Origin: Pegea sp. RAD2-039
Lineage: Eukaryota; Chordata; Thaliacea; Salpida; Salpidae
Length of the DNA: 64,000 nt
NCBI GenBank assembly: GCA_034620365.1
Contig: JAQGEQ010000003.1
Coordinates: 558,001-622,000 of the forward strand
Reading direction: 5' to 3'
Shown here piece after piece: positions 1-64,000 of the stretch (positions are counted from its first letter, which is position 1; each line of letters starts with the position of its first letter). Under the pieces are notes generated by a model. That model searched no databases. It saw nothing but the letters and a program-made list of their open reading frames with translations, and was not told the DNA's origin. The translations under genes were made by a program, and so were the position numbers.

Positions 1-73
1 CTTACAGCGTGGATTTCAGACATCGGTGACTTCCTCTTCTTCATTTATTTTTTTCTTCAATTTTTTGTTTTAG

Positions 74-1565
74 ATCGACGAGAAAAATGATTTGAAAGCT
101 GATTTGGATGAAGTGAAGATCAAATTTCAGGAACTTCAGGTAAGATTCATCTGATCTTCATCTTTCAAGATCTTCCAATACTTAATGGGGTTTCTCAGAA
201 TTCACCCAAAAAGTCAGATCCAGAAGTAGAAAAGATCACCAACAACCTCCGACAAGAGCTTCTTTCATCTGATGAAAGCATCTCCATTCTCAAGTAATCT
301 TCCTCATCCTAAGGATCACCAAAAGATCTTCTTCTTATTTAGCGAGGAGAACCGAAATCTGAAAGCAAAGATTCTACAGCTCTATGACGTCATCGACAAA
401 ACAAAGTCCGAGTCGACATCTGAAGAGTGTGAAGGACTCGACAATGATGTAATCATCAAATGACGTCATCAGCTCTAAAATGACTTCAGGGGTTATTACA
501 GGATTCATTGAAAGCTGAAGAAGAAGAAGAAGAACTGAAATCTTCTGAAAAACTTCAAAAAGAAGATGAGTTGGAATCACTGAAGCGAGACATGTTGCTC
601 TTACAAGTGAGTGACGTCATCATATAGCAGTGACATCATCATATACTACTGACGTCATTGTGTCAGGATAAATTTAGTGAAGTAATGAGAAGAAATGGAG
701 AGGCTTCAGATCGAATAGATGAGCTGGAACATGTCAACGTCCAATTACAAAATGAGTGTAACACGATCGGTAAGTGCCCCTACAAATCCCACCCAAAAGT
801 CTCCTGATCTTCAACTGTTGCTAGGTGAATATGTGTCTTTGTATCAAAATGCACGAAAAGCTCTTCAACAACGTCATCATGAAAAAGATGAATATATTTC
901 TATGATGGCTCGTGAGAGAGAACAAATGCAGGTTAGATGGTTGCTAAGTGATGGAGGGTAGTTGCTAAGTGATAGAGGGTAGTTGCTAAGTGATAGAGGG
1001 TAGTTGCTAAGTGATAGAGGGTGGTTGCTAAGTGATAGAGGGTAGTTGCTAAGTGATAGAGGGTAGTTGCTAAGTGATAGAGGGTAGTTGCTAAGTGATA
1101 GAGGGTAGTTGCTAATTGATGATCGTTTTTTATCTGTAGGAGAAACTGGAAAAGTTGGAACATTTAGTTGAAGGTTTTTTGTCATCGGATCGTTCATCAA
1201 CAGATTTACTGCCACCTAGCGATGAAAATGAAGAAGAAGATAAAAATGATGAAAGATCAAATGATGATTCAGGTATTTGGCGGCATACCAACAGTTTGAG
1301 AATAAAAACTAAATAATTTTCTGTAGAAGATTCCAAAACAGATCTTGATAAGTCTTCTAAGCAACGTCCTGATCTTCTTCCTCCCGATCATGCTCCTCTA
1401 TCAGTTCCTGGGAAGTTGCGCAAGATTATTTCACCTCAAAAAGATACTGCTGGTGAAATTCTTCATCTCTTAGATGAGATGAAGACTCCTAAAGAACGCA
1501 AAGTCATCTCTCCTCCGCCAAAAGCATTTGGAATGAAGTACACAGGAAGATTTAGTTACATTTAA
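74..1565 (+). CDS. GOLGA2: Golgin GM130 (GOLGA2), C-terminal part
   Basis: Golgin of the cis-Golgi: a long coiled coil that tethers vesicles and whose C-terminus anchors to GRASP65. Eight exons fit by phase: 74-139, 199-293, 343-448, 502-606, 667-769, 825-931, 1140-1272 and 1327-1565, giving 317 aa. The 5' part lies outside the window. Early exons are heptad-rich (for example KNDLKADLDEVKIKFQELQ). Exon 825-931 encodes EYVSLYQ followed by RHHEKDEYI, a block I recognise from GM130. The last exon has EILHLLDEMKTPKER, like the conserved GM130 tail, and ends in a hydrophobic residue (RFSYI), as expected for a PDZ-binding C-terminus. A poly(A) signal AATAAA lies at 1628. The intron after 931 is filled by a minisatellite. 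Family call firm; exact splice sites read by eye. Confidence 0.85.
385..657. promoter_or_regulatory. Cluster of four TGACGTCA palindromes
   Basis: Perfect 8-bp CRE/ATF-type palindromes occur at 385-392 (inside an exon), 461-468, 612-619 and 650-657 (introns) of the GM130 gene, with a near match at 631. The octamer is known as the CREB/ATF site; its use here is inference only. Confidence 0.3.
940..1118. repeat. 21-bp minisatellite in GM130 intron
   Basis: Eight full tandem copies of a 21-bp unit (GTTGCTAAGTGATAGAGGGTA) plus a partial ninth run from 940 to about 1118. Copies differ by single bases, for example an A to G in the first unit and a terminal G in the fourth. The array fills most of the intron between 931 and 1140. 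It also creates spurious minus-strand open frames, which are not genes. Confidence 0.95.
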
Positions 1566-1627
1566 ATTATTTTCTTCTTCTTTTTATATTTTTCTTTTAT
1601 TTCTATTCAATTGTATCTCGGCTCCTC

Positions 1628-1633
1628 AATAAA
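1628..1633 (+). terminator. Poly(A) signal of GM130 gene
   Basis: AATAAA 63 bases after the stop codon at 1563-1565. Confidence 0.6.
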
Positions 1634-1639
1634 TAAATT

Positions 1640-3730
1640 CTAAACTCATTTGTCAAATGAATCATAGCAGCAGCAGCAGCTGATCTTCAAAATGTAATTT
1701 GATGTCTCAAAGAAGAAAATACTTTCTTCTAAATAATACAGCTTTTATAAAATACTTTCGTTGTATGCAACGAATTATATAATAAAAGAAGATACAAACA
1801 AAAAAGTTACAAAACTAAATTGAAAATTATAAAAACTCTTATAATGCAAGATTGTATTTAAGTTAGCTTTTTAACTCCATTTTTATCTACTAGAAAATCA
1901 TAAAAGAAATCTTTTAAATTTAATTTAACCAATTTTGATATTAGAATCAACTAAATGATTGAAAATTCGCTAACAAAAAAGATATTCGATTAAATTTGAG
2001 TTAGTTTGAAAAATAGATGAGCTATTAAACTTATTACACTTATCAATTCATTTCTAAAGCTATCTATAAGAGATGAAGGGTTTCCAAGTAATCCTTCTGA
2101 CACTGGATATAAAATTATCTAAAAATATATTTTGGTTTAAAAAGCCCAGTAAAAAAAAGTTTGTTTGGTTAGTAAAATCAATAAATTATGCATAAAAATC
2201 TTTTTGTTAAATAATCATTTTATTCTAGCTTTTTTAGAAAAGAGTTTTTAATATTAGCTGTGAGATTACTATAAATCAAAATGATTTGTTTCTGCATTTT
2301 AGTCAGATAAATTAACAAAGGTTGTAATTCGGCGTTATAAAATCTCAGATCTTTTATATCAAATCAACAAGTGTGGCTTTAACTAGTCGTTTGTTTGTTA
2401 GGATATTTTCAAACTGTTCTCTCAAACTGCAGAGTTTATCAAAAAGTTTGTCAAACTACTCAAAGCTTTATTATGAACTATTCAGCTTATTTACCTTTTT
2501 AACTTTTCTGTAGCTTCTTTTTGTTGACTTCAAGAGATGAATGATTCTTATTAACAATCTATAAAACTTATGAAGCTTATTTTAGACAATAACTGAATTG
2601 ATTAAAGATTCTTTTGTAGATATTTTTTAAAGAAAAGAATCTTAGAAGGGTTCTTGAAAATATTTTACATCTAAAGTTTTTGAGCGAAGACTTTTTCAAT
2701 CATTCAATCACTTAGAAAAATTATTTTTTGCCACCTAAAAATTTTTTGTTTTTGTTTTCGAACCATATAAGATTAACATTTTTCAATTATTTATTCAAGT
2801 AACTAATATAAAACTTCTTGTCAATATCATTATTTACAAGAAATAACTGTTTTCAACTTTAATATTCTTTCAACTGTTCACTTTAAATCTTCTGAAAAAA
2901 AATCTTTCTTGAATTTATACTAATTTTTTCTGAATTTCAAATCACACTAAAAAATCAGCTCACTAATTCATGTATATTAATTTTTTGCTCATATGATGCT
3001 AAACGTTTAATGTTTAATTATTCTTATAACATATTTGAAATGTTGTAGGAATTACCACTGAAATTTTTTTGCGTCTAAATAAAAATCACCATTTTAGTGC
3101 TAGTAGCATAAATAAGACTACGTTGCATTATTTATTATTAGTTATTAGATTGTACCTTTCCTTAAGTTTTCCCTTCAAAAGCCTCAAGATAATAATAATA
3201 GCTCTTAACTAATCATAAAATATTATTTTGATAATCTAGGTAAACAAATTTTGAAAATATATGATTAACCCTTTTATAATTTACTTATATATATTGTTAA
3301 TTAGATTGTTAAAAGTTGAAATTTGTTTAATTTTATTTATATATTTTTTTGAATTTTATTATTAGGATTATTATACTTTTCGTATATTTGATTTAGTTTT
3401 AAGCTTTCTCACTATATAATTTATTTAATCATAATTTATTTGCTGATTACTTAATTTTTTCTTAATTCAAACCAATTTTCTGTTAGATTTAAAGACTATT
3501 TTAAGGGCTTTTCTGAGTTTTTAAAATATATATTTTCTTGATTTATTTTTTAACTGCAACTTTAATTTTTTTTAACCAATTAATAAATTTTGGTAAAAAT
3601 ATTCTCAATTATTTTTCTTATGCCAAATCTTTTATTTTATTTTCCTGTAATGAAGCCATTTGCTTATTTTATCTTCATCATATTTGTTTTATAAACTTTC
3701 ATTAAACACTTTTACTAGGTATCAACTACC
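1640..3730. other. Intergenic, AT-rich
   Basis: A short AGC repeat lies near 1666-1680. I see no coding frame or RNA gene. The last part is the promoter and 5' leader of the SPCS3 gene. Confidence 0.5.
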
Positions 3731-4513
3731 ATGCATACAGTTTGGTCTAGAGCGAATTCAGTGTTTGCTTTTACAGTGACAGTCACTGCTTCTGTGGCAT
3801 TTGCTTGTTTCTTAACAACTCATTTGTTAGATAATAGAAGAGATGTCTCAATTGGTGTTGACAAAATTATCGTGTAAGTTTTTTAAGATTTAATAAGCTA
3901 GATTCAATTTAGAATAAAGTTATATTCGTTTTAGAGATCATTTGTTTATATTTCAACTTTACTAACTAATTATTTCTGTCTTGAATATTCATTTTTGTCT
4001 TTTAAATAGAAAAAGTGTAGAAGAGTTTTATGTGGGTCAGCAAAATGACTTGGGTATTGTTCATTTTTCATTGAAGTCAGGTAACCATCTCTTTTTATTT
4101 TTCTTATATTCTGAAAATTTATATTTTAATTCAGATCTCTCATCAGTATTTAATTGGAACTGCAAACAACTGTTTCTCTATTTATTGGCTGAATATAAAA
4201 CCCCTGATAACAAACTTAATCAAGTTGTTCTATGGGATAAAATTATTGAAAGAGGTCAAAATCCATTCCTGAATCTTAGAAAGAAGAGCACCAAATATTA
4301 CTTCTTTGATGACGGATCTAATTTAAGGTATCTTTTCTTCTTTTGTTTTTAGAGTTTTTATTAAAATCTTTTTCATATTTTTACAGAGGAAGAGAAGTTA
4401 GTTTATCTCTACATTGGAATGTAATCCCTAATTCGGGTTACATGTGGATGGTGGGACCAAATGGAAATCATTCCTTTTTATTCCCTGAAAAATATGCTGC
4501 CAGAAGATATTAG
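3731..4513 (+). CDS. SPCS3: Signal peptidase complex subunit 3
   Basis: Non-catalytic subunit (SPC22/23) of the ER signal peptidase, which removes signal peptides from nascent secretory proteins. Exons 3731-3873, 4010-4080, 4135-4327 and 4387-4513 join in phase to 177 aa; the human protein has 180. The start MHTVWSRANSVFAF is the family's N-terminus and leads into one membrane segment (about residues 12-30), with the rest lumenal. Diagnostic blocks are FNWNCKQLFLYLLAEY, NQVVLWDKII, YYFFDDGSNLRG and SLHWNVIPNSG. The tail EKYAARRY matches the family's short basic end. A complete gene with introns of 54-136 bp and nothing unusual. Poly(A) signal at 4658. Confidence 0.97.
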
Positions 4514-4657
4514 ATAAATATGGAAAAGTTTTCTAATAACAGAAGAGATTGGTTTCAAAAGTTTTTTTGTTTTTAATGAATATTGAAACTTTTCTGTTGA
4601 TTTTTTTTAAATTTAAAAATCTTTTTGTGAAAAATCGAATAGAATTTTTAGATAAGG

Positions 4658-4663
4658 AATAAA
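4658..4663 (+). terminator. Poly(A) signal of SPCS3
   Basis: AATAAA about 145 bases after the stop codon, in AT-rich sequence. Confidence 0.5.
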
Positions 4664-4669
4664 TATAGA

Positions 4670-7600
4670 AGTTTTTTGAAGTTTATTTCTGTTTATTAAC
4701 TCGTTAACTAATAGTGAGAAGTTTGAACAATCCATTTACCCTGATTATTCTTCTCAAGTCTTTCATAGCTAGCAAAACTAACCCACTCCCTATTTTAGAG
4801 TTAAATATCTGAGTTTAAGTTCAAATATTAAAGCTTCTGAAGACTTCTACTTTAGAGCCTTTGTTGAAAATGTCTTCCTTCTGATGACAGTTGTTAATTA
4901 ATAATTTGCTACAGTAAAATTATACTACTAAATGTTGAGAACAGTTATGCAAATAATTATGTTAAGTCTGCCACCTTTATTTAAATAAGCTCTATGCAAA
5001 TTAATTTGTCAATAGTTTTTGTTTCGATTACTTCTGTAATTTAAAAAATTTGGAATTGATGATTAAGATTTAAATCACTAAATAATCATCTGCAGAATTA
5101 GTGCAAAAGATGATGCAATATAGAAACTGAAAATCAATTTTTCGCGTACAGATCTTTAATTACCAGTTTATCAATTGCTGAAATTTTCTAAAAGTTTAGG
5201 TGTACCATATAGCAGCAATCATAGAACTTCTGAGCGCTAAAGTTTTATTGATTAGAATACTGACAAAAAAAAATAATTATTGGTCGTCATTTAAAGTTTG
5301 AAATGATGAAAAAACTGTGTAAAGATGTAACAATTTATAAGGAGATTTTATTACCAAAAATATTGGACCAGCAACAAAAAAAGCTTAAATGAAAAACTAC
5401 CAGGTTCTTTTATAAACTATCATTAAAAAGAAGATTTATGAAACCAAATACAATTCAGAAAACAGATTCCAACAAAGTTTATGTTAAGTTATTGTGTCTT
5501 AAAGTGACCATTTACTAAATAGGCTTGTGCCTTCTATAGCTAAAGACATTCTTCGTAAAACCAGAAGCGGACTAAGAAGTATTTAAAGCACTACTGAAAT
5601 TATTCTTAAACAACTCTAAGAAAATGTGGCAAGCAGAATAGTTCTCTATATCACTTTTGTAGATCTCAGCAAAGCCTTTGATGCTGTTAAAATAGTCCTG
5701 TAGAAGATTATCAAGCACTTTGAGTGTCCAAGGGGCTTACCAATATGCAGTTCAAACAAGGTTGAAAAGAACTAGTAAAATATAACAAAGATCTCTCTAC
5801 ATTCTGATGACCTTGATGACTCAGTTTATGTCAGGCGAAGTTTTCCATGAAATTTTCACCACGCGGTTTGTAAAGTTCTTTTCGCGGTAGCTTTAGTGAC
5901 ACAGACTAAGATTACCATCGAGTTTTGCAGAAGCAGCAACACTCTTTGGATTTAATATTAGCTTCACAAAGGTGGAAGCTTCTCGCGAAACTTACGCCGC
6001 TCTTTTTGCTTTAGCATATACTTTCTTTTCTCGCATGTCTTATGCTTCATCTTTAAACCTTTATTTCGCGCAGATTTCTTATCTACTTTTTTCGGCAATT
6101 CGTTGGCTAAAAAAGCTGGCTTTATATGTTGTTTGTTTCTTAGTTACAAATGTTTTTCAGCTTCTATTTATTGTACCTTATCTACTGGTTTCTTCTTCAT
6201 CTCATGTCTGAACAAACAAACCAGAAACAACAGCTTTCATTAAGGCCTGCTTCACCTACTGGTTGCAATCACCACCGACTTTAATATTATTCTAAGTACA
6301 TTTCACTTGAGTATAATCTGAGAAATCTACTCTATCTTTCAAACCAGCCACTGCATATTTTCTTATGATAAGAATCATAAATATTTTTTAAATTTAAGAA
6401 AGTTTTACTGCCATTTTCGTAAACTTATGATTTCAAAAATACTTGTAGTATAAGCTTGATATTTCAGACATAAACTAAATACTTAAAATGTATAAGTTGT
6501 TTGTAAGATTTTTACTCTAAGGTATGTTAGGATGATTTGATAACTGGTATGATCCGTTTATTTGATCAAGAGTAATATTTACTTTATACAGAATCAATAT
6601 TTTCGTTTTAAAAACTAATTGATACAATGGTGTTGTTATGTAATATTCTTAATTTAAAAACTTTATTCCCAAATCGTTATTTTTCAATTCAATGTAAACA
6701 AACATGTTTACGATAGAATAACTAAAAAAAAAAACAAAATCTAAGTTACCGCAACAAGCCCGGATGTGATAAGACCGACTGAAATCAGTGAAGCGTGTAC
6801 TTTTTAAATATTAATTGGAAAAGTACGTTAGACAAATTGTGAAAATTGAGAATTAATTGATATTAACTAAAAAATTTTAATGACAAAATCTAATTATTGT
6901 TAAAATTTAGGTTTGATCTAAGAGTTTAAAAGCAATAAGATAAATTGGTTACAAGTTTATTAGTTAAATTAAAACAAATTTATAAAGATTTAAAAAACTT
7001 TCTAAGCTGCTTAAAAGCTTGTGTTCCACTTGATAGTAATTTCAATCTATTTTTATAAACTTTTTTAATTTAAAATTTGAAAGTGATTATCAGCTAAAAA
7101 TTATCCAAAAGTCAAGCAAGCATGCATTGGATTCTAGTTATTGCAACACTCGCCAAAAAAACTTAATTGTTCAAACATAACAAGTTAAAATCAAGGCACT
7201 TTTATAATTGCCTAACACTTATTTCCTGTAGACTTTTTAACTGGTGTTACTTATAAGGCTTAGGAAATATTTTATATTTTCATTTAAGTTTCATTTTTTA
7301 AATATTCAAAATGAATGGATATTATCAGTAGTCGCAAAAGTATAAATAACATTCCAAAAAATTAATTTAAAATACTCAAAGCTTGTCTTAAGATAAACTT
7401 AATACAGTAGTCCAACGAAAACTTTAATTTATATTTTTTATTTTATACAAAAAACTTCAAAAGTATTTTTTATTTCTTAATTAGTTTTTTAAGAAGTTAA
7501 AAACGACTTGTTTAACAGAAAAACTAGCTTTTATAAAATTTTTAGTAAGTCTAATTCTAAACAACACATAAAAGTCTTTTTAAAAATCCAACTTCTCAAG

Positions 7601-7998
7601 TCATTCAACAAACAACAGACTTCGATTGAGCAATCAAAAAAACAGATAAAGATCTATTGTGCAAAGTTTTCTTCAAGAGTTATAATTATGCCCCAGGCTT
7701 TGGAGATGCTCTGCAAAACCAGTTTTTTTCTTCAGCTTAAAATTTAAACACAAAAAAATTATTTTGAAACCGATAAATCATAAGCAAAAGTTTTTTTCAT
7801 TCAGCTGAAAGTGTTTATCTCAAAAGTGATCTTAGACAGATTATTTATAGAATTGTACCTAGCATTTGATTTAATCAGAAGTTGAAGCTCAAATGTTTTT
7901 AATATTTAACTTCACATTAAACTAAATTGTTTCATATTTAATTTAGTCTTTGATATAAATTAGAACATTTCAAATTGTTCATGTTGATTTAGTTAAAA
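4670..7998. other. Intergenic with one LINE remnant
   Basis: Apart from the reverse-transcriptase fragment at about 5530-5740 I see no supported gene. An open frame at 5972-6211 follows the LINE piece, in somewhat GC-richer DNA containing several CGCG motifs. It could be further degraded element sequence, but I could not match it to a known domain. Confidence 0.4.
5530..5740 (+). mobile_element. Non-LTR retrotransposon RT fragment
   Basis: The plus strand reads YITFVDLSKAFDAVK at about 5645-5692, the conserved reverse-transcriptase block that normally reads Y..F.DL.KAFD.V, followed by KIIKHFECPR, the usual continuation. Upstream, FRKTRSG-like residues correspond to the QCGFR.GR block. Stops interrupt the frame, so this is a dead, strongly truncated LINE piece. 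No ends, poly(A) tail or target-site duplication were found. Confidence 0.8.
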
Positions 7999-10900
7999 AT
8001 GGTTTTGAAGACAGAATCCAAAGAAAAGCTTTTGTGTATACTTTTCGTGTTATGGAACTTAGTAGGTAAGATTGAATATAAGTCAATATTTAAACTGATT
8101 TTCTTGAAATAAATTTGGGAATAAATATTTCGGTTATAATTGTATCTAACACCTAATTAATCTAAGAAATGTCATCTATAATCTTCATCATAATCATTAT
8201 TAAATCGTTATTTGAAAATATCAACATATTAGAATAATCTTTAATTAATAGATTAATATTTTGTAAAAATATTTCTCTTTTTAGACTTCATTAATTAGTT
8301 GGTATGTAAATGAAATTTGTAGCACAATAATGACAAATGTTTACAAGTTTCTATCGTCAATTTATTTATTCTAACCAATAAAATACTAAAATTTAATCAT
8401 ACATTTATAGATTGTAAGAGTGGTTTAGAACTTGAATGTCTTGGAAATAGAATTTTCGTCACAATAAGCGATCTGTAAGTACAAATAATATTCATCTTCG
8501 AATAACTTTTTACATATTCTTATCTAGAAGAGTACTTTCATAAAACTTTAAATCATTCATTATTCAACTTATCAAACTTGGAACTATTTAACCAAGTTTA
8601 TCATTAAACTATTCAGGTTTTTAAATGCAAATGATATTAATGTCATCAATCCAAACCAAATCTATTTTAAAAATAATCCAAATTGTGCCGCTTCACGATT
8701 AAATGAAAGCTACACCCTAGAAATTCTTCCCCCTTTTGATACATGTGGTACATCTTTACAAGTGAGTCATATTTTGTCAACTTTGATTGCTAATGTAAAT
8801 ATTTAACTGAATTTTCTTGATCAAAAAACGAATTAGTTCTTATATTTTTAGGATATATTTTTATCTGTAATCTGAAATAAAAATGATTTCTTACATTTAA
8901 TTAATTACTATTACAGCATGAAACAGAAAGTTATGTTTACTCAAATGAAATCATAATTAAACGATCAGATGAAGAGGATGAAGAGACAGAAGATAATATA
9001 GATCGGATTCCAATTCAATGTATCTATGATGATAAATACATCGTCAGCTCAGATTATGGTCTGAAACCCTATGTTAGGTATGTGCTTTTACAATTCTACT
9101 TTTAGTGATTCGTAGATTAAAAGGAAACACTTTAATCAATTTTAATAATTTATTTATTACTGATCTATCTAAACTAATTTTATTTATCAATTTTAAAACT
9201 GTTTTTAACGTGTAACTTTTACAGCAACATTTTTACACAGTCAACTAAACGTTTTAGTTTTGATCTTTTTTAGGACAGTTTATTTTGAAACAGCAAAAGG
9301 AAACATCAGTATGGAAATGAATCTTTATCAACGGGATGATTATCATCCTAAAAGTCGATTAGGTCCAAATCCAATGGTGCTAGTTAGTAAGTTGAAACTG
9401 ACTTTCATACATAATATGTTTAAACTAGAATTTAACAGCTTTAAAAGTAATCTCAATCTTTATCATCTACTTAAAACAGATTATTAGCTTAAAATACTCG
9501 AATTAAAAAATACAAAGCCAGCAGACTTGATTATAAGAAATTTTTCTTTTAGGCATACCACTGTACGTTTCTGTAAAAATGGAAGACATTTTTGGCGACT
9601 CTAAAATCAGCACAGTACTAGAAAATTGCTACGCAACTGATGAACCATCTTACAAAGACATGGACAGTCTTTTGCATTATTTGGTTCAGGGAAGGTAATT
9701 CAAAACTAATAGTTTAGAGATTTTGCTAAAATCATTTTTCTATAATTTTTTGAAGATGTAAAGTTATATAACTAAAAAAAAAGCTATAAAAAAACAGATT
9801 ATTTGAAAAATTTACGTCATCAATATTGTGTTATCTTGTTTTAAAAACGTTTTTCTATTTCTTGTTTTTAAGCTTACAACCTTTAAAAAAGGAATATTTG
9901 TATATGTTTCTTTGCAAACCTCAGAAACAATTTGTTTTTTTAAACTAAATTCAGCAAAGTTAATTTGATAATAGACGAAAAAACAGATCCAATTATCCGT
10001 ACAAACCCCAATCATCAGTTGTGAAACCAATTTTTTATGAAAGCTGCTTATTGATAAATCTATTTTCATCATAATTGGCAAAAATATATATTTTCATTTT
10101 TAATTAAAACAAAACAAGCTAATTGATAAACTATTGCATGTTAGATAAGAATTTTAATTTTTTGTTTGATGACTTTTTCTTTAAGCAGGCTTATAAGACT
10201 TTAAAAAACAAAATATCTTCTAATTGATCTGTATCTGACTTAATATTTTCTAGGTGTGTAAGTCCTGATGATTCAACAGTAAGAATATATAAAAATGGAA
10301 TCAGTTATGATGCAAGGTTTAAGTTTGACATGTTTCGATGGAAACAAGGACAAACAGAGTGAGTTGAAGGAACATACAACGTTTCACATCACTTTTAAAT
10401 CAATTTTTAACATAAAATTCAGATTTGTTTATCTTCACTGCGAAGTGAAAGTTTGTAATAGAAGTAAAGAAGAGTGCACTGGAGCCGGTGTGAGTTGAAA
10501 ATAATAATAAGAAGTTGATTAGTTTTCAAATAAGCAAAATTTGTAGTAACAAAACAACATCCTGAAAATATTTCACAAGACGTAAATTAAAGTCACAAAA
10601 TAAACTTTTCAAAGAACACCAATTCGTACCATCAGTAAATGTTATAAAATGTATTAGAAACTTTTCTTGATAAATAAAAAAATGATGTGAAGCAGCTTGG
10701 AGCTTCTAATAGGGTGTAGATCAGTCAAAGATTACATAAACATGAAGATAAAGTCTCTATAGATGCTAATGAAATTCTTGTAACTCTTGTAAGCATCCAT
10801 AACTGAATACAATTTCAAGAAACGTCAAATTAATTGATCTAAATCAGTCAAAGAACTCTTTAAAACAACTTTTCAGATGAGTATCATTTAATTCTAACAG

Positions 10901-11338
10901 GATCAATGTAACGGAGTCCGAAGTGAAAGAACAAAGCGAAACTTAGATGACGTGGAAAGCGGAATCACTTCTATTGGACCAATTGCTATTGGTCAAGTGG
11001 ACAGAGAAGGAAAAGCCAAATTAGAAACTGGACTTAAAAGAATGAAAAATGACAAAGGTTTTGAAATTTTAGTATATAATAACAAGTTGAAGTATTTTTC
11101 AAATAAACACTAATTTAAAACTGCTGAAGATAACATTTATATATTTTCAGATTTCCTCACAATCTATATCATTCTCGCTGTTGGTATTGTATTGACTTTC
11201 TTCGTCCTGATTTTTGTTTTCGCTATCAGTGTGAAACGTTCACGGCAGATTAAGGAGTTTAAAAAACAATGTGAGAAAATGGTCGCCTACGGAACGCCTA
11301 AATCTACTTTCAACCATAACTCTTTGCCTCGATGTTAA
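7999..11338 (+). CDS. ZP-domain type I membrane protein
   Basis: Extracellular zona pellucida-domain protein; such proteins polymerise into matrices after release from the membrane. Ten exons: 7999-8065, 8411-8474, 8617-8761, 8917-9077, 9274-9386, 9553-9694, 10254-10358, 10423-10489, 10901-11057 and 11151-11338, giving 402 aa. Residues 1-22 form a signal peptide (hydrophobic core LLCILFVLWNLV). The ZP module spans about 23-292: ELECLGNRIFVTI begins ZP-N, and ENCYATDEPS and EFVYLHCEVKVC are classic ZP-C blocks. RTKR at 298-301 is a furin-type site just before the transmembrane helix (about 342-366), followed by a short basic cytoplasmic tail. An acidic insert (DEEDEEETED-like) sits in the linker. 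Which ZP subfamily it belongs to is not resolved. Confidence 0.9.
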
Positions 11339-11871
11339 TTCATCTTATATCTCCTTAAATTGTAACTATACTGGAAGAGCCGCGCGCTAATCAGCATTTT
11401 CACTCGTGCCATGAACCTTTAGATGTTAATAACCGTGAAATGTACATTAGCTTTTTAAAAAAAGTACTTTTAGTGTAACTTGTATTAAAGAAACTACTAA
11501 ATGAGAACTTCTGGTGATAAGCGCAGTTTATCGAGTATAGCTTTAATCAGTTATAAAATATACTTTGGTGAAGTTTTACTAATGAATTAGAAACACATTG
11601 AAAAATGATGTAGTTGCCACAAAAGCAATAAACTTGTGACAAAATTATCTCAAGATAGAAAAGTTAATAGGAGAAACAACTGAACTAAAATCTCTTGAAT
11701 ACAAAGGAGCTTTTTGAGAAATTATCTGAACTTTGCAGAAACACAAACTAGTCTGCCTCAAATTCGTCTAAATAAAATTCTTCTGAACAGCTACTTAATA
11801 TCAACAAAACATAGATTCGATCTATAAATTTTATTCATTTAGAAAACAACTGAATTGACGTCCAGATGAAT

Positions 11872-13524
11872 TTAAAACTGAATCATTTGACCCTGAAAAA
11901 AAAGGATGAGTTACAAATTGAAGATTAAAAGAAAGTGAAAGTAGTTACTTTGCGTTTCTTATCTCCTCCTAATTCGAAATGCTTGCATCTCTTTAAAGGA
12001 AGTTGCTTTCGGCACTTGCACTTAGTACATTCCAGTCTAAGTACAATCTTCTTAGTGGTCTTAGCCTGAAATCGAATTTAAACTAACTGAATATGCTTAT
12101 TTTCAAGATCTTAAAAATCTTTACACGAAATTATTAATTTAAAAAGATTCTAACAGATTTGACCAATCAGAATCAACCAAAATGAAAAGACAATTTTTTT
12201 GATGCATAACAATAAGTTGAATTGATTCTGATAGTTTCATTTTAAGAAATTTATTATAAAATATTGAAGACAAACAAAAATATCAATAACACAGAAACTT
12301 CTAAATAAACAATATAATTATGTAGTATCTACATATCTTAATTTTATTGGCACAAAAAATATATAAAAACAGATTACAATTAATAAATCAAGAAAGCAAA
12401 TACCTTCTTGTGGAAAACAGGCTTGGTCTGACCACCATATCCACTCTGTTTACGGTCATAACGACGCTTACCTTGGGCAGTAAGACTAGCCTTACCAGCT
12501 TTGTACTGGGTTACTTTGTGCACAGTATGCATTTTGCACTTACTGGAGCATTTAGTCTTTCGAGTTTTTGGAACGTTTACCTGCAAACAAAACAGTTAGT
12601 TATAAAAAATAGAATAGTAAATTGTAACTTAAGATAATTATTTATAATATAAATTATTAATGATTTAAGGCAGTCCCATAAAATACCATTAAACTTGTAG
12701 TTATATAGTAGATATAAAAGATTATTACTTGTCTTAATTATTAGTTATTATTTTATTGGCTTAAACAGATGATATAAATCATATTTGAAAGCTAATTTAA
12801 ACAGAAAGAAGTAAATATATAAATAAATTATTTATATAATACAATATATTACAAAAAATGAGCTAAAAACAGTTCAAATTATTTTATGGTATAAAATATC
12901 ATTACTAAATAGCATATATTTAAATATAACTTGTAACTAAAGTGAATTTATATATTAAAATGAAATCTAAAAATTATATCAATAAATATATTCTATGAAA
13001 ACTTATAAATAAATGAAAAGTTTAGGAGAGTAAAATAAATATAGACAGAGAATCATAAAACATCAAGTAATTTAAGAAAAATGATTTATAAAAAATAGAA
13101 CATAAAATATTTACTTATATTTAAAAACTTTTTTAAAAAATTAACTTAAAAAATCAACAAGTTGAGATTCTAAAAAAGTACTAAATAGAAATTATATTAA
13201 CTATAAGAAGCTTTTAATATATATCCTAAAATTTAGATTATTTTGATATATAATAAAGCTTTTTTGAGCTTAGTTAAATTAGGATTTAAAAAATGCAAAT
13301 TTAGAAATCAAAGAGATTTAAAAATTAAATTATATAGTAAAGAAGTTTTTTAATACTTAACAAATATTTTACAACTACAAGAGTGCTAAACAAAATTAGT
13401 TAATATTAACAAGAATATTCTGAGTTTAAAAAATATTTTATACAAGAATTATAGAATTTTGCACTTAATTTTTTCACATAAAATTTAATTATTTGATTAA
13501 AACGGTTAACGAAATACGTACCAT
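11872..13524 (-). CDS. RPL36A: 60S ribosomal protein eL42 (RPL36A/L44)
   Basis: Large-subunit protein near the ribosomal E site. Minus-strand exons 13522-13524 (ATG alone), 12404-12580, 11949-12065 and 11872-11892 give 105 aa; family members have 105-106. Hallmarks: [11 protein letters not shown] at the start, [49 protein letters not shown] and the ending [16 protein letters not shown]. Paired cysteines (CSSKC and CTKC) fit the zinc site. The Pro in QTKPVF is the residue linked to cycloheximide sensitivity in yeast. The first coding exon is only the start codon, followed directly by GTACGT. The last exon codes six residues. A TTTATT (AATAAA on the minus strand) lies at 11830-11835. Confidence 0.97.
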
Positions 13525-13610
13525 TTTTACTTATCACACCAAGGAAGAGTATCGTGAAAAGAACCAAAAGACAGAGAATAACTAAAAGCGAGGCTTGAAG
13601 AATAGTGTTG
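13525..13610 (-). promoter_or_regulatory. Pyrimidine-rich 5' leader of eL42
   Basis: Read on the minus strand, the stretch before the ATG is rich in C and T (for example CTCTGTCTTTTGG and CACGATACTCTTCC). Ribosomal protein mRNAs usually begin with a 5' oligopyrimidine (TOP) tract, so the start site may lie here. The exact start is not visible. Confidence 0.35.
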
Positions 13611-13624
13611 CCAATAAAAAATAT

Positions 13625-15312
13625 TAAACATTACAAAAAAAATAAAAACTGTAAAAGTGCAATTTTGTATCCAACATTTTTATGAACTCATATGAGATTT
13701 AAAATAAAATAAAATATGTAACATTTATAAATCTTACCTAAAATCAGAAAAAAACCTTTGAAATGCTAAGGTTCTTTAAACAGATTAAAAGTAAACCACC
13801 ACCTAGATAATTATTTAATTTTAATTAAAACTATACTTATTACAAATTTCGAATTAACACAAGTAAACAATAGTAAACTAACAAGTATCAATTAAAAAAA
13901 TAATAATCTTGACATCTGCATTAGAGTAAGATTTAAATGACCCATTTAGTATATTATCTTCAATAATATTTTTTGGTAAAAGAGTTTTTAAGAATTTGAA
14001 ATAAAAAGAAACACTCTTGCAACCATATTTACTACAATCGAAGAATTTGTTTAAATTTTATTATTAAGAAATAAGTTTTTACGATAATCACTACAATCGT
14101 GTAAGGAATCCAGTCATTTTTATTAACGCCTTATTTGATTAATAATTGATTTTGATAATTAAAAACAGCTAAAAAACATAAGAAGAACTTTGAAATTTGA
14201 GAAATAATTTTAAAATTTGTAAACCTCTGTTCAAAAATGAATCAAAATTCACTTTTTAACTGAAGTAAAATTCATTCAAAAAATTAATTTATACAAAATT
14301 TGTAAACAGTCCTATGCTTACATAATAAAATAAAATGTATTTGTAAAAACCTTTTTTGCTAGATTACATAAGAAAATCTTCATTTGCTATAGCTTTAATC
14401 AATCAGTATCAAGATAGTCTTCATTTAAGCAAGTATTAGATCTAAAGCATCAATAAATTTTGAATTAAAGTCATGTAGGTACAAAATAGTATGACTGTAT
14501 TTGTAAAAACATCATTGCATTTCAATATATATATCTTACTACAAGGACGCTAGAAAGATTGCAAGTATCAGATTAAACTATGTGCGAAAGTTTTTAAGGG
14601 TAAATTTTTTACTTTGTGGAGAGATGATAAATTCAATAGAACTGCTCTTTTTTGTTTGTTCTTGATAAGTTTTTCATTCAATAAAATGATATTCTTATCG
14701 ATAAAAACTTTCTGAAAAAAATTTAATAAAAAGAATTTATATCACTTTGTTTCTGTATATATATATTTCAAAAGTTTTTTTTCTCGAAAAATTTATTCGT
14801 TATTTGTTGCATGGACATTTTGGTCTTTAAAAAACATTTAAATAGGTTAAGTCTTGGGAGTTTCAATTTTTGTAAACAATACATTATATGCTTAAGCAAA
14901 CTAATAGTTGGAAATAGTCTCGCGTAGTTTCATGAATTCTTAACTTTTAATTCCAAATTCGTTAGTATCAAACTTATTTTAGAGTTTATATCATTATTCA
15001 ATTTACTTTTACAAATAATATTTATGAATCAAGAAAATAAAGGTTTTATATATACACTTAAAATAGTTTTTAAAGTTATTTTTATAAGTTTTTGTTTACT
15101 ATGTAATTTTTTTTAATGTTTATATACTTTCTAGTATCTTTATTTTTATAAGGCTTTTTCACTTTTGGATTTAGTTTTAAACTAAAAATTATTTTTTAAA
15201 TACAATAATACATTTTTGTTTTTACATGGCTATTTGTGTTTATTTTAATTTTTATAGATTTTATTTTTTCTGTTGAGTTATCAATTTTAAATAATTTAAA
15301 GAAAAGTTCAAA
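13625..15312. other. Intergenic, AT-rich
   Basis: No supported gene. It contains an isolated 82-bp repeat at 14407-14488, listed separately. Confidence 0.5.
14407..14488 (+). repeat. 82-bp repeat, isolated copy
   Basis: Differs at three of 82 positions from 20022-20103 and is also found reversed at 26483-26564. At those two places the unit sits inside LTR copies; here I find no LTR sequence on either side. The flanks share TGTATTTGTAAAAAC (near 14337 and 14496), perhaps a duplicated target. Confidence 0.8.
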
Positions 15313-18072
15313 ATGTCAATGAATATGGTAAGTATTTTAATCTTATATTTTTGTATCTATTGAATGGTTTTGTTTTTTCTTGGTAGAGGAGCTTTATAAA
15401 TATTTTCTATTAATCATTTTAATTATCATTCAATTATTTTTCTAGTTGACATATTTTATATATAGAAACTTGTGCATTTTACATCCATTACTTAAACTGG
15501 GCTCATCACAAGCTTTTTGTTCCGAAGTGGTTCGGTTAATTCAAAGTTCCCTGAAGTTTTAGATCCCTTAAAAGTAGAAATATTAATACGTTTTTAGAAC
15601 TCTTCTGTATTGAGTCCTTATCTTAATAAAGATATAAACTTGAATCTGTTTGAAGTTTGCTTACTCAGAAAGCTTTTTTAGATAAACTTTCTTGTCTTCA
15701 TAAAAAGACTTTCTTTCATAAATCCCTTTTATCTGATCTCATATCACTGTTTAAAATTATTAATCATTTTATCTTAAATTTAGTGATATTTTAAAGGGAT
15801 TCATCATTGAAAATTTATCCAATTAAATGCTTTAAAACAGCCTGAAAGTAACTACCAACTTTTTGATAGGGTAACTATAGTTTAGAATACTTTTCCTAAT
15901 TTCATCACTGCAGTAAATTCTGTCACTTCTTTTAAAATTAAGAAATGAATATTTCTATAAAAGTAAAATATATTTTTTGTTGTTTTAAACTGAAATATTT
16001 TTTAGTTTCAGAAAGAACCTGAATTCAAAACTATAAATGATAAATACTTTTTGTTCAATGTCTTTGAAAATGTTGAAGATAATACAAAGTTTAAAGACTT
16101 TTGGGATGAAAAAGCACAATATGTTAAAACAGTTGAACACTTTCATGGAACGTACTTACATTCAACTGAAAATAAGAAGTAGGAATTTTGTGATAATTGC
16201 TAACTAGTGTTTAGTGATAGTTGTTTAATTTATTTAAGAGATTGATTTAATTTTTCTTGAGTTATTTACAAACATGTTAAGTTTAAATAACTTTTTGGAA
16301 TTTTGTGGAATTTTGTTTTTCAAATTGAAAGTTAGAGAAAGCCTGATTTACAAACAATTGGAAACCACTGAACTTGAGTCCAAGCTGATTTTCTAAATAT
16401 ATATTTCAGATACTCTTGGGTCAACCTTGCTATTTTCGATTCTGATGATGTTTGTGTGTTTGGAAAGCCAGATGAAAATTGGAAACGTGAAATTAAAACT
16501 GGTTCAGATAGAGGCTTCAAGGCATTTCCAGGTTTTATTTTATTATATTCAACTCATGACTGAGGATGACAAATTATACGGCATTTATAGCAAACACAAA
16601 ACGATCTGACTACATAATGAAAGGGTCTTAAGCATCACAGTTTAACATAAATAATAAAGAAAAAAGGAGCACTGCAGAGGTATAAGTAAGCAAGTTATAA
16701 ATCACAAATAACAGAATAAATAGGAAATGTGGAAACATTGGTTTGCTAAGAGAATTATTTAAATCATATTTTCTTATAAAGTTTTAAAAGAAGTTATAGA
16801 TTTTGATGTAGTGATGAAGTCGGAAACCAGATTCTAAGCTGTAGGTAACTTATTGAAGAAGTTTGTAGTCTGCTAGGTTTTATTAAAGTTGTTGAGTTGG
16901 TTAATTTCGAATTTATGAGGCTGTTAGAAAGATTTCATCTTTAAAGAAGTAATTGAAGTTCAAAAATTATTTTTTATTTTAAATAGTTGTACGAGATTGG
17001 ATAATTTCAAACATTTTAAGTGATAGTTAACAATTGAAACTATTTTTTGTCATTCATTAGCTGGTTACCGTGAAGTAGCGAGTAGTAATAACCTAAAGTA
17101 CACCTCTGAGAGTGAACAAGTCGGTGAAGGATTCATCTTGACTCTTCTTGAAGGTTTGTAGGAATCACTGCATCATATTTTTCAAGTTTTACTTTTTAGT
17201 TGAAGATAAAACAAAAATCGAAGATTTGCTTTCGAACTGGCGAGTGACAACTGGCACTGATCTTCTACACGAAAAGTTGTCTTCTTTTCCAGACTCTAAA
17301 GTTTCTAGCAGCCACTTGTTCCGGGTGAGAAAATAATCTTCAACCATCTAAGTTTTTTGTCAACTAGTTTGAAACTTTTCTATTTTTCTAATATTTTTTA
17401 ATCAATTATTTTTATAAAGCAAAAATTACGAACTTTTTAAACTTGATTTAAAGCTTTAGTTTCATGATCGTGGAGTTTTTACAAATTAAGGTGCTAATTT
17501 TACCTGACTGGTTTTAATTATATTTTTGTGATGTAATTGAGGTTTGACTCAGCTTTTGAAAGCAAAAAGGGGTTTGTTGTTAGTCTGATATACAACAAGC
17601 AATTATTTGGTTTTTGAGGGCAGCTGATCCACACTTTAGTTTCTACAACAGCTGAAACCCTTAAACAGCTCTTGTGGATAAAAGATTTTTATTGATTTTC
17701 ATCGATTAGTTTGCATATCTCTTAAACAATCTTTTTCAACTACTGGCTTTTAAATATTTTACACAGACTGAAACCATCTGAAACTTGTTCAATTGTTTCT
17801 AAATGTAACGATTACTAGATATCTTTGAGATCATCAGACTTCTATAAAGTATCCAAACATCTTTTAGGTTTCTATTTCATTTTCACTTTTTAATTTGACA
17901 GCGTTTCACGATGATGCCTAAATTTTCTCTTGTTGTGAGAACTTCTGTTACATTTGATGATCCTGAAAGTGGTTTGAAACTTGCAGAAGAGTTAAACAAG
18001 ATGATAAAACCTGACGAAGGAGTTAAAATCACCTTTGGTTACTACATGGTAGAAGTTATTTACACAAAATAA
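15313..18072 (+). CDS. Tandem dimeric alpha/beta-barrel (ABM-like) protein
   Basis: Not a gene I can name. Exons 15313-15327, 16012-16178, 16410-16531, 17061-17153, 17200-17324 and 17902-18072 join in phase to 230 aa with no signal peptide. Residues about 17-75 (KYFLFNVFENVEDNTKFKDF, later HFHGTYLHS, then YSWVNLAIFDS) follow the beta-alpha-beta-beta order of antibiotic-biosynthesis monooxygenase/dimeric-barrel domains. A second similar half begins GEGFILTLLEVEDKTKIEDL and has SSSHLFRRF and PKFSLVVRTSV. This suggests an internal duplication that could fold as a one-chain pseudo-dimer. The exon 2 acceptor could also be six bases upstream (adding Phe-Gln). Poly(A) signal at 18318. Gene structure is good; the domain call is inferred from pattern only. 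Confidence 0.65.
16700..16965 (+). repeat. Dispersed repeat, 3' part, inside an intron
   Basis: This intron segment resembles 27410-27680, sharing for example ATTTTGATGTAGTG, a gapped AAACCAGATTC / AAAAAGATTCC block and ATTAAAGTT. It lies in the intron between the exons ending at 16531 and starting at 17061. No coding content was recognised. Confidence 0.7.
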
Positions 18073-18324
18073 CTCTACTATTATCTGATTAACGTGTAGC
18101 ACTTGTATCAGTAATAATTTTATCAGCGCAAATTATCTTTAGCATAAAATGTATCTAAATAGATTGAAGAGTCTTCTAATTTTCTATTTCTAATTTGCTT
18201 TGGAACTTTTGGGCTGTTGGTTCACTTATTTTGCACTTATCAAATTCATATATTCATCAAATTCATTCCATCAGCTTTTGCTTCATTATTCAATTGATGT
18301 TAATATAAAACTGTGAAAATAAAC

Positions 18325-19870
18325 TAGCTCAGTTAATTATTAACTAATTTTGTAAATTGTAAACTTAATAAACCAAGAACTTATTAATGTGAAATTGAAT
18401 GAGTTAGACTTAGACAATCTTAGATGTTAGACAATTTTATAGTTTCTAATTAGATATAATTTAAACTGTCGGCAATCGACCTTGTTGTTAAAGGTCATCC
18501 TAGAATTTTTACGGTAAAATGCAGTTTACAAAAAGCTACTTAAGATGTTAAATAGTTGATCAGTTGTTATAGTTATATTGAAAGTAATCAATCTTGTTTC
18601 CTATCAAATTCAGACATTTTCTTAAATAAGCCCAACATATATAGTATCTACTATAGTTGCATCTACAACATTAAAAAAAGAATTTGTTTCACCAATCAGA
18701 TGTTTAAACTTTTCAAGAAACTTCTAAATAAACCTTTGATATCTCTAAAAAGATCGGTCAACTCGATGTTTTGTTTGGTTTAAAAAATATGTTGTCTTCA
18801 ACAATTTGTCGTTTTCAAAAATGAGCTATATAATCCAAAATTAGTTTTTCTTGTAAAGAGTTAGTTAAAGATAATTTGTTTGTAATATTGTTACAACAAA
18901 TTTCTAAATTATGTTTAATAATCTGATAAACACAATTCATATATTTTTGTCATCAAACTAAAGTATGTTTCTTCTGAATAATAATTCAATTTCAGCAATC
19001 AGACCATACATCGCATTACTGATGTGAACCAGCTATTCTGTATAACTAACATCAATAATTTTGTAGATTTGCAATGACACAGTGCACCTGCTTAAACTCA
19101 ATAAGCGAGTTGAAAAGCCACAAGCAGGTGGTTGAGTGTTTGTGTTTAATGTATGAGTTGAAACTCCACGTCAAATTCGGGGTTTCGATACACTGAACTA
19201 TACAATGCCACCTATCGAGTACAAAAAAGTATTTCCCCAACTATGGTAAGTTCTACCTGTACCTTATATGCTATCAGAGGAAGCTTAAACAAATTTCGGA
19301 TTGATAAGAAAGTTCCCCAATAATAAAATTAAAGAACATGGGTCTCATCAGCCCTGGTAGGCAGCCCATACAAGACAGAAAAAGTCCGAAAAAAACTACA
19401 ACTTATTGACTTTGAGGTTGATGATGAGATTCTATGGATTGTAACACAAAGTATAAAAACTAAAGAATAGAAGCTGCTCTTTTGTATAATTAAAGCGCAG
19501 AAAAGAAGTATGGACAAGTATGCCAACTACTTCCATCTACTGGATTAGCCCAAGAAGCTCAGTAAAAAAAGGAAATTTATATTTTTGATAAATTTGACCA
19601 AATCTTTTAAAATACTTTAACTTATCTTGAAAAAGATTAAGTCTCCTTATTAATACCTAATTAGACTATTATTTCTTCCTTACACCTTGAGGTAGAATCT
19701 TTTTTTCTGCTTTTCCTTTTCGACTTTCGTACTTTATAAGAATTAAAGCATCCGGGTGACCTTAATTGAGCTGAGTAGCACACAAATACTCAGTACTGAT
19801 CTGAACAGTCACCGCTGCTCTTCTTTTAATTCTTTCCTTGTACAGCTGCTCCCTAGATGACCCGATTTGA
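18325..19870. other. Intergenic, no gene seen
   Basis: AT-rich up to about 19000, then somewhat GC-richer and probably old element sequence, running into the LTR element. Minus-strand frames at 19052-19240 and 19329-19526 show no domain I recognise. Confidence 0.4.
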
Positions 19871-20021
19871 ATTCTAAGAAAGACAATGAGCTATTTGGGT
19901 CTACAGGCAGCACTTTTCGCTTAACCAGTTTCTCAATAATCTTTTTATAAAAAACACTTATTACAGTAAAAAACTAATATGTACTTGCTTGAAAAGAATC
20001 TTATAAAACTCTATACCAATA

Positions 20022-20103
20022 TATCAAGATAGTCTTCATTTAAGCAAGTATTTGATCTAAATCATCAATAAATTTTGAATTAATGTCATGTAGGTACAAA
20101 ATA
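20022..20103 (+). repeat. 82-bp repeat inside the LTR of copy A
   Basis: Same unit as 14407-14488. On both sides lie similar sequences of about 35 bp (starting ACTTGCTTGAAAAGAATC and ACTTGTTTGAAAAGAATC), so the unit sits between two copies of a piece of LTR. The partial LTR near 22250 lacks it. Confidence 0.8.
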
Positions 20104-20243
20104 CTTGTTTGAAAAGAATCTTATACAAATCTATACTGGGTGTAGCATAAAAAACCATCTTAACCGTTAATAAAGTTTAACTGCACTAAGCTCCAATAAC
20201 ACAAAACAGCTGGCAACAATATACCCAAGAAAAAAATATACAA

Positions 20244-20424
20244 ATTGTCCTGCTTGGTGGCGAAGCGGTTACTACACCTTTCTTCTAGCTAGGAAATACC
20301 GGGTTCGACCTCAGGTGGAGACATATTTATAAACTCCTGAGAAAAACCATAAAAAACTCGTGAGAATATGTGTTAGCGAGATGTGCTCTCTTTAGGCACC
20401 CTCCTTCGCATTTATATATATATA
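20244..20424 (+). mobile_element. tRNA-derived SINE inserted in the LTR
   Basis: The head at about 20252-20325 has a pol III A box (TGGTGGCGAAGCGG) and B box (GGGTTCGACCTC) at tRNA-like spacing. The tail 20360-20414 matches the LINE 3' end at 56231-56285 (minus strand) in 47 of 55 positions without gaps. The element ends in a TA-rich run. The corresponding LTR sites in copy B (about 26345) and at about 52010 lack the SINE, so it arrived after the LTR element. Confidence 0.85.
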
Positions 20425-22439
20425 AAATGAATTAAATAAACTGTAATGATAGTAAGCACTTAAGAGAGTTTTATTCAATTGTAAAAGGCGACAACAGTAA
20501 GAGACAAGATTAGTTTTTCAGCAAAGCTTTTCTTTTAAGGATTCTTCTTTTAATATGGAAAGCTAATTTACTTTGTGTATCTTCCTTCAGTTTGATTGAA
20601 AAACTTTGCCAATCTAACACGTCGTCATTACTTCATCAGAAACACGCTCACTAGATACGTGCCAATCTTCATCTTCTTCCGTTCTAGTCATCATGCTGTC
20701 ATTTGGATTCTCACTTACTTCACTTGATGAAACCTGTTTGGAGCTATCCTCTTTATTACTGCATACAGAATGAGCGTCAAAATCCGTATTTGGAGTATCT
20801 GGCTATTTCACTCAATGAAATGTTAGATACTCTGTCATGCGGATAGCGGACTCGCGCGTACATCGCGTTAGCCTTCAGCGGTTCAACCTTCTTCACACTA
20901 TAATCATCATACTTTTTTTGGCTAGAATAAGAACACGAGCTTTTAACATTTCTTCTTCTTCAGTGATAGTATCAAGCTCTCTTCTTGATTCGTCAAATCT
21001 ATCTCTATCACAGCCGTCAACAATAAAAGTTTGCAATTAGAAACTTAAAGTGGAAGCGACTGAAAAGGTTAAAAAATATTAAGATGTGACTAATGTTCGT
21101 TTTATTATGAGTTTCCAATGAATTTACAAGTCATGAGCAGTTGACAAGCAAGTTTTTGTCTCGTCAGTTTATAGTTAGAGGTTGTGTTAAGAAAATTCAT
21201 TTGCAATGTCTGGGTGAGAAAGAACTGTGTGTGCTACACGATACGGAGATGCTGAGTAAGTTTTGGGACTTGGTAAACTTACAAAACATTCCTGAATGGT
21301 GGACTGGGTCATAGAACCACTTAAAGACTCAAACACCACTTTCTAATGAAATTTAAGAAAACCTTTCCCTTCATCATCTCTACACAGAAGCTTTTTATGC
21401 CAAATAGTTTTATATTTTTATATTGCTTCCTAATCAGATAGAGGTTAACTTTGTAAAAATTTGTTTATCTTGCACATCTTAGAAGATTGAGCCATTTCCA
21501 TTTTTAACTGATTTCTAGCTTTCTGAATTTTGAAGTTCTGAGAAATTTGTCGACTTTCGAAAACCTTCAAGAATTCTGTATTAATATGTACTTTAAATTC
21601 CTTACCAACAATAGAGGCTTACTGTTTGGTTTAATCTATAATTAAGGTATAATCTGACGATTGAGTAAATCCCAGTCCTGCCCTTGGCAGGTCACTGCGG
21701 CTTTTTTATACTTTACTTTCCTGACTGCTTCTTGGGAAGCCTTTCTTGAAGATGAAAGTCTCGAATATATCTGCTATTCTTTCCACATTAGAAACATGTG
21801 CTTGAACCAGCTCGGCATTTTTTCGAATCATGAGATTTGCTACCTCTACATTTGAAACAAATGTCTTTCATGGCCGCTACTATTAGTTCCGCTTGGCCCT
21901 CCTTGAGTTCAATTGAGTTTGCTACTTCTTCTGCAGCTTCGACCGATCTGCCAGTCTCGAAGTATTGGTTGTTACGCCGAGTATAAAGTGCTACTACTAG
22001 GTTAAAGGTTTCTTTTAATGCTAGGGTTTCATTCTTTAACAATCTTTGCCTTATAATTGATAAGGATAATCCATCTCTAAATGAGTCCCTGATAATATCA
22101 TACTTGTGTTCTTTTGTCGTAGAATTCTTAAATTAAAGCTCTTAGCTAGAAGTCTTTTATAGAATGAGTTGGCCTTATAAAGATAGTTTGCCTGGTTTTA
22201 ACACTATATTTGTTCTTTATTTTTATAAAAAAAAACTTTGTTACTGTAAAAAACCTAATCTATACTTGTTCAAATGTTTTTCTTGGTATAGCAAAAAAAA
22301 CTATATTAAACGTAGTTAAGCCTTACCTGCGCTAAGCTCTAATACTATTAAATAAATTATAATGATAATGACGGTAAGTAACAACGCCACTAATAAACCT
22401 ACAGTCAATTATTACATAAGGCGCAAAGCATTTTACTGT

Positions 22440-23939
22440 CACCCATTTCAAATATACTACAGATAGTAAATACTCCTTAATTGCCTATATCTAGATTTGA
22501 AACCAGGCATCATGTGTCACTATCCAGTTTCCACCCTTTTCCATCGCAATAAGACTTTTTGAGGTATATCTTGATTGACATTCTTTTCCTTGTGTCATAA
22601 ATTAATGTTGTACTAAACATTTTGCCCGAAAAATTTTGAAAAATACTACTTTAGTATAGTTTATAAATCTTTAAAATATATATGATTCGATCTTATTTGT
22701 AATTGATATATAACTAAATGTAATTTAATTAGTTTAAACAAGGTCAGACTATTAAATGATCAATGATAACTGATACTGAATAAAGTTAATGAAGAATTAT
22801 ACTAAAAAATTGGAATTAGAAAAACGAAATTGAAGTTTGTTTATAAAAAACAAAATAACATTTTCAATTAATTTTTGTTGTTGTTTATTGACAATGAAAA
22901 TTTATGATAAAAGGCTTATTTATCAAATATTTAATTTAGAACAAGAGTTACAAAAGAAAAAATTTGATTGCGTTGCGATTTTTTTTATAGCGACTTTAAA
23001 AAGTTTGTAAACTTTTGCCAGCAGAAAAGACTTAGAGGAATACTGAATGTTTAAATACTTATTTTTGGAGTAAATCTGTTTTTAATGCAATTACAAAAAC
23101 AGTAGCATATTAGACTTGTTGTGATAGAGTTTTGAGTTTAACGATTTGAAGAAAATAGTAAAATTTTTTGAGGGCATTTTACTTTATTCAAATTTTTGGC
23201 ATCTATAAAATTTAGTTTTTAAGTTGCAGTCAAAATGTAGTTATAAATTAATTGTTATGGTAACTCTATAATATAAAAGTAAATATAAATTGTTGATTTT
23301 TCGCTTATTATGATTATGGTAACCTTTATATAGCCTATCTCGTCACACATTCAACTGTCAAACGAGCTTTAATTTAACGTAGAGTCTGAATTTATGTAAC
23401 TAAAAGAAGTTTTACGTTTTGCGCTGTAAATACGTCATACTCCTTAAATTTCTTCAAAGTTAGTTTGCTAACTTAAAGTTATCGATTAATTGAAATAAAA
23501 ATCTTGTAATTAATTTAAGATTTCTTTCTTAAAGTTAAAAGTTATTAAAGCTATAAGCATTATTTTCGTTTCTTTATACTTCACAATTAAGATATCAAGG
23601 TTTAAATATTAATTTCAAGTTTATGTTTTTCTTAGTAGAGATAATACCTTTGCATAAACAAATTGTTTAAAACTAAATTCTTTTGCTGTTGCATTTGAAT
23701 CTGCCAAATAATTAGATTTAGTATGTACAAAGTTTATCTGACACAATAATTTGTGTCTAAACAGTTTTTAAACAACAATAAACAAGTTTTAAGATAAACT
23801 TCTTATCGGCTTGTTGTTTATCGACTTTAGATTAGTAAATTAAACTTTAAAAGATATAAGCAAATATGTGTGCTTTTTCTTATCTATTTATTAAAATATT
23901 CATTTTTTAGGTTTATAATTCTTATTTTCCATAAAAGAT
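22440..23939. other. Intergenic, AT-rich
   Basis: No gene or repeat recognised. The last few hundred bases are the probable promoter of the Link/discoidin gene. Confidence 0.5.
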
Positions 23940-25481
23940 ATGAACAAAAGCTCGATATTTTTCAGTATTGCTCTCATACTTGTATCATTTGCACATGCAA
24001 ACAGTAAGTGTTTAAATGAAGCAAATATTGTTATCACATCTATATCTCATTTGTTTACATTTTAAGCAGTGCTTAGTTTAAAGTTCATTTATTTGAATTA
24101 TCAAAATTATCTAACGAAATCTTTTTGAATTTTTAGTCGAGCCATTGGAATCAAGTGAAAACTATTCCTATTCATATTGGGAAGCTTATGCAGCCTGCAA
24201 AGAAAGAGGTGGCGCTCTGGCTACACTCCAAGATTTACAAAGTGCTTTAGATACTGAAGGGTTAGTATCTCTTTAACTTGAGGTTTTTCATTTATTCAAT
24301 TCAATAATTAAAAATTCGAGTATAATAGATAAGTTTGATATCTTAATAATTGTTTTAAAAGATGTACTTTTACAGATTAAGTCACTGCAGCTGTGGATGG
24401 ACTTCAGATAAAATTGCAGCTTATCCGGTAAACTTTGTGAGCCCTGGTTGTGGTGGTTCTGTTGGTGTTCATAAATGCAACTGGAGAAGTAAATGGAACG
24501 CTTATTGTTGGTTTGGTGAGATAATCTTTTGTTTCATTTTTATCAATCACAAACTGTTTGGTTTAAATTCAGTGTAGATAAAAGTTACTTAAATAGACAT
24601 TTGTCTTTTGCTAAACAGAACAAATATTGCAAATTAGAAAACAACAAACATGTTTGTTTACTTGTTGAATTGCTATTTACGATTTTTAACCTATTTTCTT
24701 TATCACATACTTAAATGGTTTTTATTTTGTGTTTACTTTTAGATTTCAAAATATTTGTTTTTAGATTCATCAATACCTGAATGTTCAAAACCATTAGGAT
24801 TTGAGAGTGGGTCTCTCAGAAACGAAAAAATTACTGCTTCGTCTGTTAATCATGCAATTTGGCGTGAACCTTGGTCACCTGATGTTGCTAGATTAAATCA
24901 CGGAGGTCTTGTTAACGCTTGGATGCCCAATCACGATGGCCGTAACCAATATATTCAGGTGATCTTTTTGTATTGGTTGAGTGACTTTCAATCTTATAGT
25001 ACATTAGATTCTATTTTCAGTCTGTTGTAAATGTTGAAAATTCATATTTTTTTTTCTAAGGTTACTTTTGATGAACTGATGACAATAAGTGCTGTGTCTA
25101 CTCAAGGAGCAAGTCGTTATACTAGAGATCAGTATGTCAAACAATTCACTGTCAAGTTTCTTACAGAAGGTTCTCAATGGTTTGACTATCTATCTGGAAA
25201 AGTAAGTTGAAATACTTGATAGTTTATCAAAATTCACTTTTGATTTGTTTGATATTTTTCGGAAATCCTTAAATGGAATTTTTCATCAGATTTTTGAAGC
25301 TAATAATGATGATGATACTCATGTTAGAAACGTTTTTAACCCTCCTATTCAAACAACATCGATCCGAATCTATCCTTATTCTTGGCATCGACATATTACA
25401 ATGAGAGTCGAGCTTTTTGGTTGTACAGGAAGTGAACACCACCGTATTAAGCTTGAACAAAAGTCAAAAAAGCTTGGTTAA
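23940..25481 (+). CDS. Secreted Link-domain plus F5/8C (discoidin) protein
   Basis: Exons 23940-24003, 24137-24260, 24376-24515, 24765-24958, 25061-25201 and 25290-25481 give 284 aa. Residues 1-20 are a signal peptide ending AHA. Residues about 31-109 look like a Link (hyaluronan-binding) module: YWEAYAACKERGGALATL, then HCSCGW, GCGG and NAYCWF, with the four usual cysteines (42, 67, 88, 107) and an extra pair (69, 97) that could form a third disulfide. Residues 116-272 form an F5/8 type C domain between CSKPLGFESG and LFGC, with SSVN, NAWMPN, YIQVTF and SIRIYP in the expected order. The last 12 residues are basic. No membrane anchor. A matrix or lectin role is inferred. Poly(A) signal at 25666. 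Confidence 0.85.
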
Positions 25482-25665
25482 AATTCGATTTCTTATTCAC
25501 TCTACAGATTTCTTATCTACTATTTCTTATCTCATGTATATTAAAAGATTAATTTTTGATTCTTCTATGAACAGTAAGATGATGAAAAATTGTACAAATT
25601 TACAAATAATTCATAAATTGTATTAGCAGATATTTTGTATATGTTGAAATGTTTGTAAGTAATCA

Positions 25666-25671
25666 AATAAA
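25666..25671 (+). terminator. Poly(A) signal of Link/discoidin gene
   Basis: AATAAA 185 bases after the stop codon. Confidence 0.55.
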
Positions 25672-25869
25672 ATTCGAAAATGTTTTTTGTTTGTTTTAAT
25701 TTTATTTGTTTAATGCTTGGTTGTAGACAAAACAGTTATGATTGCGAACAGAGAACAATACAACTGTCGAGAAATATCGAAAAGTCATCATTACCACAGT
25801 TCAACATTAAGAAGAAAGAGAAAGTTACGAGCAGTAATAATATACTAAATTAATAAGATACAACATCTG

Positions 25870-26060
25870 AAGAGAAAATGAAAACAAATATCATTTTTCA
25901 GTAAAACTACTCAAGTCATACTCTTTTGTCATAATTTTAAAAAAGGTGATAAGTTTGGCTGTAAAAGTTGAGTCAGGTGACTATTCCGAGCAATAATTAC
26001 CTTATTGAAAAAGCTATTAGGCAATTGGGTGTTATAAAAATTCAGTTGAATGCAATCAAT
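25870..26060 (+). repeat. Dispersed repeat, 5' part
   Basis: Resembles 27205-27345; both begin GAGAAAATGAAA and share CAAATATCATTT, CTTTTGTCAT and TTCCGAGC. The two copies lie in the same orientation on either side of LTR copy B. Confidence 0.7.
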
Positions 26061-26169
26061 AAAAAAATCATCAAAATTAAGTTGGGAGTAAGTATGATTT
26101 AAGCAAAAGTACTAGGTTGGAGACAAGGAGTTGCCAATACAGTGGTTTAATATTAAGCTTTGAAAGGAG

Positions 26170-27200
26170 CTTGTTGTGTTAGGATACTCTCAGTCCCCAA
26201 TACTCTACATGCATAGTTTATTCTGTAGCTGACTATGGTGTGTTTATATAGTTTATTATTGTTTTTTACTGTTGTTGATAGTCGCCGTTTACAATTGAAT
26301 AAAACTCTCTTAAGTGTTTACTATCATTACAGTTTATTTATTTTGTATATTTTTTTCTTGGGTATATTGTTGCCAGCTGTTTTGTGTTATTGGAGCTTAG
26401 TGCAGTTAAACTTTATCAACGGTTAAGATGGTTTTTTATGATACACCCAGTATAGATTTGTATAAGATTCTTTTCAAACAAATATTTTGTACCTACATGA
26501 CTTTAATTCAGAATTTATTGATGATTTAGATCAAATACTTGCTTAAATGAAGACTATCTTGATATATTGGTATAGAGTTTTATAAGGTTCTTTTCAAACA
26601 AGTACATATTAGTTTTTTACTGTAATAATTTTCTTTTATAAAAAGATTATTGAGAAAGTGATTAAGCGAAAAGTGCTGCCTGAAGACCCAAATAGCTCAT
26701 CGGTAGCTAAAGGGTGATGTCACTAGAAGAAAGTTTTCACCTAAACAAGTTTATGTCATTTGGGAATAATGAAGAAAAATTGACTTCACTACTTAATTGT
26801 GAAATGTCAGATGTTTATGCATACTTCGAGAGCTGCAAGGTAAATCTTATGCGACGCTGGGAGGGTAAAAATAAAGAAACTAAATGAGATTTTTGTGCGT
26901 TAGAACAAAGAAGCACGAACCAAGAAGCAGAAGCCAATCTATCAAAGACTTTTGGTGAACTTTCGTACCTTTATCTAAGTACTGTGATTTTAAGAATTCT
27001 ACGGCAAAAGAACACAAGTATGATATTATCAGGGACTCATTTAGAGATGGACTTTATACTCGGCGTAACAACCAATACTTCGAGACTGGCAGATCGGTCG
27101 AAGCTGTAGAAGAAGTAGCAAATTCAATTGAACTCAAGGAGGACCAAGCGGAACTAATAGTAGCGGCCATGAAAGACATTTGTTTCAAATGTAGGGGTAG
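26170..27200 (+). mobile_element. LTR retrotransposon fossil, Ty3/gypsy-like (copy B)
   Basis: Plus-strand fragment: one LTR (about 26220-26700), leader sequence and the zinc-knuckle end of Gag (about 26990-27200). The Gag part is closely similar to that of copy A, so the two belong to one family. It lacks Pol and a second LTR. It carries the 82-bp unit in reverse but no SINE. Broken, with several breaks. Confidence 0.75.
26483..26564 (-). repeat. 82-bp repeat inside the LTR of copy B
   Basis: Reverse complement of the unit at 20022-20103, at the same place in the LTR as in copy A. Confidence 0.8.
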
Positions 27201-27204
27201 TGAA

Positions 27205-27680
27205 AGCTTAGAGAAAATGAAAGCGTCAAATATCATTTGTCAGTATAACTACTGAAGTCTTTTGTCATAGTTTCAAGTAAGTCTGGGTTTAGGGGCTGAG
27301 TAAGCTGTTCCGAGCCATTATTACCTTATTGGAAAAGTTATTAGGCATTAAGCTGTTGTATACAAGTAGGTAGATACAATTTCTAAATTTAAAAAATGAA
27401 ATTATAGAATAAGTAGTATGAAGAGACTGACACCATAAGAATTTCTATTACTATTGAAACAACTTAAATCATAATTTTTAGACATAGTTTAAAAAAGCTG
27501 ATAGATTTTGATGTAGTGAAAGACCTGAGAAAAAGATTCCAGCCCGCAGTTACCCGTTGCAAAAGCCATTACTCGACTAGATATTAAAGTTTTTGAGAGG
27601 TTCAATTTGGAATCACAAACTTCTGAGGATGTATGAAAGATTGTAATCTTCATAGAGATATTTAAATTTAAGATGATAAA
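27205..27680 (+). repeat. Dispersed repeat, longest copy
   Basis: The first part resembles 25870-26060 and the second resembles 16700-16965, so this copy joins both and defines a repeat of about 475 bp. No coding frame or pol III boxes were recognised. Confidence 0.65.
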
Positions 27681-29465
27681 AACTATCGGTGATTTTTAAA
27701 GTGGAACAAGAAATGATATGCAGGGGTTTCATATAATGGTTACATGATAGGGTCTTTGTATAAAAGTGCATGTTGTAAGAAAAGCTTTCCAAGTAAATAA
27801 TCATTGAACAGATTCAAGTTTTATATTTTTCAGAATGAGAGCTTCATACCGAAAAATTAAAATTTAATTGGGGTGAAAAGTTTTTAAATTTGTCCAAATA
27901 TTTGTTGTCTTGAAATATTCGATAACTTGGTATGAAGTAGACGATCCATTTTTGCACCAATGATTTACGCGGTGTTTCATTTGTATCGCGAGAAACCGCA
28001 ATGCTTAAGTCTGTAATGATTGAAAATTGGAAAGTTTTATTATTATTTATATAAAAAATGTCGAGTTAGAGTTTGAAGACTTGGTTATTGATAGGAGGAA
28101 ATATTTGTTGGTTAGCAGGCTCGAGTAAAAACCTATAGTTATATTAGAATTACTTGTTTGCAAATTTGTTAAAGATCATTTACTTGTTTAGTGATATAGA
28201 TATTCAAATAAATCGTAAATATATCTTTTGTAGAAAACAATTCTGAATCTAAAGTTAATGGCTTCACATTTGTAGATTAAAACTGAAATCTCTTTACAAC
28301 AATTTCATGATTGATGAAGATTGGTTGAATTTTTTTGTCTTTTTTATGATCCATTACCTTATTTAGCATTTCGTCTGATGTTATTCAAAACCCAAGATAG
28401 AAAATAGAGGTTTAATACTCTATGTGGTTTTGCTTATTTCTCTAATTTGCTTTAAACGTTGTTAGAAGAAGAAATTGGTTCTCAATGTGTGAACAGCAGA
28501 TTAAAATATATATATTTGCCTGAGAAGCCTTTTTACAGTCATTTAGCTATTCTATAAACAAAAGTATAGGTTTATGATCTCAGATTTACTTTTACTAAAA
28601 TAGAAAAGTGTGTAGACATACCGTGAATAAATTTCTTGCATAAAATAGTCGAATAAAATTGAGACTTCTCTTAAAATCTTTTTTTGAGATTTCTGAATTG
28701 GATCACAAACTCGTTTTAGTATTTTTTGGGACTTGTTTATTCTAGAAACTAAATTTAGGATGTTTGCAAGTATACTTTTGCTTAAAGCAAATGTTGAAGC
28801 TTTTATTTCTGATTCAGAATTGTTCTTCTAAATTAGTATTAAAACTGATTTCGTTTTATTTCGTCACATTCTAATTTAAACAGTTTTTCATTTAAAATTA
28901 GCGTCTAGTATAAATATTAACTTTTAAAATATCTAAATAAGAAACCATAGATGACATCTTTTTTTCAACCAAGTGAGTCATACAGCTTTAAAAGCTCTTA
29001 TAGAAATTTGAAAAACTTTTCAAACTAAATTAAATTCTTTCAGAATACAATCTTCTAATATTTAAAACATAGAACAAAATCAATACATAAAAGATTAATT
29101 GTATTTTTTCTAAGTTACAGATATACAAGGTTTTTGAGTTAGTAATAAAAAGAAATAATTCAAAACAGACACAAAGGTTTTATACAAGTACACTTAAAAA
29201 TTCAAGTGCAGACAGCTTAAAATTTTGATATACTTATATAGCAATATGTTTAGAAAAAAACTTGCTAAATTTTACCGCAAAAACTTGTTACAAATCGTAT
29301 TTGAGGCTTTAAAATATGAGTAAGATGAAGAAAATAAGATCGTAGAATTAAAAATTGAACCGCATTTAAAAAAGAAGGCATTTTAAGCAAACACAATTTG
29401 TAAAATAAAACTAGTATTCTGTATTTTTTACATATTTAAATTTACAAGTGTTAACACACATAAAA
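27681..29465. other. Intergenic, AT-rich
   Basis: No supported gene seen. The minus-strand gene that follows should have its 3' UTR just below 29466. Confidence 0.45.
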
Positions 29466-30613
29466 CTAAGCATTTAATTGATAAGCTATCGGGTTAGTTA
29501 TACCAGTAAGAAGACCATATATACGAGAAGATCTTCTTGTAACCCTTGTTCTATTATTACTATCAATTATCTTACAAGGCGTTGAAAACCTATTACCTCG
29601 AAGAATCTTTACACTTCTAGGGGTAGTTGCTGTTGTTAATCGAGACATCTTAGCAGGTGAATTTATTTTTGAGCTACATTCCACTGGGTCAGTTCGTTTC
29701 TTACTTTTGCTGTAAGTAAAAACAGTTTATAAAATGTTTAATTTAGTTCAAGTTTTCCATAAGAAAATGTGATTAGTACAAAATTAAATATTATAAATTC
29801 TTGAAGTAACTACTTTTCTGAAGTTTTGTGTTTGCTTCTTTCCTGTTTTTTTATCACTTTTCGCATACTTAATCTGCTTTTTTTCAGATCATTAATCGAA
29901 ACTTTCACAGAATTGACTTCAGTTTCTACTCTGAAAGAAACTCACTTCTATTATGAGCAATAACAAAAACCAGAGACAGATACCTTTGAAGTCGAACACT
30001 TCTTCTTGGCTGCTTTATAGATGGTCCAGAAGATTTGGATGGTGTATAGTAGCTAAAAAAGTTAAATTGTAAACGAGACATGATAATTTTATTTGAGATA
30101 AATATATTCAAAACATTGGTAAAAATTATAAACAGAATTTTGTGAAAGAACCTTTGATTATCATGAGATTCCTTTAATTTTTGACATTTAAAAGCTTTTT
30201 CATCAAAAGAATTATCACCTAGCTCTTCATAAACTGATTTTTTAGTTATTTTCTGTAAAAAATCACAATTAATAGTATAAGTAAACTGATACAAGTTTTT
30301 TTTATCAAAATTTAACTGAAATATTTCTTCAAATACTTACATTAGTTATTTGATTCATTGAAAATGTTATCTGTTTCTTCAACTCTTTTTTAACAGATTG
30401 TTTTAATGATTTAATAGAGCTAACTTTCTTTTTTATTGATTTCAAGGTTGGGACAGAGAGCTTATTCTTAATTGGTTTAAGGGCTCTTTTACCTTTATGA
30501 AAATTTGTTGGAAATTGATTCTTTTCATTAGAATCAAATAAGGCTGAATAAATTTTTTTTCTGGGTCTCAAATTCATTCCATAGTGATTCTTATCATCTA
30601 CAAAAATATTCAT
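29466..30613 (-). CDS. Basic Ser/Thr-rich protein, unknown, nuclear-type
   Basis: Unrecognised. Minus-strand exons 30341-30613, 30152-30252, 29984-30052, 29814-29930 and 29466-29709 join in phase to 267 aa. The ATG at 30611-30613 is the first in its exon after an upstream acceptor, so 5' UTR exons probably exist. The protein is very rich in Lys, Arg and Ser, with basic patches (LRPRKK, PRRSVRLQ, KSKKRTD, TRRSSRI) and several minimal proline-directed phosphosites (YTPSK, TTPRS, STPCK). It has no signal peptide, membrane segment or globular domain. Composition suggests a chromatin, nucleolar or mitotic protein, but that is inference. Five in-phase exons support a real gene. The 29814 donor (GTAGTT) and the 30152 donor (GTTCTT) are the weaker sites. 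Confidence 0.65.
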
Positions 30614-30619
30614 CTTTAG

Positions 30620-32244
30620 TTTGTATGGAGTCCCTGTAAAAAATATATCTTTTAAGACAAAAAAAAACAAACTAAAGTAATGTTGTATATATATAATTTA
30701 AATTAACAATAAAAAAGATGAATGTAGAGATATAAAATAAACATAAAATAAAATAAGCCCAAAATTAATAAAAATTGAAAAAAAAATCATTAAAATATTA
30801 TAAAAAAAAGTTTTTTGAGAAAGATTTTAATTTAAAAAATGATAATAAAAAAGTTAATCTTGTTAATAAAACTCACTAAGGATCAATTTATAAAATCTAC
30901 ATTAGTATAATTTAGACTGTTGCTGCTTTCTTTCTGCAAGATGTCTTTATAAAAATGAAATTTATCAAAGCTTAAAACATCTTAAAAATAAAATTGAATA
31001 AATTTTTTTTCTATTATTCCTTGATGAAAGATCAAACATTTATATTGATCATATAAACATTTTAATTCTTTTAAAGTCTTTTAAAACTATTTATTTCCAT
31101 TTTTAAATCTACATAAGTGAACTCAATTTGAATTTGAACACGGGGCAACGCGGCAAGATGTTTGCTGACAAAATGGAAAATGCATTTTTTCCTTAAAAAT
31201 AATTCATAAGTTCAAAATTCTTTTGTAAAGTCATTTTTTTATTTTTATATTACTTTACTAAAACCAAGAAAAAGTATTGATTAACACTAGATTTATATTA
31301 CATTTAAAATTTTTAATTTTATTCTTGTAATTATCTCCTAAGTCTAAGTATATTTGGTATTTTAAGACTACTGAGTTATTTTCAATACTTAATATCTTTA
31401 ACAAACAGTTATATTAATTTTTACAGAATTAGAATGTAGACACATACTTTACTAAATTAATAACTATTAACAACAAAATGTTAGGTAACAATTATTTTTT
31501 CTAAAACAATTTTTGTAATTTTTGTAATTATTTTCGTTCTTTAAATGTTTTTAGAAAAGCAAACGAGAATGACTCGCTCATTAGCCTCATCGATTTAACT
31601 CATTCAACTTACTAATTCTCAAATTCAAACTCTTTCAAAATGAATATCACAAAAATTAACGTGACTTTTAGTACCTAGGTATTAACGTTATTTGTATTTG
31701 TAATTGCATAAGGACTTAAGTTATATTCTGGATATTTGCATAGATTATGTTAAAGAATTTTTATTAATGGCCACATTTTCAAAAAACTTTAAATATCTTT
31801 TGAAAACATAGGTCACAATATTTTTGATTGTTTTTACCTCAATATAACCCAATACTTTTAGCAATTTATACAAAGATAAGAATTTAACAAATTTACATAA
31901 GACTTCTTTTAAAGTTTAACAACAATCCATAGAAAATATTCTTATTAAGTCCTTAATTTTGTGACTAAAAATGGTAAATAAAATTCAAAAGAAGAATATA
32001 CTTAAATCTTTTTTATTCAAGGCGTTCATATCATTACATTTAATTTTAAGGAGTTTTGAAAAAGAATATGAAATACAGAATCTCTACAGCAACTATGGGA
32101 AGAACAAGACATTTGATTAGAGATGAATAGAACCTGAAGTTCCATGCGACAGTTCCTGGGGTCCCAAACTCATTAATGTACAGCCGTTCCTAAAGAACAT
32201 TTTAATTTTTTACTAAGCTTTATATTTCAGTTTTGCATTTTCAT
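30620..32244. other. Intergenic and possible 5' UTR exons
   Basis: Probable promoter and leader of the basic-protein gene. A candidate non-coding exon with a GTGAGT donor, read on the minus strand, lies near 30880-30950. Nothing else recognised. Confidence 0.35.
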
Positions 32245-32874
32245 TTAGACCTGTATCTCGTCAATATTATCTTCATGAAGCTTGAATCTTCTAAATATCG
32301 CTTCTAAAGCGGCGTCGAGTCGTTTTAGTTTTGCTTCGACGCGGCAAAGAGTTGAATCATCACGTTGGTATTTAGAAGCATTTTTATTTGGATTACTTTC
32401 GCATGAGTCAAATCGATCATATCTTTTTGCTGTAACTCTGGGTTGTAAATTTGTCTTTTTAACATCTTCATTGTTCCAACTATCACCATGACTAGAAGGA
32501 GTAGTTACACTACGTTCTTCAATTTTACCTAACTTTTTTTTTGTTCTTTTTTTAACGTTTTTTGGAGCTAATTTTTGCATTTGATTAACTTTGGAGTGCA
32601 GATACCTAATGAATTTGTAGAACGCTCATAAAACATAAAATCTATTCTAATTTCTCATACTGAAGTTTTAATTTAATTCCTATTTTTTATTTATAACTCA
32701 AAAACCAAAACTTATAAATTTTTGGCAAAATACCTATAAAAAAATTGTTGCAAAAAAAAATTATATGATGACCAATAAATAATAAAAATTCAAACACAAT
32801 TTTTACATTTATAAGTTAAACAAAGTAAACCTGTGTGTCTGATACATCTTTTCAAGACTGCTTTCATCACTCAT
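32245..32874 (-). CDS. Small coiled-coil protein, 134 aa, unknown
   Basis: Unrecognised two-exon gene. Minus-strand exons 32831-32874 (starting MSDESSLEKMYQTH) and 32245-32605 join across an AG|G codon to 134 aa. The N-terminal part is acidic then basic (NVKKRTKKKLGK), the middle is polar and low in order, and the C-terminus, VEAKLKRLDAALEAIFRRFK, forms a strong amphipathic helix that could dimerise. No signal peptide or membrane segment. Donor (GTTTAC) and acceptor (ATTAG) are acceptable. It lies between the basic-protein gene and LARP6 on the same strand, but spacing argues against shared transcription. Confidence 0.65.
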
Positions 32875-33558
32875 TTCTAACTTATTAGTTTATATTTCGT
32901 ATACTAACGTTTTTTACTTAAAGCAAGTTTTTCTTTATTATCAACTATATTGGGTATTTTGGTCACAATCCAATAGTTACTATGGCGATTTAGTCCAATT
33001 ATTAAATCATAATATAAAAACTACTTAAAGATTTTATATAAATCTTTCATGATAAAAGAAAATTAACTTTTAAAAATTAAATATTTGAGTTTTATTAAAT
33101 TTGCAGCTTAGTAAAAAACCTGTATTCAATCTAAAACAATTAATTTTACTTTTAATACTTTAACAATTTACACAGCAAGTTTACTAGACGTTTTAAACAA
33201 AATTAGTACAAATTTATCTATCAAGGACAAAGCTTAAAAATATTTCAAGTAAAAAACAGCTACAACTGTTCTTTGTTTTCAATCTGTAGATTTACTGTAC
33301 TATATGTCTTTTCTCCTACACTTTGAAAAATGTTCGGAATAGTTTTGCACACGGCGTCGATACTTGAAACTACCGCTGATAACATTCATAAGAAAACTTC
33401 CCTAATAAATTCTTATGCATTTTATTTGGTTTTCTGGCAACTTATTTAAAAACATATTTAATTTAAATTATTACAATTTATTTAAAATTTATTTGACATT
33501 ATCGAAGAAAACTGCTATTTAAAATTTGTAGTATAATGTAAAACACAAAAACTTTAAA

Positions 33559-35145
33559 TTATATTTTTCCTTTAACCGAAAACCCACCAGAACCATCAGG
33601 ACATCTAGGTTTTCGAACAATATAGTTAGATTGCGCAAAAATAGGTGTTGTGATTTGTAGCTGGTTTTGAAAATTGTCGGTAATATCATGGGGAAAATCA
33701 TTGTTTATGGGTGTAGGAGAAAAAGAAGTGACCTTGTCTTGTCTGTATAAAGTTCTTCGTACCCTTGGTCCTAAAAGAGCGAGTCTGCAGTCCCCGAAAG
33801 AGTCAAGCCCTATTGGCAAAACCGTAAGAAGTGAAAATATACAATAAACTTTATACTAACCATCAAAATACTGCTTGTAGAATTCATAGTTTTTCACCTC
33901 ACACGTGTGATCAGGAACTTGTTCCGTTCTATTGCTTATTAGATTTGTATTTTGTTCACGTAAATATTGTTTCATGGTTCTTACAGCTGCTAGCGCCGAT
34001 TCGTTTCGTTCATAGTGTACGATAGCACATAAAGAATGGCCTGAAGAAATATATATTTTTAAATCATGTGAATAATAACTAGTCAAATAAAGCTTACCAA
34101 TGTCTCGGACTTGAGTTGCGTAATTTCGTAGATCAGAAGGAACATCTTTCCCAGCTTCTAATAAACGGATTTCACTTATCTTACCAAAAACTCCAAATAA
34201 TGAAGCTATTGAAGCTTCTGAGTTATACACTTGAGGAAGACGAATTACCTGTCAAAGTCACGTTTCTAGTTAGTTATCTTGTGACTTTAATTACTCACCA
34301 AAACGGATTTTAGCAGTCTTGGCTTTTTTAAGTGTTCTGGGAGACAAGTTCGTCTGCTGACTCGTAAACCATCGCCACTAATCACAACATCAGTAGACTT
34401 ACGAATAATTGCACTTCGAACTACATTACAATCTGTCGTTAACTTCTTAATGTTCTTGAATGAAGTGATGAGCTTGAGACTGATAAATCCATCTTTTTTG
34501 CATCTCACTTGTCGCAGAAGATACTTATCACGTTGTAGATAATCATCAGAGAAATAGAAGCTAACTTGACGCTCTACAGCAGTTAGTTGACGGTCATTTG
34601 GAGGTTGTTGATTTTGTGTCTGCCAGTAATTGTCATCATCAAATAAAGTCCAAAGTTTGTTTTTATTTTGGTTTGTTGATGATCCAAAACTCTGCAGATA
34701 GTAAACCGTGCTCGGTGAATGAAATTAAAAACAGTTTTCTTCGAATAAAACCTTATTTATAAAACAGTAACCAACAAACTTCACAAGAAGTCGTGATTCT
34801 CAATCTGATGTCAATTTAAGTTTTAAAGTTTAGTCATCAGTTTTAATTTAAACTTAAAAATATCTTCTGAAATTTGACTTAATTGTTACCTGATCTTCAG
34901 AAAATGTGTTTAGTCTACTTGAAGTATTTGGAGATGCTTCAAACCCGCTATCAGGGCTATGTAAGCTACTTCCTCTTGAACTGACTTTTTCAGAGTTGTT
35001 TTGAGGAACATATATACTCTGCAATTCCTTAGTTTAGTTCTTGATTAAACTTTTAGTAATTTTTTACTTTTGTTTGTTTCTTTTCTTGTTGATGAGATTT
35101 ATTTGGAAAATATGAAGAAGATTTAGTGAAGAAGTTACTTTGCAT
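33559..35145 (-). CDS. LARP6: La-related protein 6
   Basis: RNA-binding protein; vertebrate LARP6 binds a 5' stem-loop of collagen mRNAs. Minus-strand exons 35068-35145, 34890-35018, 34299-34691, 34098-34248, 33861-34040 and 33559-33809 give 393 aa. Residues 1-100 are Ser- and Gln-rich and disordered. The La motif is at about 104-190 (RQVSFYFSDDYLQRDKYLL, GFISLKLITSFKNIKKLT). An RRM-like domain at about 201-285 contains SLFGVFGKISEIRLL and CAIVHYERNESA. The C-terminus has VRKPRCPDGSGGF, matching the LARP6 SUZ-C/LSA motif. All intron phases agree. The order disordered N-terminus, La, RRM, SUZ-C is the full LARP6 architecture, so the gene looks complete and functional. Confidence 0.95.
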
Positions 35146-35149
35146 ACCC

Positions 35150-38100
35150 TTACAATTTAACATCTTCAGATTGTTTTGCTTTTACTTTTTATACTTTGTA
35201 AAATCACTAAGGAGAATACGTCGATTACAAAAAGCCTGAATAATTTTATTAAAATGTTATCTTATTAATCATAATTATTCACATTGTTACAAATACTATA
35301 CATAAACATTAAAATTCAATCTTATTATTTTTAGACTAATCTTTAACAAGAACATTAAAGTATAAAAATGTTTACAAAACATTAAATTTATTTGAAATAT
35401 TGAAGACAGTAACTTTCGTTTGTCTAATTCTTATAAAGATACATTTCAAATAAATTGTAAAAAATAAGAATTTTACTCAATAAATCTTGAAAAAATAATT
35501 CCTAACTCTCAGTAATTTTGTTATTACAACAAGTAAGAAAATTTTAAAACGTACAAACTGACTAAAAAATAAATTTGAATTAACCATAAGGTATACATTA
35601 ACTATTATTCTTAATTAAAATCTAATAATGCACAATTAGAATAAATATAGAAAAGTTGACCCTAAGCGATAAAAAGCATTCAACACTAAATTAAAGGTTT
35701 CTGTAGACTTATGTGTCAAAATAAAAACGTTAGAAGATAAAGCAATCAAAAGATGCCAAAAAGAGGCGTTTCCGTATGAAGAGAAGAAGAAAATAATCAT
35801 AGCTTCAGGGTATCTTAGATAACTTTTAATGAAAATATATCCATGATGTCAAAAGAAAGAAAAAAAATACTACTAATATAATTAAAGTTAAAAAACTTAA
35901 AAAATGCCGTATATACTTAATACGGTGATAAATTGCTTAAGGGTACAATTATGCAAATTTGATAGAATGTTTTTACGTTTTAAATATAGGCAACCTTTGT
36001 TTTAATATCAGACTGAAAAAAATCAATTTTAATATAAATTGCAATTTTTATTTAATGAGTTCAATTTATTTTTTAATAACTACGTATTTGGGTCTCATAA
36101 AAAGTTTCATTTTTATCAAAAATTATAGATTTGATCTTTAAACAACTTCCTTGTTATTTCATTTATCAAGATTTTTATCGTAAAAATTAAAACTTTAGAA
36201 ATTGTAAAGTTTCTATTATTTTTATGTCCCATCTCAGTATATGCATTATATGTATTTTGATAATACATGTGTCTGTTTATGTATCATTTAGCTGATAGTT
36301 ATCTTAAAGTTCAGAAAATGATATATATAATTTTAACTGATATTAAAACTTGAAAGTTTATAAAAATTTAGTTAATAACTTTACTAAATTAATTCCTTCA
36401 AAATGATAAGCAACTACAATAATCAGATTAATTAAAAATTGTTCTTTATATCATAATAATGACTTGCTTCAGCCATGTTGGTTGTGCTCTTGAAAGATGG
36501 TCAAAAACAAAAGACAATAAAATGCACTCGAAATTTTTCTAGTTTTTTTCTCTTCTTTTTAAACTTATTTTATCACTTTCTTAGCTCAAGCTATTAGTAC
36601 AAAATCATATGTTATTTTTAACTGGCAAACATATAGCTCGAATCATTTAAAGATATTTATTTGACAGCAAAGTAAAATTTCAAATAAAAAGAATCACATT
36701 TTATTTTCAATCTTAACCTTTCTTTTCATCTTTATCATCATGGTTTTAAAAAATGTTTCACTTCAAACATTTTAAGTTTAACCAAAAGAAAGATTTAATG
36801 AAAGTGCTCGATAACAAGAAGTTACAAGCCATTTTACATGATTAAAAGAATGAATGATAGACCTTTTATGGAAAATCATCTTTGAAAATACATTTTCGAC
36901 CCTGTTTTTGATTTACAGTCTTCTCAATAACAAAACTATTGGATTAAACAGACCTATGATAATATTTTTAAAAATCTTTTACTGTCAAAGTTAACTTCGA
37001 AGTTCAAGTATTGTGGTGTGAACAATTTTTTTTGCTTCTAGACAAAAAATATCTGTCTAATCTTATATACTTTATATCTAACAAGAAATAAAATCAATTT
37101 TTAAAGAAAATATGCAACAAGAAAAAATATTAGAATTATTTGATAGAATCGTACTTGTCCTTAGACTATTTGCTTACATACAGTTTTTTATTAATATCAT
37201 ATATATGGAAGACTTTTTGTATGAAAACTTCAAATAATTTCTACGTTAATAACATTTTTACAAAAAATTCTGTTTTTTAAATATAGATTTCAAAAATTTA
37301 CCTCATACAGTTTTTTATTTAAATGACTTTCCAGAAAAGATTCACTTTTTGAAATTGAATAAAAGAATCTTTGGTGTATACATCATAAATAGAATGACCA
37401 TTTAAAATAGAAAACAGTAAATAAACAAGAGTTCTTAGTTTTTAAAAATACTGATTAGAAAGCCGTCAAGATCTTAAGTAAATAATTAAACAAAGAAAAA
37501 TCATCTATTAGCTTTAGGATAAAATAAAAACTTTTTGTCTGTTCATAGCCTCAAGTAAATTTATTACAAGTTTTTTTCGAATGACATTTAAAATTGTTAG
37601 AATTGTTGTAAATTATTTCTTATAAAATATTAAATATAAAGAATTATTTTTTATTCATGTGAAATTATTAGAAGCGAATCATTTCACAAAAATAAATTTG
37701 ATTTTTTATGTAGAATAGTTATATATTTATTTCAATTCCAATTCTTGGGTTTAGCTGCTGAAAAGTAACAAAATAGTGTTTTAATTTTCTAATCTAAATT
37801 TTTAATAAGATTTTGATAATCTAAATCTGATTACATGATAACCAGTTTAATAACAAAATCCTTATAAATGTTTTCAATGTATTTCCATTCTTTTTTAAAC
37901 AAAACTTATTTTTCAGCGAAAATATTTACCAAAAAGCATATGACACTATATTGAGAAATTCTTCCTTCAAATTATAACACAAAATAATTTCAACTTTATC
38001 CTAAAATTACTGTATTTTAGTCAACATGTTTATTGGAAAATATTTTCAGCTGAGACTTCAATGTTGCTATGAACGAAAAAGAATCGTTAACTTACTCATT

Positions 38101-40325
38101 AGAACGGTTCTTTATTATAATTTTATCTTCAAGCTTGTGTGCTTGTATGTATACAACCATGTTTATTTTCATATGTGTACTAATAAGCCATGTTTTAACA
38201 TTTTTTGAAGTAAAAAAACTTTTTCTGAAAAAACCATTTTCAAACTCTCATTAAATGAAATTAATTAACGCAATAACTTTTAAAACTCTGACAAAAACAT
38301 AAGAATTAAAGCTTTATTTCAGAAACATATTTTCCTGTATTTTTATAAGTATTTTTTTATTTTATTCTTAAGCACGTCAAAGACCTCAACAACTTTAAAA
38401 ACTCTCAAATTTTTAAGAAGCATAAATTGAAGACTTTTTAATTGCTACTCAAACTCTAATAAATATAAATAAGGATTTTTCTAAGTTGTAGCGTATTCAA
38501 TTTTTAAGAATTTTCAATTTATGTTACTTTCATAGATTTCTCTAAGACTTTTAAACTAGTTTTATTTGTCTTGTTATCATGAAAATCCATTTTAAACAGA
38601 TTAAACCGTTAAAAATTAAAGTCTTATTTTTAAACTTATTAAATATCAAATTTTGTATTTAAGTAGATTTAGAATAAAAAAGACTTACCACTAGTCTCTT
38701 GTATTTTTTCTGCAGATTTTATTTATTTGAAATATCAAAAAGCAAACTTTGTTTCATAATTTCAAAAACTGAAAAATATTTTGACTGATAATGACAGGTT
38801 AATGAGATGCCACAAAAGCTTTCAACTACTAGTTACTTTTAGCTAATACAATTGAAGGGTTGAATATGTATCTATAGAGGTACAAAATTAATTTTAGGAC
38901 TTATTAGGACCTCTACATGCTGTTTGTATTCTTAAACATATTACAAGATACTTGGAAAATATCTGAAAAATTCATCATATTTTTAATTCCCTTTATTTTT
39001 TGTCAAATCTTATTGTAAGATTCTACTCATTTAATGCTTAATCCAAATGATATTGAAAGGTGATGAAGCTTTACCTTAGCTAGTAAACTTGATACACACT
39101 TTAATGTGTTTTCACCAAAAATATACATCTAAAAGCATAAAATATGTGGTCGAGAAAGTTTTGTTTTTAATCGAAAAGGTCATGAGTTTAAAAAAAAACT
39201 TTTAATGTAGAAAAGATTACATGAAAATTTTTCAAATACAAAACAATTTAAATTAGCTTATTTTCATTCATGATCATGAGATTTTCAAATGTCTTAAATT
39301 TGTGGAAACTTTTTCACTTTCTTTTCTCTTTACGAAAAAAATACATTCATAATATAAATCTTTGATACAATTTTAATATTTTAAGATCTTTATTGTATGA
39401 TAATATTTTTAAAATATTTTCCTACATTTTTCTCTTTTAATTTAAAAACAAGTATCTTATTTTAAGAAAATAATAACCTTCTCAGAACTAATTAGTTTCC
39501 ATCGATCAAAACAAGTCTCAATTTGATAAATCTAAATTTTATGATGATGGTCTTTTCCCGAACTGTATTAGAGTAGATAAAGAATACTTATAAAGCGATT
39601 TATTAAGGCCGAGAAATACTGATCTAAAAGAATGTAATAAAAACTCGTTAGTTATATCTTATACACAAAATAAATCATCATGAGTCGAAATATTGAATGA
39701 TTCTACTTACTGATAAAGATGTATTCGTATCTAGAAGCTATGCTCTCGATGTTGAAATAGGATTCAAATGCATGCTTACAAATTACAATCGATATTACTA
39801 CTAGTCCATCTCCATGCTCTTGAATGTAAAATTTTAACTTGACTAATCAATTATAGAAATTTATAAGAGTTACTCTAACCAATTATTTTTTAAATATCTA
39901 TCGAGTTGGTTTTGAAAGCTTATAAGAGATAGTTTGGTAAATTACTCTTAAAATGAAATTATACCAAAAAAAATGTTTATTTACTTAGATATCTTTTCAA
40001 AATAAGTCTTATGCCATTTATTAACTAAAAGGGCTGATAAAATTAAAATAAATATGCACCTGTATACTATAGTGAATTGACCTACTTAAAAGTTGTTGAC
40101 AAATTAAGATAAAACCAAATCCTTAGATAGCAAAACAGAATTCTTTCAACGATTTGCAAAATATCTTGCTATTTCTTACAAAGCTATTAAAAACCCGCAA
40201 GCTCAAAAGTTCCTTTTACTATCTTTTTATCAGAGACAGTAACTTCTTGTTCAAAACATGATTACATATTTAGAATTTCAATTACATAAAATGTTGTTTT
40301 GGTAAGCATCAGAATTTTTAATCTT
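35150..40325. other. Long AT-rich intergenic region
   Basis: About 5 kb with only short random frames (for example 35959-36141 and 38026-38254). I see no exon series, RNA gene or clear repeat. Confidence 0.5.
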
Positions 40326-40329
40326 GAAA

Positions 40330-41210
40330 AATTCGTTAATCCTAACGCTTTTTCCGCCCATGGCGATGGTTTCAAGTGCTCATGTGCTGTTTTTGACATG
40401 AAAGCGATCACTGTTGTAATTAGCATTGTGATGTGATCTTGTAAATAAGGACATTACCTAGAAGACTAAATCTCACCTAAATGAGGTTTACCTTCTGCTA
40501 ATGCTTAAAGCAAGGGTAGATCCAGGAAACTTTGTGTTGCGGTTCGGTCTAAAAATACGAATTTTTAAAATATTTTGTAAAAGACAGAGCTCAAGAAGGC
40601 GGTACTTCCTCTTACAAGGCCTTGGCCGGCAAGGCCCGTCTTTTGAAGGGCCACAATATCGGCTTTTAGTCAAGCAAGCTGGTTATTAATCATGACAATT
40701 CTAACGTCACTACTGTCATATATGTCGCTATCATATGGTCATAGTACAGACGTTTTAATTTCCAAGCATAGAATTTTTTTGTGCTCTAGAACAGGCGGTG
40801 ACTATTCAATATGATAAAAACATCCCTTCTAACTACAGAAGCTACTCATGGAGTCTATCTCTACGCCCAACGAAATTAGGGTTATCACCGGCCACTGTAG
40901 TTTCCTGTGCTTTTTAAACGCTAAGCAACGAAGCTGGAGTGAACTCTTCATAGCACAAAGTTTGGATAGAAATTATAGAAATTCAGTCCACGCAGCAAGA
41001 TTTCACTCTCTACTCTATCTAGGTATGCAGCGGAACATACGAACAACTGCAGCTACGCCCAGCTGGCGTCGTAGGAGATGCCAGAATGACAATGAGTAGT
41101 GACGGACTGCCTACGAGGGTTCAACTCCGGCTTTAAATGCGTAGTTTTGCACCACCTCGAAGTGCTGTCATTAACCTGACCAACGAGGCTCTTTGCTAGA
41201 TTTTAGTCAA
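40330..41210. other. GC-richer island, probable decayed element
   Basis: Composition changes clearly from the flanks, with words such as CCTTGGCCGGCAAGGCCCG and GGGTAGATCCAGGAA. Short frames exist on both strands (40501-40689, 40848-41099) but match nothing I know. The composition suggests foreign or mobile origin. A DNA-transposon end is possible because AGGGTAGATCCAGG resembles some terminal motifs, but I found no paired inverted repeat. Confidence 0.35.
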
Positions 41211-41274
41211 CTCTTCTTTGTCATAATCATTAAATATTATATACACTGTTGAATAAGTGAAAAATAACAATTTA

Positions 41275-41360
41275 CTTTATATCACAAAATAGTTATTGAG
41301 CGCTATTCAGTGAGTTAATGTGTTAACACTTATGAAGCTTAGAAATATATTTTTCTAATA
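41275..41360 (+). repeat. Direct repeat, left copy
   Basis: Resembles 55910-55990 in the same orientation (shared AACAAAAT-like start, GAGTTAA, CTTATGAAGC and TAGAAATATAT). Both lie just outside the arms of the large inverted repeat. Confidence 0.5.
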
Positions 41361-41938
41361 AACATTACCTTTTAATTATAAATAGTATCAAAAGAAATGT
41401 TGAACCTACTTTATATTATAAAATATAAAGGAGCAAAAGAGAAATAATTTTCTTTCTATTTAAGATTTTACCTTTTACTTTTAACTGGTATTTTATAAAA
41501 CAAAGTAAACAGGCTTATTTAACTTGGGAAAGTTATATTTATAGCTATATACTCTGTTATGACTATCATATTACTTATACAGTCTAGTGTTATAAGCGCT
41601 GTTTTCACCGAGTTTAATAGACAGCTATAAAATTTCTTTATTTTAGCTTCTGACTTTTAGCTTACAATTAACTCCTTAATTTTCTGCTTTATAATTTATT
41701 GTGTGTAATATGGGACATCATAGCAAATTAAATAAACAAATATGGTTGTATGGCGAATAGGATAAAAACTTGATATAATATCAATAAATTTCTATAATAA
41801 TTTTAAGCTACTGTTTTTGTTATAAACTATTAATGTTTGTTTAATATATAGTTGTTTAATAAAACTAACTTCTGAAAATACCCCGGTTTAAATGAAAGAA
41901 GGAATTATCAAAAATTGGTGTGTACTAACTACAAATTT

Positions 41939-44174
41939 AAAGATTAAGAAGATTAAAGTTTGTAAAAATCAAATAAGAGTCTTTGAAAATTATTCAATAA
42001 CAAACATAATTGAGATCTAAAAATTTTTTGACTAGAATAATTCTAGGAAGCAAACTATTATTGAGCTCACAACATAAAATACAGCTTTATAAATTATCCC
42101 TTTTTTGATAAGAACTGACAAACTAAAACACTATAATGACTTCAACAACTTATTTGCAGCTTTTATTTCTGAAATTTAAACTGCTAGTTTATTGCAATGA
42201 AAGGTGGATTTACCAATTATTTGAGAGCTTAAAAGAGTTGTGGTGCATCTTACACTCTAAATTAAAATGAAGCTTGACAGCATAGTGATAAAAGAAAAGA
42301 CGAAAAAATTGAACCGACTTTTAAACAACAATTTTTTATGAGATTGTATCAGTAAATTTATCAGTTTTGGATATACTAATAATAGGTTAAAGTTAAAAGT
42401 TGTGACTAAGTTTAAGTCTTCAATTATCGTTTCAGTTCATTTGTTCATTGTATAAAAAAACCTTATTGCTACTTATTAGTTACTTAGTCCTTGACTTATA
42501 GTGAGAAGGTTAAACTGTAAAAAGCTTTTATGACTAAGTTTATGCTTTGTACTGTAAGCTGAAGCGCGTTTAGTGAGAGTAATTTATCTCCACTTCTAAA
42601 ATATAAATCTCAAGGAGCTTTTTGTAAGTCTACTACACTGTTGTTAGACAAAAAACTGCATATCAAAGTCCATATAACATATTTATTGAAGTTCAACAAA
42701 CGCTGAGTACATCAAACAGTTTATTAGGCTCAACAGCTGGGTGCCTCAAAGACTTAGTATTCATCGCTTTATCCCTAAAAACATTTTTTATTTTTTTTTT
42801 GAAATTAAATAATAATTAAAATTAGTAAAATCTAAATCTGTCCTAAGCATTTTGCAGTATACAAGCATAACTAGAAATTAATAAAATGTTTTATTTAAAA
42901 GTTAACAGACTTTTGTTAGATTAGCTTATGATTAAATCTAAAGTATTAAAAAGAAATATCGAAACTAAAACTTACGCTCGAGTGCTTCTATTGAATTTTT
43001 TATCATCATTAGTTTCTTTTGAAATCCAGGATTAGCTAAAATTCAAGAAATTAATAACAACTAAATAAATAAAAAAAGGTTCAAGGGTGAGAAACCTTTA
43101 ATGGTTGCTTTTAGTATTTTCTTCATTAATTTTGGCACATCAACTGATTTAATAGCAACAGCAAGACGTTTTAATTCGACTTCAAAATCTTTTTTAAATT
43201 CTTTTTCATCAAGATTCTAAAAAAGTATTCATAATAAAGAAAAATCTTTTTTCATTAATAAAATGTTGTCCACTAAACCTCTTTATTCATCACCAATTTA
43301 TTAACCGTCTCCAGATCATTCAAAATCTCTGGTTCACTAGGAACAATTTCAGTTTAATTCACAAATATCTTTAAATTGACCAACTAATTAAACTTTTATT
43401 TTCATAAATTAAGAACTATTTTTAGAACTGGTGTAAACCACTTTAGTAATCAGTAAAATCTTAAGTACACCAACCTTGTAGACATTTCTTCAACCAACGA
43501 TGAAAACATCAATAGTGTAAGTAGTATCAGAAACATTTTTGTGATTTTTGAGTATTGTAAGACGAGAAACCTAAAAACGACAATTAAATTATATTCTATT
43601 TAATACAAAAGTTCTTTTTATAATCAAACTAGAATTTGTTTATATATTGAAAGTATCAAATAGAAAGCTTAATTAAAAACTTTGTACTTTTTCAAAGCTT
43701 ATATATAAGATTTGAAACAATAAAGTAAAACCCCTACAAAGAAAACTCCCTTTAAACAGGAAAACTAAACAGCTTATAGTTTATACAAAGTTTATTTTGA
43801 ATTGATGATGTTGACTATTTCAGCAAAAACTATTTATTCTCAATGTCTTCACCTTAGAAGTTTAAGTTTAAATAGCTGTGTACTATCAAATACATATAAA
43901 AAACTACTTAATATAATAACAATTTAAAAGTGAAGTTGTAAAACACATGACCATGTAATTACAATTGTAATTATTTCTATTTTAAATTAATTCATTTGAA
44001 AAATTAAAAAAGTTTTAAAGTAATTATTTATATTTCGTGAGAAAAATATGAAATTAAAATCTAGTTTTATTGACAAATCAATTGTGTTGAACACAAGAAT
44101 TTGTGGCCACTCTAACAATTCTACGTCATCTATATAAAGTGGCTTTTGGGGTTGCCAATTGTGCAACTAAATCT
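41939..44174 (+). repeat. Large inverted repeat, left arm
   Basis: Reverse complement of 53332-55567. Matching positions sum to 97506 at both ends and at the exon boundaries between, so there is no net length change over 2236 bp. By eye most stretches match above 90 percent. The arm holds the pseudogene at 42761-43536. Confidence 0.95.
42761..43536 (-). pseudogene. Broken copy of small secreted-protein gene
   Basis: Inverted copy of the gene at 53970-54745. The five exon positions (43471-43536, 43279-43368, 43096-43216, 42976-43035, 42761-42774) and splice sites are kept. The second exon has TAA at 43354-43356 where the other copy has AAA (Lys), ending the frame after about 25 residues. A Lys to Ile change is also seen at residue 4. 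Otherwise the frame is open, so the loss looks recent. A sequencing error at that codon is the alternative. Confidence 0.75.
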
Positions 44175-45284
44175 ACTATACTACAAAATTTACTTTACTC
44201 TGCTTTACTCTGAAAATTGATATTTTGTTGATTAGTTTTCAGTGAATCTAAATAACGAAATATGATTTTAAGTAAATCAAAAGGTAATGTTTAAATTTAA
44301 TTAGATCATTTTAGAAGGGCTAGTCAATTTTATTAAGCTTTAAAAATTTATCTTACTATTTAAGTCAAACTTAAAACTTTTATACTCAAATATGTTTTTT
44401 TACTCATAAAAAGTAAACCTTTCAGTCTTTATGTTAAATTGGAAAAATATTTCTTTACCTATTCTTTTTTAAAATGTAGATTATCATCAATGTAAGTATT
44501 TAAAATAAGTTTTACTATAATCAATAATTTATTTATCTTGTGGAAAACAACTCCTAACCACTTTTGCTTATCAAGCATTAAAACTGATCAAAGTTTACTT
44601 TTTTAACTTTTTCTGAATCGAACAAAGTTTCACTCTTGTTAGTAAAACAAATTAAAACTATAAATGCTACCAGAGATACCAATTATTTTTACATTGTTGT
44701 ATAGTTTGAACTACCTAAAAAAGCATACTTCTTAAAAACGTAGCACTATTATGTCTTCTGACTATTGTGAAATATAAAACTTAATAAAGTCGATGATGAT
44801 TATTTGAAAATAGTTGCTTGTTGACTTATAAGATGTCTTAACTGTGAACTATATTTCAATGTTTTGTATATACAATAAATAATAATTAAAAAAAGACTGT
44901 CCACAGAACTATTATCAAAACTTTTCTATAGCGAGATTGAAAAAAAAACTATGAAAATAGAAGCTAGTCAAATTTTATTTTTCAGTTTTATGCAAAACCA
45001 AATGAAGCATTTCAATTCATTAAGAAACTTTTAGAAAAGTAATATTTACAAATCAAGTAAAAAATTAAAAATTTTTATAAGTAGAAGCTTTAAATTTATG
45101 GTGAAAAGTTTTATCTTACAAATTTTTCATACTTCTTTGAAAAACTTCAGAAGAATTCACATCATCAGTTTTGAAGAAATTTGATTTAAAAATCATTTTA
45201 AAAGCTAATTGCCCATTTAATATAGAATACACATCGTTTAAAACTTACTGCATAGTTTTATCATATACAACGTTAGTAAAAAGT
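44175..45284. other. Intergenic, AT-rich
   Basis: Contains only the probable 3' flank of the astacin gene, read on the minus strand. No other gene seen. Confidence 0.45.
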
Positions 45285-48200
45285 TCAACAAGTATCACAA
45301 GATTTTTGACAAAGAAATTCTAATGTACTAGCGTATTTATCGCTACAGTGTCCATTAATTTTCCATCTTGGGCAAGATTTACTATAATCCTCACATTTGT
45401 CTAAAATTAAGCAAAATTAAATTATGAGAAATTACTTTTTCTGCATAAACATCAACAACAGTTATAGTAAGAATATTTTTAAACTGTTATTTATATCACT
45501 TTTTAAATTAGACAAAAACTTTTAATATGTTTTGCTTTATGAGTTAGTGACTCTTACGAATTATTAACAAAATTCAGCAAATGAAACCTACCACAAGCGT
45601 TGCATGTCTTTCTGCAATTCTTTGTCATAAAAGCTTCATATTTACTTTCTTCACAGAACCCTCTTTGGAACCAATAGGCACAATTATACTTGTTTAAATC
45701 TCTGCATTTTTCTATAAAGGAATAAAAACAAAACATTTTTATTTTAGAAAAGTGTAAGGATAAAAGCTTCAGGTATTTAAATCTCTAGGTATACAACTTT
45801 TTTAACAATAATACTTCTTATGCTAAACTAAAATCTTCAAACTTTGAACAGCTTTAATTATAAATAAGATATAATAAGTACCTGTACATAGACCGCAGCT
45901 TTTTCTGCAAGCTTTTTGATAAAACTTTCTGTTTTCGCAATAGCCTAAACTTGCCCAATGAGGACAACGACTTCGGGTATCAATGCAATCATCTTAAAAA
46001 AACATTTTAAGGTTACTGGTGAAAACAGTTTTTTGATTAGTTATTTGTTTACATCGTCTTTTGTTGTTTAATCATAATAATTATTAATCTTTCTCACCTT
46101 CAACACATTTTAATGTCGACGGTAAAAAGCCGTTTTCAGTGCAAACTGAAATTGTTTGATTTTCTGGTTTCCATCCTGATCTACATCTTAATTTTACCTT
46201 TTCGCCCTCAGCAAAATAATCTTTTTTATTTTTATTCAAAATTCCATTTCCACTAACTTCTGGTTTTGTTGCACAAGTAGCTATAAAATGTTTACATATT
46301 TGATACTCTTGTATAGGAAAAACTATTCCATTATTGACCAATTAATTATAAAAATTCTTTATACAAAAATAAACTCAAATAAAAGTTATCTAATGTAAAC
46401 AATTTACTTTAAATCTGCCAGATAGATTAGTTTAGAAAAAAATGAATGTTTACTTGTACTCAATTTTGACTTTTAAAAATCTTACTTTTTCATTTTTTCG
46501 AAACACTTTACAGTCAGTGTATTTTTGTATAGAAGATTTCTAAATAATCTGATTAATCATAATCTTACAAACCTTCTACACAGGTTAATGTAGATGGTAT
46601 AAAACCACTTCCATAGCAAGTTGAAGTTGATGGTCCTTGTGAAACTGAACCTTCAGCACACTTTAATGTAACTATTTCACCTTCGTAGTAGATTGAATAA
46701 TCTTCTAAAATCTTTCCATCACCAGTAACATTTGGTGGGTTAAGACATTCATCTACAAGTAGAATATCAATGTTTACTGTTTTATATTTCCTAAGAGAAT
46801 TATGTTTATTATTTGCCTCATTAATCAAACATTAGAGTCGAAGCAATAAAATTTAAATATCAGACTATAAGATCTTTATTGTTCTTCTCTGTGAAAGCAA
46901 CTTTTATCGTAGAGGTAGGAATTGTAATAAACATTGAGTTTTGAGTTGTTTCACAATTTAAAAGGATAAGCCATTTATGATTTCAATATGATGAAAATCA
47001 ACAGCTAATAATAATGTTAAATACTTTAAGATTACAAAAGTAGTGAGATTATGAATCAAAACTAGAGAAGCTGTAAAACTCTTTACCCGATTCTTCAGTT
47101 GTAGTAGCTTCTGTTGTAGTGGCTTCTGTTGTAGTAGCTTCTGTTGTAGTGGCTTCTGTTGTAGTAGCTTCTGTTGTAGTGGCTTCTGTTGTAGTAGCTT
47201 TTGTTGTAGTAGCTTCTGTTGTAGTGGCTTCTGTTGTAGTAGCTTCTGTTGTAGTAGCTTCTGTTGTAGTGGCTTCTGTTGTAGTAGCTTCTGTTGTAGT
47301 AGCTTCTGTTGTAGTGGCTTCTGTTGTAGTAGCTTCTGTTGTAGTAGCTTTTGTTGTAGTAGCTTCTGTTGTAGTAGCTTTTGTTGTAGTAGCTTCTGTT
47401 GTAGTAGCTTTTGTTGTAGTAGCTTCTGTTGTAGTAGCTTTTGTTGTAGTAGCTTCTGTTGTAGTTGAAGCAGTAGGACAGTTGTACATTTTATTAATTT
47501 GAAAAATATCTTCTTGAGAAGCATCATCCATCTATAAATAAGTTGCCCAAGTTTACTCTTTTAAACATAAGTATGTTGCTTATACATGAATGAAATAGTC
47601 ACTTACGTCTTTAATTATTCCGTCATTCATGTCAACTATAGTAGGTTTTCCATTTTTTGTAAAGGCGTAGCTACTGTAATGCATCACAGATTTCAAATCA
47701 TATGGAGAGTTTAATGAGTCAACTTTAGTTTGATCATATTTGTTAAATGCACTTTCAAATCCTATAAGTCAATTGAATTGCATAAGAGATTGGTTACTGC
47801 TCAGTGACAACTATATTAACATTAAAATTTTGACCTTGTGTATAAGCACATAACTTTAATAATTTATTAATCATCTTATAAATTTATGAATTAAAAGAAT
47901 TCAACCTTCTTCGATATTATCTGTTAATATCTTAACATATTCATCTCTATCCGGTCTACTCTGCTCATGCCAAAATCCAAGTGCGTGCATAATTTCATGT
48001 ATAGCAGTACCCTTCCATTCACAACCACTTCCTAACGAAATCTAGCAGCAGAAATTATTTAATTGACTTTTTAAAACACTCAAGCAAATTTATTAATGAC
48101 ATAAACTGACTTATCAGTTCAATACAAACTATATTTTTTGATTTTTTTAAGTATAAAAACGAGATTAAGTGATACTTACTTGTTGAGGCTTAAATTGGGG

Positions 48201-48906
48201 AATTCGACCAACATACGACCAACAGCCAGATTCCTTAATAAACTCTATGTAAGATTCTTCACTTGTTCTAGGTTTAAGACTTATGCAAGTTGATTCATCG
48301 AAGAATTCTATTGCTTGTGAAATTATATTTCTCGCAGCAGAACCTACAAAACAAATGTTCAAATTTGATAGTTTGCTTAATGAATAAATCAAATATATTC
48401 GTATAACTTATGATTACCTAGCTGTGGAGATATTATGTAAGGAATAATAAACTTATCCCCCAACGGAATATTATTCCAAAGTAATAATCCCTTAGATGCA
48501 CCACGCTTTTCAATAGAATGTTCGCTTTGTTTTTTAGTAAGGTTTCTTATCAAATCAGCTTGATAACCAGTCAGTTTGATATCTCCTTCAAATCCATCTG
48601 CTATAAATATATAAAATTAAATAAATTTTTATTCAATGTTACTTTTCCTTACTTTTATTTGAACAAAAGTCGATATCAATAGGTGAATGATAGTGCTTGT
48701 TCTCTAAAACTTCCTTACACCAACTTGATGTTCTTGGCTTAGAATGCACAAGAATAATACAAGAAAATAGCAAATCTGAAAAAAAACAGCTGATAAAGTT
48801 TTTATGTTGTAAAAGGTCTTAACTTCAAAGACTCTTACAGCTTGAATATTATGCAAAGTATCAAATAGAAAACGAAGTAATACTTACAAAAAAAGACTTT
48901 AAACAT
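45285..48906 (-). CDS. Astacin metalloprotease with CCP and ShK modules
   Basis: Secreted zinc endopeptidase. Twelve minus-strand exons (48888-48906, 48653-48775, 48418-48600, 48180-48343, 47906-48041, 47607-47761, 47087-47531, 46573-46752, 46098-46280, 45882-45992, 45592-45711, 45285-45400) give 644 aa. Signal peptide about 1-19. The propeptide contains FEGD (51-54), the aspartate switch, and ends at KR 79-80. The catalytic domain has [12 protein letters not shown] (zinc ligands His178, 182, 188; Glu179) and the Met-turn SVMHY (233-237). A Thr-rich TTTEA repeat (about 281-402) is a likely O-glycosylated stalk. Then come two CCP/sushi modules (about 409-529) and three ShK six-cysteine modules to the C-terminus. 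All catalytic residues are present. A TATA box lies 66 bases upstream. Roles in matrix processing or feeding are inference. Confidence 0.95.
47098..47466 (-). repeat. 15-bp coding minisatellite ([10 protein letters not shown])
   Basis: About 24 tandem copies of a 15-bp unit inside the seventh astacin exon, encoding Thr-Thr-Thr-Glu/Lys-Ala. Being a multiple of three, copy number can change without shifting frame. Variation is mostly GAA/AAA (Glu/Lys) and GCC/GCT. The other frames and the opposite strand are also open here, creating false long frames. Confidence 0.95.
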
Positions 48907-49110
48907 AGTAGTTATTCTGACTAGTTGCTGGTATCTAATAGATTCTTTTGAAATAAGCTGAGTTCTTTCTACTTTTATACTAGATTATGATTCAGCTTAT
49001 CAATAATCATTACATAAAATGAATCATAGTCTAAGATATAAAGTGATTAACTTTTTGTTTATTCATGATTAATATTTATTGCAAACACTAACCCTAATGA
49101 GAATTAACTT
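48890..49110 (+). repeat. Inverted duplicate of astacin promoter, source copy
   Basis: Reverse complement resembles about 50935-51150, including the TATA box, the 5' leader and the start codon. Shared words include ATGATTATTGATAAGCTG and AGATACCAGCAACTAGTCAG. Confidence 0.85.
48972..48979 (-). promoter_or_regulatory. TATA box of astacin gene
   Basis: TATAAAAG on the minus strand, 66 bases upstream of the ATG. The same element at nearly the same distance is kept in the truncated inverted copy (51059-51066). Confidence 0.6.
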
Positions 49111-49199
49111 TTCTATTTTGCCGGATATTACCGAATCAAGTCTTACTGCTTTGTTCTACAAACATATTTTAAGCAACAAAAATTCATTTTTCATCAAAT

Positions 49200-49550
49200 G
49201 GAAAAGGTTTTTTTTAATAAATAGTAAATCCTATTTCAATGAATATCTAAGATAAAAATTATAAAAACCATGTAATCAGAGCTTAGCAGAATAGTTGAGT
49301 AAATTTATATAGAATTATACAACCGATAACTTTATCTTAAAGAAAATGACAAATATGTTTGTTTAGTTACTGTTGAGTCTTAAATTTTAACCAACTGACA
49401 AAGCGATAAATTTTTTAACTTCTTATTATTTCTATGGATTGGTCCACAGTATAAACTAATTTTTAATTCTAAATATTATTTTTAGTCCCTTAAGAGAGAA
49501 AGACGTTTGGATAACGACAGGATTAAAGTACCCAAATAGATTTAGGCATC
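49200..49550 (+). repeat. Inner inverted repeat, left copy
   Basis: Reverse complement resembles about 52440-52790; examples are CTAAGCTCTGATTACATG and TACTTTAATCCT. The order relative to the promoter duplicate is not that of one simple inversion, so more than one event occurred. Confidence 0.7.
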
Positions 49551-49669
49551 ACTAATTTTAATCCCTTATGAGCACTTTAGAAATATATAGATGTAATACT
49601 GATTGCATTTCAGTTTTGTTCATCAACTTTAGACAGAGATAACACAGAAATGGTATGCTCAGAGATTTA

Positions 49670-50000
49670 TTAATATAAGGCAAAGTTTTTTAAAGCGTGA
49701 AACTAACAATGGAGGTAGTTTTTAACCAAATGGTGACATTCCAATATTTCGGAGACGGTAGATCGGTTGAAGCTGCAGAAGAAACAGTGAACTCAAACTT
49801 AAGGACGGCAGAATGGAACCGACAGCAGCGGCCATGGAATGAATTTGTTTAAAATGAGAAAGTGGCAAACCTCATGCTTTTAAAAGATGTTGAGCTGTAT
49901 TGAGCAAATGTTTCAAATGCGGGAAGAAGGGACACTATAGTCTATGCTGTCACCTGCAGAAAAGGTGTCCCAAGCAACAGTCAGAAAAGTAAAGAATGGA
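49670..50000 (+). mobile_element. LTR retrotransposon fossil, Gag fragment
   Basis: Plus-strand remnant of the family seen at 21788-22140, ending in a CCHC-type zinc knuckle near 49900-49950. Broken; only a piece of Gag is visible. Confidence 0.65.
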
Positions 50001-50934
50001 GAGAGCCGCAATGTAAGCCAAGGGCATGAAGTACTGGGACTTACTCGATTTTCAATAAGCTATTTAAACTTTTAAGAAACTAGTTAAAATCACAACTAAG
50101 CGTACATTTGCTTGCAACTTAATAAATTCTTATTATTTTTAGTTATAAATTTTGATAAAATAGTGTCTGAAATTATCTTTGTTAATAATGTTGTCAGTAT
50201 TATGCTAAGCTTTGTCAGTTTACACAAATTTTTTTCGAAGACTTATTTTTGGATAATCATTATTTAAATACTCATTAATATATAACAGTTCAGTGACAAA
50301 GCTGAAACTTTATCGACTATAAAAGAACAAAAAAAAATGCTTCCAAATAAAAAATGTTACCCAAAAACTTAGAAAAGTCTGTCTTACATTAAATACTATT
50401 ATAAGCAGTTCTTTATGAAAGACGTTTACTCATATGGTTGAAAAAACAACCAGGTAAAAAGTACTTCCTTACTGTCTAGAAAAAATCAGAAGAAAATTTT
50501 CAAAAAAGTAAACTAAAAACCACTTTTAAAACAGTAAAATGTGATTAGTTTTTGGTTTCCATTCAATTTGTTTCTCAGCCATTGGGGTAGTATATATGTG
50601 TTTTGTTTAATTCTGAAGAATTCTAAACAATTTGATTAAGAAATTATATGTTGGAAAATAAATGATTGGTTGATATATTGAAAATTTTTATTTTTCTTGC
50701 TTTGGAATTATTGCTAATTTATTTGTTTATCTTTTGCTAGTTTTATCATAACAAGGATTTGATTTTTAAATAGTTGGACTCAATTTTAAGATTAAGTATT
50801 TTTAATGTATAGATAATCTAAAAACAATAAAATCATGATTTACTGTTGAATTGATTTTTGACTCAACAAGTATCTCAAGGTGAAAGAACAATTTTACAAC
50901 ATATAAACAAAATAAAAAAGTTAATTCTTATTAT

Positions 50935-51195
50935 GGTTGTTGTTAGCAAGTTTATAACAAATAATTAATCATGAATAAAAAAACAATTAATCATCACTTT
51001 TAAAAAAAGCTTGATTTATTTTATGTAATGATTATTGATAAGCTGAATCATAGTCTAGTATAAAAGTGGATGAGAACTCAGCTTATATCAAAAGAATCTA
51101 TTAGATACCAGCAACTAGTCAGAATAACTACTATGTCTAAGACTTTAATTTATTTTTGTACATTCCAAGCCAAGATCCTCAAGTTGATGATAGAA
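50935..51195 (+). pseudogene. Truncated copy of astacin promoter and 5' end
   Basis: Carries a promoter similar to the astacin gene's (TATAAAAG at 51059-51066) and ATG at 51133-51135 followed by sequence related to astacin exons 1 and 2 (CATTCCAAGCCAAGATC). The 112-bp first intron and part of exon 2 are missing, and similarity stops near 51195. No protease domain follows. Because the promoter is included, this is a DNA-level copy rather than a retrocopy. Confidence 0.75.
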
Positions 51196-51239
51196 ATACG
51201 TGGTGTAAAGAGTATTTTGCCGCTGACGTAAATGTATTA

Positions 51240-51385
51240 AACGTAATTCTCATATAAACGGTTATCAGTCCGTAATAGGTTGTGTTGTGAGTAGCGCATA
51301 TCGTTAATATATTTATCGTTGTTGTTAGTCGCCTTATTAATTTGAATAAAGCTCGATATAAAGAGTCATTATCATTACAGAATGT
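51240..51385 (+). mobile_element. LTR fragment of the same gypsy-like family
   Basis: Resembles the LTR segment near 26260-26330 (shared AGTCGCC, TTGAATAAA and ATCATTACAG). A small solo piece joined to the truncated astacin copy. Confidence 0.6.
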
Positions 51386-51499
51386 TAGAAGACACACACT
51401 ATCTACCTAAATGTTTCCTATAAACACCTTTTCTAAAGATGGTATTCCTTCCTATAGTATCATTTTTCTCTATAATTGAAACATCTAATCTTCCTCGAT

Positions 51500-52095
51500 A
51501 CTTTTCTAAAATAAGAAAGTTTATTACTTCCATTTTAAACAAACTCTAGCTGCTACTGTCAGTTCTACTTTATCATCATCGTTGATTTCAATTGAGATTA
51601 CTACTTTTCCAGCAGCTTTGACCAATCTTCCAGCACCAAAGTATTTATTATTCAATCGAGCGTTCTTTAGAGTTACTGCTTGATGAAAGCCTTCATCTAA
51701 AGTCAAAGCCGTGTGCTTTAATAACTGTTTATATTTGATGAACATAATCCATCTATAAATGAGTTCCCAATCATCTTATTCCTGAGCACCACCGCAGTGA
51801 TATTTTTAAAGACGTATCAAAGTGAACCAAAGATATACAGCATTTATAGTCAATCCTTTTGACTTTAATGGTACATCCATTTCCATATAAAAAATGATTT
51901 GTTTTATTATATACAATATATAAAATAAGAATTAAAACTCGCTGAGCTTATAATGCGCTTTACTACAATAACGCCAAAATAACCAACAACAAATTGCCCA
52001 AGAAAAAAATAATAGAATAAATTGTAATGATAATAACACTGTAAGAGAGCTTTTTTCCATTATATAATGTGAACAGCAACTACAAAAATAGGAAA
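51500..52095 (-). mobile_element. LTR retrotransposon fossil, LTR plus Gag fragment
   Basis: Minus orientation: an LTR piece at about 52090-51950 followed by Gag-like sequence at about 51780-51524, the same order as in copies A and B. Broken. The LTR lacks the SINE, giving a second empty site for the insertion at 20.3 kb. Confidence 0.65.
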
Positions 52096-52439
52096 TAATT
52101 AATATACAACAAATTGTTTATACTACACATGCTAAAAATAAGCATGCAGTAAAATACTGTTAAAAATTTAAAACATTTCACAAAGGTTTACAATAAAATT
52201 TTAAGTTTATACTTGTAAGCCTATTGTTCTTAAATATTCGATCGACTTATTATATTGTAGTTGTTTTTAATACAACTGATATATCTGTAAATATTATGGG
52301 ATTTCAACAACACAAACTTATTAACAAGAAAATTATCAAAAACTGTTTGATGTTTGATCATAAATCTGAATACAACTGAAATGTAAACACTATTACATCT
52401 ATACTTCAGTAAAATCCGTGCAAGCCATTAAAGTTACTG

Positions 52440-52790
52440 ATACCTATTTGAGTACTTTAATCCTATTTTGGTAATTTCAGGGAAATTAGAATTCTGTTAA
52501 CTTGAAGAAGATTTTGTAAAATTTTTTTGCCATAAGTTTTGATAACAAAAAATTAAACTGTCTCTATTTTGTCTGGTGATTAAACCTTAAAATTTAACAG
52601 CGACTAAACAAACAAAATTGTCATTTCCTTTAAGATAAATTTCTCAATTTTTCAAATCCTGTAAATCTATTATTTGTCAATTTACTCAACTAATTTCCTA
52701 AGCTCTGATTACATGTTTTTTTATAATTCTTATCTTAGATACCTATTTAAATAAGATTTACTATTTAATTTAACATGATGCTTTCACAGA
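52440..52790 (-). repeat. Inner inverted repeat, right copy
   Basis: Partner of 49200-49550. Non-coding in both places. Confidence 0.7.
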
Positions 52791-53251
52791 AAAGAACATT
52801 AAAGATATTATAGTCCAATACATAATTTTATTATTTTGACTGTAATGTGTTTGATCAATTCAGCAAATAATAAATGAGTCTCTTAGGAAATATAAAATAG
52901 TAAACAGTGATATTCTACTTGTAGATTTATGTGTTAACCCACCAAATAATTATGATATATTCATCTTGTTGTTATCAAATATTTCATAAATTTTCTCGCT
53001 CTCATAAGCACAAGTGAGATAAAACCAGCAGAGGCATTTATTGCAGTCCTTACCGGAACCCTATTTTCTCTTTGTGCATTTCACAAAGTTTTGCTTTATT
53101 AGTTCCTTTGCATCTCACTGTTTTTTGTTTGTTTTAGTATCAACACCCAAGGCCCATCTAGCATAGTCGTTCTCAGCCAAAACAGGCCCTATTATTAACA
53201 TAATTTATTTTTACAACAAAGTTTGAAATATGCTATAAAAAATATTCCAGT

Positions 53252-53331
53252 AGCGCCGTGGATTAGTTATTTAGAGCACCTGTCTAGTAAATAAGAGGCC
53301 CTTATTATTGTTGCCAAACCCTCATCAGTGC
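53252..53331 (+). pseudogene. Degenerate tRNA-Thr(AGT)-like sequence
   Basis: Begins GCGCCGTGG, followed by a D-arm-like region, AGAGCACCTGTCTAGTAAAT (anticodon arm with loop CTAGTAA, anticodon AGT) and GAGGCC. It closes with a remnant of the acceptor complement. The T arm has lost the GGTTCGA motif and does not pair, so it is not a working tRNA. It could be a tRNA pseudogene or the head of a Thr-tRNA SINE. It ends exactly where the right arm of the large inverted repeat starts. Confidence 0.7.
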
Positions 53332-53969
53332 AGATTTAGTTGCACAATTGGCAACCCCAATAGCCACCTTATATAGATGACGTAGAATTGTTAGAGTGGC
53401 CACAAATTCTTGTGTTCAACACAATTGATTTGTCAATAAAATTAGATTTTAATTTCATATTTTTCTAAAAAAATATCAATAATTACTTTAAAACTTGTTT
53501 AATTTTTCAAATGAATTAATTTAAAATAGAAATAATTACAATTGTAATTACATGGTCATGTGTTTTACAACTTCACTTTTAAATTGTTATTATTTTAAGT
53601 AGTTTTTTATATGTATTTGATAGTACACAGCTATTTAAACTTAAACTTCTAAAGTGAAGACATTGAGAATAAATAGTTTTTGCTGAAATAGTCAACATCA
53701 TCAATTCAAAACAAACTTTGTATAAACTATAAGCTGTTTAGTTTTTCTGTTTAAAGGGAGTTTCCTTTTTAGGGGTTTTACTTTGTTGTTTCAAATCTTA
53801 TATATAAGCTTTGAAAAAGTACAAAGTTTTTAATTAAGCTTTCTATTTGATACTTTCAATATATAAACAAATTCTAGTTTGATTATAAAAAGAACTTTTG
53901 TATTAAATAGAATATTATTTAATTGTCGTTTTTAGGTTTCTCGTCTTACAATACTCAAAAATCACAAAA

Positions 53970-54745
53970 ATGTTTCTGAAACTACTTACACTATTGATGT
54001 TTTCATCGTTGGTTGAAGAAATGTCTACAAGGTTGGTGTACTTAAGATTTTACTGATTACTAAAGTGGTTTACACCAGTTCTAAAAATAGTTCTTAATTT
54101 ATGAAAATAATAGTTTAATTAGTTGGTCAATTTAAAGATATTTGTGAATAAAACTGAAATTGTTCCTAGTGAACCAGAGATTTTGAATGATCTGGAGACG
54201 GTTAATAAATTGGTGATGAATAAAGAGGTTTAGTGGACAACATTTTATTAATAAAAAAAGATTTTTCTTTATTATGAATACTTTTTTAGAATCTTGATGA
54301 AAAAGAATTTAAAAAAGATTTTGAAGTCGAATTAAAACGTCTTGCTGTTGCTATTAAATCAGTTGATGTGCCAAAATTAATGAAGAAAATACTAAAAGCA
54401 ACCATTAAAGGTTTCTCACCCTTGAACTTTTTTTTATTCATTTAGTTGTTATTAATTTCTTGAATTTTAGCTAATCCTGGATTTCAAAAGAAACTAATGA
54501 TGATGAAAAATTCAATAGAAGCACTCGAGCGTAAGTTTTAGTTTCGATATTTCTTTTTAATAATTTAGATTTAATCATAAGCTAATCTAACAAAAGTCTG
54601 TTAACTTTTAAATAAAACATTTTATTAATTTCTAGTTATGCTTGTATACTGCAAAATGCTTAAGACAGATTTAGATCTTACTAATTTTAATTATTATTTA
54701 ATTTCAAAAAAAAAATAAAAAATGTTTTTAGGGATAAAGCGATGA
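53970..54745 (+). CDS. Small secreted protein, 116 aa, unknown
   Basis: Unrecognised. Exons 53970-54035, 54138-54227, 54290-54410, 54471-54530 and 54732-54745 join in phase to 116 aa. The N-terminus MFLKLLTLLMFSSLVEEMST is a signal peptide. The mature part is charged and helix-forming (KEFKKDFEVELKRLAVAIKS, LMKKILKATIK) with a single Asn-Lys-Thr glycosylation sequon and no cysteines. The exon 1 donor was chosen four bases after the first GT because only that restores phase. Poly(A) signals lie at 54781 and 54819. An alternative last acceptor would change only the C-terminus. The inverted paralogue at 42761-43536 is broken. A secreted effector or antimicrobial-like peptide precursor is possible but unproven. 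Confidence 0.65.
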
Positions 54746-54818
54746 ATACTAAGTCTTTGAGGCACCCAGCTGTTGAGCCTAATAAACTGTTTGATATACT
54801 CAGCGTTTGTTGAACTTC

Positions 54819-54824
54819 AATAAA
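54819..54824 (+). terminator. Poly(A) signal of small secreted-protein gene
   Basis: AATAAA 74 bases after the stop codon; another AATAAA at 54781. Confidence 0.5.
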
Positions 54825-55909
54825 TATGTTATATGGACTTTGATATGCAGTTTTTTGTCTAACAACAGTGTAGTAGACTTACAAAAAGCTCCTTGAGGTT
54901 TATATTTTAGAAGTGGAGATAAATTACTCTCACTAAACGCGCTTCAGCTTACAGTACAAAGCATAAACTTAGTCATAAAAGCTTTTTACATTTTAACCTT
55001 CTCACTATAAGTCAAGGACTAAGTAACTAATAAGTAGCAATAAGGTTTTTTTATACAATGAACAAATGAACTGAAACGATAATTGAAGACTTAAACTTAG
55101 TCACAACTTTTAACTTTAACCTATTATTAGTATATCCAAAACTGATAAATTTACTGATACAATCTCATAAAAAATTGTTGTTTAAAAGTCGGTTCAATTT
55201 TTTCGTCTTTTCTTTTATCACTATGCTGTCAAGCTTCATTTTAATTTAGAGTGTAAGATGCACCACAACTCTTTTAAGCTCTCAAATAATTGGTAAATCC
55301 ACCTTTCATTGCAATAAACTAGCAGTTTAAATTTCAGAAATAAAAGCTGCAAATAAATTGTTGAAGTCATTATAGTGTTTTAGTTTGTCAGTTCTTATCA
55401 AAAAAGGGATAATTTATAAAGCTGTATTTTATGTTGTGAGCTCAATAATAGTTTGCTTCCTAGAATTATTCTAGTCAAAAAATCTTTAGATCTCAATTAT
55501 GTTTGTTATTGAATAATTTTCAAAGACTCTTATTTGATTTTTACAAACTTTTGTCTTCTTAATCTTTCATAAATAGACTGGGCTCTGATTTAATTATTTT
55601 TTATGAGTCTTTATTTTCAAAATAATACTTCACACTATTTATCATAATTATTAAATGATCAAAAAATAATATCTTAGTGACGTCAAGCTTATTGAATTCG
55701 TAATTACTAAGATAAAATCAAACACTTTCTTTAAAGTTAGCCCTTTCACAATTAAAGCAAAATGAATTCAAAAGATTTCTTTTATTTTTTATTTTGTAAT
55801 TTTTGGAAACCGTTCAAAATAAAAAACGAATAAATAAAAAAGTTAAAAATTGATGACTGATCTCGTATTCTTGATAATCGATACTATTTCATAAACTAAC
55901 AATATATTA

Positions 55910-55990
55910 TTATGTTATATAACAAAATGTTTATTGAGGTCTACTCGTTTGAGTTAACCCTTATGAAGCGTAGAAATATATCTTTATTGC
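55910..55990 (+). repeat. Direct repeat, right copy
   Basis: Resembles 41275-41360 in the same orientation, outside the right arm. The surrounding 55568-56210 shows no gene. Confidence 0.5.
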
Positions 55991-56214
55991 AAATATTGAT
56001 CAATGAGAATTCATTTCAACTTCATTTATTTTCTATAAGTATTTTATTTACAAGCCGCACGTCATCAGATAAACTACTTTTTATTTATTTTACAAGCTAC
56101 AGATTATCTAATGTAAAACTTAGAAAGATTTTGTAAATTTTCAGAATAAACTTGAATGAAAGTCAGTTTCTAATGTGAGTGTCTTTGCTTCAAATATTTA
56201 AGTGGTTCTAGAGC

Positions 56215-56650
56215 TGGATTTATTTATTTCAATAAATGCGAAAGAAGGTGCGTGAAGAGAGCACTTCCCGCTAACATACATTCTCACAAACAATATCTAC
56301 TAAATTAGAAGTATAGAAAGCAAAAGATGTAACATATGGCATTTCAGTAGTCCTCAAAGCATTCAACAGTGAACAATTACATGGAATGTTAATAATATAA
56401 AAAAGAGAAAAAAAATCACAGTTTAGAAATGACAATGTTGGCAATATTATAACGGTTCAACTTCTTTTTGAACAACGCGAGTGACTTCGACATGACAATG
56501 TCTGATGGCAGGTGATTCCATGTATTAATTCTGCGGTATGAGAAAAAATTTGCTCTGGTTAACTTATCAGGTGATATGAGCTTACTAAGATGTAATTAAT
56601 GTCGTCTAAGTTGATATAACTTGTCTACAGTGTGTAGTTAGAAGTTGATA
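56215..56650 (-). mobile_element. CR1/Jockey-like LINE, 3' end
   Basis: The minus strand reads RANFFSYRRINTWNHLPSDI then VMSKSLALFKKKLNRY and stops at 56416-56418. This is the conserved C-terminus of CR1/Jockey-group LINE polymerases (FFS.R.I..WN.LP..). About 200 bp of 3' UTR follow and end in a short AT-rich tail near 56215. The ORF is open over the last 50 codons or so, with a stop upstream, so it is a 5'-truncated dead copy. Positions 56231-56285 match the SINE tail at 20360-20414. Confidence 0.85.
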
Positions 56651-58213
56651 AGACTCTCAAATAATGACTTGACTGAAAATGAAGGTTTCTACGGCTCTCT
56701 TGAGAGTTTTTGGGCTTCTATTGATATTTAGCAACGAAAAACCTGGATTAAGTTTTTATAAAAGAGAACCAGAACTAGAATTAAAATCGTCTTCGTTTTA
56801 AAAGGGTCATCTTTGCATACCCTAAGAATATCTTAAGTTTTAGCTATAATGACAAACATTTCTTAGACTTTAAACTCACTGATTGCTATACTTTAGATCA
56901 AACATTTATACAAGTCTCTCTGATTATTGTTTTAAACTTTTTGATTATAATTCCTCCAAGTGGCTAAAAACTGTGTTCAAATCCGCCCTGGGACTCGGAA
57001 AAACAAAAGAAAAATCTGGAAAGTTCGTCGATAAATCACAAGTAAAATACATAGAAGAAAAACTTGCAATAGGGCCTTTAAAATGCACGATCATTCTCTA
57101 GGGCGGTTGTGTTGCATTGATAAGATTGTCATCACTCACGAGTTAAAACTTTTGGCAAACTTTCCAGCTTTTGCACTCATCACAACATCTTCTTCTTACC
57201 CAGAGAATATAAAAGATTTTTTGATCTCAAATAATACCACAATAAAGTGATACGCAGGCAACTTGAAGGTTGGTGAAACATACTTATATCTGGGTTTGTC
57301 GTCGATATAGCTCCACAATAGGTTTTTGATAATGCTTTCGGTCTTACGATTTATCCCATTATCTATACCGTTTAGAGTATGAAAAAGATACCAATTCCAT
57401 CTTCCAACTTGGTATTTTGGTATTATTGACTTTTAACTTTATTAAATTTTGTTTAGAAACCAGATTTAATCTACAATTTATTTCTTATCTTTACTTTTAA
57501 CGGCTAGTTAATAGATTATAAAAGTAAAATTAGTATAAACAGCATTAAATATTGAAATATTTTGAATTTCCAAGCCTATTAAACGGCCAAATTTGCCGGT
57601 GATGAATTTTCAAAACAATTACTACATAACCATATGCAATAGTAATTCAATTAATTTTACCATTTTTATTCTAAGATTCTTTTTTTGAAAATTATTATAT
57701 TTTTACTTTATACATATTATATTTTTATGTTTGTATTCAAATGAAAGAGTCTTTCAATCGTTGTATATAAAGCATTTACCTCGATAAATTTTTTTTAATT
57801 TTTTTTAAGCTTTATATATATTGCAAACTGTTAAATTTTTTATTGTTGAAAACAATAACTTAAAAATGAATTAATGTCAATTCTTTCTATTTTATAGAAA
57901 TTAGTATAAAAAGTTAAATACACTTTATTGGGAAAAAAGTTTTACTTAATAGAAAATACTTTTATTCTATTACATTTATTGCATTTTTATTAATTTGGAA
58001 AAGGCTTTTATCATTTTTTCTTGTGTAAATTACTTTTATTTTGATATTATAAAGCTTATTAGTTATTAATTTAAATACTTTTTTTGCAAAAGTTTTTTTC
58101 ATCTATGTTTATTCTTTGAGTGTGTATTTTCTACTATTTGAATATATTATATTTTGTCAGTTTTTTTTCATAGCATTTCTTTTACATTTTTTTTAAATCA
58201 TTTTTTTTTGTGA
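56651..58213. other. Intergenic before POLQ
   Basis: A plus-strand frame at 56883-57101 contains WLKTVFKSALGLGKTKEKSG and is GC-richer than its surroundings. I could not assign it, and it may be element debris. From about 57420 the sequence is very AT-rich and presumably holds the POLQ promoter. No clear TATA or spliced leader exon was identified. Confidence 0.4.
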
Positions 58214-61200
58214 ATGGAATTTTTGAATCAATTACAAATTCCTGATTGCGTAATATCTTCATACCAACAAACTAAATTAAAAAAAGTCTTTCCATGGCAA
58301 ATAGAATGTCTTAAACAACCTGGGGTCATAGAAGGTCAACGTAATCTTGTTTATTCTGCTCCTACTGGAGCAGGGAAGACATTTGTTACAGAGATTTTAA
58401 TGCTTAAGCAAATTTTACGACATGAAAAGAAAGCTATTTTCATACAACCATTTGTATCAGTTGCAAGAGAAAAGGTATTTGCATTGAAGTCTTTATATGA
58501 AGGTACTGGTATAAGAGTTGGAGGCCTTATAGGTGGACATAGACCTGTAGGTGGCATTGCATCTATTGATGTGATTGTATGTACTATTGAAAAAGCAAAT
58601 AATTTGATTAATAGAATGATTGAATCGAAATCTATGGATCAATTTTGTTTTATAGGAATTGATGAAATTCATATGATTGGTGATAGTAATCGAGGTTATA
58701 TATTAGAACTTTTGTTGACTAAGCTGATGTATTTAACTAAGCGTAGTAAGTTTGAAAGTTTACAGATTGTAGGCATGAGTGCAACTATTCCAAATTTGAA
58801 TTGTATAAGCAAATGGCTTGAAGCTGAGATTTATACAACAAATTTTAGACCTGTTCCTCTTTCAAATTTTGTTTTAATTGGTGAAAAGGCTTACAACGAT
58901 GAGCTTGTAGAAATCAAAAGCAACTTTATAAAATTTGATTTTGAAAATGATGATGACCAAATTACATCACTTTGTTATCAAACAATATGTGATGGTCATT
59001 GTGTTCTAGTATTTTGCCCAACAAAATCATGGTGTGAAAAATTAGCAACTAACATTGCTAAAAATCTGTATTTATACCATTTGAAAAATAAATGTCCATC
59101 AGTATTAACATCAAGAGTTCAAAAGCTCTGTGAGTTGTTTTATCAACTGAAAAGATGTCCTGCGGGATTAGATGACGTGCTGAAGTTGACAATACCTTAT
59201 GGGGTTGCTTATCACCATGCAGGACTCACTATTGAAGAAAGAGATATTATTGAAAGTGGATTCAGAGATTGTACGATTGGAGTTTTAGTTGCAACATCAA
59301 CATTATCTTCAGGAGTTAATCTGCCAGCAAGGAGAGTGATTATAAGGACACCAAAGTTTCATGGGAAGCCAATAGATATTAGAATGTATCATCAAATGTG
59401 TGGAAGAGCTGGAAGAAAAGGTAAAGATGAAGCTGGTGAAAGCATCTTAGTGTGTAAAGACCAAGAAAAACACGTTGGTTTTAATGTAGTAAAAGGTGAA
59501 ATACCAAAAGTAGAAAGTTGTTTGTTTATATCACCTGAAGATAATGAAACATTAACTAGTAGTTTAAAGAGATTAATCTTAGAGGTGATTGGAAATGGAC
59601 TAGTTTCAACATTTAATGATATTTTAAAGTATATGAAATGTTCTTTATGCTATTATCTTCAACCTAAACACTCCAACTCCAAGAATGTGTCTTTGGATGA
59701 TCAAGTAATAGAGAAATGTGTTAACTGGTTGGTTGAAAATGAGTTTATCTATCTTCAAATAACAACAAGTGAAAAGAAAGTTACTCCAACTCAACTTGGA
59801 AGAGCCGCTTTACTATCTTCTCTACCTACATCTGAAGCATTATTAGTTTTAGCGGATTTACAAATGGCTTCTAAAGCATTTGCATTAGATAGTGAACTCC
59901 ATTTAGTTTATCAAGTTACGCCAATATTTGTAATTAATCAATTATCAAATATTGATTGGTTCAACTTTATGTACATTTATCAAGCACTATCTGCTGCACA
60001 CAGAAATGCAGCTAAATTAATTGGAATATCTGAACTCTTTTTGGTTAAGATGGCTTCATCTGGTGGCGAAATACCCAGTAGCGCTTCTAAGAAGCAAAAA
60101 AGATTTCTTAATATTCACGTTCGTTTTTTTGCTGCGCTTATACTAAATGATCTAATCAATGAAACAAGTTTAAATGAGCTCTGTTCCAAATATAAATGCA
60201 ACAAAGGAACAATTCAAAATATTCAGCAGTCGTCGGCAGTCTTTGCTGGTATGATAACAGCGTTTTGTCAAGAGCTTGGCTGGTGGAGCCTTGAAATATT
60301 ACTGAAAAACTTTCAAGCTCGTTTAATATTCGGCATTCAGCATGAATTACTTGATTTAAGTCGAATCTATTTATTAGATAATGTTAGAGCTAGATCTTTT
60401 TTCAAATGTAATCTAAAAACTTGTCTAGATGTTTGTATGTCCACTATTGATGAAATTGAATTGATTTTAATCAATTCAACGAAATTTCAAAGCAAAAATG
60501 ATAAAAATGCAGAAGCTAATATTAACAAAATTAAGGTTGTTGGGTTAAGTTCACCATTAACAGTTCACAATGCAGCTGTTGAAATTATTAAAGAAGCAAA
60601 AAAGATTTGTAAACACGAAGACGAAAAATCCAGTTATCAATCACAAGCCAATTCAAAATCTCTTAGCTTTTCTAGTCCACAAGCAAAAGTTATAAAACTA
60701 AGCAAAGACATTAGTAAACCTACCTCGTTGCTTTCAACAGAAGAGAGTACAGATAAAAATAACATAAAGAATAATGATGCTTTAGAAGAACAATTCAAAA
60801 CTCCAGTGTCTTACAACAGCTCAAAAATGGTTAAAGTAAAGTTGAAAGAATCACCAGACAACATGAATAATGAAGGAAGTTTTATTGATTTATCTCTTTC
60901 TAATTCTCAACTCGATTCGTTGCTTAATGAAGAAAGTGGTTTGAACGTGACATCATTAATTCCATGCAAAGAAAGCACACCTATTAGCGAGCCTAGAAAC
61001 AGATCACTCAACATTAGAAACCGCCTTGAAGAAGAAGTAATGTGCAGCGTAATATCGAAATCTTTTCTTAATGATAGTGACTCGTTTGATTTATTTGAAG
61101 AAAAGCTAAATAATGATTCAGATAAATGGAGTTTAGAAGAAGAACTTCAGCGTTTAGAAAAGATGAGTAATGGAAGTTTGAGATTAGAAGAACAGTCAGA

Positions 61201-63154
61201 TACAAGTGTGTCTTCTGGAGTATCTTCAAAGATCATTAATGTATTTGATGTTGGTGTTTCTAATGAAAAATTTGTCAATTTTTGTTCTAAACTAGAAAGC
61301 CAAAAGGAATTTTCAATCGATTTATATTCAATTGGTAAAGATATCAAAGCAATTTTCTTCTCATATTCAACTGATGCTATTTACTTCATTAATTTACAAT
61401 CAGCTCATCAACCTTTTAATTATCTTTATGAAATTTGCGAAGTTCTTTTGAAATTACCTCAAAATTGTTTTATTTTTGGTCATCAACTAAAAGAGAAGTT
61501 AAATAATCTATTTCGTCATCAACATGAGGTATTTTCAATAAAAGCAAAATTATTTGATGCAAAATTGGCTTTTTGGATGTTAAACCCCGACGATAGTGAA
61601 CTAAGTAACCCTGATATGATTGAAACTTATTTATCAAAAGAACAAATTGATTACTTAGAGTCATGTGAATTATTTAAACATTTAAACAAATCATTTGCTG
61701 TTTCCTCGATGTCTTGTATTGCTTCTTTTACAGCCTGTAGACTGTTTCATCAAAAACTAAATGAAAAAGGTCTGATGAAAGCTTTTGTAGATATAGAAAT
61801 GCCGCATGCAGTAGCATTTAGTTTATTAGAAGAAAACGGTTTGATTGTAGATCTTGTATTGTTGAAAAATTATAAATTGAAGTTATTGAGAGCGATGTAT
61901 GAATTAGAGCAAGCTGCTTGGAAGATTGTAGGAAGAAAATTCAATCTCAACAGTACAGTTACAACTTCAAAAATCATTTTTGAAGAATTAAAACTAACAA
62001 CTAAAGATTATGAAAAGTTAGAAGCTAAAGATTTACTGAAACAACTTCGTCGACCTCAGAAACGAAAATACAAATCTGCAAATAAGCAAACATTAGACAT
62101 CATCCACAAAACATCTAACCATCCCTTTCCAAAAATTATAACTGATTGGAGAAGCGCTCATCATGCTATTTACCAGTGTTTGATACCTCTAGAGAAATAT
62201 CTTTCCTCCTTAAAGTCAACTGTATTCAAACCACCTTCTTTTACCTTTTCCTGCACTGGAAGAATGTTGATGGAAGAACCCAATGTTCAAAAGTTCCCTA
62301 GGTCATTTGATGTCTTTTTAGGTTTCAATTCTCAACTAAGTTCAACTGGAAGATTTACAATTAATTTAAGAGATCTTTTTATTGCTGATAAAACTTTCAA
62401 TCGAGTCTTTATATCAGCTGATTTTTCTCAATTAGAATTACGGATTCTTGCTCATTTTTCACAAGATGAAAAGTTACTAAAAGTCTTCAATGAAAATAGT
62501 GAAGATATTTTTTGCAAAATGGCACGTGGTTTCAAAACTTACAGAAATCAAACGATTTCAGTAACAGATGTAGAAAGACAACATGCTAAGAAAATATGTT
62601 ATGGAATTTTATATGGTATGAGCCCCTTAACACTCGCCAAGCAATTATCAATCGAAAAAGAAAGTGCTGAAACTCTGATGAACGATTTTCTAATTTATTT
62701 TCCTTCTCTTCGCCCAACTTTAAGTAGAATTATTGAAAATTGTCGAAAAGATGGGTTTATTTCAACTGTTTTGGGGCGTCATAGATACCTTCCAAATATA
62801 AACAGCGAAAAACCTCATCTTCGTTGTCAAGCTGAGCGTCAAGCTGTCAACTCAACTATTCAAGGGTCAGCTGCTGACATTATCAAACTTGCTACATGTC
62901 GCATCACACAAGACTTGTTAGTACAAGATTTTAAAATTATAAGGGCTAATGTTAAAACCAAAAGTTGTTATTATGTCAATCATATGCACGATGAATTGAT
63001 GTTTGAAACTGATCTATCTTCCTTGAAGCAAGTCGCCACAATGATTCGTCATCATATGGTTCATGCGCTTGATTTGAAAGTAAAGCTTGCTGTTAAGATT
63101 AAAGTTGGTCCTTCTTGGGGTTCACTTGAAGATTATTCACAATCGCAATATTGA
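58214..63154 (+). CDS. POLQ: DNA polymerase theta (helicase-polymerase)
   Basis: Enzyme of theta-mediated (microhomology) end joining. One open frame of 1646 aa without introns. Helicase: APTGAGKT (49-56), DEIH (150-153), SAT (189-191), HHAGLT and QMCGRAGRKG (394-403), followed by the POLQ/HELQ-type region with QQSSAVFAGM and LGWWSLEILLKNFQARL near 675-710. A polar, disordered centre (about 760-980) is short. An exonuclease-like remnant is followed by an A-family polymerase: SADFSQLELR (catalytic Asp1403), KKICYGILYGMSPLTLAKQL, QAERQAVNSTIQGSAAD and HDE with Asp1593. Both metal-binding Asp are present. Human POLQ is about 2590 aa; the difference lies mainly in the centre, with smaller polymerase inserts. 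All other spliced genes here have introns, so this copy has lost them or arose by retroposition. Poly(A) signal at 63369. Confidence 0.97.
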   Translation: MEFLNQLQIPDCVISSYQQTKLKKVFPWQIECLKQPGVIEGQRNLVYSAPTGAGKTFVTEILMLKQILRHEKKAIFIQPFVSVAREKVFALKSLYEGTGIRVGGLIGGHRPVGGIASIDVIVCTIEKANNLINRMIESKSMDQFCFIGIDEIHMIGDSNRGYILELLLTKLMYLTKRSKFESLQIVGMSATIPNLNCISKWLEAEIYTTNFRPVPLSNFVLIGEKAYNDELVEIKSNFIKFDFENDDDQITSLCYQTICDGHCVLVFCPTKSWCEKLATNIAKNLYLYHLKNKCPSVLTSRVQKLCELFYQLKRCPAGLDDVLKLTIPYGVAYHHAGLTIEERDIIESGFRDCTIGVLVATSTLSSGVNLPARRVIIRTPKFHGKPIDIRMYHQMCGRAGRKGKDEAGESILVCKDQEKHVGFNVVKGEIPKVESCLFISPEDNETLTSSLKRLILEVIGNGLVSTFNDILKYMKCSLCYYLQPKHSNSKNVSLDDQVIEKCVNWLVENEFIYLQITTSEKKVTPTQLGRAALLSSLPTSEALLVLADLQMASKAFALDSELHLVYQVTPIFVINQLSNIDWFNFMYIYQALSAAHRNAAKLIGISELFLVKMASSGGEIPSSASKKQKRFLNIHVRFFAALILNDLINETSLNELCSKYKCNKGTIQNIQQSSAVFAGMITAFCQELGWWSLEILLKNFQARLIFGIQHELLDLSRIYLLDNVRARSFFKCNLKTCLDVCMSTIDEIELILINSTKFQSKNDKNAEANINKIKVVGLSSPLTVHNAAVEIIKEAKKICKHEDEKSSYQSQANSKSLSFSSPQAKVIKLSKDISKPTSLLSTEESTDKNNIKNNDALEEQFKTPVSYNSSKMVKVKLKESPDNMNNEGSFIDLSLSNSQLDSLLNEESGLNVTSLIPCKESTPISEPRNRSLNIRNRLEEEVMCSVISKSFLNDSDSFDLFEEKLNNDSDKWSLEEELQRLEKMSNGSLRLEEQSDTSVSSGVSSKIINVFDVGVSNEKFVNFCSKLESQKEFSIDLYSIGKDIKAIFFSYSTDAIYFINLQSAHQPFNYLYEICEVLLKLPQNCFIFGHQLKEKLNNLFRHQHEVFSIKAKLFDAKLAFWMLNPDDSELSNPDMIETYLSKEQIDYLESCELFKHLNKSFAVSSMSCIASFTACRLFHQKLNEKGLMKAFVDIEMPHAVAFSLLEENGLIVDLVLLKNYKLKLLRAMYELEQAAWKIVGRKFNLNSTVTTSKIIFEELKLTTKDYEKLEAKDLLKQLRRPQKRKYKSANKQTLDIIHKTSNHPFPKIITDWRSAHHAIYQCLIPLEKYLSSLKSTVFKPPSFTFSCTGRMLMEEPNVQKFPRSFDVFLGFNSQLSSTGRFTINLRDLFIADKTFNRVFISADFSQLELRILAHFSQDEKLLKVFNENSEDIFCKMARGFKTYRNQTISVTDVERQHAKKICYGILYGMSPLTLAKQLSIEKESAETLMNDFLIYFPSLRPTLSRIIENCRKDGFISTVLGRHRYLPNINSEKPHLRCQAERQAVNSTIQGSAADIIKLATCRITQDLLVQDFKIIRANVKTKSCYYVNHMHDELMFETDLSSLKQVATMIRHHMVHALDLKVKLAVKIKVGPSWGSLEDYSQSQY

Positions 63155-63368
63155 AAATGAAGTATTTTTAATCTAATCATTGAAGTATAATTTGTATGAA
63201 GTTTATTTGTTTAGTGTTATACTTAAAGTGTTAAAATTTGTAGTTTTCAGTATTTTTTTTAATGTATTTGAAGCATATTTTATCACTTAATGCTGTTTTT
63301 GATGAATTTTTATTCCAATGAATTTTTTGTTTAATGTTTTTTATGAAGTTTCATAATTATTTTTCCTA

Positions 63369-63374
63369 AATAAA
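63369..63374 (+). terminator. Poly(A) signal of POLQ
   Basis: AATAAA about 215 bases after the stop codon. Confidence 0.5.
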
Positions 63375-63529
63375 ACATTTGTTGAATGATTTCGAAACGT
63401 TTTGTCTATTAGTTTAGCTAAATATGAAAACTTTTCACTACAACAAGACATTTCAATTGATCTATCAACTATTCAATTTGTAAACGCCAATTATGAGCTG
63501 CATATGATAAATTATACAGCTCCAATAGA

Positions 63530-63760
63530 AATATGACTGTGGAGAGATAGGAGAAATAAAAGGTATTCAGTATCACAGTATTTTTTTTTCATATTTTTTT
63601 TGAAGTGAGGACTCCAAACAAAGATGTTAAACTCTAACTTGGGACGGATGTGTGGGAAGGAAAGTATTAAGTTCCCAAATAGTTCTGGTCTCAACTGGTA
63701 TCAACTAAATGATCCAACTCTGAACAAATAGTGGATTTAGTCGTCGTTAGCTAGCTTAAG
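63530..63760 (-). mobile_element. LINE reverse-transcriptase remnant
   Basis: The minus strand reads HIRPKLEFNIFVWSPHFKK, the block that in CR1/Jockey-group LINEs reads VRP.LEY...VWSP..KK, just after the polymerase fingers/palm. Frames around it are interrupted. A decayed fragment separate from the one at 56.4 kb. Nothing else was recognised from 63155 to the window end. Confidence 0.7.
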
Positions 63761-64000
63761 CTGTCTGAATTGAAGCCATAAGTTATTCATAATTTAGTCA
63801 ACAAGAGTATTAAACTCCTTTATAGTATTAGAACAAACCATGAAATAAGAAATCTGTTTAGCATCTTGTCTTTATTTTATATAAACGAATCGTAAATATC
63901 AAAATTGTACAAAACAAACACTCAACAAAATTAGAAGTAGATGGAATAGTAATCTCCGGAAAAAGAACCATTTACATTTGCGAGCATTCGAGGAATTTTT

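Follow-up and report, generated by a model that had tools for sequence, protein, structure and literature searches.

Does the SINE copy at 20247-20429 (plus strand) of the window, by which we mean the whole 64,000-nucleotide stretch of Pegea DNA analysed here, owe its 3' end to a LINE, and if so, to which one? A sequence-only reading had aligned the 55 bases before the AT-rich end of this SINE, without gaps and with 8 mismatches, to the 3' end of a LINE copy in the same window. This alignment was borne out, as 47 of 55 bases were identical between 20360-20414 and 56233-56287 on the minus strand. The LINE coordinates had been given as 56231-56285 and were off by 2; at that place the agreement with the SINE 55-mer drops to 23 of 55 bases. 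The second-best place for the 55-mer, searching both strands of the window, reached 29 of 55. The wider searches described below were done in the assembly of 105.7 Mb and 387 contigs.

The ends of the SINE copy, 183 bp long with its AT-rich end, and the AATT flanking it could be fixed because an inverted paralogue of 19886-20492 (repeats I2 and I9), located at 26281-26700 on the minus strand, lacks the SINE. When the two were aligned, the junction of this empty site fell near 26343. The possible target-site duplication comprises AATT at 20243-20246 on the left and AATT at 20430-20433 on the right, where the empty paralogue has AAAT; a four-base duplication at this site is therefore likely, and it hangs on one base difference. 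The host of the insertion is itself a dispersed repeat, with copies at 19886-20492, 26281-26700 and 14407-14488. Target-site duplications had been named beforehand as a mark to look for, and the possible AATT pair of the window copy stands; a general signal was absent from 49 SINE copies, in which the end of the 5' flank was matched against the 3' flank (mean junction-anchored match 3.96, compared with 3.89 for re-paired flanks; 186 of 500 shuffles were as high). Short or absent duplications would fit CR1-type elements.

The head of the SINE carries two motifs, TGGCGAAGCGG at 20258-20268 and GGTTCGACCTC at 20302-20312, which we take to be the A and B boxes of an RNA polymerase III (pol III) promoter. 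They are separated as in a tRNA, in agreement with the sequence-only reading, and a looser pattern (A box, 20-60 nt, GGTTC[G/A]A) matched the window once, where 100 Markov windows gave an expectation of 0.07 matches. In the window copy, no match was found to the strict box pattern ending in GGTTCGANNCC, while the SINE family consensus reads GGTTCGACCCC and meets the strict B box. Over 20247-20422 the window copy is 97.2% identical to this typed consensus. A search of the Rfam tRNA model with one SINE copy gave no match at E values up to 10, and no clear parent of the head emerged among Thr, Cys, Arg, Lys and Ser tRNAs, the best isoacceptors being Cys, whose score was reached by 10 of 200 shuffles, and Arg, for which 12 of 200 did so. 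The tRNAs read for this comparison included two of Cys and three of Lys type, the latter drawn from contigs C208, C1, C210 and C195. Matches to tRNAs cluster on contigs C19, C77 and C208, and on C19 and C77 they often lie about 196 bases apart.

Downstream of the head follow a 56-base tail (20360-20415) and an AT-rich terminal stretch, (AT)n and then AAAATG (20416-20429). By eye, the bases across the junction of head and tail (20355-20366) are repeated 23 bases upstream, at 20332-20343, with 11 of 12 bases identical, which is possibly a footprint of the joining of head and tail.

To see whether the tail belongs to the family as a whole, we searched the genome with the head only and fetched 35 of the best 41 among 405 first-look candidates. 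The six head matches left out lie on contigs C361, C179, C174, C362 and C354, with one on C176, and by score at least four of them look near-identical to fetched ones. The tail followed the head in 33 of the 35 fetched copies, among them two with internal tail deletions (L088 and L097). Of the remaining two, L090 retains 8 bases of the tail, and the other is a partial second head, at C15:423273, that lacks a separate tail. The sequence-only reading had regarded its proposal as endangered if most members lacked the shared bases; in these head-selected copies the great majority have them. The SINE is also common, as many short copies are dispersed through the genome (at least 41 head matches, and 11 of 60 sampled tails, see below).

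A 22-base core of the tail has 917 exact matches in the genome, compared with 0 for its reversed control. We took the first 60 listed matches in sequence, all on contigs C1 and C3, and typed them by extension against five references, which gave 11 SINEs, 23 copies of a LINE family that we call LINE-B, and 26 copies that belong to a second family, LINE-A, or stayed unassigned. With copies collected and consensus sequences built, as had been proposed from the window alone, the tails of SINE, LINE-A and LINE-B differed at 2 of 56 positions in each pair, so that SINE and LINE tails are 54/56 identical and the SINE tail is equidistant (2 sites) from both LINE tails. The consensus 3' UTRs of LINE-A and LINE-B are 57% identical from -88 to -21 and 68% identical over the 20 bases directly upstream of the tail. 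The 20 bases before the SINE tail resemble neither LINE (6/20 and 8/20), and the junction of head and tail is therefore sharp. That two LINE families with such diverged 3' UTRs have kept the same tail points to the tail as a module that is probably recognised as such. Four of the 11 sampled SINEs (L154, L159, L160 and L171) form a variant with C instead of G as the first tail base. The idea that the SINE tail goes back to one diagnostic LINE ancestor was rejected: an exact pattern with the SINE G-to-T change behind the LINE-type TTT found one copy, otherwise LINE-A-like, and revealed no LINE subfamily with the SINE tail.

The LINE in the window is a 5'-truncated LINE-A copy at 56218-56623 on the minus strand, delimited by blastn to locus L010 and tblastn of the LINE-B ORF2. 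It retains the last 67 residues of ORF2 (56422-56622, minus strand; 76% amino acid identity to LINE-B over these residues), the 3' UTR, the 56-base tail (56232-56287, minus strand) and the terminal repeat. At one LINE-A locus, two pieces of ORF2 were 77-79% identical to that of LINE-B. LINE-B accounts for the strongest reverse transcriptase matches in the genome, and the tail was found downstream of the reverse transcriptase in 23 of 24 fetched loci (10/10 and 13/14, with L075 lacking it). Among the 150 reverse transcriptase matches listed, about 40 are stop-free and fall within open frames of at least 1,000 amino acids. A stretch of 948 aa of the ORF2 of one LINE-B copy matched Exo_endo_phos_2 (2e-11) and RVT_1 (2.9e-39), that is, an APE-type endonuclease and a reverse transcriptase. 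The upstream parts of six LINE-B copies are 98.3-100% identical in their overlaps, and four of the six have a 334-aa ORF1 with a Cys/His-rich stretch and a weak match, below the cut-off, to Pfam PHDvar_NSD (E 0.014). A PHD-like zinc finger in ORF1 is a trait of CR1 elements. LINE-B, a candidate CR1-like LINE, had the R2 and L1 reverse transcriptases as its PDB matches.

Which of the two LINEs might serve the SINE at present? In the 60-copy sample, which was picked by exact tail match and therefore favours young copies, median divergence from the consensus was 1.9% in 11 SINEs (0-12.5%, from local alignments), 0.9% in 16 LINE-B copies (0-1.7%) and 9.2% in 19 LINE-A copies (6.4-16.2%). Because the SINE and LINE-B divergences overlap, LINE-B is the likelier recent helper; it also has long open frames. 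The LINE of the window, which had been put forward as the partner, thus shares the tail as claimed and is itself an older, 5'-truncated LINE-A copy, whereas the current helper would more likely be LINE-B.

Taken together, we consider it highly probable that 20247-20429 is a copy of a dispersed SINE composed of a pol III-type head, a 56-base tail of LINE lineage and an AT-rich repeat, including the part assigned below to a LINE helper. Comparison of the copies supports the tail-borrowing layout for the family at large: the architecture read from the window copy, a head followed by a borrowed LINE 3' end, recurs at the same junction across the family. RNA polymerase III would make the SINE RNA from the internal boxes and would run on into the tail, as the typed consensus lacks any run of four or more T. 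The ORF2 protein of a LINE, with LINE-B or a close relative as the presumed recent helper, would recognise the common tail and start target-primed reverse transcription there. Borrowing would have run from LINE to SINE, because two LINE families with ORF2 77-79% identical have the tail while the SINE copies are young.

The alternative that survives best is that the tail is a relic taken long ago and that the SINE is now copied by another enzyme, for example one that recognises only the AT-rich end. One argument for it comes from the predicted hairpin. The LINE tail consensuses are predicted to fold better than most shuffled sequences (z -2.57 and -2.67). The fold of the SINE consensus is weaker (z -1.57), and at tail position 23 a G-to-T change specific to the SINE disrupts a predicted stem pair. 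Two SINE tail variants behaved differently: one folds weakly (z -1.28), and the other folds well (z -3.02) but adopts a different shape. The LINE hairpin showed no covariation across 130 distinct tails (0.9226 paired, compared with 0.9224; 116 of 300 shuffles as high). Given the weak SINE fold and the lack of covariation, the tail hairpin is a prediction only, and of the shared hairpin suggested from the window there is a predicted fold in the LINEs and a weaker one in the SINE. The copy with 8 tail bases and the two with internal tail deletions would also suit a relic, although these could be later deletions. However, young SINE copies have a nearly unchanged tail, which is present in almost all fetched head-selected copies, SINE and LINE have similar terminal repeats, and the timing of the SINE overlaps that of LINE-B. 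We therefore regard a relic as improbable and retain a tail that would still be in use by a LINE enzyme.

A second alternative, that the 56-base tail is a separate small repeat which spread by its own insertion beside LINEs and SINEs, draws on tails that stand nearly alone. A tail-start pattern had 257 exact matches, 100 of which were listed; we fetched 40 that were picked for unusual upstream bases, and at 25 of these upstream similarity to LINE-A, LINE-B or SINE never exceeded a score of 40. Likewise, 12 of the 49 non-SINE copies in the 60-copy sample had an upstream similarity below score 50, with at most 28 nt of LINE before the tail. Insertions of a nearly bare 56-base tail, with little or no upstream LINE, thus occur among both sets of loci (L104-L143 and L144-L203); one picked locus (L116) has apparent LINE ORF2 sequence upstream of its tail, and some bare tails may be members of LINE families outside our references. 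Yet the tail always sits at the extreme 3' end of SINE, LINE-A and LINE-B copies, at a junction that is fixed for each family and immediately before the AT-rich terminal repeat, so that the unrelated repeat inserted in both, against which the sequence-only reading had cautioned, was not seen. No duplication at the tail boundary was visible by eye, and the bare tails often carry up to 28 nt of upstream LINE, like 5'-truncated LINE copies. This alternative is accordingly disfavoured, and we rate it as very improbable. Least credible of all, and refuted by its controls, is an origin of the window match by chance or from simple repeats in an AT-rich genome: the window has only 28% G+C, but the tail is its G+C-richer part, the best 55-mer match in 30 first-order Markov windows was 28 to 31 of 55, and the exact core copies stand against none for the reversed core.

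The bare tails may also tell where the LINE enzyme stops. Of the 23 LINE-B copies in the sample, 5 have their 5' break no more than 21 nt from the tail and 2 have it at 89 nt; the other 16 extend to 205 nt or beyond. The two breaks at 89 nt share their 3' flank and are probably one event, and in one of the five near-tail copies (L155) the break could, by eye, lie even nearer to the tail. Genome-wide, exact LINE-B probes counted 366 (-8), 329 (-32) and 256 (-216) matches; corrected for the conservation of each probe in 38 copies (31, 31 and 33 of 38), this gives about 449, 403 and 295, so that the loss per base is roughly three times as high in the first 24 bases as further upstream, with the caveat that the -8 probe may also pick up other LINE families. 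The breakpoints of LINE-A are blurred by divergence. A hot spot for bare tails is thus only partly supported, and it is plausible that the tail boundary is a stopping or jumping point for the LINE enzyme. Going further, the enzyme might often stop at the start of the tail and, if it also jumps to other RNA, would form a standing SINE factory of which the present SINE is one product; we put this forward as a speculation that is rather unlikely. For birds, Suh et al. (2017; PMC5729268) propose that SINE heads are gained by template switching. Together with the clustering of 5' breakpoints, the nearly bare tails provide an entry to the question of how a SINE comes by such a tail in the first place.

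Several further features of the window deserve mention. An inverted repeat with arms of 2,236 bases (41939-44174 and 53332-55567; 33 mismatches) spans a spacer of 9,157 bases, and a bacterial-table listing of its first arm shows no ORF as long as 60 aa. Shorter inverted repeats (I5-I7, I10, I11, I13 and I15-I17) form a nest at 46730-52947, with a LINE ORF1-like fragment nearby at 52962-53048 on the minus strand. Tandem arrays of 15-base and 21-base units lie at 47003-47557 and 896-1147, respectively, and one minus-strand frame of the former reads as a Thr/Glu/Ala-rich repeat protein. The domains known from DNA polymerase theta (helicase, POLQ-helical and DNA polymerase A) are found together in one open frame of 1,646 aa at 58214-63154 (plus strand), which has no visible introns.

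The SINE described here belongs to the known class of tail-borrowing SINEs, as a clear new example that we liken to known pairs by description. The closest parallels are TguSINE1 and PittSINE, the CR1-mobilised SINEs of passerines, for which the account in Suh et al. (2017; PMC5729268) likewise describes a head of tRNA type that contains A and B boxes, the same near-identity of the tail to a LINE 3' end with few diagnostic differences and a terminal repeat, and the same overlap in time of the SINE with one LINE family. In that account, their heads were traced to tRNA-Ile and tRNA-Asp and their end is the 8-base CR1 repeat; the present SINE, in contrast, ends in an (AT)n/(AAAT)n-like repeat, and its head had no clear parent among the five isoacceptors compared. 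The stringent-type pairs of eel UnaL2 and zebrafish ZfL2 likewise have a common 3' tail with a predicted stem-loop, as presented by Hayashi et al. (2014; PMC4176376), where recognition was established by retrotransposition and binding assays, whereas in the present pair we infer it and the SINE stem is weaker. The layout also corresponds to the tRNA-type SINEs with LINE-derived 3' ends in the SINE/LINE pairs described by Ohshima (2013; PMC3747384), in whose overview the CR1 and RTE clades are prominent among the LINEs that lend their 3' ends. To these pairs, our analysis adds a well-populated one, whose LINE partner is young, from a small and AT-rich eukaryotic genome.
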